From: Nephrocerus scutellatus
Lineage: Eukaryota; Arthropoda; Insecta; Diptera; Pipunculidae
Direction: 5' to 3'
Assembly: GCA_947095585.1 (NCBI GenBank)
Contig: OX352766.1
Span: forward strand, 19,458,939 to 19,522,938
DNA: 64,000 bases
Below, piece after piece: positions 1 to 64,000 of the stretch; the stretch's first letter is position 1, and every line of letters starts with the position of its first letter. A model generated the notes under the pieces. It saw only the letters and a list, made by a program, of their open reading frames with translations, was not told where the DNA came from and made no database searches. A program made the translations under genes and the position numbers.

Positions 1-5
1 AGTAA
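1..5 (+). CDS. His1: histone H1, last codon only (cut by window start)
   Basis: The window opens on the last two bases of a lysine codon followed by TAA. The sequence from here is the same as that at 7932 onward, which follows a complete H1 gene, so this is the tail of the H1 of the preceding unit. Confidence 0.9.
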
Positions 6-69
6 ATTGTTCACTTTTTGGTTTTCAAGACGGTCAGGAAATAATCGTTTTGAAGTTAAAATAACAAAA

Positions 70-85
70 AGCCCTTTTCAGGGCT
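70..85 (+). terminator. histone 3' stem-loop of H1
   Basis: AGCCCTTTTCAGGGCT: 6-bp stem and TTTC loop, 65 nt after the H1 stop. It is followed by ACCA and, about 13 nt further on, by the purine-rich stretch AAAGAGAAAAA, a likely U7 snRNA-binding downstream element. In the family this loop binds SLBP and directs cleavage without a poly(A) tail. Confidence 0.92.
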
Positions 86-670
86 ACCAAAACTTTAACC
101 AAAGAGAAAAATAAGTTTCAATAGACTGAATTTCTTTATTTTACATGACATTGACATAACATAGACAACTAGGTATTTCTTTTCTAATAGGCCACATCTC
201 ATAAAAAGCAACAATTTGACGTATTTTGCATTTAAACAGGAAAGCCGTCAGACTTAATGACTGATTAACAAATAAATTGTGATGATAAATAATAATGCTG
301 ATTTTTTAATGAGATATTTTTTTTTAACAAAAATGATAAAAAATTATTTGTTAATCAGTTATTGTCTGACGGTTTAGCATATTAAGGTGTTTTAATGCTA
401 TATATATAGCCAAACAAAAACATTTTTTCTGAAAAATTCTGAACGAATAAAAATTTACCTTGAGCAGAGCTAGCTGAAGCTACTGATTATATGGCAATCA
501 GAATACTACAGTAGGAAAAATGAAAAATTAAAAAAGAACGAAAAGTTCATCCATATACAGATTTTGTGACACCTCAATTACGAGTAGCGAGTAATCTAAT
601 AAAATAATTAGTAAATAATATGTTTATTTAAAACTAAGATGATATCTTCCCTTTATAAATTATATTTTGT
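86..670. other. H1-H3 intergenic spacer
   Basis: AT-rich spacer between the convergent 3' ends of H1 and H3. It holds the foldback repeat at 228-400. I see no gene in the rest. Confidence 0.7.
228..400. repeat. foldback (MITE-like) inverted repeat
   Basis: The arm starting at 245 (CCGTCAGAC..., to about 275) is repeated in inverted form at 343-372, with one small indel and one mismatch over about 30 bp. A weaker outer match pairs GCATTTAAACA (229) with TGTTTTAATGC (about 389-399). The loop is about 65 nt of AT-rich sequence with no ORF. It could be a MITE-type non-autonomous DNA transposon or a native spacer foldback. I could not define a clear target duplication. A single left arm recurs at 4070-4120. 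Confidence 0.65.
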
Positions 671-686
671 GGTCCTGAAAAGGACC
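671..686 (-). terminator. histone 3' stem-loop of H3
   Basis: On the minus strand GGTCCTTTTCAGGACC, a perfect 6-bp stem with TTTC loop, 74 nt downstream of the H3 stop. Confidence 0.93.
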
Positions 687-760
687 GATTTTATTTAATT
701 TTTTTTATCACCAGTCAATTATGCAGATGTAATGTATTAACTAGCAACATAATTGCCATT

Positions 761-1228
<468 letters not shown>

Positions 1229-1239
1229 TCACTATTATT

Positions 1240-1251
1240 TGAGTCTGCCAC
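1240..1251. other. empty target site of the histone-cluster retrotransposon
   Basis: TGAGTCTGCCAC once only, in the H3 5' region. In units 3 and 4 the same 12 bp flanks every retrotransposon copy. The expected H3 start, about 31-33 nt from the TATA box at 1273, falls at 1240-1242, on the edge of this site. Confidence 0.85.
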
Positions 1252-1265
1252 CAGCCTGTCGCAAA

Positions 1266-1273
1266 TATTTATA
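1266..1273 (-). promoter_or_regulatory. H3 TATA box
   Basis: TATAAATA on the minus strand, 95 bp upstream of the H3 ATG. Confidence 0.85.
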
Positions 1274-1393
1274 CCTTTTTGTTTGAACTCTGTTACAATT
1301 TAACACGGATGTGTGAAAGAGATGAGAGTCATTTTTTCCCATTCTTATTCAATTTTCTTATTGTATGCCTATGCCGATGACGATGCCGAATGA

Positions 1394-1794
<401 letters not shown>

Positions 1795-1836
1795 ATTCTA
1801 TTCAATCATTTGCGTTCTATCAGTAAAATATCAATC

Positions 1837-1852
1837 GGTCCTTTTCAGGACC
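1837..1852 (+). terminator. histone 3' stem-loop of H4
   Basis: GGTCCTTTTCAGGACC, 42 nt after the stop. ACAAAATAAA follows at once, so a cryptic AATAAA signal overlaps the 3' flank. Confidence 0.93.
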
Positions 1853-2434
1853 ACAAAATAAATTCATAAAGAAGATACTTTTTAGGTTTCAATAGTTTTT
1901 TAAAAATGTCCGTATAGAATTATTATTTATTATAATTGAAATTTTTACTTTGGCTTTTTGCAACACTTGAGAATAATTTAAAAAATTCATAATGAAATGC
2001 GGACGTTCTCTGTCTGCCATATTGCTGTTCTCCTCTTTCAATGTGTCGTCGCCCAATCAAAATTTAAGTATTCCTTTGTTATTAATTAAAACTCGTGTTG
2101 CTAAGCTACGCAATTTCTATAATCAAGCAATTAAATTAAATTTAATAATAATATCGTATATTATCATGGTTGTGAAACAGTTTTCGCTGTAAAATGCTAA
2201 GTTGCTGTGTGCTGACCACAAAACTAATATTATAATCTAATCACCACACCAAACTCAATATTTCAACCAATTGCACAAAAATAATATCGTATACACTAGT
2301 GTTGTGAAAAGTAAATTAGTAGTTGAATTGTAATGATAATTTCTTTAAATTAGTAACCTTTATTTCTTTTATGTTTTGTAATTCTATTCTTTTTGATATT
2401 AATAAAAGTTATCCCTTCTCATAAGAAAATTTGT
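1853..2434. other. H4-H2A convergent 3' spacer
   Basis: 582 bp of AT-rich sequence between two convergent stem-loops. A 66-codon ORF at 1992-2192 looks like chance. No other feature seen. Confidence 0.7.
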
Positions 2435-2450
2435 CGTCCTGAAAAGGACG
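2435..2450 (-). terminator. histone 3' stem-loop of H2A
   Basis: Minus strand CGTCCTTTTCAGGACG, 44 nt past the H2A stop. Confidence 0.92.
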
Positions 2451-2494
2451 GTTTTTTTTAGTAATTTGTTCGTTTCTCTTTTGCGCACAGAAAT

Positions 2495-3183
<689 letters not shown>

Positions 3184-3555
3184 ATGCCGCCAAAGACAAG
3201 TGGAAAAGCAGAAAAGAAAGCTGGAAAGGCCCAGAAAAATATTACTAAGCCTGGAAAAAAGAACAAGCGCAAGAGGAAGGAAAGCTACGCAATTTACATT
3301 TACAAAGTGTTGAAGCAAGTCCATCCAGATACTGGTATCTCATCAAAAGCCATGAGTATCATGAACAGTTTTGTCAATGATATTTTTGAACGTATCGCTG
3401 CCGAAGCCTCCCGCTTGGCACATTACAACAAACGTTCGACAATCACAAGTCGGGAAATACAGACTGCTGTTCGTCTTTTACTTCCCGGAGAGTTGGCCAA
3501 GCATGCGGTCAGTGAAGGAACAAAAGCTGTTACTAAATATACCAGCTCTAAGTAA
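3184..3555 (+). CDS. His2B: histone H2B, unit 1
   Basis: Core histone of 123 residues, partner of H2A. The lysine-rich tail [19 protein letters not shown] is followed by the KRKRKES basic patch, the histone fold ([19 protein letters not shown]...) and the C-terminal helix ending AVTKYTSSK, which includes the lysine ubiquitinated by Bre1-type ligases in the family. It differs from the Drosophila protein only in the tail. The start follows directly from the conserved MPPK. Confidence 0.98.
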
Positions 3556-3606
3556 ATTTCGGCGTCATCTTATCTTTGTCTTTTTTAAGACACCACCAAA
3601 TAAAAA

Positions 3607-3622
3607 GGCCCTTTTCAGGGCC
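3607..3622 (+). terminator. histone 3' stem-loop of H2B
   Basis: GGCCCTTTTCAGGGCC, 51 nt after the stop. Confidence 0.93.
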
Positions 3623-4499
3623 ACAAAATGATTCAACAAACAATATGTAACTCGAACGCAATTTAATTAGTATATTTATGTACTAATTGTTATCAACTAA
3701 AAACTTCAATATAATGTACCTACCTACATACAAAACATAATAAAATAAAATTGGAAAACCTCATAAAGACTACGTTAGTTAGTGTATGGTGTCATCTTAA
3801 ATGATTATGGCTTCATATAAATTCTGTACTCTTGGTACGGTACTGCTGCTATAGCTTCGTAAAAATTTGGTACAATGAGATTGAACATGTTTATTTGTCA
3901 CATTAGGTGTGTGGTACAAAGATAAATAATAATTGAAAAAACCTCTAAAGTCTACTGTTCAAACCACAATCATATAAAAAAATTCTGAAGGGTACTGACA
4001 AATTTGAAAATTCTTATTAGAAATGTATATATTCCAGTTGGAATTGGTACGATTGTCTGTAGCTATGTATTTTGCATTAAAACAGCTAAACCGTCAGACA
4101 ATGACTGATTAACAAATAATGTTAAGCAATTATGCCCATTTCATAATGTAATATTTATAAACAAAACTAATTTAATAAAAAAAATTCAGTTTTACCAGTT
4201 TTTTTTCTTTTTCTGATGGTCCTTATGGTGTTTTTTGAGACTTTTGAGGGTATTTTGGGAGTCTTCTGGGCATCTTTTGGAAGTGTTTTAGAGGTCTATT
4301 TTTTGTTTTGAAACGACAAAGAATTATAACTTCTAACGCGCGTACATAAGCACACGCGTCCACTTTTTTATGTTATGCTGTTATCAGTCAATATATGGAG
4401 ATGCAGTGTATTAACCAGCATCATAATCTATTTTAAGGACGTTTTTCTTTTTTATAATATAATTGTGTAACCTAATGAAAATGTTTGTCATTCATACAT
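3623..4499. other. H2B-H1 spacer, proximal part, with decayed H1-H3 spacer duplicate
   Basis: AT-rich and non-coding. At 4070-4120 it carries one arm of the foldback found at 228-400, with the same upstream context (TATTTTGCATT). At about 4377-4440 it resembles the sequence around the H3 stop (709-770): CAGTCAAT, ATGTATTAAC-like and TTTTAAGGACG follow in the same order. This looks like an old duplicate of the H1-H3 spacer that once ended in H3 coding sequence. A G/T-rich stretch (about 4220-4310) with repeated TTTTGGGAG-like words follows the arm. Confidence 0.5.
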
Positions 4500-6161
4500 A
4501 GAGTCATAATCGAGCGCTCAACACGAGCACACGCAGATCACGCATAATATCGTCTAGCTACCTGCTAACCGATTAAAAAAAACCCCAAAACCAAAAGCGA
4601 GCATTTCGCTACCTGCTACTTTTTTATTTTTTATTATTTCACTAATTATTTTTTAATTTCAAAAATATTTTTTTTCCAGTTATTAGCAATTTATTTTCAG
4701 AAAAGAGTTTCCTTTCGATCAGCTCTATGAAATAGGGAAAAAAGCAAAAACGAAGGAAAAAGTCAACGAGGTCTTATCCTTCATTAAGCAACAAGTCACC
4801 AAAGATGGTGGGGATTTCCTCTTGTCGTTGTACCAAAGGCTAGATGAAGTGAACCAGCTGTGCGATTCAGCGACTTCAGAGGAGGAAAATATGAGTGCTG
4901 TCGAGTAATCGAATACTGAAGCGTCCGAATCCAGCAGCGAAGGAGAGGATAATTCTAGCGACGAAGATAGTCGCAAGGAACGATCATCTCCCGAAACCAT
5001 GCCAGTAAAGGCAAAAAGAAGATTGTCTGCCAGTTCCAGACCATCATCACCACCAACTTCATCTCCGCCTGGAGTAGCCATAATGTCAGGATTGCGCCAA
5101 AACCAATTGTTGTGGAGAAAACAACAAAACCAAAAGAGGTGCAACGTAAAACTGTGCAGGCATCACAACCAACCGCTCAAGGAAACATAATCACACAGAG
5201 TACTGGAGCAGCAACAAAACCATTTGCTATGCCACCAATAGTCTGCTTCAGACTGAACGTCGCTGAACTCTCAAAGTTCACGAAGAGTGCCAATTTTAGT
5301 TGCAGAATTCGCAACATCAATAGCAGCAAATCGGTCGTTACAGCCATGAACAAAGACGGCCACCAGCGAATTCGGTCTTTCCTACAGTCGGGAAAGACCA
5401 AACGGCTCTAGAACATCAAACCAGGTCCTGATGATTTTAAGAAGCTGAACTCTCTGGTCGGAAAGCGTATTTCTATTCCAGAGAGTATCACGTTTGCAGA
5501 TAAAGTAGCATCCAGTCCTGTTGAAAAAGCCGAAGCCTTTGCCTGCCATTTTGAAAGGAGCTTTACGGACCGACCACCAACGCATCTTCCAGATTTTTTG
5601 GAAGAGGTGGAAAGTCTTGTGGAAGACGCCACTTCTGCAAGTAATCCTGTAGTGCGGTTAAGTGAAGAAAACCCCGCTAACGCACCCGTAGAAGTGGATA
5701 TGTTTACCTGAACAGCTGTTGTCAGTAATTTAATTATGAGTGGAAACTCAAAAAAATCATCGGGCATTGACGGGATTTCTAACTTTTTGCTTAAAAAGTT
5801 ACCGGGTATGGCAATCTTGATGTTAACCATCATTTTCAACAATTGCCTTAAAAATGGTTAGTTTCCAGACAACTGAAAGGTGGCCAAAGTAATACCCAAT
5901 ATTCGGAGTCGTTGATCCGTAAAAAGATCAATATACGTTTTGTTCGGAAGAAGCCTTATTCCTTCCTTTTAATTCGGTTTCCGAGAGAAGCACTTTACGA
6001 TGCACCCTCTGCTGTAACTTCACTGTAATGTCACTCGAGGACTGAACGTTAAAAGCAGTACAGTAGCCTGTTTGCTAGACATCGAAAAAGCCTTCGATAG
6101 TGTATGGATCAACGGGCTACTGTTCAAACTTATTAGATTTGGTTTCCCCAATTATATTGTG
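4500..6161 (+). pseudogene. decayed, internally deleted retrotransposon relic (same family as the arrays), unit 1
   Basis: Sequence similar to the full-length element at 36570-41540, but on the opposite strand. It begins within a few bases of the element 5' end (AGTCATAATCGAGCGCTC, 4503) and includes the 5' UTR. The ORF1 part corresponds to residues about 5-224, with the start codon lost and an early TAG at about 4726-4734. At about 5397 it jumps into ORF2 at residue about 372, leaving GAC as a shared base triplet at the joint. The ORF2 part continues to about residue 647 with a second loss of about 75 nt (residues 537-562, at about 5900) and several stops. Similarity ends at about 6161, before the catalytic YADD, so no 3' end or tail is left. 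In units 1 and 2 there is an extra TAA at 4906 (GAG to TAA). Non-functional as a protein gene. Confidence 0.88.
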
Positions 6162-7264
6162 AAATTACTCTCTTCTGAGACAGCAGTTGGCCTCTGATTG
6201 AATGTTAATTGTTGAATAATTTTGTAAAAAATTGTAGCTTTTGTAATATTTCAATAGTTCGAGAATAACTAATTTTAATAAAATGAATATGAACGACGAT
6301 AAATGTGAATTCGCTTTGAGAAATCTTGTGCATTAACTGACTTATACTCTTATAATGTTAATTACAGCATCATTATGTTAAAAACAATTTCCTTTTTTAA
6401 CTTTTTAACCATCTGTATACCGTAAACTTAAAGTTTAAATATTTTTATAATTAATATACTTAAATAGGAAGAATTAAGCGATAATTCTAATTAATGCGAC
6501 TTCGTTTTGGGATGGTGTAAATTTTCTTGTGTTTTGAATGAGAGACTTTTGTAATGTTAATTATAGCTTCATTTTTATACAATTTGAATCTTTTACAATT
6601 GTTTAATCATTCGTAGCTAACCGGTAAAATATTGATGTAAACAGTATATTTAAATCACAAGAATAAAAAGATTATAATTCTAAAAATGCGTCTTTGTTTT
6701 GTGAAGCTCGGTGTTCATTGACTGAGAGACTGGCATTTTTATAATGTTAAATTTAGCTTCATTTTTATATAAAAAATTATCTTTTATAATTTTTTCCTTA
6801 TTTATATATAGTAAACTATCAGTAAAAAGGGATGTATATAGTTAATATATGTATATAATATGAATAAAACGATTATAAATCCAAAAGATGGGATTTCGTT
6901 TTGTGAAAATCTGTGTTTAAAATGATTTTTTTTAGAAGATTATTACTTAAATATATTAAAGCTAATATCTGCAATACAAGGAAATATTGTCTAATTTAAA
7001 TAACAAAAAATAAATTACTGTAATACTTTTTATTATAATTAAAAAAAGGAAAAACAGTTCAAACTTTTGTGCACAAAATACCAAATGACACTGAAATGAA
7101 AATTTCTTAATATAGTCTTCTCTAGGCGATTCTCAACTTTTCAAGTACGGTATACCATACGCCATATTGATATTAAAAAATTTAAAACTTAAATCTTGGC
7201 GATCGTGCTGTTTGCTAGTTATTAGATATACGGAAATCGTGTTTTTTTTTTTCAAGAATTAAAA
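6162..7264. repeat. AT-rich H2B-H1 spacer, distal part, with degenerate ~190-bp repeats
   Basis: Four diverged copies of a unit are recognisable by the words GATTATAA/CGATAATTCT followed by TTCG/TTTGTTTTG, then GAGAGACT and TTATAATGTTAATT-AGC-TCATT. Anchor positions are about 6292, 6475, 6668 and 6856, so the period is about 183-193 bp. The last 350 bp before H1 carry no TATA box; Drosophila H1 is likewise TATA-less and depends on TRF2, so this is expected. Confidence 0.6.
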
Positions 7265-7936
7265 ATGTCTGATACTGTTGTAGCCGCTTCCCCTGTCGCA
7301 GTTGCCGTTGGCGCTGAGAAAAAAGTTGTCAAGAAACCGTCAGCGACAGCGGCTCATCCGCCAACTCAAGAAATGGTCGATGCATCGATTAAGACTCTTA
7401 AGGAACGTGGTGGCTCATCACTTTTGGCTATTAAGAAATATATTGCTGCCACATACAAGGTTGATGTCCAAAAATTAGCTCCTTTCATTAAAAAGTATTT
7501 GAAAAATGGCGTTGTCAGTGGAAAATTGATCCAAACCAAAGGTAAGGGTGCCTCTGGCTCGTTTAAATTATCAGCTGCTGCTAGTAAGGAACCTAAAGCG
7601 CCAAAGGCAAAATCCTCTGAGAAGAAGAAGGCAGTCACCGCAGCGAAAAAGAAGCCAGCAACAGCAGTCAAAAAAGTTACTGCCTCATCTGGCGAGAAGA
7701 AAGTGAAAAAATCTGCAGCTACTAAAAAAGTGGTAGAGAAGAAAAAAACTGAAAAAGCTAAAGCTAAAAACATTAAGAAGGCAGGTGGTGCTGTTAAGGC
7801 TAAAACACCGAAACCAAAAGCTACTGCTTCAAGTGTTAAGGCAAAGGCTGCTGCTAAACCAAAAGCTGTTATCGCTCCTGCAGTTAAACCGAAAAAAGTC
7901 GCTTCAGCAGCGAAGAAAGCAGCACCTAAAAAGTAA
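7265..7936 (+). CDS. His1: histone H1 linker histone, 223-aa form, unit 1
   Basis: Linker histone that binds DNA at the nucleosome entry/exit site. The N-terminal tail (1-33) is Ala/Val/Lys-rich. The winged-helix globular domain (H15) runs from about residue 34 ([20 protein letters not shown]) to about 108 (GASGSFKLS) and includes [10 protein letters not shown] and [20 protein letters not shown]. The C-terminal tail is Lys/Ala/Pro-rich to the end (AAPKK). Compared with units 3-4 it lacks seven residues (TAGAAKK) after KKVVKK; this is a 21-bp in-frame deletion between two CAAGAA words. The start is preceded by AAAA. The stem-loop at 8001 ends the transcript. Confidence 0.96.
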
Positions 7937-8000
7937 ATTGTTCACTTTTTGGTTTTCAAGACGGTCAGGAAATAATCGTTTTGAAGTTAAAATAACAAAA

Positions 8001-8016
8001 AGCCCTTTTCAGGGCT
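8001..8016 (+). terminator. histone 3' stem-loop of H1, unit 1
   Basis: AGCCCTTTTCAGGGCT, 65 nt after the stop, with the same purine-rich downstream element. Confidence 0.92.
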
Positions 8017-8601
8017 ACCAAAACTTTAACCAAAGAGAAAAATAAGTTTCAATAGACTGAATTTCTTTATTTTACATGACATTGACATAACATAGACAAC
8101 TAGGTATTTCTTTTCTAATAGGCCACATCTCATAAAAAGCAACAATTTGACGTATTTTGCATTTAAACAGGAAAGCCGTCAGACTTAATGACTGATTAAC
8201 AAATAAATTGTGATGATAAATAATAATGCTGATTTTTTAATGAGATATTTTTTTTTAACAAAAATGATAAAAAATTATTTGTTAATCAGTTATTGTCTGA
8301 CGGTTTAGCATATTAAGGTGTTTTAATGCTATATATATAGCCAAACAAAAACATTTTTTCTGAAAAATTCTGAACGAATAAAAATTTACCTTGAGCAGAG
8401 CTAGCTGAAGCTACTGATTATATGGCAATCAGAATACTACAGTAGGAAAAATGAAAAATTAAAAAAGAACGAAAAGTTCATCCATATACAGATTTTGTGA
8501 CACCTCAATTACGAGTAGCGAGTAATCTAATAAAATAATTAGTAAATAATATGTTTATTTAAAACTAAGATGATATCTTCCCTTTATAAATTATATTTTG
8601 T
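8017..8601. other. H1-H3 spacer, unit 2
   Basis: Same content as 86-670. The foldback occupies 8159-8331. Confidence 0.7.
8159..8331. repeat. foldback repeat, unit 2 copy
   Basis: Core arms at 8176-8206 and 8274-8303. Identical in layout to the unit 1 copy. Confidence 0.65.
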
Positions 8602-8617
8602 GGTCCTGAAAAGGACC
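8602..8617 (-). terminator. histone 3' stem-loop of H3, unit 2
   Basis: GGTCCTTTTCAGGACC on the minus strand. Confidence 0.93.
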
Positions 8618-8691
8618 GATTTTATTTAATTTTTTTTATCACCAGTCAATTATGCAGATGTAATGTATTAACTAGCAACGTAATTGCCATT

Positions 8692-9725
<1,034 letters not shown>

Positions 9726-9767
9726 ATTCTATTCAATCATTTGCGTTCTATCAGTAAAATATCAATC

Positions 9768-9783
9768 GGTCCTTTTCAGGACC
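9768..9783 (+). terminator. histone 3' stem-loop of H4, unit 2
   Basis: GGTCCTTTTCAGGACC. Confidence 0.93.
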
Positions 9784-10365
9784 ACAAAATAAATTCATAA
9801 AGAAGATACTTTTTAGGTTTCAATAGTTTTTTAAAAATGTCCGTATAGAATTATTATTTATTATAATTGAAATTTTTACTTTGGCTTTTTGCAACACTTG
9901 AGAATAATTTAAAAAATTCATAATGAAATGCGGACGTTCTCTGTCTGCCATATTGCTGTTCTCCTCTTTCAATGTGTCGTCGCCCAATCAAAATTTAAGT
10001 ATTCCTTTGTTATTAATTAAAACTCGTGTTGCTAAGCTACGCAATTTCTATAATCAAGCAATTAAATTAAATTTAATAATAATATCGTATATTATCATGG
10101 TTGTGAAACAGTTTTCGCTGTAAAATGCTAAGTTGCTGTGTGCTGACCACAAAACTAATATTATAATCTAATCACCACACCAAACTCAATATTTCAACCA
10201 ATTGCACAAAAATAATATCGTATACACTAGTGTTGTGAAAAGTAAATTAGTAGTTGAATTGTAATGATAATTTCTTTAAATTAGTAACCTTTATTTCTTT
10301 TATGTTTTGTAATTCTATTCTTTTTGATATTAATAAAAGTTATCCCTTCTCATAAGAAAATTTGT
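9784..10365. other. H4-H2A spacer, unit 2
   Basis: Same AT-rich content as 1853-2434. Nothing more seen. Confidence 0.7.
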
Positions 10366-10381
10366 CGTCCTGAAAAGGACG
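10366..10381 (-). terminator. histone 3' stem-loop of H2A, unit 2
   Basis: CGTCCTTTTCAGGACG on the minus strand. Confidence 0.92.
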
Positions 10382-10425
10382 GTTTTTTTTAGTAATTTGT
10401 TCGTTTCTCTTTTGCGCACAGAAAT

Positions 10426-11114
<689 letters not shown>

Positions 11115-11486
11115 ATGCCGCCAAAGACAAGTGGAAAAGCAGAAAAGAAAGCTGGAAAGGCCCAGAAAAATATTACTAAGCCTGGAAAAAAGAACAAGCG
11201 CAAGAGGAAGGAAAGCTACGCAATTTACATTTACAAAGTGTTGAAGCAAGTCCATCCAGATACTGGTATCTCATCAAAAGCCATGAGTATCATGAACAGT
11301 TTTGTCAATGATATTTTTGAACGTATCGCTGCCGAAGCCTCCCGCTTGGCACATTACAACAAACGTTCGACAATCACAAGTCGGGAAATACAGACTGCTG
11401 TTCGTCTTTTACTTCCCGGAGAGTTGGCCAAGCATGCGGTCAGTGAAGGAACAAAAGCTGTTACTAAATATACCAGCTCTAAGTAA
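11115..11486 (+). CDS. His2B: histone H2B, unit 2
   Basis: 123 aa, identical protein to unit 1. Confidence 0.98.
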
Positions 11487-11537
11487 ATTTCGGCGTCATC
11501 TTATCTTTGTCTTTTTTAAGACACCACCAAATAAAAA

Positions 11538-11553
11538 GGCCCTTTTCAGGGCC
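11538..11553 (+). terminator. histone 3' stem-loop of H2B, unit 2
   Basis: GGCCCTTTTCAGGGCC. Confidence 0.93.
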
Positions 11554-12436
11554 ACAAAATGATTCAACAAACAATATGTAACTCGAACGCAATTTAATTA
11601 GTATATTTATGTACTAATTGTTATCAACTAAAAACTTCAATATAATGTACCTACCTACATACAAAACATAATAAAATAAAATTGGAAAACCTCATAAAGA
11701 CTACGTTAGTTAGTGTATGGTGTCATCTTAAATGAAAATGATTATGGCTTCATATAAATTCTGTACTCTTGGTACGGTACTGCTGCTATAGCTTCGTAAA
11801 AATTTGGTACAATGAGATTGAACATGTTTATTAGTCACATTAGGTGTGTGGTACAAAGATAAATAATAATTGAAAAAACCTCTAAAGTCTACTGTTCAAA
11901 CCACAATCATATAAAAAAATTCTGAAGGGTACTGACAAATTTGAAAATTCTTATTAGAAATGTATATATTCCAGTTGGAATTGGTACGATTGTCTGTAGC
12001 TATGTATTTTGCATTAAAACAGCTAAACCGTCAGACAATGACTGATTAACAAATAATGTTAAGCAATTATGCCCATTTCATAATGTAATATTTATAAACA
12101 AAACTAATTTAATAAAAAAAATTCAGTTTTACCAGTTTTTTTTCTTTTTCTGATGGTCCTTATGGTGTTTTTTGAGACTTTTGAGGGTATTTTGGGAGTC
12201 TTCTGGGCATCTTTTGGAAGTGTTTTAGAGGTCTATTTTTTGTTTTGAAACGACAAAGAATTATAACTTCTAACGCGCGTACATAAGCACACGCGTCCAC
12301 TTTTTTATGTTATGCTGTTATCAGTCAATATATGGAGATGCAGTGTATTAACCAGCATCATAATCTATTTTAAGGACGTTTTTCTTTTTTATAATATAAT
12401 TGTGTAACCTAATGAAAATGTTTGTCATTCATACAT
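11554..12436. other. H2B-H1 spacer, proximal part, unit 2
   Basis: As in unit 1 (single foldback arm from about 12007, core from 12028), but with an extra 6 bp giving AAATGAAAATGATT at about 11730 and TTTATTAGTCAC at about 11830. Both variants are shared with units 3-4 rather than unit 1. Confidence 0.55.
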
Positions 12437-14098
12437 AGAGTCATAATCGAGCGCTCAACACGAGCACACGCAGATCACGCATAATATCGTCTAGCTACCT
12501 GCTAACCGATTAAAAAAAACCCCAAAACCAAAAGCGAGCATTTCGCTACCTGCTACTTTTTTATTTTTTATTATTTCACTAATTATTTTTTAATTTCAAA
12601 AATATTTTTTTTCCAGTTATTAGCAATTTATTTTCAGAAAAGAGTTTCCTTTCGATCAGCTCTATGAAATAGGGAAAAAAGCAAAAACGAAGGAAAAAGT
12701 CAACGAGGTCTTATCCTTCATTAAGCAACAAGTCACCAAAGATGGTGGGGATTTCCTCTTGTCGTTGTACCAAAGGCTAGATGAAGTGAACCAGCTGTGC
12801 GATTCAGCGACTTCAGAGGAGGAAAATATGAGTGCTGTCGAGTAATCGAATACTGAAGCGTCCGAATCCAGCAGCGAAGGAGAGGATAATTCTAGCGACG
12901 AAGATAGTCGCAAGGAACGATCATCTCCCGAAACCATGCCAGTAAAGGCAAAAAGAAGATTGTCTGCCAGTTCCAGACCATCATCACCACCAACTTCATC
13001 TCCGCCTGGAGTAGCCATAATGTCAGGATTGCGCCAAAACCAATTGTTGTGGAGAAAACAACAAAACCAAAAGAGGTGCAACGTAAAACTGTGCAGGCAT
13101 CACAACCAACCGCTCAAGGAAACATAATCACACAGAGTACTGGAGCAGCAACAAAACCATTTGCTATGCCACCAATAGTCTGCTTCAGACTGAACGTCGC
13201 TGAACTCTCAAAGTTCACGAAGAGTGCCAATTTTAGTTGCAGAATTCGCAACATCAATAGCAGCAAATCGGTCGTTACAGCCATGAACAAAGACGGCCAC
13301 CAGCGAATTCGGTCTTTCCTACAGTCGGGAAAGACCAAACGGCTCTAGAACATCAAACCAGGTCCTGATGATTTTAAGAAGCTGAACTCTCTGGTCGGAA
13401 AGCGTATTTCTATTCCAGAGAGTATCACGTTTGCAGATAAAGTAGCATCCAGTCCTGTTGAAAAAGCCGAAGCCTTTGCCTGCCATTTTGAAAGGAGCTT
13501 TACGGACCGACCACCAACGCATCTTCCAGATTTTTTGGAAGAGGTGGAAAGTCTTGTGGAAGACGCCACTTCTGCAAGTAATCCTGTAGTGCGGTTAAGT
13601 GAAGAAAACCCCGCTAACGCACCCGTAGAAGTGGATATGTTTACCTGAACAGCTGTTGTCAGTAATTTAATTATGAGTGGAAACTCAAAAAAATCATCGG
13701 GCATTGACGGGATTTCTAACTTTTTGCTTAAAAAGTTACCGGGTATGGCAATCTTGATGTTAACCATCATTTTCAACAATTGCCTTAAAAATGGTTAGTT
13801 TCCAGACAACTGAAAGGTGGCCAAAGTAATACCCAATATTCGGAGTCGTTGATCCGTAAAAAGATCAATATACGTTTTGTTCGGAAGAAGCCTTATTCCT
13901 TCCTTTTAATTCGGTTTCCGAGAGAAGCACTTTACGATGCACCCTCTGCTGTAACTTCACTGTAATGTCACTCGAGGACTGAACGTTAAAAGCAGTACAG
14001 TAGCCTGTTTGCTAGACATCGAAAAAGCCTTCGATAGTGTATGGATCAACGGGCTACTGTTCAAACTTATTAGATTTGGTTTCCCCAATTATATTGTG
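12437..14098 (+). pseudogene. decayed retrotransposon relic, unit 2
   Basis: Same structure as 4500-6161, including the extra in-frame TAA (GAGTAATCG at about 12840) and the AAGAAGCC form in the ORF2 part. These two features define the unit 1-2 lineage. Confidence 0.88.
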
Positions 14099-15201
14099 AA
14101 ATTACTCTCTTCTGAGACAGCAGTTGGCCTCTGATTGAATGTTAATTGTTGAATAATTTTGTAAAAAATTGTAGCTTTTGTAATATTTCAATAGTTCGAG
14201 AATAACTAATTTTAATAAAATGAATATGAACGACGATAAATGTGAATTCGCTTTGAGAAATCTTGTGCATTAACTGACTTATACTCTTATAATGTTAATT
14301 ACAGCATCATTATGTTAAAAACAATTTCCTTTTTTAACTTTTTAACCATCTGTATACCGTAAACTTAAAGTTTAAATATTTTTATAATTAATATACTTAA
14401 ATAGGAAGAATTAAGCGATAATTCTAATTAATGCGACTTCGTTTTGGGATGGTGTAAATTTTCTTGTGTTTTGAATGAGAGACTTTTGTAATGTTAATTA
14501 TAGCTTCATTTTTATACAATTTGAATCTTTTACAATTGTTTAATCATTCGTAGCTAACCGGTAAAATATTGATGTAAACAGTATATTTAAATCACAAGAA
14601 TAAAAAGATTATAATTCTAAAAATGCGTCTTTGTTTTGTGAAGCTCGGTGTTCATTGACTGAGAGACTGGCATTTTTATAATGTTAAATTTAGCTTCATT
14701 TTTATATAAAAAATTATCTTTTATAATTTTTTCCTTATTTATATATAGTAAACTATCAGTAAAAAGGGATGTATATAGTTAATATATGTATATAATATGA
14801 ATAAAACGATTATAAATCCAAAAGATGGGATTTCGTTTTGTGAAAATCTGTGTTTAAAATGATTTTTTTTAGAAGATTATTACTTAAATATATTAAAGCT
14901 AATATCTGCAATACAAGGAAATATTGTCTAATTTAAATAACAAAAAATAAATTACTGTAATACTTTTTATTATAATTAAAAAAAGGAAAAACAGTTCAAA
15001 CTTTTGTGCACAAAATACCAAATGACACTGAAATGAAAATTTCTTAATATAGTCTTCTCTAGGCGATTCTCAACTTTTCAAGTACGGTATACCATACGCC
15101 ATATTGATATTAAAAAATTTAAAACTTAAATCTTGGCGATCGTGCTGTTTGCTAGTTATTAGATATACGGAAATCGTGTTTTTTTTTTTCAAGAATTAAA
15201 A
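14099..15201. repeat. AT-rich H2B-H1 spacer with ~190-bp degenerate repeats, unit 2
   Basis: Same four-copy repeat as at 6162-7264, with no deletion. Confidence 0.6.
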
Positions 15202-15336
15202 ATGTCTGATACTGTTGTAGCCGCTTCCCCTGTCGCAGTTGCCGTTGGCGCTGAGAAAAAAGTTGTCAAGAAACCGTCAGCGACAGCGGCTCATCCGCCA
15301 ACTCAAGAAATGGTCGATGCATCGATTAAGACTCTT
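15202..15336 (+). pseudogene. His1: histone H1 broken after residue 45, unit 2
   Basis: The first 45 codons are those of the 223-aa H1 (ending ...VDASIKTL). At 15336 the sequence switches to the T-rich 16-bp satellite. The globular domain is cut in its first helix and the basic C-terminal tail and stem-loop are absent, so no linker histone can be made. Because the satellite has no stop codon on this strand, the frame stays open to 16455. The predicted extension is a Phe/Leu/Tyr-rich chain with no histone character. Confidence 0.93.
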
Positions 15337-16675
15337 TTTATTTTGTTATCTTTATATCTTTTTATTTTGTTATCTTTTTATTTTGTTATCCTTTTATTTT
15401 ATTTTGTTTATCTTTTTATTTTGTTATCTTTTTATTTTGTTACCTTTTTATTTTGTTATCCTTTTATTTTGTTTATCTTTTTATTTTGTTATCTTTTTAT
15501 CTTTTTATTTTGTTATCTTTTTATATCTTTTTATTTTGTTATCTTTTTATTTTATTTTGTTATATCTTTTTATTTTGTTATCTTTTTATTTTATTATCTT
15601 TTTATTTTGTTTTCTTTCTTTTTATTTTGTTATCTTTTTATTTTATTGTCTTTTTATTTTGTTATCTTTTTATTTTGTTATCTTTTTATTTTGTTATCTT
15701 TTTATTTTGTTATCCTTTTATTTTGTTTATCTTTTTATTTTGTTATCTTTTTATTTTGTTATCTTTTTATTTTATTATCTTTTTATTTTGTTATCTTTTT
15801 ATTTTGTTATCTTTTTATTTTGTTATCATTTTATTTTGTTATCTTTTTATTTTACCTTTTTATTTTGTTATCTTTTTATTTTGTTATCTTTTTATATCTT
15901 TTTATTTTGTTATCTTTTTATCTTTTTATTTTGTTATCTTTTTATTTTGTTATCCTTTTATTTTGTTTATCTTTTTATTTTCTTATATCTTTTTATTTTG
16001 TTATCTTTATATCTTTTTATTTTGTTATATATCTTTTTATTTTGTTATCTTTTTATCTTTTTATTTTATTATCTTTTTATTTTGTTATCTTTTTATTTTG
16101 TTATCTTTTTATTTTGTTATCTTTTTATATCTTTTTATTTTATTGTCTTTTTATTTTGTTATCTTTTTATTTTGTTATCCTTTTATCTTTTTATTTTGTT
16201 ATCTTTTTATTTTGTTATCCTTTTATTTTGTTTATCTTTTTATCTTTTTATTTTGATATCTTTATATCTTTATATCTTTTTATCTTTTTATTTTATTTTT
16301 ATTTTGTTATCTTTTTATTTTGTTATCCTTTTATTTTGTTATCCTTTTATTTTGTTACCTTATTATTTTGTTTATCTTCTTATCTTTTTATTTTGTTATC
16401 TTCTTATCCATTTATCCAACCATGTGTTGCCCAAAATTTCGTTTGTCTCGGTTAGGATAATTGCAGAAGTTCCGTTCACACAATCCCTAACCTGCCAACC
16501 GAGGTGTTATCCTTTTTGCATTTTGATTGGTTGGGGGATTTTGTGAACACATAGGTCTTCTGTAGGATGGATAACCGTCGATGCGGGTATATGGGTTTCC
16601 TTACTGGAAATGCATTTACTTTCCGCAACACACATCCAGGACCCAACCTCGTACTACGTTCATAAATAAACTCAT
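15334..16675. repeat. 1342-bp direct repeat, left copy
   Basis: Repeats at 22302-23643 (offset 6968). It consists of the 16-bp satellite (to about 16412) plus about 260 bp of unique-looking sequence ending CATAAATAAACTCAT. One difference was seen: T at 16452, C at 23420. The left edge coincides with the break in H1. There are no TG...CA ends, so it is not an obvious LTR. Confidence 0.85.
15337..16412 (+). repeat. 16-bp T-rich satellite array, left
   Basis: Tandem TTTTTATTTTGTTATC with many short variants (TTTTTATC, TTTTATTTTA, CCTTTTATTTTGTTTATC). The T-rich strand lacks stop codons in all frames over long stretches, so overlapping long ORFs here are artefacts of the repeat. Confidence 0.95.
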
Positions 16676-18796
16676 GTTTTATCAAGTAGCTTATACCGGG
16701 TAGGTCAATTATAAGTAGTTAACGTATTTTCCTAATGTCTTCTGTTTCTTGGCCATCCTAGAAACTCTCGTTTTTTTCCTATACAAATATAATTCCGTTC
16801 AGATTCACTTAAACTTTGAACTTTGAACAACCAAACTCACTCATCTGATCTGCGAGGCATGAGCCCTCACCACGTGATCAACCTGTAAGGATAAACTCCA
16901 TACATGTGCCGGTTACCACACAACTTCTGGTACCATTAAAGATGTGAACACAGTCCATATCTTATAAAATCTTAAACTCACCAACCCTCAATGATGTCTG
17001 CATGTTTATACCATTCACATGCATACACCATTGAGGAAAATCTTCGCCGCGCTGTCTCTAGCTTTTTAGGTAAACCTTTTCAAGCTTTTTCCATAGTAGG
17101 TTTCGTCACCACCTCAGTGTGGTTAACAACTTTCTCTCAAATAAAATAAATCACTAACAGTTTTATAGTTTTTCTAAAAACAAACCTTTATTTATCATAT
17201 AATTTCAACCCTAATAGCTGTTTGTATGTCCTATTAATGGATTTATTTCATCAAACATAAAATTTCGAATAAACATTCCTTCGTAGTCTTCATATTAAAT
17301 AACTATACTCTCAACCTCCGATTATTTTCTATCTTCTATTTAACATCTTCTATCTTCTACCTTCTATCATCTATCACACAAACAATGCTTAACTTCGCCA
17401 ATTAAATAAATTCCAATTCAATACTGGAACAATAACTTTGCTCCAATCAGAATGCTTAAACAACGTAGAACCAATCCTATCCAAATTAAACAAATTCTAA
17501 CGTGAATACCAGAACAACAAACTTGCTCTAACCATAATGCAACGACACAAGCAACGATAACCAATTGGAAGCTAACAGTATTCTCCCAATCAAAAATACT
17601 GTAGAAAATAGTCAAGTGATTAACGTAATGGTCCTCCTTTTTTAACATTTCCATGAACTAAATGAATAAAATAATAAAAAACTTTTCCATTATTATTTCT
17701 ATGTATTTACTATTGGTTAACCTTTACCAAAAGTCATAGTTGTCACATGACATGTACACCTGCATCAACCAACACACAATACTATATACACTTTTAACTT
17801 AACCAAACCAACGTATCTATACACCACGCACTACATGCGTTCTACATAGACAAAGAAATATCCGATCGCCAATCACATCTAAATGCTTTAGCTGAACTCA
17901 CATGATGCAATTACGAACACTTAATCGCTATCTATCGACTTTATCACTATACGTAATGTGTCCTGAAATAGTTGCAGCTGTGTCAATACAACATACAGTT
18001 TCTCGGACAATGCATATACTACGTTTTCTGATATTATATTTCTATGTCCTCACATTCGTTAGAAGGCATATCGTTTCTGGTAAAAACATCCGCAATCTTA
18101 AAACAATACAATATTCGCCAAAAGCCATAAATTCCACCAAACATGCATTCTAATTGATTGACAACTTGACAACCCTCCCTATCTTGTGTACACAATCAAG
18201 GAATTTAAAACAAAAAACTAACAACGTTCAGTAGAATTCAAATGAAAAACAAATAACGGGTAAAAAAACATGCATTGACGACCAAATCCAGGCCAAAACA
18301 ATGATCATGTTATCACATATTCTCAAAAAAATCCCGATCTTCCACAAAATGCAAACAACAACACCAAACCATATCCCATATCCAGTACACTTATTCTTGT
18401 TCTCTTGTTTAACATAACAAACATATAAGAACCAACATTCGTTAACTTGCGTTAGACAGCATTATATCAAAACTTCCTTATCGTATCGGATAGATCTTCA
18501 CTTTGCATCATCATACCACTTTCAGCTTCACACATTTTTTATTGATGGCTTTTCTCTTGCCTTCACTGGCCACATTCCTAGTTAAACCCTAACACAGTGA
18601 ACAACCTTATTAGTTCTTCATCCGCAGTTCAATTTCGACCACGCGTATTTTCATTTAATTATCAATTCTTAAATCCATAACATCCACCAAGTAGTGCCAA
18701 AAAATTTTTTCATATATATTTTTCTATATGAAAACAGTGTAATTTAAAGAAAATAGAATATAGAAATCTCAATACTACGTAACTTCAGTCAACCAC

Positions 18797-18842
18797 CTTA
18801 CATGACTTCACACAAAATACCACTTTACATGACTTCACACAA
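18797..18842. repeat. short direct repeat
   Basis: TTACATGACTTCACACAAA occurs twice, about 26 bp apart. Confidence 0.7.
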
Positions 18843-19054
18843 ACGCATTTACAGAACTGAAACGACTGACTAATAAAAATTAAAGTGAAATACAGAACAC
18901 CAATTAAAACACACCACAAGGTAAGCTAACATACTTAGTTATTATATTTTAATATCATAATTATACAAAATACATATTGACTACACCTCTAAACACCCAT
19001 ACAACTTTGGTCACGCACCCACCCACCCCACAAACATCAGGCCGTGAGTACTAA

Positions 19055-19099
19055 GCTCGCTGATGAGACCTCGTGGTTGAGGTCGAAAACGTTTCGAGC
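19055..19099 (+). ncRNA. hammerhead ribozyme motif, type I, minimal stem III
   Basis: All core elements are in order. Stem I 5' strand is GCTCG (19055-19059). CTGATGA is at 19060-19066. Stem II is GACCTC (19067-19072) with loop GTGGTT and GAGGTC (19079-19084), 6 perfect pairs. GAA follows at 19085-19087. Stem III is AAC/GTT (19088-19093), a palindrome with no loop. T at 19094 is the cleavage-site base, and stem I 3' strand CGAGC (19095-19099) gives 5 perfect pairs. Loop II GTGGT can also pair with ACCAC at 19101-19105, a possible tertiary contact. Type I hammerheads with such short stem III occur in Penelope-like elements, animal retrozymes and some satellite DNAs, where they act best as dimers. 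Predicted cut between 19094 and 19095; activity unproven. Confidence 0.75.
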
Positions 19100-19215
19100 G
19101 ACCACCAAAACATGCAACCTTGTTGTAAACAAATCCCCATCGGGATACATATATAAATAAAGGATTTTCATCCCTAAATTTAAATACCTTTATTTAATAC
19201 CACGGCCTTTCTGTC
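19100..19215 (+). repeat. segment downstream of hammerhead, diverged copy at ~20105-20180
   Basis: GACCACCAAAA, then AAATCCC-AT-CGGGATA, ATATAAAT-like and CACGGCC recur in the same order at 20105-20180 (GACCACCAAAA, AAATCCCATACGGGATA, ACATAAAT, CACGGCC). The second copy lacks the CTGATGA/GAAA core. This suggests two diverged repeats about 1 kb apart, one with a preserved ribozyme. Confidence 0.55.
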
Positions 19216-19923
19216 TTTCTTTGCCCTTAATTCTTATTAATTTCTTATTTTTATTATTTTTCATATATTATTTATACCTTGTATCTATACATATCATTTT
19301 ATCAAAAATCTTCATTTACACAATATACACCTATAACAATACTGACCTAATCCCAGCTTCACATCACACTACAAAACGGTTATTTCACACATATACCATA
19401 ATCAAAAAAACATATACTTTAAAACGACTCACATTGAACATATGACTGCGACTTACTCCACCATATTTACTAGAAGCTACTAACTTTAAATGATTAAACG
19501 TCTATTGGATCCCAATTACCGAATTCCATCTCTTTATAGTAAGACTTCCTGGTTCTTGAAAAGCCTATTGGATGAACCTATTAGCAATACATCCACCCCA
19601 TATGATATCTGCATAACATATATCAATATACATTACTTTCAACTATGAATATGCAAGTCAAATAACCAGAATCTATCTTAATTACCACACGCTCAACTCA
19701 TAAACATTGGACAATGTTAAACCACCCATTATAAGTTTTCTAGCTCCAGAACCTACTCACAACGCTTCAACTCTTCATACCAAAAGCTTCATGTACTTTA
19801 TAGAATATGTCGGAAACTCAACTTTCCCTCATGATATTACATATCCTACACAGATATGCACTTTCATCACCTACTCATAAAAAAATTTTTTTAATTAAAA
19901 CCACAAACTCAATGCAAATGTTT

Positions 19924-20027
19924 TGAAACTCTAAATACTTTATATAATATTATTTACCAAAACGAATAAATCCAATCATTGAAACTCTAAATATTATTTA
20001 CCAAAACGAATAAATCTAATCATTGGA
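19924..20027. repeat. tandem duplication, ~50-bp unit
   Basis: GAAACTCTAAATA...TTATTTACCAAAACGAATAAAT(C/C)..AATCATTG occurs twice in direct succession, the first copy with a short extra TATA-rich piece. Confidence 0.75.
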
Positions 20028-20224
20028 CAGTCTTAAATATCCCATACAGCTTTAAAACTTCATCACCTTGTATATAAGTTTTCCGGCTCTTAAAAGCGAC
20101 CACCAAAATTCAACCCACTTGCATTAAATCCCATACGGGATATGTACATAAATCACGGCCACATGGTCTTCCCTTTTAATTTATCTTAGTTAAGTATTTA
20201 AATTCATTATAATTAAACACTATA

Positions 20225-20575
20225 AACATCTTTTAATAAGGTTTCCATTTTCAAAAAACACACATTTACATCATTACCAACTTACACCTACGCATAACAT
20301 TTTGTTAACTTTATAAAAATATCTCTGATCAACTTTATCTCTTTCGTTAGAGTTTTCTAGTTCTTATAAGAACCGATTTTTATTGTTAACTTATTTTCAT
20401 ATATCTTTCAATAAGGTTTTCCTTTTCCAAAAACACACACTCACATCATCACCAACTTGCATCTACACATAACATTATGTTAATTTCACAAAAATACTTC
20501 TGATCAACTTTATCTTTTTCGTTAAAATTTTCCAGTACTTACAAGAACCGTTTTATATTGTTATTTTGTTCTCAC
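20225..20575. repeat. tandem duplication, 175-bp period
   Basis: AATAAGGTTT, CACACA..CACATCAT.ACCAACTT, CATAACATT.TGTTAA, CTGATCAACTTTATC and the hairpin near AAGAACCG all recur 175 bp apart (anchors 20235 and 20410). Confidence 0.75.
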
Positions 20576-21034
20576 ATATACTTGGTAAGGTTTCTCACAA
20601 ATCACAAAGGACCCCGTGCACACGTTAGCATTTATTCATGTTAATTTTTCTGCTTCAGTAATTAATCTCTCATATTTTATTGATCGATTACTCAAAGGAG
20701 TCATATGCCTAAAATAAAATAAGAAAAAATTAGTACTTATTTCTGCATACTCACCCAACCATTGGCACATTAAAAACCTTCCGCTACTACACTTACACCC
20801 AGTCACACCAGTCTTCATTCAAATTTAGATGTTAAAATAAATAAAGAGATTTAGTTATACTTATATGTATATCTTCTCCGTTTATAGTCAAGCTGTCTGT
20901 ATGTAAAATGTTAGAAACTATATTTTTTCTGCAATCTTGTTTCAAACTAACTAATTCAGCGCAAGTGGACAATTTTAATCACGGTTAAACAATGTTAAAA
21001 TTGGTAAATTCTATCTCTTTTTCAATTTTTTCTA

Positions 21035-21230
21035 GTCCTTATAAGAACCGATTCTTATTTTAGCTCTTAAAAGAGCTTGTCTCACCTTTTCATTCTACTT
21101 CAGTCCTAAAAAGAACTTGTTCTTACATTTCATTTTTAGCTCTAATAAGAGCCCATTTATTGTTCTTCCTGGATCAAAAAGAACCAACTTACAATTATTC
21201 GAAGCTTCCTGGTTCTTTATAGAACTTGCC
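21035..21230. repeat. cluster of short 16-nt hairpins
   Basis: At 21035, 21062, 21103 and 21138 there are 16-nt words that form a 6-bp stem and 4-nt loop, e.g. AGCTCTTAAAAGAGCT at 21062-21077. Weaker forms follow near 21170 and 21213. Related hairpins lie at 20359-20374 and 20534-20549. Spacing is about 27-41 bp. Size and form match the histone 3' stem-loop read on the minus strand, but stem and loop bases differ, so the relation is only suggestive. Confidence 0.5.
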
Positions 21231-21984
21231 TTTTACACCACCACTTCTTGCTCATCTCCTGTCCAACATCTGGTTCAGCCATCCCTTATTACTGCATCAC
21301 ATACCTGCATAAATATACAAAGAGATACTTCTAACTTTCACCTATTTGATACATACTCACCCCATCATTTACACATTACTGCAACCTCCAGGATGTTATG
21401 TTTTTATCCATCCTAGTGATCTACTTAATCACACAAATATCTCAAAATCCTAGAAAAAACAAATCTGAATATCACTACCATATTCTTTTTATATTTATAC
21501 TCACTCAAATCACATGCTTTCCATACTGCTTGTCCCTCCATCACTCACCATGGTTCCACAACCGTCCGAGCCGTCCAGACTTCCTTTAACTACAACCATA
21601 CAAATTAAATTCAGATATACATTTTCACCTAAAGATCCAAGTCCTTTAATTGGCACAATTCAACTTACCTTTCACAATTGTTACTCCTCTAACACATCAT
21701 ATATCTGAAATAACAATTTAAACTTTAAAATATACCAAAAATATATCATAATTTTCAAAAATCTATTCACATTACTTACGTTTCCTTTTGTCACATTCAT
21801 TTTCTATTTTGACATCCCCTTCAAACTATAATTTGTCATTTTGTTTTGTATTCATTTTCTAAAGTCTCTCTGTTTCCATGTAACAAAAACAGGAAATAGG
21901 ATGTGTTCATTATCATGAAATCTCTCTGTTTCCATTTAACCTTTTTCACTCCATATTCTAAATCGACGATAATCTTTTCAATTT

Positions 21985-23384
21985 ATTAATTTATTATTGT
22001 GTTATCCTTTCAATTTTTACTGTTTATTATTTCGTTATCTTTTTAATTTGTTATCTTTTTATGTTGTTATCTTTTTATTTTGTTATCTTTTTATTTTGTT
22101 ATCCTTTTATTTTGTTTATCTTTTTATTTTGTTATCTTTTTATTTTGTTATCTTTTTATTTTTGTTATATCTTTTTATTTTTGTTATATCTTTTTATTTT
22201 GTTATCTTTTTATTTTATTATCTTTTTAATTTGTTATCTTTTTATTTTGTTATCTTTTTATTTTGTTATCTTTTTATTTTATTATCTTTTTATTTTGTTA
22301 TCTTTTTATTTTGTTATCTTTATATCTTTTTATTTTGTTATCTTTTTATTTTGTTATCCTTTTATTTTATTTTGTTTATCTTTTTATTTTGTTATCTTTT
22401 TATTTTGTTACCTTTTTATTTTGTTATCCTTTTATTTTGTTTATCTTTTTATTTTGTTATCTTTTTATCTTTTTATTTTGTTATCTTTTTATATCTTTTT
22501 ATTTTGTTATCTTTTTATTTTATTTTGTTATATCTTTTTATTTTGTTATCTTTTTATTTTATTATCTTTTTATTTTGTTTTCTTTCTTTTTATTTTGTTA
22601 TCTTTTTATTTTATTGTCTTTTTATTTTGTTATCTTTTTATTTTGTTATCTTTTTATTTTGTTATCTTTTTATTTTGTTATCCTTTTATTTTGTTTATCT
22701 TTTTATTTTGTTATCTTTTTATTTTGTTATCTTTTTATTTTATTATCTTTTTATTTTGTTATCTTTTTATTTTGTTATCTTTTTATTTTGTTATCATTTT
22801 ATTTTGTTATCTTTTTATTTTACCTTTTTATTTTGTTATCTTTTTATTTTGTTATCTTTTTATATCTTTTTATTTTGTTATCTTTTTATCTTTTTATTTT
22901 GTTATCTTTTTATTTTGTTATCCTTTTATTTTGTTTATCTTTTTATTTTCTTATATCTTTTTATTTTGTTATCTTTATATCTTTTTATTTTGTTATATAT
23001 CTTTTTATTTTGTTATCTTTTTATCTTTTTATTTTATTATCTTTTTATTTTGTTATCTTTTTATTTTGTTATCTTTTTATTTTGTTATCTTTTTATATCT
23101 TTTTATTTTATTGTCTTTTTATTTTGTTATCTTTTTATTTTGTTATCCTTTTATCTTTTTATTTTGTTATCTTTTTATTTTGTTATCCTTTTATTTTGTT
23201 TATCTTTTTATCTTTTTATTTTGATATCTTTATATCTTTATATCTTTTTATCTTTTTATTTTATTTTTATTTTGTTATCTTTTTATTTTGTTATCCTTTT
23301 ATTTTGTTATCCTTTTATTTTGTTACCTTATTATTTTGTTTATCTTCTTATCTTTTTATTTTGTTATCTTCTTATCCATTTATC
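21985..23384 (+). repeat. 16-bp T-rich satellite array, right
   Basis: Same TTTTTATTTTGTTATC unit. It extends about 310 bp further to the left than the left array does. From 22302 it follows the left array variant by variant. Confidence 0.95.
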
Positions 23385-23643
23385 CAACCATGTGTTGCCC
23401 AAAATTTCGTTTGTCTCGGCTAGGATAATTGCAGAAGTTCCGTTCACACAATCCCTAACCTGCCAACCGAGGTGTTATCCTTTTTGCATTTTGATTGGTT
23501 GGGGGATTTTGTGAACACATAGGTCTTCTGTAGGATGGATAACCGTCGATGCGGGTATATGGGTTTCCTTACTGGAAATGCATTTACTTTCCGCAACACA
23601 CATCCAGGACCCAACCTCGTACTACGTTCATAAATAAACTCAT
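22302..23643. repeat. 1342-bp direct repeat, right copy
   Basis: Partner of 15334-16675. Its right edge (ACTCAT) is joined to histone H3-H4 promoter sequence at 23644, three bases before the retrotransposon target TGAGTCTGCCAC (23647-23658). The H3 gene expected to the left is missing. Confidence 0.85.
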
Positions 23644-24201
<558 letters not shown>

Positions 24202-24243
24202 ATTCTATTCAATCATTTGCGTTCTATCAGTAAAATATCAATC

Positions 24244-24259
24244 GGTCCTTTTCAGGACC
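24244..24259 (+). terminator. histone 3' stem-loop of H4, unit 3
   Basis: GGTCCTTTTCAGGACC. Confidence 0.93.
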
Positions 24260-24841
24260 ACAAAATAAATTCATAAAGAAGATACTTTTTAGGTTTCAAT
24301 AGTTTTTTAAAAATGTCCGTATAGAATTATTATTTATTATAATTGAAATTTTTACTTTGGCTTTTTGCAACACTTGAGAATAATTTAAAAAATTCATAAT
24401 GAAATGCGGACGTTCTCTGTCTGCCATATTGCTGTTCTCCTCTTTCAATGTGTCGTCGCCCAATCAAAATTTAAGTATTCCTTTGTTATTAATTAAAACT
24501 CGTGTTGCTAAGCTACGCAATTTCTATAATCAAGCAATTAAATTAAATTTAATAATAATATCGTATATTATCATGGTTGTGAAACAGTTTTCGCTGTAAA
24601 ATGCTAAGTTGCTGTGTGCTGACCACAAAACTAATATTATAATCTAATCACCACACCAAACTCAATATTTCAACCAATTGCACAAAAATAATATCGTATA
24701 CACTAGTGTTGTGAAAAGTAAATTAGTAGTTGAATTGTAATGATAATTTCTTTAAATTAGTAACCTTTATTTCTTTTATGTTTTGTAATTCTATTCTTTT
24801 TGATATTAATAAAAGTTATCCCTTCTCATAAGAAAATTTGT
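24260..24841. other. H4-H2A spacer, unit 3
   Basis: Same sequence class as 1853-2434. Nothing more seen. Confidence 0.7.
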
Positions 24842-24857
24842 CGTCCTGAAAAGGACG
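24842..24857 (-). terminator. histone 3' stem-loop of H2A, unit 3
   Basis: CGTCCTTTTCAGGACG on the minus strand. Confidence 0.92.
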
Positions 24858-24901
24858 GTTTTTTTTAGTAATTTGTTCGTTTCTCTTTTGCGCACAGAAA
24901 T

Positions 24902-25590
<689 letters not shown>

Positions 25591-25962
25591 ATGCCGCCAA
25601 AGACAAGTGGAAAAGCAGAAAAGAAAGCTGGAAAGGCCCAGAAAAATATTACTAAACCTGGTAAAAAGAACAAGCGCAAGAGGAAGGAAAGCTACGCAAT
25701 TTACATTTACAAAGTGTTGAAGCAAGTCCATCCAGATACTGGTATCTCATCAAAAGCCATGAGTATCATGAACAGTTTTGTCAATGATATTTTTGAACGT
25801 ATCGCTGCCGAAGCCTCCCGCTTGGCACATTACAACAAACGTTCGACAATCACAAGTCGGGAAATACAGACTGCTGTTCGTCTTTTACTTCCCGGAGAGT
25901 TGGCCAAGCATGCGGTCAGTGAAGGAACAAAAGCTGTTACTAAATATACCAGCTCTAAGTAA
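25591..25962 (+). CDS. His2B: histone H2B, unit 3
   Basis: 123 aa, identical protein. Silent changes around codons 23-25 (AAACCTGGT against AAGCCTGGA) mark the unit 3-4 lineage. Confidence 0.98.
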
Positions 25963-26013
25963 ATTTCGGCGTCATCTTATCTTTGTCTTTTTTAAGACAC
26001 CACCAAATAAAAA

Positions 26014-26029
26014 GGCCCTTTTCAGGGCC
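26014..26029 (+). terminator. histone 3' stem-loop of H2B, unit 3
   Basis: GGCCCTTTTCAGGGCC. Confidence 0.93.
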
Positions 26030-26912
26030 ACAAAATGATTCAAAAAACAATATGTAACTCGAACGCAATTTAATTAGTATATTTATGTACTTATTGTTAT
26101 CAACTAAAAACTTCAATATAATGTACCTACCTACATACAAAACACAATAAAATAAAATTGGAAAACCTCATAAAGACTACGTTAGTTAGTGTATGGTGTC
26201 ATCTTAAATGAAAATGATTATGGCTTCATATAAATTCTGTACTCTTGGTACGGTACTGCTGCTATAGCTTCGTAAAAATTTGGTACAATGAGATTGAACA
26301 TGTTTATTAGTCACATTAGGTGTGTGGTACAAAGATAAATAATAATTGAAAAAACCTCTAAAGTCTACTGTTCAAACCACAATCATATAAAAAAATTCTG
26401 AAGGGTACTGACAAATTTGAAAATTCTTATTAGAAATGTATATATTCCAGTTGGAATTGGTACGATTGTCTGTAGCTATGTATTTTGCATTAAAACAGCT
26501 AAACCGTCAGACAATGACTGATTAACAAATAATGTTAAGCAATTATGCCCATTTCATAATGTAATATTTATAAACAAAACTAATTTAATAAAAAAAATGC
26601 AGTTTTACCAGTTTTTTTTCTTTTTCTGATGGTCCTTATGGTGTTTTTTGAGACTTTTGAGGGTATTTTGGGAGTCTTCTGGGCATCTTTTGGAAGTGTT
26701 TTAGAGGTCTATTTTTTGTTTTGAAACGACAAAGAATTATAACTTCTAACGCGCGTACATAAGCACACGCGTCCACTTTTTTATGTTATGCTGTTATCAG
26801 TCAATATATGGAGATGCAGTGTATTAACCAGCATCATAATTTATTTTAAGGACGTTTTTCTTTTTTATAATATAATTGTGTAACCTAATGAAAATGTTTG
26901 TCATTCATACAT
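26030..26912. other. H2B-H1 spacer, proximal part, unit 3
   Basis: Single foldback arm (core from 26504) and decayed H3-3'-end-like stretch (about 26790-26855), as in unit 1. Confidence 0.55.
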
Positions 26913-28574
26913 AGAGTCATAATCGAGCGCTCAACACGAGCACACGCAGATCACGCATAATATCGTCTAGCTACCTGCTAACCGATTAAAAAAAACCCCA
27001 AAACCAAAAGCGAGCATTTCGCTACCTGCTACTTTTTTATTTTTTATTATTTCACTAATTATTTTTTAATTTCAAAAATATTTTTTTTCCAGTTATTAGC
27101 AATTTATTTTCAGAAAAGAGTTTCCTTTCGATCAGCTCTATGAAATAGGGAAAAAAGCAAAAACTAAGGAAAAAGTCAACGAGGTCTTATCCTTCATTAA
27201 GCAACAAGTCACCAAAGATGGTGGGGATTTCCTCTTGTCGTTGTACCAAAGGCTAGATGAAGTGAACCAGCTGTGCGATTCAGCGACTTCAGAGGAGGAA
27301 AATATGAGTGCTGTCGAGGAATCGGATACTGAAGCGTCCGAATCCAGCAGCGAAGGAGAGGATAATTCTAGCGACGAAGATAGTCGCAAGGAACGATCAT
27401 CTCCCGAAACCATGCCAGTAAAGGCAAAAAGAAGATTGTCTGCCAGTTCCAGACCATCATCACCACCAACTTCATCTCCGCCTGGAGTAGCCATAATGTC
27501 AGGATTGCGCCAAAACCAATTGTTGTGGAGAAAACAACAAAACCAAAAGAGGTGCAACGTAAAACTGTGCAGGCATCACAACCAACCGCTCAAGGAAACA
27601 TAATCACACAGAGTACTGGAGCAGCAACAAAACCATTTGCTATGCCACCAATAGTCTGCTTCAGACTGAACGTCGCTGAACTCTCAAAGTTCACGAAGAG
27701 TGCCAATTTTAGTTGCAGAATTCGCAACATCAATAGCAGCAAATCGGTCGTTACAGCCATGAACAAAGACGGCCACCAGCGAATTCGGTCTTTCCTACAG
27801 TCGGGAAAGACCAAACGGCTCTAGAACATCAAACCAGGTCCTGATGATTTTAAGAAGCTGAACTCTCTGGTCGGAAAGCGTATTTCTATTCCAGAGAGTA
27901 TCACGTTTGCAGATAAAGTAGCATCCAGTCCTGTTGAAAAAGCCGAAGCCTTTGCCTGCCATTTTGAAAGGAGCTTTACGGACCGACCACCAACGCATCT
28001 TCCAGATTTTTTGGAAGAGGTGGAAAGTCTTGTGGAAGACGCCACTTCTGCAAGTAATCCTGTAGTGCGGTTAAGTGAAGAAAACCCCGCTAACGCACCC
28101 GTAGAAGTGGATATGTTTACCTGAACAGCTGTTGTCAGTAATTTAATTATGAGTGGAAACTCAAAAAAATCATCGGGCATTGACGGGATTTCTAACTTTT
28201 TGCTTAAAAAGTTACCGGGTATGGCAATCTTGATGTTAACCATCATTTTCAACAATTGCCTTAACAATGGTTAGTTTCCAGACAACTGAAAGGTGGCCAA
28301 AGTAATACCCAATATTCGGAGTCGTTGATCCGTAAAAAGATCAATATACGTTTTGTTCGGAATAAGCCTTATTCCTTCCTTTTAATTCGGTTTCCGAGAG
28401 AAGCACTTTACGATGCACCCTCTGCTGTAACTTCACTGTAATGTCACTCGAGGACTGAACGTTAAAAGCAGTACAGTAGCCTGTTTGCTAGACATCGAAA
28501 AAGCCTTCGATAGTGTATGGATCAACGGGCTACTGTTCAAACTTATTAGATTTGGTTTCCCCAATTATATTGTG
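26913..28574 (+). pseudogene. decayed retrotransposon relic, unit 3
   Basis: Same deletions and lost ORF1 start as in units 1-2, but less decayed. The codon that is TAA at 4906 is still GAG here (GTCGAGGAATCGGAT), so the ORF1 remnant reads open from about 27235 to 27603. It also keeps TTAACAATGG near 28262, where units 1-2 have TTAAAAATGG. Confidence 0.88.
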
Positions 28575-29647
28575 AAATTACTCTCTTCTGAGACAGCAGT
28601 TGGCCTCTGATTGAATGTTAATTGTTGAATAATTTTGTAAAAAATTGTAGCTTTTGTAATATTTCAATAGTTCGAGAATAACTAATTTTAATAAAATGAA
28701 TATGAACGACGATAAATGTGAATTCGCTTTGAGAAATCTTGTGCATTAACTGACTTATACTCTTATAATGTTAATTACAGCATCATTATGTTAAAAACAA
28801 TTTCCTTTTTTAACTTTTTAACCATCTGTATACCGTAAACTTAAAGTTTAAATATTTTTATAATTAATATACTTAAATAGGAAGAATTAAGCGATAATTC
28901 TAATTAATGCGACTTCGTTTTGGGATGGTGTAAATTTTCTTGTGTTTTGAATGAGAGACTTTTGTAATGTTAATTATAGCTTCATTTTTATACAATTTGA
29001 ATCTTTTACAATTGTTTAATCATTCGTAGCTAACCGGTAAAATATTGATGTAAACAGTATATTTAAATCACAAGAATAAAAAGATTATAATTCGGTGTTC
29101 ATTGACTGAGAGACTGGCATTTTTATAATGTTAAATTTAGCTTCATTTTTATATAAAAAATTATCTTTTATAATTTTTTCCTTATTTATATATAGTAAAC
29201 TATCAGTAAAAAGGGATGTATATAGTTAATATATGTATATAATATGAATAAAACGATTATAAATCCAAAAGATGGGATTTCGTTTTGTGAAAATCTGTGT
29301 TTAAAATGATTTTTTTTAGAAGATTATTACTTAAATATATTAAAGCTAATATCTGCAATACAAGGAAATATTGTCTAATTTAAATAACAAAAAATAAATT
29401 ACTGTAATACTTTTTATTATAATTAAAAAAAGGAAAAACAGTTCAAACTTTTGTGCACAAAATACCAAATGACACTGAAATGAAAATTTCTTAATATAGT
29501 CTTCTCTAGGCGATTCTCAACTTTTCAAGTACGGTATACCATACGCCTTATTGATATTAAAAAATTTAAAACTTAAATCTTGGCGATCGTGCTGTTTGCT
29601 AGTTATTAGATATACGGAAATCGTGTTTTTTTTTTCAAGAATTAAAA
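28575..29647. repeat. AT-rich H2B-H1 spacer with ~190-bp repeats, unit 3
   Basis: As at 6162-7264, but with about 29 bp missing at 29093 (TTATAATTC joined directly to GGTGTTC), removing part of the third repeat. Confidence 0.6.
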
Positions 29648-30340
29648 ATGTCTGATACTGTTGTAGCCGCTTCCCCTGTCGCAGTTGCCGTTGGCGCTGA
29701 GAAAAAAGTTGTCAAGAAGACTGCTGGTGCTGCCAAGAAACCGTCAGCGACACCGGCTCATCCGCCAACTCAAGAAATGGTCGATGCATCGATTAAGACT
29801 CTTAAGGAACGTGGTGGCTCATCACTTTTGGCTATTAAGAAATATATTGCTGCCACATACAAGGTTGATGTCCAAAAATTAGCTCCTTTCATTAAAAAGT
29901 ATTTGAAAAATGGCGTTGTCAGTGGAAAATTGATCCAAACCAAAGGTAAGGGTGCCTCTGGCTCGTTTAAATTATCAGCTGCTGCTAGTAAGGAACCTAA
30001 AGCGCCAAAGGCAAAATCCTCTGAGAAGAAGAAGGCAGTCACCGCAGCGAAAAAGAAGCCAGCAACAGCAGTCAAAAAAGTTACTGCCTCATCTGGCGAG
30101 AAGAAAGTGAAAAAATCTGCAGCTACTAAAAAAGTGGTAGAGAAGAAAAAAACTGAAAAAGCTAAAGCTAAAAACATTAAGAAGGCAGGTGGTGCTGTTA
30201 AGGCTAAAACACCGAAACCAAAAGCTACTGCTTCAAGTGTTAAGGCAAAGGCTGCTGCTAAACCAAAAGCTGTTATCGCTCCTGCAGTTAAACCGAAAAA
30301 AGTCGCTTCAGCAGCGAAGAAAGCAGCACCTAAAAAGTAA
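29648..30340 (+). CDS. His1: histone H1, 230-aa form, unit 3
   Basis: Full-length linker histone. It has the seven residues TAGAAKK (25-31) missing in the 223-aa form, and Pro in place of Ala shortly after (SATPAH). Globular domain about residues 41-115, then a Lys/Ala-rich tail to AAPKK. The longer form is probably ancestral, since the short one is explained by a deletion between direct CAAGAA words. Confidence 0.96.
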
Positions 30341-30404
30341 ATTGTTCACTTTTTGGTTTTCAAGACGGTCAGGAAATAATCGTTTTGAAGTTAAAATAAC
30401 AAAA

Positions 30405-30420
30405 AGCCCTTTTCAGGGCT
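30405..30420 (+). terminator. histone 3' stem-loop of H1, unit 3
   Basis: AGCCCTTTTCAGGGCT with the AAAGAGAAAAA downstream element. Confidence 0.92.
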
Positions 30421-31005
30421 ACCAAAACTTTAACCAAAGAGAAAAATAAGTTTCAATAGACTGAATTTCTTTATTTTACATGACATTGACATAACATAGA
30501 CAACTAGGTATTTCTTTTCTAATAGGCCACATCTCATAAAAAGCAACAATTTGACGTATTTTGCATTTAAACAGGAAAGCCGTCAGACTTAATGACTGAT
30601 TAACAAATAAATTGTGATGATAAATAATAATGCTGATTTTTTAATGAGATATTTTTTTTTAACAAAAATGATAAAAAATAATTTGTTAATCAGTTATTGT
30701 CTGACGGTTTAGCATATTAAGGTGTTTTAATGCTATATATATAGCCAAACAAAAACATTTTTTCTGAAAAATTCTGAACGAATAAAAATTTACCTTGAGC
30801 AGAGCTAGCTGAAGCTACTGATTATATGGCAATCAGAATACTACAGTAGGAAAAATGAAAAATTAAAAAAAAACGAAAAGTTCATCCATATACAGATTTT
30901 GTGACACCTCAATTACGAGTAGCGAGTAATCTAATAAAATAATTAGTAAATAATATGTTTATTTAAAACTAAGATGATATCTTCCCTTTATAAATTATAT
31001 TTTGT
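30421..31005. other. H1-H3 spacer, unit 3
   Basis: Contains the foldback repeat. Nothing else seen. Confidence 0.7.
30563..30735. repeat. foldback repeat, unit 3 copy
   Basis: Core arms start at 30580 and end at 30707. One base in the right arm differs from unit 1 (AATAATTTG for AATTATTTG). Confidence 0.65.
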
Positions 31006-31021
31006 GGTCCTGAAAAGGACC
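31006..31021 (-). terminator. histone 3' stem-loop of H3, unit 3
   Basis: GGTCCTTTTCAGGACC on the minus strand. Confidence 0.93.
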
Positions 31022-31095
31022 GATTTTATTTAATTTTTTTTATCACCAGTCAATTATGCAGATGTAATGTATTAACTAGCAACATAATTGCCATT

Positions 31096-31563
<468 letters not shown>

Positions 31564-31574
31564 TCACTATTATT

Positions 31575-31586
31575 TGAGTCTGCCAC
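31575..31586. repeat. 12-bp target duplication, H3 side of array A
   Basis: TGAGTCTGCCAC, joined directly to the poly(A) tail (T run) of element copy 1. Confidence 0.9.
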
Positions 31587-31865
31587 TTTTTTTTTTTAGA
31601 TTAAGATATTTTATTAAACATTTAGATATTATACAATTTTGACTTAAAAACTAAACTTATAACTATTTTTATTAAGTGTCGGCTCAACAATAGGGGCCCG
31701 ACGTATTTACATTGTCTTTTTTTGTATTGTTTATTATTAAACAATATTTTTTACTACTTAATCTACTACATGTTTATTTTTAAAGCAATTTAATTTTAAA
31801 CGATAAATTTTAAAATAAAATAAAATGAAGAATAATATTAAAAGGGGGTATAAACAGGGCGATCT

Positions 31866-34801
31866 TCAGCCTCTGTAATTTTGATTGCTGGCCTTCTCGT
31901 AGAAGGAGACGTCTTGATTATTAAAGATGTCGTCAAATCTAGCATCTGTGAATCCTCTGATGTTTATATAGCGCTGGCTTGGCTCGATTTCTTCGATTCT
32001 CAGTCCTTGCATCTCCGGACTTGGATGTGTTTCCAACCCATCAACGAATTTCTTTGCCATTCGGAACAAGTGGTCGGTTATGGGCAGCAGACCTGCCACG
32101 TCGTAAAGCCTTGCACTCGAGACAAACTTATAGCTGTTTGGCACCCTCCAGAGTCCTGTACAGATCCTAAGTACCTTCCTTTCAAATAGGGAGATCTTCT
32201 TCATCGTTGTTGGTGAGACGGTGAACCATATGGGATAGCCATAGGTTATCACTGGCCTGATGAGCTGCTTGTAGATGAGCAGCCTGGTGTTGTTTGACAG
32301 TCCGTTTCGCCTTCGTAGAAGCGGGTGCACCAAATGAAGGGCGTAATTAGCCTTTTTCAACGTTTTATCGATGTGGGCATTAAACTTAAGCCTCTCGGTG
32401 AAGTTTATTCCCAGGTACTTCGTCTCTGATTGGGTTTTTATAACTGTGTTGTCTGGAAGGGTGATTTTTAATCCTCTGCACCGGCTCACAAAATTTTTTC
32501 TCCCTGTTCTTGTCCCTGGCACTCGGAAGCAGATGAGTTCCGTTTTGTTTGCATTTATCTTCAACCCCCACTTGAGGTAGTAGTCCCAAAGATTTCGGAG
32601 GTGTTCCTCCACTCTTCGGGCAGCTATCTCAGGAGAGAGAGAAACGGCATACGTGATCGAGTCATCCGCGTAAAGCATGCTGCTTGTTCCGGCTGTATTG
32701 GTGGGTTGATCCGCCGTGTAGATGTTGAAAAGGACCGGGCCAAGTCTGGAACCTTGAGGAACTCCGGCTTTAATCCCTTTCCTAGTGGATGAGTCGCCAA
32801 AAATCTGTACAAAAAAAACCCTGTGAAAGAGAAAATTTTTAATTATTTTTACAATATAATTGGGGAAGCCAAATCTTATAAGTTTGAACAGTAGCCCGTT
32901 GATCCATACACTATCGAAGGCTTTTTCGATGTCTAGCAAACAGGCTACTGGGCTACTGTACTGCTTTTAACGTTCAGTCCTCGAGTGACGTTACTGTGAA
33001 GTTTCAGCAGAGGGTGCATCGTAGAGTGCTTCTCACGGAAACCGAATTGAAAGGAAGGAATAAGGCCTCTTTCCGAACAAAATGTATTGATCTTTTTACG
33101 GATCAAAGACTCGAATACCTTACTGATACAACACAGTAAAGCTATTGGACGGTAACCAGTTACGCTTGAGCGGTCAGTTTTTTTGGGTACTGGTACTACT
33201 TTGGCCACCTTCCAGTTGTCTGGAAAGTAACCATTGTTAAGGCAATTGTTGAAAATGATGGTTAACATCAAGATTGCCATACCCGGTAACTTTTTAAGCA
33301 AAAAGTTAGAAATCCCGTCAATGCCCGATGATTTTTTTGAGTTTCCACTCATTATTAAATCACTGACTATAGCTGTTTTGGTAAACATTTCAACGTCTAC
33401 AGGCGCTCTAGCGGGGTTTTCTTCACTAAACCGCACTACAGGATTACTTGCAGAAGTGACGTCTTCCACAAGACTTTCCACCTCTTCCAAAAAATCTGGA
33501 AGATGCGTTGGTGGTCGGTCCGTAAAACTCCTTTCAAAATGGCAGGCAAAGGCTTCGGCTTTTTCAACAGGACTGGATGCTACTTGATCTCCAAACGTGA
33601 TACTTTCTGGAATGGAAATACGCTTTCCGACCAGAGCGTTCAGCTTCTTAAAAGCATCATGACCTGGTTTGATGTTCTGGAGTCGTTTGGTCAGGTCATC
33701 TTCCTGGTACTTCCGTAGTGCTTGACGAAGCATGTTCACTGTACAACGCAGTTGCGAAAGTACAGACTGGTATTCGTCATTGACTGTATTAAGAGTCCTG
33801 TTAAAAATCCTCTGAAGGCGCTTCCTCAGCCGTTGCTTGTGAGCATATATTGCCTGTATATGTCCAGGCAGGTGTTGGAAGCGATCCCTGCTGGTGCGTA
33901 TTGTTTTCTGCCGATTGATGGCTGTGTTTACCGCATTCTCGAAATTTCTTATAGCATCATTAATTTCGTAATTCTCCAGATTTCTGCAGTCTGCTGGCAT
34001 TGTTAAATCAGCTTCAACTTCAGATCTAAACCGGTTCCAGTTTACTTTCCTGAAGTTGATGTGTAGTTCAGATGGTGGTGTGACTTTCAAAATTCGCTGA
34101 TTCAACCTCACTCGAAGCTCTATGGCCATATGATCCGAGTCGCTATCGTGCGCCAAACATGAATAATTTGTTAATTCTGGAAGGATATTAATAAAATTTG
34201 TAGTTGCCAGAAAGAAATCCAGAGTTGACGGTGTCCGAGGGTACGTCTTCCGGGGCTGAGAAACTACAGCCATGGTATGCTGATGAGGATTTGAATCCAG
34301 CCAATCTGCAATAGCCTTTCCTTGACTGTTGCACACTTCATCTTGCCATCGGGTGTGTCTAGCGTTAAAGTCCCCTCCAACCACACAGTATGTGTGCCTA
34401 GAGGAGATGCCGCAGACAGTTTGCAGATCCCGTTGGATGTCTTCCCTCGTTGCGTTACAGTGATTGTATACAGATATCACCAGCAAGGTCTCAACCTCGT
34501 TGACTTTGATGCTGACAGCTGTTGCTTCTATGCTACGCAGCCCACTGATTTCTACCTTCTCGCCTGCCATAGTGTCCTTGATAAGGACCGCCGTCCCAGA
34601 GCGTCCACTGCTTTTGTCGACCCTGTGGATATTGTATCCGTCTGGACTGAACGGGTTTCTCCCTGTGAGGTTTGTTTCCTGTAAAAGAAGAATGTCAGGT
34701 TTATTAGTTTTAATAAATAATTTAAGTGTGATACGCCTTGCTAAAGAATAAATGGAGTTCACATTATATGAGAATATACTTATCCTGCTTATTGTGAACA
34801 T
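31866..34801 (-). pseudogene. ORF2 endonuclease/reverse transcriptase, frameshifted (copy 1)
   Basis: Two open parts. The first, 34801 to 32945, encodes 618 aa: the endonuclease and the N-terminal part of the RT. The second, 32939 to 31866, starts around residue 619 and holds the RT catalytic motifs. Between them GGCTACTG is repeated in tandem at about 32943-32958 where copy 2 has it once; the extra 8 bp shifts the frame just before RT motif A. All other domains are as in copy 2. Private differences from copy 2 include Thr for Ser in YLGINF(T) and Val for Ala in LYD(V)AG. Confidence 0.92.
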
Positions 34802-36330
34802 AATTCACAAATAAGGCGACCCAAAACGGTTGTTTTGGACCTGTCATCAAGGCTGCTATAATTAGCAGGCACGACTTTTCTTGCCTTCTGCAAAATTGTA
34901 AAAAGGTCTGCGCCGAATAACCTTTCAGTGTCGTCAAAAATATTAGTTTTTTCAGTAGATGGAGCCGTTTTTAAAGCTTGCTTCTTCACTGGTTTACTGC
35001 ATTCTTGGATGGTTGGTGGTGGTTTGTTGCTAGTTGCTGGCTTGCCAGCAACATCATTACCCATAGCAGCTATACTAGCAAAGCTAACTCCTTTCACTAT
35101 CGCTTTTGCAGCAGATTTCTGGGCGAACTTATGCTGCTCAATCTTCTTTTGGGCGGTTTTTACTTTTTCCGCCATTTTTTCTTTATATTTAGGACATCCC
35201 CGATAGTTTGCAGGATGTCCAGTTTTTTGACAATTTGTGCAGAAAACGTTGTCGTCTTTATTGTTGTCAGCGTTTCTCGGGCATTGTCCAGGTAAGTGCT
35301 CGTCCTTGCACTTAACACATCTATATTTCATACCGCAATTGCTTGCGACATGTCCAAACTTTTGGCAATTTTTGCATTGGGTAATGCCTGCTGGTTTTAG
35401 CTTTTCCCAATGCACCAGCTGGTTCATCAGGAGGGTTTTTGAGCATACTGCTGCCTTATCGCAGTTCTTCTCAAGCTCTACAATGAAATGGTTAAATTTC
35501 CTGTCGTTCCTCTGTGATTTGAAGGGTTTGACCTCCACTACAGGGACACCCTCTGCCGTCAACGCTTCCTTGACATCCTCAGTGTCAAAGGAGTGGTGAA
35601 TACCTTTAAGGACCAACAATTCTTTCCTGTCCTCCTTAGTGGTATAGGTGTTGAATTCAGTCTTTCCCGACTGTAGGAAAGACCGAATTCGCTGGTGGCC
35701 GTCTTTGTTCATGGCCGTAACGACCGATTTGCTGCTATTGATGTTGCGAATTCTGCAACTAATATTGGCACTCTTCGTGAACTTTGAGAGTTCAGCGACG
35801 TTCAGTCTGAAGCAGACAATTGGTGGCATAGCAAATGGTTTAGTTGTTGGTCCAGTACTCTGAGTGCTAATGTTCCCTTGAGCGGTTGGTTGGGATGACT
35901 GCACCGTTCTACGTTGCACCTCTTTTGGTTTTGTTGTATGCTCGACAACAACTGGTTTTGGCGCAATCCTGACATCATTAGCTACTGCAGCCGGAGATGA
36001 AGTTGGTGGTGATGAAGGCCTGGAACTAGCAGACAATCTTCTTCTTTTTGCCTTTACTGGCATGGTTTCGGGAGATGATCGATCTTTGCGACTATCTTCT
36101 TCGCTAAAATTGTCCTCTCCGCCGCTACTGGCTTCGGACGCTTCATTATCCGATTCCTCGACAACGCTCATTGTTTCCTCCTCTGAAGTCGCTGAATCGC
36201 ACAGCTGGTTCACTTCATCCAGCCTTCGGTACAATGACAACAGGAAATCCCCACCATGGTTGGTGACTTGTTCCTTAATTAAGGATAAGACCTCGTTGAC
36301 TTTTTCCTTCCTTTTTGCTTTTTTCCCCAT
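34789..36330 (-). CDS. retrotransposon ORF1 (Gag-like, zinc-knuckle), copy 1
   Basis: 513 aa, the same protein as in copy 2 (see 39772-41313). The reading frame is intact although ORF2 of this copy is broken, so it could still supply ORF1 protein in trans. Confidence 0.93.
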   Translation of the reverse strand: MGKKAKRKEKVNEVLSLIKEQVTNHGGDFLLSLYRRLDEVNQLCDSATSEEETMSVVEESDNEASEASSGGEDNFSEEDSRKDRSSPETMPVKAKRRRLSASSRPSSPPTSSPAAVANDVRIAPKPVVVEHTTKPKEVQRRTVQSSQPTAQGNISTQSTGPTTKPFAMPPIVCFRLNVAELSKFTKSANISCRIRNINSSKSVVTAMNKDGHQRIRSFLQSGKTEFNTYTTKEDRKELLVLKGIHHSFDTEDVKEALTAEGVPVVEVKPFKSQRNDRKFNHFIVELEKNCDKAAVCSKTLLMNQLVHWEKLKPAGITQCKNCQKFGHVASNCGMKYRCVKCKDEHLPGQCPRNADNNKDDNVFCTNCQKTGHPANYRGCPKYKEKMAEKVKTAQKKIEQHKFAQKSAAKAIVKGVSFASIAAMGNDVAGKPATSNKPPPTIQECSKPVKKQALKTAPSTEKTNIFDDTERLFGADLFTILQKARKVVPANYSSLDDRSKTTVLGRLICELCSQ

Positions 36331-36557
36331 GTTATAGGGCTGATCGAAGGAAAACCTTTTCTGAAAATTAATTCTAATAACTGGAAATATTCCTGAAATT
36401 AAAAAATAATTAGTGAAATAATAAAAAAATAAAAAGTAATAGGTAGCGAAATGCTCGCTTTTGGTTTTGGGTTTTTTTTTTTTAATCGGTAGCAGGTAGC
36501 TAGACGATATGATGCGTGATCTGCGTGTGCTCGTGTTGAGCGCTCGATGATGACTGA

Positions 36558-36569
36558 TGAGTCTGCCAC
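36558..36569. repeat. 12-bp target duplication between copies 1 and 2
   Basis: TGAGTCTGCCAC, lying between the 5' end of copy 1 and the A tail of copy 2. Confidence 0.92.
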
Positions 36570-36856
36570 TTTTTTTTTTTTTTTTTTAGATTAAGATATT
36601 TTATTAAACATTTAGATATTATACAATTTTGACTTAAAAACTAAACTTATAACTATTATTATTAAGTGTCGGCTCAACAATAGGGGCCCGACGTATTTAC
36701 ATTGTCTTTTTTTTGTATTGCTTATTATTAAACAATATTTTTTACTACTTAATCTACTACATGTTTATTTTTAAAGCAATTTAATTTTAAACGATAAATT
36801 TTAAAATAAAATAAAAATGAAGAATAATATTAAAGGGGGTATAAACAGGGCGATCT

Positions 36857-39784
36857 TCAGCCTCTGTAATGTTGATTGCTGGCCTTTTCGTAGAAGGAGA
36901 CGTCTTGATTATTAAAGATGTCGTCAAATCTAGCATCTGTGAATCCTCTGATGTTTATATAGCGGTGGCTTGGCTCGATTTCTTCGATTCTCAGTCCTTG
37001 CATCTCCGGACTTGGATGTGTTTCCAACCCATCAACGAATTTCTTTGCCATTCGGAACAAGTGGTCGGTTATGGGCAGCAGACCTGCCGCGTCGTAAAGC
37101 CTTGCACTCGAGACAAACTTATAGCTGTTTGGCACCCTCCAGAGTCCTGTACAGATCCTAAGTACCTTCCTTTCAAATAGGGAGATCTTCTTCATCGTTG
37201 TTGGTGAGACGGTGAACCATATGGGATAGCCATAGGTTATCACTGGCCTGATGAGCTGCTTGTAGATGAGCAGCCTGGTGTTGTTTGACAGTCCGTTTCG
37301 CCTTCGTAGAAGCGGGTGCACCAAATGAAGGGCGTAATTAGCCTTTTTCAACGTTTTATCGATGTGGGCATTAAACTTGAGCCTCTCGGAGAAGTTTATT
37401 CCCAGGTACTTCGTCTCTGATTGGGTTTTTATAACTGTGTTGTCTGGAAGGGTGATTTTTAATCCTCTGCACCGGCTCACAAAATTTTTTCTCCCTGTTC
37501 TTGTCCCTGGCACTCGGAAGCAGATGAGTTCCGTTTTGTTTGCATTTATCTTCAACCCCCACTTGAGGTAGTAGTCCCAAAGATTTCGGAGGTGTTCCTC
37601 CACTCTTCGGGCAGCTATCTCAGGAGAGAGAGAAACGGCATACGTGATCGAGTCATCCGCGTAAAGCATGCTGCTTGTTCCGGCTGTATTGGTGGGTTGA
37701 TCCGCCGTGTAGATGTTGAAAAGGACTGGGCCAAGTCTGGAACCTTGAGGAACTCCGGCTTTAATCCCTTTCCTAGTGGATGAGTCGCCAAAAATCTGTA
37801 CAAAAAAAACCCTGTGAAAGAGAAAATGTTTAATTATTTTTACAATATAATTGGGGAAGCCAAATCTTATAAGTTTGAACAGTAGCCCGTTGATCCATAC
37901 ACTATCGAAAGCTTTTTCGATGTCTAGCAAACAGGCTACTGTACTGCTTTTAACGTTCAGTCCTCGAGTGACGTTACTGTGAAGTTTCAGCAGAGGGTGC
38001 ATCGTAGAGTGCTTCTCACGGAAACCGAATTGAAAGGAAGGAATAAGGCCTCTTTCCGAACAAAATGTATTGATCTTTTTACGGATCAAAGACTCGAATA
38101 CCTTACTGATACAACACAGTAAAGCTATTGGACGGTAACCAGTTACGCTTGAGCGGTCAGTTTTTTTGGGTACTGGTACTACTTTGGCCACCTTCCAGTT
38201 GTCTGGAAAGTAACCATTGTTAAGGCAATTGTTGAAAATGATGGTTAACATCAAGATTGCCATACCCGGTAACTTTTTAAGCAAAAAGTTAGAAATCCCG
38301 TCAATGCCCGATGATTTTTTTGAGTTTCCACTCATTATTAAATCACTGACTATAGCTGTTTTGGTAAACATTTCAACGTCTACAGGCGCTCTAGCGGGGT
38401 TTTCTTCACTAAACCGCACTACAGGATTACTTGCAGAAGTGACGTCTTCCACAAGACTTTCCACCTCTTCCAAAAAATCTGGAAGATGCGTTGGTGGTCG
38501 GTCCGTAAAACTCCTTTCAAAATGGCAGGCAAAGGCTTCGGCTTTTTCAACAGGACTGGATGCTACTTGATCTCCAAACGTGATACTTTCTGGAATGGAA
38601 ATACGCTTTCCGACCAGAGCGTTCAGCTTCTTAAAAGCATCATGACCTGGTTTGATGTTCTGGAGTCGTTTGGTCAGGTCATCTTCCTGGTACTTCCGTA
38701 GTGCTTGACGAAGCATGTTCACTGTACAACGCAGTTGCGAAAGTACAGACTGGTATTCGTCATTGACTGTATTAAGAGTCCTGTTAAAAATCCTCTGAAG
38801 GCGCTTCCTCAGCCGTTGCTTGTGAGCATATATTGCCTGTATATGTCCAGGCAGGTGTTGGAAGCGATCCCTGCTGGTGCGTATTGTTTTCTGCCGATTG
38901 ATGGCTGTGTTTACCGCATTCTCGAAATTTCTTATAGCATCATTAATTTCGTAATTCTCCAGATTTCTGCAGTCTGCTGGCATTGTTAAATCAGCTTCAA
39001 CTTCAGATCTAAACCGGTTCCAGTTTACTTTCCTGAAGTTGATGTGTAGTTCAGATGGTGGTGTGACTTTCAAAATTCGCTGATTCAACCTCACTCGAAG
39101 CTCTATGGCCATATGATCCGAGTCGCTATCGTGCGCCAAACATGAATAATTTGTTAATTCTGGAAGGATATTAATAAAATTTGTAGTTGCCAGAAAGAAA
39201 TCCAGAGTTGACGGTGTCCGAGGGTACGTCTTCCGGGGCTGAGAAACTACAGCCATGGTATGCTGATGAGGATTTGAATCCAGCCAATCTGCAATAGCCT
39301 TTCCTTGACTGTTGCACACTTCATCTTGCCATCGGGTGTGTCTAGCGTTAAAGTCCCCTCCAACCACACAGTATGTGTGCCTAGAGGAGATGCCGCAGAC
39401 AGTTTGCAGATCCCGTTGGATGTCTTCCCTCGTTGCGTTACAGTGATTGTATACAGATATCACCAGCAAGGTCTCAACCTCGTTGACTTTGATGCTGACA
39501 GCTGTTGCTTCTATGCTACGCAGCCCACTGATTTCTACCTTCTCGCCTGCCATAGTGTCCTTGATAAGGACCGCCGTCCCAGAGCGTCCACTGCTTTTGT
39601 CGACCCTGTGGATATTGTATCCGTCTGGACTGAACGGGTTTCTCCCTGTGAGGTTTGTTTCCTGTAAAAGAAGAATGTCAGGTTTATTAGTTTTAATAAA
39701 TAATTTAAGTGTGATACGCCTTGCTAAAGAATAAATGGAGTTCACATTATATGAGAATATACTTATCCTGCTTATTGTGAACAT
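36857..39784 (-). CDS. retrotransposon ORF2: AP-like endonuclease and reverse transcriptase, intact
   Basis: 975 aa. The N-terminal endonuclease (about 5-230) has SYNVNS (N13), LLLQET (E42), GGDFNARHT (D144, N146), STLDFFLAT and SDSDHMAIE (D223, H224), the catalytic set of the apurinic-type endonucleases that nick target DNA. The reverse transcriptase (about 485-800) has SSGIDGISN, WKVAKVVPVPK, GYRPIALL, FQFGFREKHST, motif A LLDIEKAFDSVW, motif B AGVPQGSRLGPVLFN (677 on), motif C LYADDS (707-712) and motif D-like GLKINANKTEL, then YLGINF. No RNase H domain is evident, which fits the Jockey clade and argues against the I clade. Starts at ATG 39784, 13 nt before the end of ORF1 in another frame. 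The specificity of the endonuclease for the H3 start site is inferred from the insertion sites. Confidence 0.95.
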   Translation of the reverse strand: MFTISRISIFSYNVNSIYSLARRITLKLFIKTNKPDILLLQETNLTGRNPFSPDGYNIHRVDKSSGRSGTAVLIKDTMAGEKVEISGLRSIEATAVSIKVNEVETLLVISVYNHCNATREDIQRDLQTVCGISSRHTYCVVGGDFNARHTRWQDEVCNSQGKAIADWLDSNPHQHTMAVVSQPRKTYPRTPSTLDFFLATTNFINILPELTNYSCLAHDSDSDHMAIELRVRLNQRILKVTPPSELHINFRKVNWNRFRSEVEADLTMPADCRNLENYEINDAIRNFENAVNTAINRQKTIRTSRDRFQHLPGHIQAIYAHKQRLRKRLQRIFNRTLNTVNDEYQSVLSQLRCTVNMLRQALRKYQEDDLTKRLQNIKPGHDAFKKLNALVGKRISIPESITFGDQVASSPVEKAEAFACHFERSFTDRPPTHLPDFLEEVESLVEDVTSASNPVVRFSEENPARAPVDVEMFTKTAIVSDLIMSGNSKKSSGIDGISNFLLKKLPGMAILMLTIIFNNCLNNGYFPDNWKVAKVVPVPKKTDRSSVTGYRPIALLCCISKVFESLIRKKINTFCSERGLIPSFQFGFREKHSTMHPLLKLHSNVTRGLNVKSSTVACLLDIEKAFDSVWINGLLFKLIRFGFPNYIVKIIKHFLFHRVFFVQIFGDSSTRKGIKAGVPQGSRLGPVLFNIYTADQPTNTAGTSSMLYADDSITYAVSLSPEIAARRVEEHLRNLWDYYLKWGLKINANKTELICFRVPGTRTGRKNFVSRCRGLKITLPDNTVIKTQSETKYLGINFSERLKFNAHIDKTLKKANYALHLVHPLLRRRNGLSNNTRLLIYKQLIRPVITYGYPIWFTVSPTTMKKISLFERKVLRICTGLWRVPNSYKFVSSARLYDAAGLLPITDHLFRMAKKFVDGLETHPSPEMQGLRIEEIEPSHRYINIRGFTDARFDDIFNNQDVSFYEKASNQHYRG

Positions 39785-41313
39785 AATTCACAAATAAGGC
39801 GACCCAAAACGGTTGTTTTGGACCTGTCATCAAGGCTGCTATAATTAGCAGGCACGACTTTTCTTGCCTTCTGCAAAATTGTAAAAAGGTCTGCGCCGAA
39901 TAACCTTTCAGTGTCGTCAAAAATATTAGTTTTTTCAGTAGATGGAGCCGTTTTTAAAGCTTGCTTCTTCACTGGTTTACTGCATTCTTGGATGGTTGGT
40001 GGTGGTTTGTTGCTAGTTGCTGGCTTGCCAGCAACATCATTACCCATAGCAGCTATACTAGCAAAGCTAACTCCTTTCACTATCGCTTTTGCAGCAGATT
40101 TCTGGGCGAACTTATGCTGCTCAATCTTCTTTTGGGCGGTTTTTACTTTTTCCGCCATTTTTTCTTTATATTTAGGACATCCCCGATAGTTTGCAGGATG
40201 TCCAGTTTTTTGACAATTTGTGCAGAAAACGTTGTCGTCTTTATTGTTGTCAGCGTTTCTCGGGCATTGTCCAGGTAAGTGCTCGTCCTTGCACTTAACA
40301 CATCTATATTTCATACCGCAATTGCTTGCGACATGTCCAAACTTTTGGCAATTTTTGCATTGGGTAATGCCTGCTGGTTTTAGCTTTTCCCAATGCACCA
40401 GCTGGTTCATCAGGAGGGTTTTTGAGCATACTGCTGCCTTATCGCAGTTCTTCTCAAGCTCTACAATGAAATGGTTAAATTTCCTGTCGTTCCTCTGTGA
40501 TTTGAAGGGTTTGACCTCCACTACAGGGACACCCTCTGCCGTCAACGCTTCCTTGACATCCTCAGTGTCAAAGGAGTGGTGAATACCTTTAAGGACCAAC
40601 AATTCTTTCCTGTCCTCCTTAGTGGTATAGGTGTTGAATTCAGTCTTTCCCGACTGTAGGAAAGACCGAATTCGCTGGTGGCCGTCTTTGTTCATGGCCG
40701 TAACGACCGATTTGCTGCTATTGATGTTGCGAATTCTGCAACTAATATTGGCACTCTTCGTGAACTTTGAGAGTTCAGCGACGTTCAGTCTGAAGCAGAC
40801 AATTGGTGGCATAGCAAATGGTTTAGTTGTTGGTCCAGTACTCTGAGTGCTAATGTTCCCTTGAGCGGTTGGTTGGGATGACTGCACCGTTCTACGTTGC
40901 ACCTCTTTTGGTTTTGTTGTATGCTCGACAACAACTGGTTTTGGCGCAATCCTGACATCATTAGCTACTGCAGCCGGAGATGAAGTTGGTGGTGATGAAG
41001 GCCTGGAACTAGCAGACAATCTTCTTCTTTTTGCCTTTACTGGCATGGTTTCGGGAGATGATCGATCTTTGCGACTATCTTCTTCGCTAAAATTGTCCTC
41101 TCCGCCGCTACTGGCTTCGGACGCTTCATTATCCGATTCCTCGACAACGCTCATTGTTTCCTCCTCTGAAGTCGCTGAATCGCACAGCTGGTTCACTTCA
41201 TCCAGCCTTCGGTACAATGACAACAGGAAATCCCCACCATGGTTGGTGACTTGTTCCTTAATTAAGGATAAGACCTCGTTGACTTTTTCCTTCCTTTTTG
41301 CTTTTTTCCCCAT
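39772..41313 (-). CDS. retrotransposon ORF1 (Gag-like nucleic-acid-binding protein), copy 2
   Basis: 513 aa. An acidic Ser/Glu/Asp-rich stretch (about 48-80) precedes a basic KAKRRR (93-98, possible nuclear signal). A PRE/RRM-like region (about 235-300: LLVLKGIHHSFDTEDVKEAL...) is followed by three zinc knuckles: CKNCQKFGHVASNC (319-332), CVKCKDEHLPGQC (338-350) and CTNCQKTGHPANYRGC (364-379). The last, with GHPANYRGCP, is the hallmark of Jockey-group ORF1 proteins in insects. In the family this protein coats the RNA and brings it to the nucleus and target chromatin; contact with the histone locus would be a plausible added role here. Start chosen at ATG 41313 (MGKKAKRKEK), which the relics also align to. 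Confidence 0.94.
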   Translation of the reverse strand: MGKKAKRKEKVNEVLSLIKEQVTNHGGDFLLSLYRRLDEVNQLCDSATSEEETMSVVEESDNEASEASSGGEDNFSEEDSRKDRSSPETMPVKAKRRRLSASSRPSSPPTSSPAAVANDVRIAPKPVVVEHTTKPKEVQRRTVQSSQPTAQGNISTQSTGPTTKPFAMPPIVCFRLNVAELSKFTKSANISCRIRNINSSKSVVTAMNKDGHQRIRSFLQSGKTEFNTYTTKEDRKELLVLKGIHHSFDTEDVKEALTAEGVPVVEVKPFKSQRNDRKFNHFIVELEKNCDKAAVCSKTLLMNQLVHWEKLKPAGITQCKNCQKFGHVASNCGMKYRCVKCKDEHLPGQCPRNADNNKDDNVFCTNCQKTGHPANYRGCPKYKEKMAEKVKTAQKKIEQHKFAQKSAAKAIVKGVSFASIAAMGNDVAGKPATSNKPPPTIQECSKPVKKQALKTAPSTEKTNIFDDTERLFGADLFTILQKARKVVPANYSSLDDRSKTTVLGRLICELCSQ

Positions 41314-41540
41314 GTTATAGGGCTGATCGAAGGAAAACCTTTTCTGAAAATTAATTCTAATAACTGGAAATATTCCTGAAATTAAAAAATAATTAGTGAA
41401 ATAATAAAAAAATAAAAAGTAATAGGTAGCGAAATGCTCGCTTTTGGTTTTGGGTTTTTTTTTTTTAATCGGTAGCAGGTAGCTAGACGATATGATGCGT
41501 GATCTGCGTGTGCTCGTGTTGAGCGCTCGATGATGACTGA

Positions 41541-41552
41541 TGAGTCTGCCAC
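41541..41552. repeat. 12-bp target duplication between copies 2 and 3
   Basis: TGAGTCTGCCAC. Confidence 0.92.
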
Positions 41553-43076
41553 TTTTTTTTTTTTTTTTTTAGATTAAGATATTTTATTAAACATTTAGAT
41601 ATTATACAATTTTGACTTAAAAACTAAACTTATAACTATTATTATTAAGTGTCGGCTCAACAATAGGGGCCCGACGTATTTACATTGTCTTTTTTTTGTA
41701 TTGCTTATTATTAAACAATATTTTTTACTACTTAATCTACTACATGTTTATTTTTAAAGCAATTTAATTTTAAACGATAAATTTTAAAATAAAATAAAAA
41801 TGAAGAATAATATTAAAGGGGGTATAAACAGGGCGATCTTCAGCCTCTGTAATGTTGATTGCTGGCCTTTTCGTAGAAGGAGACGTCTTGATTATTAAAG
41901 ATGTCGTCAAATCTAGCATCTGTGAATCCTCTGATGTTTATATAGCGGTGGCTTGGCTCGATTTCTTCGATTCTCAGTCCTTGCATCTCCGGACTTGGAT
42001 GTGTTTCCAACCCATCAACGAATTTCTTTGCCATTCGGAACAAGTGGTCGGTTATGGGCAGCAGACCTGCCGCGTCGTAAAGCCTTGCACTCGAGACAAA
42101 CTTATAGCTGTTTGGCACCCTCCAGAGTCCTGTACAGATCCTAAGTACCTTCCTTTCAAATAGGGAGATCTTCTTCATCGTTGTTGGTGAGACGGTGAAC
42201 CATATGGGATAGCCATAGGTTATCACTGGCCTGATGAGCTGCTTGTAGATGAGCAGCCTGGTGTTGTTTGACAGTCCGTTTCGCCTTCGTAGAAGCGGGT
42301 GCACCAAATGAAGGGCGTAATTAGCCTTTTTCAACGTTTTATCGATGTGGGCATTAAACTTGAGCCTCTCGGAGAAGTTTATTCCCAGGTACTTCGTCTC
42401 TGATTGGGTTTTTATAACTGTGTTGTCTGGAAGGGTGATTTTTAATCCTCTGCACCGGCTCACAAAATTTTTTCTCCCTGTTCTTGTCCCTGGCACTCGG
42501 AAGCAGATGAGTTCCGTTTTGTTTGCATTTATCTTCAACCCCCACTTGAGGTAGTAGTCCCAAAGATTTCGGAGGTGTTCCTCCACTCTTCGGGCAGCTA
42601 TCTCAGGAGAGAGAGAAACGGCATACGTGATCGAGTCATCCGCGTAAAGCATGCTGCTTGTTCCGGCTGTATTGGTGGGTTGATCCGCCGTGTAGATGTT
42701 GAAAAGGACTGGGCCAAGTCTGGAACCTTGAGGAACTCCGGCTTTAATCCCTTTCCTAGTGGATGAGTCGCCAAAAATCTGTACAAAAAAAACCCTGTGA
42801 AAGAGAAAATTTTTAATTATTTTTACAATATAATTGGGGAAGCCAAATCTTATAAGTTTGAACAGTAGCCCGTTGATCCATACACTATCGAAGGCTTTTT
42901 CGATGTCTAGCAAACAGGCTACTGTACTGCTTTTAACGTTCAGTCCTCGAGTGACGTTACTGTGAAGTTTCAGCAGAGGGTGCATCGTAGAGTGCTTCTC
43001 ACGGAAACCGAATTGAAAGGAAGGAATAAGGCCTCTTTCCGAACAAAATGTATTGATCTTTTTACGGATCAAAGAA
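41553..43076 (-). mobile_element. 5'-truncated non-LTR retrotransposon, array A copy 3
   Basis: 1524 bp: the 3' third of the element with an 18-nt A tail (41553-41570). The 5' end stops inside ORF2 (residue about 565, at 43075) and is followed at once by a complete TGAGTCTGCCAC. 5' truncation with its own target duplication marks an independent insertion, as expected from incomplete target-primed reverse transcription. Confidence 0.92.
41840..43076 (-). pseudogene. ORF2 C-terminal fragment (copy 3)
   Basis: Residues about 565-975 remain open, including RT motifs A, B and YADD, but the endonuclease and first RT motifs are gone. It has no proper start codon. Confidence 0.9.
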
Positions 43077-43088
43077 TGAGTCTGCCAC
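43077..43088. repeat. 12-bp target duplication, promoter side of array A
   Basis: TGAGTCTGCCAC, followed by the undisturbed H3-H4 promoter. Confidence 0.92.
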
Positions 43089-43631
<543 letters not shown>

Positions 43632-43673
43632 ATTCTATTCAATCATTTGCGTTCTATCAGTAAAATATCAATC

Positions 43674-43689
43674 GGTCCTTTTCAGGACC
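43674..43689 (+). terminator. histone 3' stem-loop of H4, unit 4
   Basis: GGTCCTTTTCAGGACC. Confidence 0.93.
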
Positions 43690-44271
43690 ACAAAATAAAT
43701 TCATAAAGAAGATACTTTTTAGGTTTCAATAGTTTTTTAAAAATGTCCGTATAGAATTATTATTTATTATAATTGAAATTTTTACTTTGGCTTTTTGCAA
43801 CACTTGAGAATAATTTAAAAAATTCATAATGAAATGCGGACGTTCTCTGTCTGCCATATTGCTGTTCTCCTCTTTCAATGTGTCGTCGCCCAATCAAAAT
43901 TTAAGTATTCCTTTGTTATTAATTAAAACTCGTGTTGCTAAGCTACGCAATTTCTATAATCAAGCAATTAAATTAAATTTAATAATAATATCGTATATTA
44001 TCATGGTTGTGAAACAGTTTTCGCTGTAAAATGCTAAGTTGCTGTGTGCTGACCACAAAACTAATATTATAATCTAATCACCACACCAAACTCAATATTT
44101 CAACCAATTGCACAAAAATAATATCGTATACACTAGTGTTGTGAAAAGTAAATTAGTAGTTGAATTGTAATGATAATTTCTTTAAATTAGTAACCTTTAT
44201 TTCTTTTATGTTTTGTAATTCTATTCTTTTTGATATTAATAAAAGTTATCCCTTCTCATAAGAAAATTTGT
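43690..44271. other. H4-H2A spacer, unit 4
   Basis: As in the other units. Nothing more seen. Confidence 0.7.
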
Positions 44272-44287
44272 CGTCCTGAAAAGGACG
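44272..44287 (-). terminator. histone 3' stem-loop of H2A, unit 4
   Basis: CGTCCTTTTCAGGACG on the minus strand. Confidence 0.92.
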
Positions 44288-44331
44288 GTTTTTTTTAGTA
44301 ATTTGTTCGTTTCTCTTTTGCGCACAGAAAT

Positions 44332-45020
<689 letters not shown>

Positions 45021-45392
45021 ATGCCGCCAAAGACAAGTGGAAAAGCAGAAAAGAAAGCTGGAAAGGCCCAGAAAAATATTACTAAACCTGGTAAAAAGAA
45101 CAAGCGCAAGAGGAAGGAAAGCTACGCAATTTACATTTACAAAGTGTTGAAGCAAGTCCATCCAGATACTGGTATCTCATCAAAAGCCATGAGTATCATG
45201 AACAGTTTTGTCAATGATATTTTTGAACGTATCGCTGCCGAAGCCTCCCGCTTGGCACATTACAACAAACGTTCGACAATCACAAGTCGGGAAATACAGA
45301 CTGCTGTTCGTCTTTTACTTCCCGGAGAGTTGGCCAAGCATGCGGTCAGTGAAGGAACAAAAGCTGTTACTAAATATACCAGCTCTAAGTAA
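45021..45392 (+). CDS. His2B: histone H2B, unit 4
   Basis: 123 aa, identical protein, with the same silent variants as unit 3. Confidence 0.98.
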
Positions 45393-45443
45393 ATTTCGGC
45401 GTCATCTTATCTTTGTCTTTTTTAAGACACCACCAAATAAAAA

Positions 45444-45459
45444 GGCCCTTTTCAGGGCC
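45444..45459 (+). terminator. histone 3' stem-loop of H2B, unit 4
   Basis: GGCCCTTTTCAGGGCC. Confidence 0.93.
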
Positions 45460-46342
45460 ACAAAATGATTCAAAAAACAATATGTAACTCGAACGCAATT
45501 TAATTAGTATATTTATGTACTTATTGTTATCAACTAAAAACTTCAATATAATGTACCTACCTACATACAAAACACAATAAAATAAAATTGGAAAACCTCA
45601 TAAAGACTACGTTAGTTAGTGTATGGTGTCATCTTAAATGAAAATGATTATGGCTTCATATAAATTCTGTACTCTTGGTACGGTACTGCTGCTATAGCTT
45701 CGTAAAAATTTGGTACAATGAGATTGAACATGTTTATTAGTCACATTAGGTGTGTGGTACAAAGATAAATAATAATTGAAAAAACCTCTAAAGTCTACTG
45801 TTCAAACCACAATCATATAAAAAAATTCTGAAGGGTACTGACAAATTTGAAAATTCTTATTAGAAATGTATATATTCCAGTTGGAATTGGTACGATTGTC
45901 TGTAGCTATGTATTTTGCATTAAAACAGCTAAACCGTCAGACAATGACTGATTAACAAATAATGTTAAGCAATTATGCCCATTTCATAATGTAATATTTA
46001 TAAACAAAACTAATTTAATAAAAAAAATGCAGTTTTACCAGTTTTTTTTCTTTTTCTGATGGTCCTTATGGTGTTTTTTGAGACTTTTGAGGGTATTTTG
46101 GGAGTCTTCTGGGCATCTTTTGGAAGTGTTTTAGAGGTCTATTTTTTGTTTTGAAACGACAAAGAATTATAACTTCTAACGCGCGTACATAAGCACACGC
46201 GTCCACTTTTTTATGTTATGCTGTTATCAGTCAATATATGGAGATGCAGTGTATTAACCAGCATCATAATTTATTTTAAGGACGTTTTTCTTTTTTATAA
46301 TATAATTGTGTAACCTAATGAAAATGTTTGTCATTCATACAT
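45460..46342. other. H2B-H1 spacer, proximal part, unit 4
   Basis: Single foldback arm (core from 45934) and H3-3'-end-like remnant, as in unit 3. Confidence 0.55.
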
Positions 46343-48004
46343 AGAGTCATAATCGAGCGCTCAACACGAGCACACGCAGATCACGCATAATATCGTCTAG
46401 CTACCTGCTAACCGATTAAAAAAAACCCCAAAACCAAAAGCGAGCATTTCGCTACCTGCTACTTTTTTATTTTTTATTATTTCACTAATTATTTTTTAAT
46501 TTCAAAAATATTTTTTTTCCAGTTATTAGCAATTTATTTTCAGAAAAGAGTTTCCTTTCGATCAGCTCTATGAAATAGGGAAAAAAGCAAAAACTAAGGA
46601 AAAAGTCAACGAGGTCTTATCCTTCATTAAGCAACAAGTCACCAAAGATGGTGGGGATTTCCTCTTGTCGTTGTACCAAAGGCTAGATGAAGTGAACCAG
46701 CTGTGCGATTCAGCGACTTCAGAGGAGGAAAATATGAGTGCTGTCGAGGAATCGGATACTGAAGCGTCCGAATCCAGCAGCGAAGGAGAGGATAATTCTA
46801 GCGACGAAGATAGTCGCAAGGAACGATCATCTCCCGAAACCATGCCAGTAAAGGCAAAAAGAAGATTGTCTGCCAGTTCCAGACCATCATCACCACCAAC
46901 TTCATCTCCGCCTGGAGTAGCCATAATGTCAGGATTGCGCCAAAACCAATTGTTGTGGAGAAAACAACAAAACCAAAAGAGGTGCAACGTAAAACTGTGC
47001 AGGCATCACAACCAACCGCTCAAGGAAACATAATCACACAGAGTACTGGAGCAGCAACAAAACCATTTGCTATGCCACCAATAGTCTGCTTCAGACTGAA
47101 CGTCGCTGAACTCTCAAAGTTCACGAAGAGTGCCAATTTTAGTTGCAGAATTCGCAACATCAATAGCAGCAAATCGGTCGTTACAGCCATGAACAAAGAC
47201 GGCCACCAGCGAATTCGGTCTTTCCTACAGTCGGGAAAGACCAAACGGCTCTAGAACATCAAACCAGGTCCTGATGATTTTAAGAAGCTGAACTCTCTGG
47301 TCGGAAAGCGTATTTCTATTCCAGAGAGTATCACGTTTGCAGATAAAGTAGCATCCAGTCCTGTTGAAAAAGCCGAAGCCTTTGCCTGCCATTTTGAAAG
47401 GAGCTTTACGGACCGACCACCAACGCATCTTCCAGATTTTTTGGAAGAGGTGGAAAGTCTTGTGGAAGACGCCACTTCTGCAAGTAATCCTGTAGTGCGG
47501 TTAAGTGAAGAAAACCCCGCTAACGCACCCGTAGAAGTGGATATGTTTACCTGAACAGCTGTTGTCAGTAATTTAATTATGAGTGGAAACTCAAAAAAAT
47601 CATCGGGCATTGACGGGATTTCTAACTTTTTGCTTAAAAAGTTACCGGGTATGGCAATCTTGATGTTAACCATCATTTTCAACAATTGCCTTAACAATGG
47701 TTAGTTTCCAGACAACTGAAAGGTGGCCAAAGTAATACCCAATATTCGGAGTCGTTGATCCGTAAAAAGATCAATATACGTTTTGTTCGGAATAAGCCTT
47801 ATTCCTTCCTTTTAATTCGGTTTCCGAGAGAAGCACTTTACGATGCACCCTCTGCTGTAACTTCACTGTAATGTCACTCGAGGACTGAACGTTAAAAGCA
47901 GTACAGTAGCCTGTTTGCTAGACATCGAAAAAGCCTTCGATAGTGTATGGATCAACGGGCTACTGTTCAAACTTATTAGATTTGGTTTCCCCAATTATAT
48001 TGTG
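46343..48004 (+). pseudogene. decayed retrotransposon relic, unit 4
   Basis: Same as the unit 3 relic (GAG retained, ORF1 remnant open 46665-47033). Confidence 0.88.
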
Positions 48005-49077
48005 AAATTACTCTCTTCTGAGACAGCAGTTGGCCTCTGATTGAATGTTAATTGTTGAATAATTTTGTAAAAAATTGTAGCTTTTGTAATATTTCAATAG
48101 TTCGAGAATAACTAATTTTAATAAAATGAATATGAACGACGATAAATGTGAATTCGCTTTGAGAAATCTTGTGCATTAACTGACTTATACTCTTATAATG
48201 TTAATTACAGCATCATTATGTTAAAAACAATTTCCTTTTTTAACTTTTTAACCATCTGTATACCGTAAACTTAAAGTTTAAATATTTTTATAATTAATAT
48301 ACTTAAATAGGAAGAATTAAGCGATAATTCTAATTAATGCGACTTCGTTTTGGGATGGTGTAAATTTTCTTGTGTTTTGAATGAGAGACTTTTGTAATGT
48401 TAATTATAGCTTCATTTTTATACAATTTGAATCTTTTACAATTGTTTAATCATTCGTAGCTAACCGGTAAAATATTGATGTAAACAGTATATTTAAATCA
48501 CAAGAATAAAAAGATTATAATTCGGTGTTCATTGACTGAGAGACTGGCATTTTTATAATGTTAAATTTAGCTTCATTTTTATATAAAAAATTATCTTTTA
48601 TAATTTTTTCCTTATTTATATATAGTAAACTATCAGTAAAAAGGGATGTATATAGTTAATATATGTATATAATATGAATAAAACGATTATAAATCCAAAA
48701 GATGGGATTTCGTTTTGTGAAAATCTGTGTTTAAAATGATTTTTTTTAGAAGATTATTACTTAAATATATTAAAGCTAATATCTGCAATACAAGGAAATA
48801 TTGTCTAATTTAAATAACAAAAAATAAATTACTGTAATACTTTTTATTATAATTAAAAAAAGGAAAAACAGTTCAAACTTTTGTGCACAAAATACCAAAT
48901 GACACTGAAATGAAAATTTCTTAATATAGTCTTCTCTAGGCGATTCTCAACTTTTCAAGTACGGTATACCATACGCCTTATTGATATTAAAAAATTTAAA
49001 ACTTAAATCTTGGCGATCGTGCTGTTTGCTAGTTATTAGATATACGGAAATCGTGTTTTTTTTTTCAAGAATTAAAA
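48005..49077. repeat. AT-rich H2B-H1 spacer with ~190-bp repeats, unit 4
   Basis: As in unit 3, with the same 29-bp loss at about 48523. Confidence 0.6.
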
Positions 49078-49770
49078 ATGTCTGATACTGTTGTAGCCGC
49101 TTCCCCTGTCGCAGTTGCCGTTGGCGCTGAGAAAAAAGTTGTCAAGAAGACTGCTGGTGCTGCCAAGAAACCGTCAGCGACACCGGCTCATCCGCCAACT
49201 CAAGAAATGGTCGATGCATCGATTAAGACTCTTAAGGAACGTGGTGGCTCATCACTTTTGGCTATTAAGAAATATATTGCTGCCACATACAAGGTTGATG
49301 TCCAAAAATTAGCTCCTTTCATTAAAAAGTATTTGAAAAATGGCGTTGTCAGTGGAAAATTGATCCAAACCAAAGGTAAGGGTGCCTCTGGCTCGTTTAA
49401 ATTATCAGCTGCTGCTAGTAAGGAACCTAAAGCGCCAAAGGCAAAATCCTCTGAGAAGAAGAAGGCAGTCACCGCAGCGAAAAAGAAGCCAGCAACAGCA
49501 GTCAAAAAAGTTACTGCCTCATCTGGCGAGAAGAAAGTGAAAAAATCTGCAGCTACTAAAAAAGTGGTAGAGAAGAAAAAAACTGAAAAAGCTAAAGCTA
49601 AAAACATTAAGAAGGCAGGTGGTGCTGTTAAGGCTAAAACACCGAAACCAAAAGCTACTGCTTCAAGTGTTAAGGCAAAGGCTGCTGCTAAACCAAAAGC
49701 TGTTATCGCTCCTGCAGTTAAACCGAAAAAAGTCGCTTCAGCAGCGAAGAAAGCAGCACCTAAAAAGTAA
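49078..49770 (+). CDS. His1: histone H1, 230-aa form, unit 4
   Basis: Protein identical to the unit 3 H1. Confidence 0.96.
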
Positions 49771-49834
49771 ATTGTTCACTTTTTGGTTTTCAAGACGGTC
49801 AGGAAATAATCGTTTTGAAGTTAAAATAACAAAA

Positions 49835-49850
49835 AGCCCTTTTCAGGGCT
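49835..49850 (+). terminator. histone 3' stem-loop of H1, unit 4
   Basis: AGCCCTTTTCAGGGCT. Confidence 0.92.
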
Positions 49851-50435
49851 ACCAAAACTTTAACCAAAGAGAAAAATAAGTTTCAATAGACTGAATTTCT
49901 TTATTTTACATGACATTGACATAACATAGACAACTAGGTATTTCTTTTCTAATAGGCCACATCTCATAAAAAGCAACAATTTGACGTATTTTGCATTTAA
50001 ACAGGAAAGCCGTCAGACTTAATGACTGATTAACAAATAAATTGTGATGATAAATAATAATGCTGATTTTTTAATGAGATATTTTTTTTTAACAAAAATG
50101 ATAAAAAATAATTTGTTAATCAGTTATTGTCTGACGGTTTAGCATATTAAGGTGTTTTAATGCTATATATATAGCCAAACAAAAACATTTTTTCTGAAAA
50201 ATTCTGAACGAATAAAAATTTACCTTGAGCAGAGCTAGCTGAAGCTACTGATTATATGGCAATCAGAATACTACAGTAGGAAAAATGAAAAATTAAAAAA
50301 AAACGAAAAGTTCATCCATATACAGATTTTGTGACACCTCAATTACGAGTAGCGAGTAATCTAATAAAATAATTAGTAAATAATATGTTTATTTAAAACT
50401 AAGATGATATCTTCCCTTTATAAATTATATTTTGT
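49851..50435. other. H1-H3 spacer, unit 4
   Basis: Contains the foldback repeat at 49993-50165 (core arms from 50010 to 50137), same variant as unit 3. Confidence 0.7.
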
Positions 50436-50451
50436 GGTCCTGAAAAGGACC
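50436..50451 (-). terminator. histone 3' stem-loop of H3, unit 4
   Basis: GGTCCTTTTCAGGACC on the minus strand. Confidence 0.93.
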
Positions 50452-50525
50452 GATTTTATTTAATTTTTTTTATCACCAGTCAATTATGCAGATGTAATGT
50501 ATTAACTAGCAACATAATTGCCATT

Positions 50526-50993
<468 letters not shown>

Positions 50994-51004
50994 TCACTAT
51001 TATT

Positions 51005-51016
51005 TGAGTCTGCCAC
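51005..51016. repeat. 12-bp target duplication, H3 side of array B
   Basis: TGAGTCTGCCAC. Confidence 0.9.
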
Positions 51017-51295
51017 TTTTTTTTTTTAGATTAAGATATTTTATTAAACATTTAGATATTATACAATTTTGACTTAAAAACTAAACTTATAACTATTTTT
51101 ATTAAGTGTCGGCTCAACAATAGGGGCCCGACGTATTTACATTGTCTTTTTTTGTATTGTTTATTATTAAACAATATTTTTTACTACTTAATCTACTACA
51201 TGTTTATTTTTAAAGCAATTTAATTTTAAACGATAAATTTTAAAATAAAATAAAATGAAGAATAATATTAAAAGGGGGTATAAACAGGGCGATCT

Positions 51296-54231
51296 TCAGC
51301 CTCTGTAATTTTGATTGCTGGCCTTCTCGTAGAAGGAGACGTCTTGATTATTAAAGATGTCGTCAAATCTAGCATCTGTGAATCCTCTGATGTTTATATA
51401 GCGCTGGCTTGGCTCGATTTCTTCGATTCTCAGTCCTTGCATCTCCGGACTTGGATGTGTTTCCAACCCATCAACGAATTTCTTTGCCATTCGGAACAAG
51501 TGGTCGGTTATGGGCAGCAGACCTGCCACGTCGTAAAGCCTTGCACTCGAGACAAACTTATAGCTGTTTGGCACCCTCCAGAGTCCTGTACAGATCCTAA
51601 GTACCTTCCTTTCAAATAGGGAGATCTTCTTCATCGTTGTTGGTGAGACGGTGAACCATATGGGATAGCCATAGGTTATCACTGGCCTGATGAGCTGCTT
51701 GTAGATGAGCAGCCTGGTGTTGTTTGACAGTCCGTTTCGCCTTCGTAGAAGCGGGTGCACCAAATGAAGGGCGTAATTAGCCTTTTTCAACGTTTTATCG
51801 ATGTGGGCATTAAACTTAAGCCTCTCGGTGAAGTTTATTCCCAGGTACTTCGTCTCTGATTGGGTTTTTATAACTGTGTTGTCTGGAAGGGTGATTTTTA
51901 ATCCTCTGCACCGGCTCACAAAATTTTTTCTCCCTGTTCTTGTCCCTGGCACTCGGAAGCAGATGAGTTCCGTTTTGTTTGCATTTATCTTCAACCCCCA
52001 CTTGAGGTAGTAGTCCCAAAGATTTCGGAGGTGTTCCTCCACTCTTCGGGCAGCTATCTCAGGAGAGAGAGAAACGGCATACGTGATCGAGTCATCCGCG
52101 TAAAGCATGCTGCTTGTTCCGGCTGTATTGGTGGGTTGATCCGCCGTGTAGATGTTGAAAAGGACCGGGCCAAGTCTGGAACCTTGAGGAACTCCGGCTT
52201 TAATCCCTTTCCTAGTGGATGAGTCGCCAAAAATCTGTACAAAAAAAACCCTGTGAAAGAGAAAATTTTTAATTATTTTTACAATATAATTGGGGAAGCC
52301 AAATCTTATAAGTTTGAACAGTAGCCCGTTGATCCATACACTATCGAAGGCTTTTTCGATGTCTAGCAAACAGGCTACTGGGCTACTGTACTGCTTTTAA
52401 CGTTCAGTCCTCGAGTGACGTTACTGTGAAGTTTCAGCAGAGGGTGCATCGTAGAGTGCTTCTCACGGAAACCGAATTGAAAGGAAGGAATAAGGCCTCT
52501 TTCCGAACAAAATGTATTGATCTTTTTACGGATCAAAGACTCGAATACCTTACTGATACAACACAGTAAAGCTATTGGACGGTAACCAGTTACGCTTGAG
52601 CGGTCAGTTTTTTTGGGTACTGGTACTACTTTGGCCACCTTCCAGTTGTCTGGAAAGTAACCATTGTTAAGGCAATTGTTGAAAATGATGGTTAACATCA
52701 AGATTGCCATACCCGGTAACTTTTTAAGCAAAAAGTTAGAAATCCCGTCAATGCCCGATGATTTTTTTGAGTTTCCACTCATTATTAAATCACTGACTAT
52801 AGCTGTTTTGGTAAACATTTCAACGTCTACAGGCGCTCTAGCGGGGTTTTCTTCACTAAACCGCACTACAGGATTACTTGCAGAAGTGACGTCTTCCACA
52901 AGACTTTCCACCTCTTCCAAAAAATCTGGAAGATGCGTTGGTGGTCGGTCCGTAAAACTCCTTTCAAAATGGCAGGCAAAGGCTTCGGCTTTTTCAACAG
53001 GACTGGATGCTACTTGATCTCCAAACGTGATACTTTCTGGAATGGAAATACGCTTTCCGACCAGAGCGTTCAGCTTCTTAAAAGCATCATGACCTGGTTT
53101 GATGTTCTGGAGTCGTTTGGTCAGGTCATCTTCCTGGTACTTCCGTAGTGCTTGACGAAGCATGTTCACTGTACAACGCAGTTGCGAAAGTACAGACTGG
53201 TATTCGTCATTGACTGTATTAAGAGTCCTGTTAAAAATCCTCTGAAGGCGCTTCCTCAGCCGTTGCTTGTGAGCATATATTGCCTGTATATGTCCAGGCA
53301 GGTGTTGGAAGCGATCCCTGCTGGTGCGTATTGTTTTCTGCCGATTGATGGCTGTGTTTACCGCATTCTCGAAATTTCTTATAGCATCATTAATTTCGTA
53401 ATTCTCCAGATTTCTGCAGTCTGCTGGCATTGTTAAATCAGCTTCAACTTCAGATCTAAACCGGTTCCAGTTTACTTTCCTGAAGTTGATGTGTAGTTCA
53501 GATGGTGGTGTGACTTTCAAAATTCGCTGATTCAACCTCACTCGAAGCTCTATGGCCATATGATCCGAGTCGCTATCGTGCGCCAAACATGAATAATTTG
53601 TTAATTCTGGAAGGATATTAATAAAATTTGTAGTTGCCAGAAAGAAATCCAGAGTTGACGGTGTCCGAGGGTACGTCTTCCGGGGCTGAGAAACTACAGC
53701 CATGGTATGCTGATGAGGATTTGAATCCAGCCAATCTGCAATAGCCTTTCCTTGACTGTTGCACACTTCATCTTGCCATCGGGTGTGTCTAGCGTTAAAG
53801 TCCCCTCCAACCACACAGTATGTGTGCCTAGAGGAGATGCCGCAGACAGTTTGCAGATCCCGTTGGATGTCTTCCCTCGTTGCGTTACAGTGATTGTATA
53901 CAGATATCACCAGCAAGGTCTCAACCTCGTTGACTTTGATGCTGACAGCTGTTGCTTCTATGCTACGCAGCCCACTGATTTCTACCTTCTCGCCTGCCAT
54001 AGTGTCCTTGATAAGGACCGCCGTCCCAGAGCGTCCACTGCTTTTGTCGACCCTGTGGATATTGTATCCGTCTGGACTGAACGGGTTTCTCCCTGTGAGG
54101 TTTGTTTCCTGTAAAAGAAGAATGTCAGGTTTATTAGTTTTAATAAATAATTTAAGTGTGATACGCCTTGCTAAAGAATAAATGGAGTTCACATTATATG
54201 AGAATATACTTATCCTGCTTATTGTGAACAT
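51296..54231 (-). pseudogene. ORF2, frameshifted (array B copy 1)
   Basis: Open parts 54231-52375 and 52369-51296, separated by the GGCTACTG duplication. Confidence 0.92.
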
Positions 54232-55760
54232 AATTCACAAATAAGGCGACCCAAAACGGTTGTTTTGGACCTGTCATCAAGGCTGCTATAATTAGCAGGC
54301 ACGACTTTTCTTGCCTTCTGCAAAATTGTAAAAAGGTCTGCGCCGAATAACCTTTCAGTGTCGTCAAAAATATTAGTTTTTTCAGTAGATGGAGCCGTTT
54401 TTAAAGCTTGCTTCTTCACTGGTTTACTGCATTCTTGGATGGTTGGTGGTGGTTTGTTGCTAGTTGCTGGCTTGCCAGCAACATCATTACCCATAGCAGC
54501 TATACTAGCAAAGCTAACTCCTTTCACTATCGCTTTTGCAGCAGATTTCTGGGCGAACTTATGCTGCTCAATCTTCTTTTGGGCGGTTTTTACTTTTTCC
54601 GCCATTTTTTCTTTATATTTAGGACATCCCCGATAGTTTGCAGGATGTCCAGTTTTTTGACAATTTGTGCAGAAAACGTTGTCGTCTTTATTGTTGTCAG
54701 CGTTTCTCGGGCATTGTCCAGGTAAGTGCTCGTCCTTGCACTTAACACATCTATATTTCATACCGCAATTGCTTGCGACATGTCCAAACTTTTGGCAATT
54801 TTTGCATTGGGTAATGCCTGCTGGTTTTAGCTTTTCCCAATGCACCAGCTGGTTCATCAGGAGGGTTTTTGAGCATACTGCTGCCTTATCGCAGTTCTTC
54901 TCAAGCTCTACAATGAAATGGTTAAATTTCCTGTCGTTCCTCTGTGATTTGAAGGGTTTGACCTCCACTACAGGGACACCCTCTGCCGTCAACGCTTCCT
55001 TGACATCCTCAGTGTCAAAGGAGTGGTGAATACCTTTAAGGACCAACAATTCTTTCCTGTCCTCCTTAGTGGTATAGGTGTTGAATTCAGTCTTTCCCGA
55101 CTGTAGGAAAGACCGAATTCGCTGGTGGCCGTCTTTGTTCATGGCCGTAACGACCGATTTGCTGCTATTGATGTTGCGAATTCTGCAACTAATATTGGCA
55201 CTCTTCGTGAACTTTGAGAGTTCAGCGACGTTCAGTCTGAAGCAGACAATTGGTGGCATAGCAAATGGTTTAGTTGTTGGTCCAGTACTCTGAGTGCTAA
55301 TGTTCCCTTGAGCGGTTGGTTGGGATGACTGCACCGTTCTACGTTGCACCTCTTTTGGTTTTGTTGTATGCTCGACAACAACTGGTTTTGGCGCAATCCT
55401 GACATCATTAGCTACTGCAGCCGGAGATGAAGTTGGTGGTGATGAAGGCCTGGAACTAGCAGACAATCTTCTTCTTTTTGCCTTTACTGGCATGGTTTCG
55501 GGAGATGATCGATCTTTGCGACTATCTTCTTCGCTAAAATTGTCCTCTCCGCCGCTACTGGCTTCGGACGCTTCATTATCCGATTCCTCGACAACGCTCA
55601 TTGTTTCCTCCTCTGAAGTCGCTGAATCGCACAGCTGGTTCACTTCATCCAGCCTTCGGTACAATGACAACAGGAAATCCCCACCATGGTTGGTGACTTG
55701 TTCCTTAATTAAGGATAAGACCTCGTTGACTTTTTCCTTCCTTTTTGCTTTTTTCCCCAT
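54219..55760 (-). CDS. retrotransposon ORF1, array B copy 1
   Basis: 513 aa, same protein as the other ORF1 copies. Confidence 0.93.
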   Translation of the reverse strand: MGKKAKRKEKVNEVLSLIKEQVTNHGGDFLLSLYRRLDEVNQLCDSATSEEETMSVVEESDNEASEASSGGEDNFSEEDSRKDRSSPETMPVKAKRRRLSASSRPSSPPTSSPAAVANDVRIAPKPVVVEHTTKPKEVQRRTVQSSQPTAQGNISTQSTGPTTKPFAMPPIVCFRLNVAELSKFTKSANISCRIRNINSSKSVVTAMNKDGHQRIRSFLQSGKTEFNTYTTKEDRKELLVLKGIHHSFDTEDVKEALTAEGVPVVEVKPFKSQRNDRKFNHFIVELEKNCDKAAVCSKTLLMNQLVHWEKLKPAGITQCKNCQKFGHVASNCGMKYRCVKCKDEHLPGQCPRNADNNKDDNVFCTNCQKTGHPANYRGCPKYKEKMAEKVKTAQKKIEQHKFAQKSAAKAIVKGVSFASIAAMGNDVAGKPATSNKPPPTIQECSKPVKKQALKTAPSTEKTNIFDDTERLFGADLFTILQKARKVVPANYSSLDDRSKTTVLGRLICELCSQ

Positions 55761-55987
55761 GTTATAGGGCTGATCGAAGGAAAACCTTTTCTGAAAATTA
55801 ATTCTAATAACTGGAAATATTCCTGAAATTAAAAAATAATTAGTGAAATAATAAAAAAATAAAAAGTAATAGGTAGCGAAATGCTCGCTTTTGGTTTTGG
55901 GTTTTTTTTTTTTAATCGGTAGCAGGTAGCTAGACGATATGATGCGTGATCTGCGTGTGCTCGTGTTGAGCGCTCGATGATGACTGA

Positions 55988-55999
55988 TGAGTCTGCCAC
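55988..55999. repeat. 12-bp target duplication between copies 1 and 2, array B
   Basis: TGAGTCTGCCAC. Confidence 0.92.
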
Positions 56000-56286
56000 T
56001 TTTTTTTTTTTTTTTTTAGATTAAGATATTTTATTAAACATTTAGATATTATACAATTTTGACTTAAAAACTAAACTTATAACTATTATTATTAAGTGTC
56101 GGCTCAACAATAGGGGCCCGACGTATTTACATTGTCTTTTTTTTGTATTGCTTATTATTAAACAATATTTTTTACTACTTAATCTACTACATGTTTATTT
56201 TTAAAGCAATTTAATTTTAAACGATAAATTTTAAAATAAAATAAAAATGAAGAATAATATTAAAGGGGGTATAAACAGGGCGATCT

Positions 56287-59214
56287 TCAGCCTCTGTAAT
56301 GTTGATTGCTGGCCTTTTCGTAGAAGGAGACGTCTTGATTATTAAAGATGTCGTCAAATCTAGCATCTGTGAATCCTCTGATGTTTATATAGCGGTGGCT
56401 TGGCTCGATTTCTTCGATTCTCAGTCCTTGGATCTCCGGACTTGGATGTGTTTCCAACCCATCAACGAATTTCTTTGCCATTCGGAACAAGTGGTCGGTT
56501 ATGGGCAGCAGACCTGCCGCGTCGTAAAGCCTTGCACTCGAGACAAACTTATAGCTGTTTGGCACCCTCCAGAGTCCTGTACAGATCCTAAGTACCTTCC
56601 TTTCAAATAGGGAGATCTTCTTCATCGTTGTTGGTGAGACGGTGAACCATATGGGATAGCCATAGGTTATCACTGGCCTGATGAGCTGCTTGTAGATGAG
56701 CAGCCTGGTGTTGTTTGACAGTCCGTTTCGCCTTCGTAGAAGCGGGTGCACCAAATGAAGGGCGTAATTAGCCTTTTTCAACGTTTTATCGATGTGGGCA
56801 TTAAACTTGAGCCTCTCGGAGAAGTTTATTCCCAGGTACTTCGTCTCTGATTGGGTTTTTATAACTGTGTTGTCTGGAAGGGTGATTTTTAATCCTCTGC
56901 ACCGGCTCACAAAATTTTTTCTCCCTGTTCTTGTCCCTGGCACTCGGAAGCAGATGAGTTCCGTTTTGTTTGCATTTATCTTCAACCCCCACTTGAGGTA
57001 GTAGTCCCAAAGATTTCGGAGGTGTTCCTCCACTCTTCGGGCAGCTATCTCAGGAGAGAGAGAAACGGCATACGTGATCGAGTCATCCGCGTAAAGCATG
57101 CTGCTTGTTCCGGCTGTATTGGTGGGTTGATCCGCCGTGTAGATGTTGAAAAGGACTGGGCCAAGTCTGGAACCTTGAGGAACTCCGGCTTTAATCCCTT
57201 TCCTAGTGGATGAGTCGCCAAAAATCTGTACAAAAAAAACCCTGTGAAAGAGAAAATGTTTAATTATTTTTACAATATAATTGGGGAAGCCAAATCTTAT
57301 AAGTTTGAACAGTAGCCCGTTGATCCATACACTATCGAAAGCTTTTTCGATGTCTAGCAAACAGGCTACTGTACTGCTTTTAACGTTCAGTCCTCGAGTG
57401 ACGTTACTGTGAAGTTTCAGCAGAGGGTGCATCGTAGAGTGCTTCTCACGGAAACCGAATTGAAAGGAAGGAATAAGGCCTCTTTCCGAACAAAATGTAT
57501 TGATCTTTTTACGGATCAAAGACTCGAATACCTTACTGATACAACACAGTAAAGCTATTGGACGGTAACCAGTTACGCTTGAGCGGTCAGTTTTTTTGGG
57601 TACTGGTACTACTTTGGCCACCTTCCAGTTGTCTGGAAAGTAACCATTGTTAAGGCAATTGTTGAAAATGATGGTTAACATCAAGATTGCCATACCCGGT
57701 AACTTTTTAAGCAAAAAGTTAGAAATCCCGTCAATGCCCGATGATTTTTTTGAGTTTCCACTCATTATTAAATCACTGACTATAGCTGTTTTGGTAAACA
57801 TTTCAACGTCTACAGGCGCTCTAGCGGGGTTTTCTTCACTAAACCGCACTACAGGATTACTTGCAGAAGTGACGTCTTCCACAAGACTTTCCACCTCTTC
57901 CAAAAAATCTGGAAGATGCGTTGGTGGTCGGTCCGTAAAACTCCTTTCAAAATGGCAGGCAAAGGCTTCGGCTTTTTCAACAGGACTGGATGCTACTTGA
58001 TCTCCAAACGTGATACTTTCTGGAATGGAAATACGCTTTCCGACCAGAGCGTTCAGCTTCTTAAAAGCATCATGACCTGGTTTGATGTTCTGGAGTCGTT
58101 TGGTCAGGTCATCTTCCTGGTACTTCCGTAGTGCTTGACGAAGCATGTTCACTGTACAACGCAGTTGCGAAAGTACAGACTGGTATTCGTCATTGACTGT
58201 ATTAAGAGTCCTGTTAAAAATCCTCTGAAGGCGCTTCCTCAGCCGTTGCTTGTGAGCATATATTGCCTGTATATGTCCAGGCAGGTGTTGGAAGCGATCC
58301 CTGCTGGTGCGTATTGTTTTCTGCCGATTGATGGCTGTGTTTACCGCATTCTCGAAATTTCTTATAGCATCATTAATTTCGTAATTCTCCAGATTTCTGC
58401 AGTCTGCTGGCATTGTTAAATCAGCTTCAACTTCAGATCTAAACCGGTTCCAGTTTACTTTCCTGAAGTTGATGTGTAGTTCAGATGGTGGTGTGACTTT
58501 CAAAATTCGCTGATTCAACCTCACTCGAAGCTCTATGGCCATATGATCCGAGTCGCTATCGTGCGCCAAACATGAATAATTTGTTAATTCTGGAAGGATA
58601 TTAATAAAATTTGTAGTTGCCAGAAAGAAATCCAGAGTTGACGGTGTCCGAGGGTACGTCTTCCGGGGCTGAGAAACTACAGCCATGGTATGCTGATGAG
58701 GATTTGAATCCAGCCAATCTGCAATAGCCTTTCCTTGACTGTTGCACACTTCATCTTGCCATCGGGTGTGTCTAGCGTTAAAGTCCCCTCCAACCACACA
58801 GTATGTGTGCCTAGAGGAGATGCCGCAGACAGTTTGCAGATCCCGTTGGATGTCTTCCCTCGTTGCGTTACAGTGATTGTATACAGATATCACCAGCAAG
58901 GTCTCAACCTCGTTGACTTTGATGCTGACAGCTGTTGCTTCTATGCTACGCAGCCCACTGATTTCTACCTTCTCGCCTGCCATAGTGTCCTTGATAAGGA
59001 CCGCCGTCCCAGAGCGTCCACTGCTTTTGTCGACCCTGTGGATATTGTATCCGTCTGGACTGAACGGGTTTCTCCCTGTGAGGTTTGTTTCCTGTAAAAG
59101 AAGAATGTCAGGTTTATTAGTTTTAATAAATAATTTAAGTGTGATACGCCTTGCTAAAGAATAAATGGAGTTCACATTATATGAGAATATACTTATCCTG
59201 CTTATTGTGAACAT
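56287..59214 (-). CDS. retrotransposon ORF2, array B copy 2, intact
   Basis: 975 aa. It differs from the array A copy by Ile for Met in PSPE(I)QGLRIEE near the C-terminus, outside any catalytic motif. Confidence 0.95.
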   Translation of the reverse strand: MFTISRISIFSYNVNSIYSLARRITLKLFIKTNKPDILLLQETNLTGRNPFSPDGYNIHRVDKSSGRSGTAVLIKDTMAGEKVEISGLRSIEATAVSIKVNEVETLLVISVYNHCNATREDIQRDLQTVCGISSRHTYCVVGGDFNARHTRWQDEVCNSQGKAIADWLDSNPHQHTMAVVSQPRKTYPRTPSTLDFFLATTNFINILPELTNYSCLAHDSDSDHMAIELRVRLNQRILKVTPPSELHINFRKVNWNRFRSEVEADLTMPADCRNLENYEINDAIRNFENAVNTAINRQKTIRTSRDRFQHLPGHIQAIYAHKQRLRKRLQRIFNRTLNTVNDEYQSVLSQLRCTVNMLRQALRKYQEDDLTKRLQNIKPGHDAFKKLNALVGKRISIPESITFGDQVASSPVEKAEAFACHFERSFTDRPPTHLPDFLEEVESLVEDVTSASNPVVRFSEENPARAPVDVEMFTKTAIVSDLIMSGNSKKSSGIDGISNFLLKKLPGMAILMLTIIFNNCLNNGYFPDNWKVAKVVPVPKKTDRSSVTGYRPIALLCCISKVFESLIRKKINTFCSERGLIPSFQFGFREKHSTMHPLLKLHSNVTRGLNVKSSTVACLLDIEKAFDSVWINGLLFKLIRFGFPNYIVKIIKHFLFHRVFFVQIFGDSSTRKGIKAGVPQGSRLGPVLFNIYTADQPTNTAGTSSMLYADDSITYAVSLSPEIAARRVEEHLRNLWDYYLKWGLKINANKTELICFRVPGTRTGRKNFVSRCRGLKITLPDNTVIKTQSETKYLGINFSERLKFNAHIDKTLKKANYALHLVHPLLRRRNGLSNNTRLLIYKQLIRPVITYGYPIWFTVSPTTMKKISLFERKVLRICTGLWRVPNSYKFVSSARLYDAAGLLPITDHLFRMAKKFVDGLETHPSPEIQGLRIEEIEPSHRYINIRGFTDARFDDIFNNQDVSFYEKASNQHYRG

Positions 59215-60743
59215 AATTCACAAATAAGGCGACCCAAAACGGTTGTTTTGGACCTGTCATCAAGGCTGCTATAATTAGCAGGCACGACTTTTCTTGCCTT
59301 CTGCAAAATTGTAAAAAGGTCTGCGCCGAATAACCTTTCAGTGTCGTCAAAAATATTAGTTTTTTCAGTAGATGGAGCCGTTTTTAAAGCTTGCTTCTTC
59401 ACTGGTTTACTGCATTCTTGGATGGTTGGTGGTGGTTTGTTGCTAGTTGCTGGCTTGCCAGCAACATCATTACCCATAGCAGCTATACTAGCAAAGCTAA
59501 CTCCTTTCACTATCGCTTTTGCAGCAGATTTCTGGGCGAACTTATGCTGCTCAATCTTCTTTTGGGCGGTTTTTACTTTTTCCGCCATTTTTTCTTTATA
59601 TTTAGGACATCCCCGATAGTTTGCAGGATGTCCAGTTTTTTGACAATTTGTGCAGAAAACGTTGTCGTCTTTATTGTTGTCAGCGTTTCTCGGGCATTGT
59701 CCAGGTAAGTGCTCGTCCTTGCACTTAACACATCTATATTTCATACCGCAATTGCTTGCGACATGTCCAAACTTTTGGCAATTTTTGCATTGGGTAATGC
59801 CTGCTGGTTTTAGCTTTTCCCAATGCACCAGCTGGTTCATCAGGAGGGTTTTTGAGCATACTGCTGCCTTATCGCAGTTCTTCTCAAGCTCTACAATGAA
59901 ATGGTTAAATTTCCTGTCGTTCCTCTGTGATTTGAAGGGTTTGACCTCCACTACAGGGACACCCTCTGCCGTCAACGCTTCCTTGACATCCTCAGTGTCA
60001 AAGGAGTGGTGAATACCTTTAAGGACCAACAATTCTTTCCTGTCCTCCTTAGTGGTATAGGTGTTGAATTCAGTCTTTCCCGACTGTAGGAAAGACCGAA
60101 TTCGCTGGTGGCCGTCTTTGTTCATGGCCGTAACGACCGATTTGCTGCTATTGATGTTGCGAATTCTGCAACTAATATTGGCACTCTTCGTGAACTTTGA
60201 GAGTTCAGCGACGTTCAGTCTGAAGCAGACAATTGGTGGCATAGCAAATGGTTTAGTTGTTGGTCCAGTACTCTGAGTGCTAATGTTCCCTTGAGCGGTT
60301 GGTTGGGATGACTGCACCGTTCTACGTTGCACCTCTTTTGGTTTTGTTGTATGCTCGACAACAACTGGTTTTGGCGCAATCCTGACATCATTAGCTACTG
60401 CAGCCGGAGATGAAGTTGGTGGTGATGAAGGCCTGGAACTAGCAGACAATCTTCTTCTTTTTGCCTTTACTGGCATGGTTTCGGGAGATGATCGATCTTT
60501 GCGACTATCTTCTTCGCTAAAATTGTCCTCTCCGCCGCTACTGGCTTCGGACGCTTCATTATCCGATTCCTCGACAACGCTCATTGTTTCCTCCTCTGAA
60601 GTCGCTGAATCGCACAGCTGGTTCACTTCATCCAGCCTTCGGTACAATGACAACAGGAAATCCCCACCATGGTTGGTGACTTGTTCCTTAATTAAGGATA
60701 AGACCTCGTTGACTTTTTCCTTCCTTTTTGCTTTTTTCCCCAT
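59202..60743 (-). CDS. retrotransposon ORF1, array B copy 2
   Basis: 513 aa, identical protein, with the same 13-nt overlap with ORF2. Confidence 0.94.
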   Translation of the reverse strand: MGKKAKRKEKVNEVLSLIKEQVTNHGGDFLLSLYRRLDEVNQLCDSATSEEETMSVVEESDNEASEASSGGEDNFSEEDSRKDRSSPETMPVKAKRRRLSASSRPSSPPTSSPAAVANDVRIAPKPVVVEHTTKPKEVQRRTVQSSQPTAQGNISTQSTGPTTKPFAMPPIVCFRLNVAELSKFTKSANISCRIRNINSSKSVVTAMNKDGHQRIRSFLQSGKTEFNTYTTKEDRKELLVLKGIHHSFDTEDVKEALTAEGVPVVEVKPFKSQRNDRKFNHFIVELEKNCDKAAVCSKTLLMNQLVHWEKLKPAGITQCKNCQKFGHVASNCGMKYRCVKCKDEHLPGQCPRNADNNKDDNVFCTNCQKTGHPANYRGCPKYKEKMAEKVKTAQKKIEQHKFAQKSAAKAIVKGVSFASIAAMGNDVAGKPATSNKPPPTIQECSKPVKKQALKTAPSTEKTNIFDDTERLFGADLFTILQKARKVVPANYSSLDDRSKTTVLGRLICELCSQ

Positions 60744-60970
60744 GTTATAGGGCTGATCGAAGGAAAACCTTTTCTGAAAATTAATTCTAATAACTGGAAA
60801 TATTCCTGAAATTAAAAAATAATTAGTGAAATAATAAAAAAATAAAAAGTAATAGGTAGCGAAATGCTCGCTTTTGGTTTTGGGTTTTTTTTTTTTAATC
60901 GGTAGCAGGTAGCTAGACGATATGATGCGTGATCTGCGTGTGCTCGTGTTGAGCGCTCGATGATGACTGA

Positions 60971-60982
60971 TGAGTCTGCCAC
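60971..60982. repeat. 12-bp target duplication between copies 2 and 3, array B
   Basis: TGAGTCTGCCAC. Confidence 0.92.
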
Positions 60983-62506
60983 TTTTTTTTTTTTTTTTTT
61001 AGATTAAGATATTTTATTAAACATTTAGATATTATACAATTTTGACTTAAAAACTAAACTTATAACTATTATTATTAAGTGTCGGCTCAACAATAGGGGC
61101 CCGACGTATTTACATTGTCTTTTTTTTGTATTGCTTATTATTAAACAATATTTTTTACTACTTAATCTACTACATGTTTATTTTTAAAGCAATTTAATTT
61201 TAAACGATAAATTTTAAAATAAAATAAAAATGAAGAATAATATTAAAGGGGGTATAAACAGGGCGATCTTCAGCCTCTGTAATGTTGATTGCTGGCCTTT
61301 TCGTAGAAGGAGACGTCTTGATTATTAAAGATGTCGTCAAATCTAGCATCTGTGAATCCTCTGATGTTTATATAGCGGTGGCTTGGCTCGATTTCTTCGA
61401 TTCTCAGTCCTTGCATCTCCGGACTTGGATGTGTTTCCAACCCATCAACGAATTTCTTTGCCATTCGGAACAAGTGGTCGGTTATGGGCAGCAGACCTGC
61501 CGCGTCGTAAAGCCTTGCACTCGAGACAAACTTATAGCTGTTTGGCACCCTCCAGAGTCCTGTACAGATCCTAAGTACCTTCCTTTCAAATAGGGAGATC
61601 TTCTTCATCGTTGTTGGTGAGACGGTGAACCATATGGGATAGCCATAGGTTATCACTGGCCTGATGAGCTGCTTGTAGATGAGCAGCCTGGTGTTGTTTG
61701 ACAGTCCGTTTCGCCTTCGTAGAAGCGGGTGCACCAAATGAAGGGCGTAATTAGCCTTTTTCAACGTTTTATCGATGTGGGCATTAAACTTGAGCCTCTC
61801 GGAGAAGTTTATTCCCAGGTACTTCGTCTCTGATTGGGTTTTTATAACTGTGTTGTCTGGAAGGGTGATTTTTAATCCTCTGCACCGGCTCACAAAATTT
61901 TTTCTCCCTGTTCTTGTCCCTGGCACTCGGAAGCAGATGAGTTCCGTTTTGTTTGCATTTATCTTCAACCCCCACTTGAGGTAGTAGTCCCAAAGATTTC
62001 GGAGGTGTTCCTCCACTCTTCGGGCAGCTATCTCAGGAGAGAGAGAAACGGCATACGTGATCGAGTCATCCGCGTAAAGCATGCTGCTTGTTCCGGCTGT
62101 ATTGGTGGGTTGATCCGCCGTGTAGATGTTGAAAAGGACTGGGCCAAGTCTGGAACCTTGAGGAACTCCGGCTTTAATCCCTTTCCTAGTGGATGAGTCG
62201 CCAAAAATCTGTACAAAAAAAACCCTGTGAAAGAGAAAATTTTTAATTATTTTTACAATATAATTGGGGAAGCCAAATCTTATAAGTTTGAACAGTAGCC
62301 CGTTGATCCATACACTATCGAAGGCTTTTTCGATGTCTAGCAAACAGGCTACTGTACTGCTTTTAACGTTCAGTCCTCGAGTGACGTTACTGTGAAGTTT
62401 CAGCAGAGGGTGCATCGTAGAGTGCTTCTCACGGAAACCGAATTGAAAGGAAGGAATAAGGCCTCTTTCCGAACAAAATGTATTGATCTTTTTACGGATC
62501 AAAGAA
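60983..62506 (-). mobile_element. 5'-truncated non-LTR retrotransposon, array B copy 3
   Basis: Same truncation point and tail as 41553-43076. Confidence 0.92.
61270..62506 (-). pseudogene. ORF2 C-terminal fragment (array B copy 3)
   Basis: Residues about 565-975 of ORF2, without endonuclease or start codon. Confidence 0.9.
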
Positions 62507-62518
62507 TGAGTCTGCCAC
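62507..62518. repeat. 12-bp target duplication, promoter side of array B
   Basis: TGAGTCTGCCAC, followed by the undisturbed H3-H4 promoter of the next unit. Confidence 0.92.
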
Positions 62519-63061
<543 letters not shown>

Positions 63062-63103
63062 ATTCTATTCAATCATTTGCGTTCTATCAGTAAAATATCA
63101 ATC

Positions 63104-63119
63104 GGTCCTTTTCAGGACC
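63104..63119 (+). terminator. histone 3' stem-loop of H4, unit 5
   Basis: GGTCCTTTTCAGGACC. Confidence 0.93.
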
Positions 63120-63701
63120 ACAAAATAAATTCATAAAGAAGATACTTTTTAGGTTTCAATAGTTTTTTAAAAATGTCCGTATAGAATTATTATTTATTAT
63201 AATTGAAATTTTTACTTTGGCTTTTTGCAACACTTGAGAATAATTTAAAAAATTCATAATGAAATGCGGACGTTCTCTGTCTGCCATATTGCTGTTCTCC
63301 TCTTTCAATGTGTCGTCGCCCAATCAAAATTTAAGTATTCCTTTGTTATTAATTAAAACTCGTGTTGCTAAGCTACGCAATTTCTATAATCAAGCAATTA
63401 AATTAAATTTAATAATAATATCGTATATTATCATGGTTGTGAAACAGTTTTCGCTGTAAAATGCTAAGTTGCTGTGTGCTGACCACAAAACTAATATTAT
63501 AATCTAATCACCACACCAAACTCAATATTTCAACCAATTGCACAAAAATAATATCGTATACACTAGTGTTGTGAAAAGTAAATTAGTAGTTGAATTGTAA
63601 TGATAATTTCTTTAAATTAGTAACCTTTATTTCTTTTATGTTTTGTAATTCTATTCTTTTTGATATTAATAAAAGTTATCCCTTCTCATAAGAAAATTTG
63701 T
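63120..63701. other. H4-H2A spacer, unit 5
   Basis: As in the other units. Nothing more seen. Confidence 0.7.
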
Positions 63702-63717
63702 CGTCCTGAAAAGGACG
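63702..63717 (-). terminator. histone 3' stem-loop of H2A, unit 5
   Basis: CGTCCTTTTCAGGACG on the minus strand. The T run on the H2A-proximal side is shorter than in unit 4, showing unit 5 is not a pure copy. Confidence 0.92.
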
Positions 63718-63760
63718 GTTTTTTTAGTAATTTGTTCGTTTCTCTTTTGCGCACAGAAAT

Positions 63761-64000
<240 letters not shown>

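Follow-up and report, generated by a model that had tools for sequence, protein, structure and literature searches.

Preferential insertion of an APE-type LINE at core histone promoters of Nephrocerus scutellatus and a putative role of the TATA initiation machinery

In a histone gene array of the pipunculid fly Nephrocerus scutellatus, three copies of a retrotransposon lie head-to-tail between an H3 gene and its TATA box, which raises the question of what brings a LINE repeatedly to one exact position of a protein-coding gene. A sequence-only reading had proposed a Jockey-like element apparently specific for the H3 start site. We analysed the whole stretch of 64,000 nucleotides that contains these copies (the window; contig OX352766.1, positions 19,458,939 to 19,522,938) and read target sites outside it across the 613-Mb genome. 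The element inserts preferentially at core histone promoters. From the sequence, it is fairly probable that this APE-type LINE, integrating by target-primed reverse transcription (TPRT), strongly prefers the start sites of TATA promoters, above all those of core histone genes, and would be positioned there by the Pol II TATA/TBP initiation machinery.

The element and its copies in the window

An exact scan of the 64,000 nt found TGAGTCTGCCAC 11 times, on the + strand only, and no copy of it with one mismatch. It bore out that each array holds three copies in this 12-mer in one orientation, that every copy, here copies 1-3 (31575-43088; 4971, 4971 and 1524 bp) and their duplicates, has the 12-mer on both sides, and that the 12-mer is unoccupied in units 1 and 2 (at 1240 and 9171); it is also present once at 23647, where the H3 gene itself is missing (Table 1).

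The element is an APE-type LINE (non-LTR retrotransposon), and its copies show target duplications, an A-rich tail and 5' truncation. A domain search of ORF2 found PF03372/PF14529 and RVT_1 in one ORF, the best PDB match of which is L1 ORF2p. The predicted endonuclease structure (pLDDT 92.8) has the L1 and TRAS1 endonucleases as its nearest folds, and E42, Y112, D144, N146, D195 and H224, which we take to be the catalytic residues of the APE fold, are invariant across 22 aligned sequences. Pfam gave one CCHC above cut-off, in ORF1, and no RNase H family among the domains of the element proteins; this combination fits the Jockey clade but is not diagnostic alone, and "Jockey-like" is used here as a provisional label. 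Dipteran Jockey-clade LINEs have an ORF1 with a CCHC knuckle, an ORF2 with APE endonuclease and reverse transcriptase, an A-rich tail and an internal promoter with an Initiator (Inr) and a DPE-like motif, all of which this element shares. Its own Inr and DPE-like motif lie at its 5' end; such pairs number 6 in the window, no more than in simulations (2-11), and their placement alone is notable. Homologues P0003-P0006 (46-52% identity) have uninformative names, and scans of viral contigs and of GTDB contigs returned no relatives.

Table 1. Positions of target sites, element copies and promoter motifs in the window
Feature	Position	Strand	Basis or remark
H3 target without insertion, sense GTGGCAGACTCA, spanning about -11 to +1 of the gene	1240..1251	-	Motif spacing; start site putative
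H3 TATA box TATAAATA, unit 1	1266..1273	-	First nick 22 nt downstream of its first T
H4 start-site target CCAAAATCATCAT	1416..1428	+	Empty in this unit; filled at C6:19595620-19600578
H2A start-site target, sense GCAAACATCAAAT	2919..2931	-	Empty in this unit; filled in others
H2B start-site target, begins GTTTTAGTCATAG	3078..3090	+	Empty in this unit; filled in others
Fossil copy in H2B-H1 spacer	4502..6167	+	91-94% identity, internal deletions; away from histone start sites
Unoccupied H3 target, unit 2	9171..9182	-	
H3 CDS	31096..31506	-	Element array lies between it and its TATA box
Target duplication, H3 side of copy 1	31575..31586	-	
Copy 1, full length	31587..36557	-	
Target duplication, copy 1/copy 2 boundary	36558..36569	-	
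Copy 2, full length	36570..41540	-	ORF1 and ORF2 open
Copy 2 ORF2, 975 aa	36857..39784	-	APE-type endonuclease and reverse transcriptase
Copy 2 ORF1, 513 aa	39775..41313	-	CCHC zinc knuckle
Element 5' end	41505..41540	-	Inr TCAGTC (A+1 at 41538); DPE-like ACACGC at +28 to +33
Target duplication, copy 2/copy 3 boundary	41541..41552	-	
Copy 3, 5'-truncated	41553..43076	-	Element nt 3448-4971
Target duplication, TATA side of copy 3	43077..43088	-	
H3 TATA box, now upstream of element array	43103..43110	-	Sequence shown; position from unit 1 offset
Duplicate of entire array	51005..62518	-	d1, d2, d3 and four 12-mers

The six copies do not stand for six events. The second array repeats the first at a period of 19,430 bp, with a single difference over 13,377 bp. 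In nt 1-3599 copy 1 matches copy 2 exactly, all their differences falling within 3600-4971; copy 3 departs from copy 2 at 3 of its 1524 positions. From this pattern copy 2 looks like a product of unequal crossover and is probably a recombinant of copy-1-type and copy-3-type elements. An 8-bp tandem duplication, which copies 2 and 3 do not have, splits the ORF2 of copy 1 over two frames. Since the second array is a copy and copy 2 probably a recombinant, the window alone supports about two insertions. The window also contains four fossil copies of the element, and in unit 3 a break lies beside the H3 site, 3-4 bp off target (n=1); we weighed whether the endonuclease had made it and, given that offset and the single case, did not adopt this.

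Insertion sites across the genome

Elsewhere in the genome the H3 12-mer carries seven different element 5' junctions, which excludes chance and upholds the earlier claim of strong, repeated and oriented insertion at one exact H3 position. The inferred first nick, GCCAC/CAGCC, likewise agrees with the junctions. Of about 373 element 3' ends, 89 exact ones are among the matches listed, and the flanks of 86 were read: 38 lie at putative core-histone start sites, all in the sense of the gene, in keeping with the proposal that histone arrays serve as a multicopy haven, and 48 lie away from histone genes. Four one-mismatch copies agree, being in sense at histone start sites; these (L148-L151) were picked for their location in the C1 cluster, and 5 of the 11 one-mismatch matches listed were read. 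The resulting 42 histone-located 3' ends (31 of 80 fetched flanks plus 11 from the window, tiles, L011 and L012) comprise 17 at H3, 14 at H2A, 6 at H2B and 5 at H4, and the rule of position and sense holds in all 42.

All 31 fetched histone flanks start no more than 2 nt from the target. They form 25 distinct combinations of tail and target, an upper guide because tail length can change after insertion, and identical junctions recur (L076/L077/L082, L092/L143/L145, L087/L088, L146/L147). The insertions are spread over four histone genes and three histone clusters. Where both ends were read, at H3, H2A and H4, the target duplication is 12-13 bp; for the H2B insertions on C6 the reading covered the 3' junction. 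None of the 42 ends is at H1, and no TATAAA occurs in the 265 nt before the H1 ATG, although TATA does occur upstream of that gene. Older or related copies in histone arrays do not conform: the fossil of the H2B-H1 spacer, a copy of an approximately 88% subfamily lying antisense within the H2B CDS, and another whose 5' end is joined to the H2A CDS.

Distance to the TATA box and positioning of the insertion

The first T of the TATA box precedes the first nick by 22 nt at H3, 22 at H4, 23 at H2A and 20 at H2B. Counted from the first T of TATAAATA, the last A of the H3 target lies 33 nt on, and the equivalent TCA lies at 33 (H4) and 32 (H2A). We infer from these spacings that the insertion places in the four genes are transcription start sites, with duplications ending at about +1 to +4. 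In 39 3' flanks of non-histone copies the Initiator signal alone is weak: positions 6-15 hold 12 near-matches, other 5-nt bins 1-5.

We looked for the 5' end of 37 non-C6 copies whose 3' flank had been read (8 + 20 + 9; L160 among them is a histone copy) and found the element's 5' part in 17, with a recognisable target duplication in 15; the other 20 gave no 5' end. Two were left out of the TATA count: L093, whose flanks do not match (TATA at 28), and L126, which shows no duplication. Of the 15 retained, L119 and L130 carry long stretches of additional bases between the duplication and the element. A retrotransposon guided in the manner of TRE5 or Ty3 would keep a fixed distance to a factor-bound promoter element; TATA precedes the first nick by 20-23 nt at the four histone promoters and by 18-23 nt at 8 of the 15 non-histone sites, but not at the other 7, where about 4% of sites are expected to have it (13 of 302 background windows; binomial p about 6e-8). 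The 18-23 window was fixed after the histone spacings had been seen, and 20-23 alone gives 7 of 15. Bins 6-17 and 24-41 hold no TATA at any of the 15. The seven sites that lack TATA at 18-23 include two with related words, TGTAAA at 23 (L097) and TATCAT at 20 (L120, by eye), while L100, L117, L119, L123 and L130 have neither at this spacing. The eight positive sites are not all independent or known promoters: L095 sits in another copy's own 3' UTR, and L099 and L154 lie within members of a single repeat family (74% over 149 nt). Among 12 five-prime flanks without a matched duplication (L101-L112), three have TATA at 32-36, one of them being histone H2B.

In Drosophila, according to an extract of PMC10515271, the promoters of H3/H4 and H2A/H2B are bound by TBP/TFIID, and that of H1, which lacks a TATA box, by TRF2. 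In the model we favour, integration would proceed by TPRT at start sites of TATA-containing promoters, with replication-dependent core histone genes as preferred targets, and the TBP/TFIID pre-initiation complex, or the DNA opened by it, would place the insertion complex, rather than the sequence nicked. The template strand would be nicked first, near -12 to -10, and a second nick would lie near the start site; the duplication would therefore cover roughly the DNA melted by Pol II. A full-length copy would then have a histone TATA box and +1 directly upstream of it, so that a near-exact full-length element RNA could arise from the histone promoter; the element also has its own Inr and DPE-like motif. 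The most detailed form of the model, in which a pre-initiation complex guides the endonuclease to both bubble edges of TATA promoters and copies land in sense at +1, mostly under histone promoters that then transcribe full-length element RNA in S phase, is offered tentatively, short of even confidence.

Alternatively, the element protein might itself read a TATA-like box and nick about 22 bp away without the transcription machinery. This is unlikely: it would explain the similar spacing at sites that are not necessarily promoters, such as L095, yet TATA words are as common as the background windows indicate and 38 of 86 exact 3' ends still fall within about 1.5 Mb of histone DNA (an estimate from the spread of the 3'-end matches listed), so that more than the TATA word matters; H1, moreover, is spared. 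About as unlikely is that the element favours S-phase promoters that are open and strongly transcribed, or the histone locus body in general, with position set by local opening or bending of DNA instead of TBP contact. The strong histone excess, the duplication spanning the expected bubble, one repeat entered twice at the same position (L047/L068) and the L099/L154 family entered at equivalent places all suit it; the absence of H1, in the same arrays, from the 42 ends and the tight TATA spacing at four histone promoters do not.

A sequence-specific endonuclease for the H3 12-mer, of the R1/R2 kind and as first proposed, is very improbable. Exact repeated insertion with several independent 5' junctions speaks for it, as does a nick outside the A/T-rich site usual for unspecific LINEs. 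As sole rule, however, the 12-mer is rejected by insertions of the same element at H2A, H4 and H2B, in three clusters, where 3, 4 and 6 of 12 positions, respectively, are identical to it; the C1 H3 target GCGTCGGACTCA has diverged, yet was entered at the same place, and 20 targets have a mean pairwise identity of 0.30, with no one target sequence common to them. Specificity for the H3 start site is also wrong as stated because many non-histone copies exist; of the two findings named beforehand as refuting it, many copies at unrelated sites were found, and spread of one insertion by recombination was seen for the second array and, probably, copy 2 only. That the histone copies are no more than a few insertions spread through the arrays by unequal crossover and conversion is scarcely credible despite the copied second array, the recombinant look of copy 2 and the recurrent junctions, the different genes, clusters, 5' junctions and tail-target combinations excluding a single amplified insertion as full account.

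Known systems and consequences for the histone genes

TRAS, SART and R1 are target-specific LINEs. Like R1/R2, TRAS/SART and Utopia/Keno, this element takes an exact position and orientation in multicopy genes; R1/R2-type LINEs, however, read one DNA sequence, whereas it enters protein-gene start sites of differing sequence and dispersed sites. Ty3 and Tf1 are integrase-based LTR retrotransposons whose integration is promoter-directed, as is proposed here, but which do not use TPRT. We know of no start-site targeting in Jockey elements. Portions of PMC4640811 and PMC3706591 describe tandem insertion into the target in a Utopia family, as here, APE endonucleases in Keno and the R1 clade, and, as targets of target-specific LINEs, rRNA, spliced-leader, tRNA and snRNA genes, microsatellites, telomeric repeats and transposons; in PMC3706591, Ty3/Tf1-like elements are said to insert near their targets and not at a fixed position. 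A parallel to our proposal is TRE5-A of Dictyostelium, an APE-type LINE positioned relative to genes via transcription-factor sites, whose ORF1p binds TFIIIB subunits; in extracts of PMC5633606 it enters about 50 bp upstream of Pol III tRNA genes, whereas the present element goes to the putative start sites of Pol II TATA promoters. Among the titles and abstract openings that searches of the open-access literature listed, none concerned a LINE directed to histone genes or to start sites of Pol II; RetroSeeker, as excerpted from PMC11727581, concerns retrocopies made from histone genes, not insertions into them.

If the favoured model is true, this LINE would recognise not a sequence but a functional state of the DNA, namely a Pol II TATA promoter where transcription starts; the element would be a histone-array parasite comparable to R1/R2 in rDNA, and LINE integration would be linked to the TBP machinery, suggesting promoter-precise insertion as a tool. 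Even without RNA data, transcription start sites may be readable from its insertions. The element is also a selfish burden for the core histone genes: of the 25 H3 genes in 264 kb, 9 are separated from their promoter by it, some as copies of one insertion, and H4 and H2A have been lost from some units by recombination between elements.

Element copies at the H3 promoter

Fly-type histone units (H3-, H4+, H2A-, H2B+ and H1+) repeat in tandem across the window (C6:19458939-19522938, in a genome of 613,391,848 bp and 9 contigs); the gene names come from translations and not from database matching. Eleven copies of the 12-mer TGAGTCTGCCAC lie in the window, all on the plus strand, and no copy with one mismatch was found there. 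The sequence-only reading of one 12-bp target bounding every copy of the Jockey-like element in the two element arrays, in one orientation, holds. A second element array, 19,430 bp further on, is nearly identical (1 difference in 13,377 bp).

In copy 2 both frames are open; in copy 1 an 8-bp tandem duplication breaks ORF2. Copies 1 and 2 show no difference over 3599 nt and thereafter 22 differing alignment columns; between copies 2 and 3 there are 3 differences in 1524 positions. This is the pattern expected after unequal crossover between copy-1-type and copy-3-type elements, by which the window alone would represent about two insertions. Beyond the window, 264 kb of the array (the joined tiles) and four 10-kb loci were read; in further H3 units the element occupies the identical 12-mer with differing 5' ends, giving seven 5' junctions in total (see table). 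The target could be read for 25 H3 genes in the 264 kb: 16 targets are empty and 9 hold the element, some of the nine being copies of one another; at a 26th target (23647) the H3 gene is lost.

In H3 sense the 12-mer reads GTGGCAGACTCA, and its final A lies 33 nt past the first T of TATAAATA; the corresponding distance to TCA is 33 nt in H4 and 32 nt in H2A. Since the D. melanogaster TATA box begins at -38 to -29 (PMC2728527, excerpt), the 12-mer would span about -11 to +1 of H3, and we infer that it is the H3 start site. The element separates the H3 coding region from the H3 TATA box and runs in H3 sense. It opens with the initiator TCAGTC and has a DPE-like motif at +28 to +33. This pair occurs 6 times in the window, 4 of them at element 5' ends. 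Since ten Markov simulations produced 2-11 such pairs, the number is unremarkable, and the notable point is only where the pairs stand.

Element copies, junctions and reading frames (tiles, coordinates in the joined sequence; L, individual fetched loci)
Feature	Location	Site or target	Character
Copies 1, 2, 3, head-to-tail	31587-43076	H3-H4 promoter	12-mer bounding each
Copy 2 ORF1			513 aa; CCHC knuckle
Copy 2 ORF2			975 aa; APE-type endonuclease, reverse transcriptase
5' junction, copy 1		H3 12-mer	starts at nt 1
5' junction, as in copy 3		H3 12-mer	truncated at nt 3449
5' junction		H3 12-mer	truncated at nt 1882
5' junction		H3 12-mer	full copy, preceded by AACAAAA
5' junction		H3 12-mer	internally deleted copy, preceded by AA
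5' junctions, two	L010; L011	H3 12-mer	each with its own extra bases
H2A copy	tiles 82057-87012	H2A start site, GCAAACATCAAAT	H2A sense
H4 copy	tiles 136682-141640	H4 start site, CCAAAATCATCAT	H4 sense, strand opposite to H2A copy
Fossil copy	4502-6167; same place in three other window units	H2B-H1 spacer	91-94% identity, 5'-complete, internally deleted
~88% subfamily	L010 7653 onward; L011 8320 onward; tiles 149006-151704
Chimeric copies	tiles 204824-209783, 221570-226529; C1:27220609-27225557
Split element	tiles 248693-254048	5' end joined to H2A coding sequence	387-bp insert, 13-bp duplication

Insertions across the genome

A genome scan with a 49-nt pattern of the element 3' end (≤3 mismatches) gave at least 373 matches, at least 89 of them exact. 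Flanks were read for 86 of these 89, the three omitted being members of a 3.16-kb-spaced series on contig C2; 38 of the 86 lie at presumed core-histone start sites, the other 48 outside them. Every one of the 36 exact matches on C6 is histone-located (7 at 16.96-17.11 Mb and 29 at 19.38-20.55 Mb), and a third histone cluster, at 27.2-27.4 Mb on C1, holds H2A and H3 insertions (exact) and H4 and H2B insertions (one mismatch). The three clusters make up about 1.5 Mb as estimated from match spread (0.25% of the genome), yet account for 44% of the exact 3' ends that were examined.

Among 80 fetched flanks (75 exact, 5 one-mismatch) 31 are histone, all 31 in sense (H2A 13, H3 7, H2B 6, H4 5, H1 0), with 25 distinct tail and target combinations. 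Adding 11 exact matches from the window, the tiles, L011 and L012 (H3 10, H2A 1) gives 42 histone-located 3' ends: H3 17, H2A 14, H2B 6, H4 5, and none at H1. The proposed specificity for the H3 start site is therefore upheld as to repeated exact insertion there, with seven 5' junctions, but not as to exclusiveness, since H2A, H4 and H2B are also hit; the expectation that most copies genome-wide would join the H3 12-mer fails on the 48 ends outside histone start sites.

The C2 series (C2:76302916-76312437) has four exact 3' ends about 3157 bp apart, outside histone loci; one flank of the four was read (L056).

TATA spacing and a proposed mechanism

The histone targets are unlike one another: the H3 target is matched over 12 positions at 3 by H2A, 4 by H4 and 6 by H2B, and 20 targets compared in pairs average an identity of 0.30. 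Their common feature is a TATA box, whose first T lies upstream of the first nick by 22 nt in H3, 22 in H4, 23 in H2A and 20 in H2B, with the nick uncertain by about 1 base because A's there can be assigned to the tail. Outside histone genes, 15 copies had both flanks and an 11-15 bp target duplication; 8 of the 15 have TATA at 18-23 nt, seven of these at 20-23, and none has TATA in bins 6-17 or 24-41 (background 13/302 windows; binomial p ~6e-8). Three sites are not fully independent, as L099 and L154 lie within members of a single repeat family (74% identity over 149 nt), and L095 lies within the 3' UTR of another element copy (99% identity). Weighing against a TATA rule are the sites lacking TATA at 18-23: two have TATA-like words only (L097, L120) and five have none. 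Unpaired 5' flanks show TATA at 32-36 nt in 3 of 12, one being a histone H2B promoter; the others may stem from another subfamily. In L047/L068 and L099/L154, repeats on different chromosomes were struck at matching places, the same or equivalent; these and the L057 repeat, which has short stretches in common with L047 and L068, look promoter-like and are perhaps LTRs.

At each of the four core-histone genes the insertions recur at one position and in one sense, with a TATA spacing that stays within 20-23 nt across the four. We infer that these targets are start sites, to which TBP/TFIID would guide the element. The H3/H4 and H2A/H2B promoters of Drosophila are bound by TBP/TFIID, and the TATA-less H1 promoter, at which none of the 42 histone-located 3' ends lies, uses TRF2 (Isogai et al. 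2007, as summarized in an excerpt of PMC10515271). Numbered from the presumed start sites, the target duplication covers about -11 to +4. This is roughly the stretch of promoter DNA that Pol II melts, so the endonuclease may cut close to the edges of the bubble. Once inserted, the element would have the host TATA and +1 directly upstream of its first base, and by deduction the histone promoter could yield near-exact element RNA. The endonuclease model (pLDDT 92.8) is closest to the L1 and TRAS1 endonucleases and gives no direct pointer to a guide.

TRE5-A comes closest among known elements: its ORF1 protein binds subunits of TFIIIB (PMC5633606). Target-specific LINEs are reported for rRNA, spliced-leader, tRNA and snRNA genes, microsatellites, telomeric repeats and transposons (PMC4640811, PMC3706591); retrotransposons that target promoters are said to insert in the neighbourhood of a fixed position and not at it (PMC3706591); LTR-element insertions are marked in the D. 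melanogaster histone locus (PMC12400953); and RetroSeeker concerns retrocopies of histone genes (PMC11727581). Titles and abstract openings yielded no LINE with histone genes or Pol II start sites as its target, and novelty is provisional because this coverage mostly excludes subscription journals.

Related and rearranged copies in the arrays

Older or related array copies, namely the H2B-H1 spacer fossil and the ~88% subfamily, do not obey the start-site rule. The fossil adjoins an H3 3'-end remnant (4385-4441) and is present in most tile units, in some shortened. The ~88% subfamily lies antisense within H2B coding sequence in the tiles (target AGCTTTCCTTCCTC) and L010, and in spacer, without an A-tail, in L011. 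The chimeric copies pair a 3' junction at H3 with a 5' junction at H2A, or a 3' junction at H4 with a 5' junction at H2B, and the intervening genes have been lost via inter-element recombination. In L012, truncated fragments stand head-to-tail with no 12-mer between them; their identities of 98, 93 and 87% point to different ages.

Unit 3 (15334-23646) lacks H3 and most of H1, replaced by ~1.35-kb direct repeats rich in TTTTTATTTTGTTATC that flank ~5.4 kb with no ORF above 123 codons. On its right side this insert ends only 3-4 bp away from the H3 target, a position that would fit repair of a break at the H3 start site. Within 19060-21260, short palindromes picked out by eye, e.g. around GTTCTTATAAGAACC and AGCTCTTAAAAGAGCT, are reminiscent of histone 3' stem-loops.
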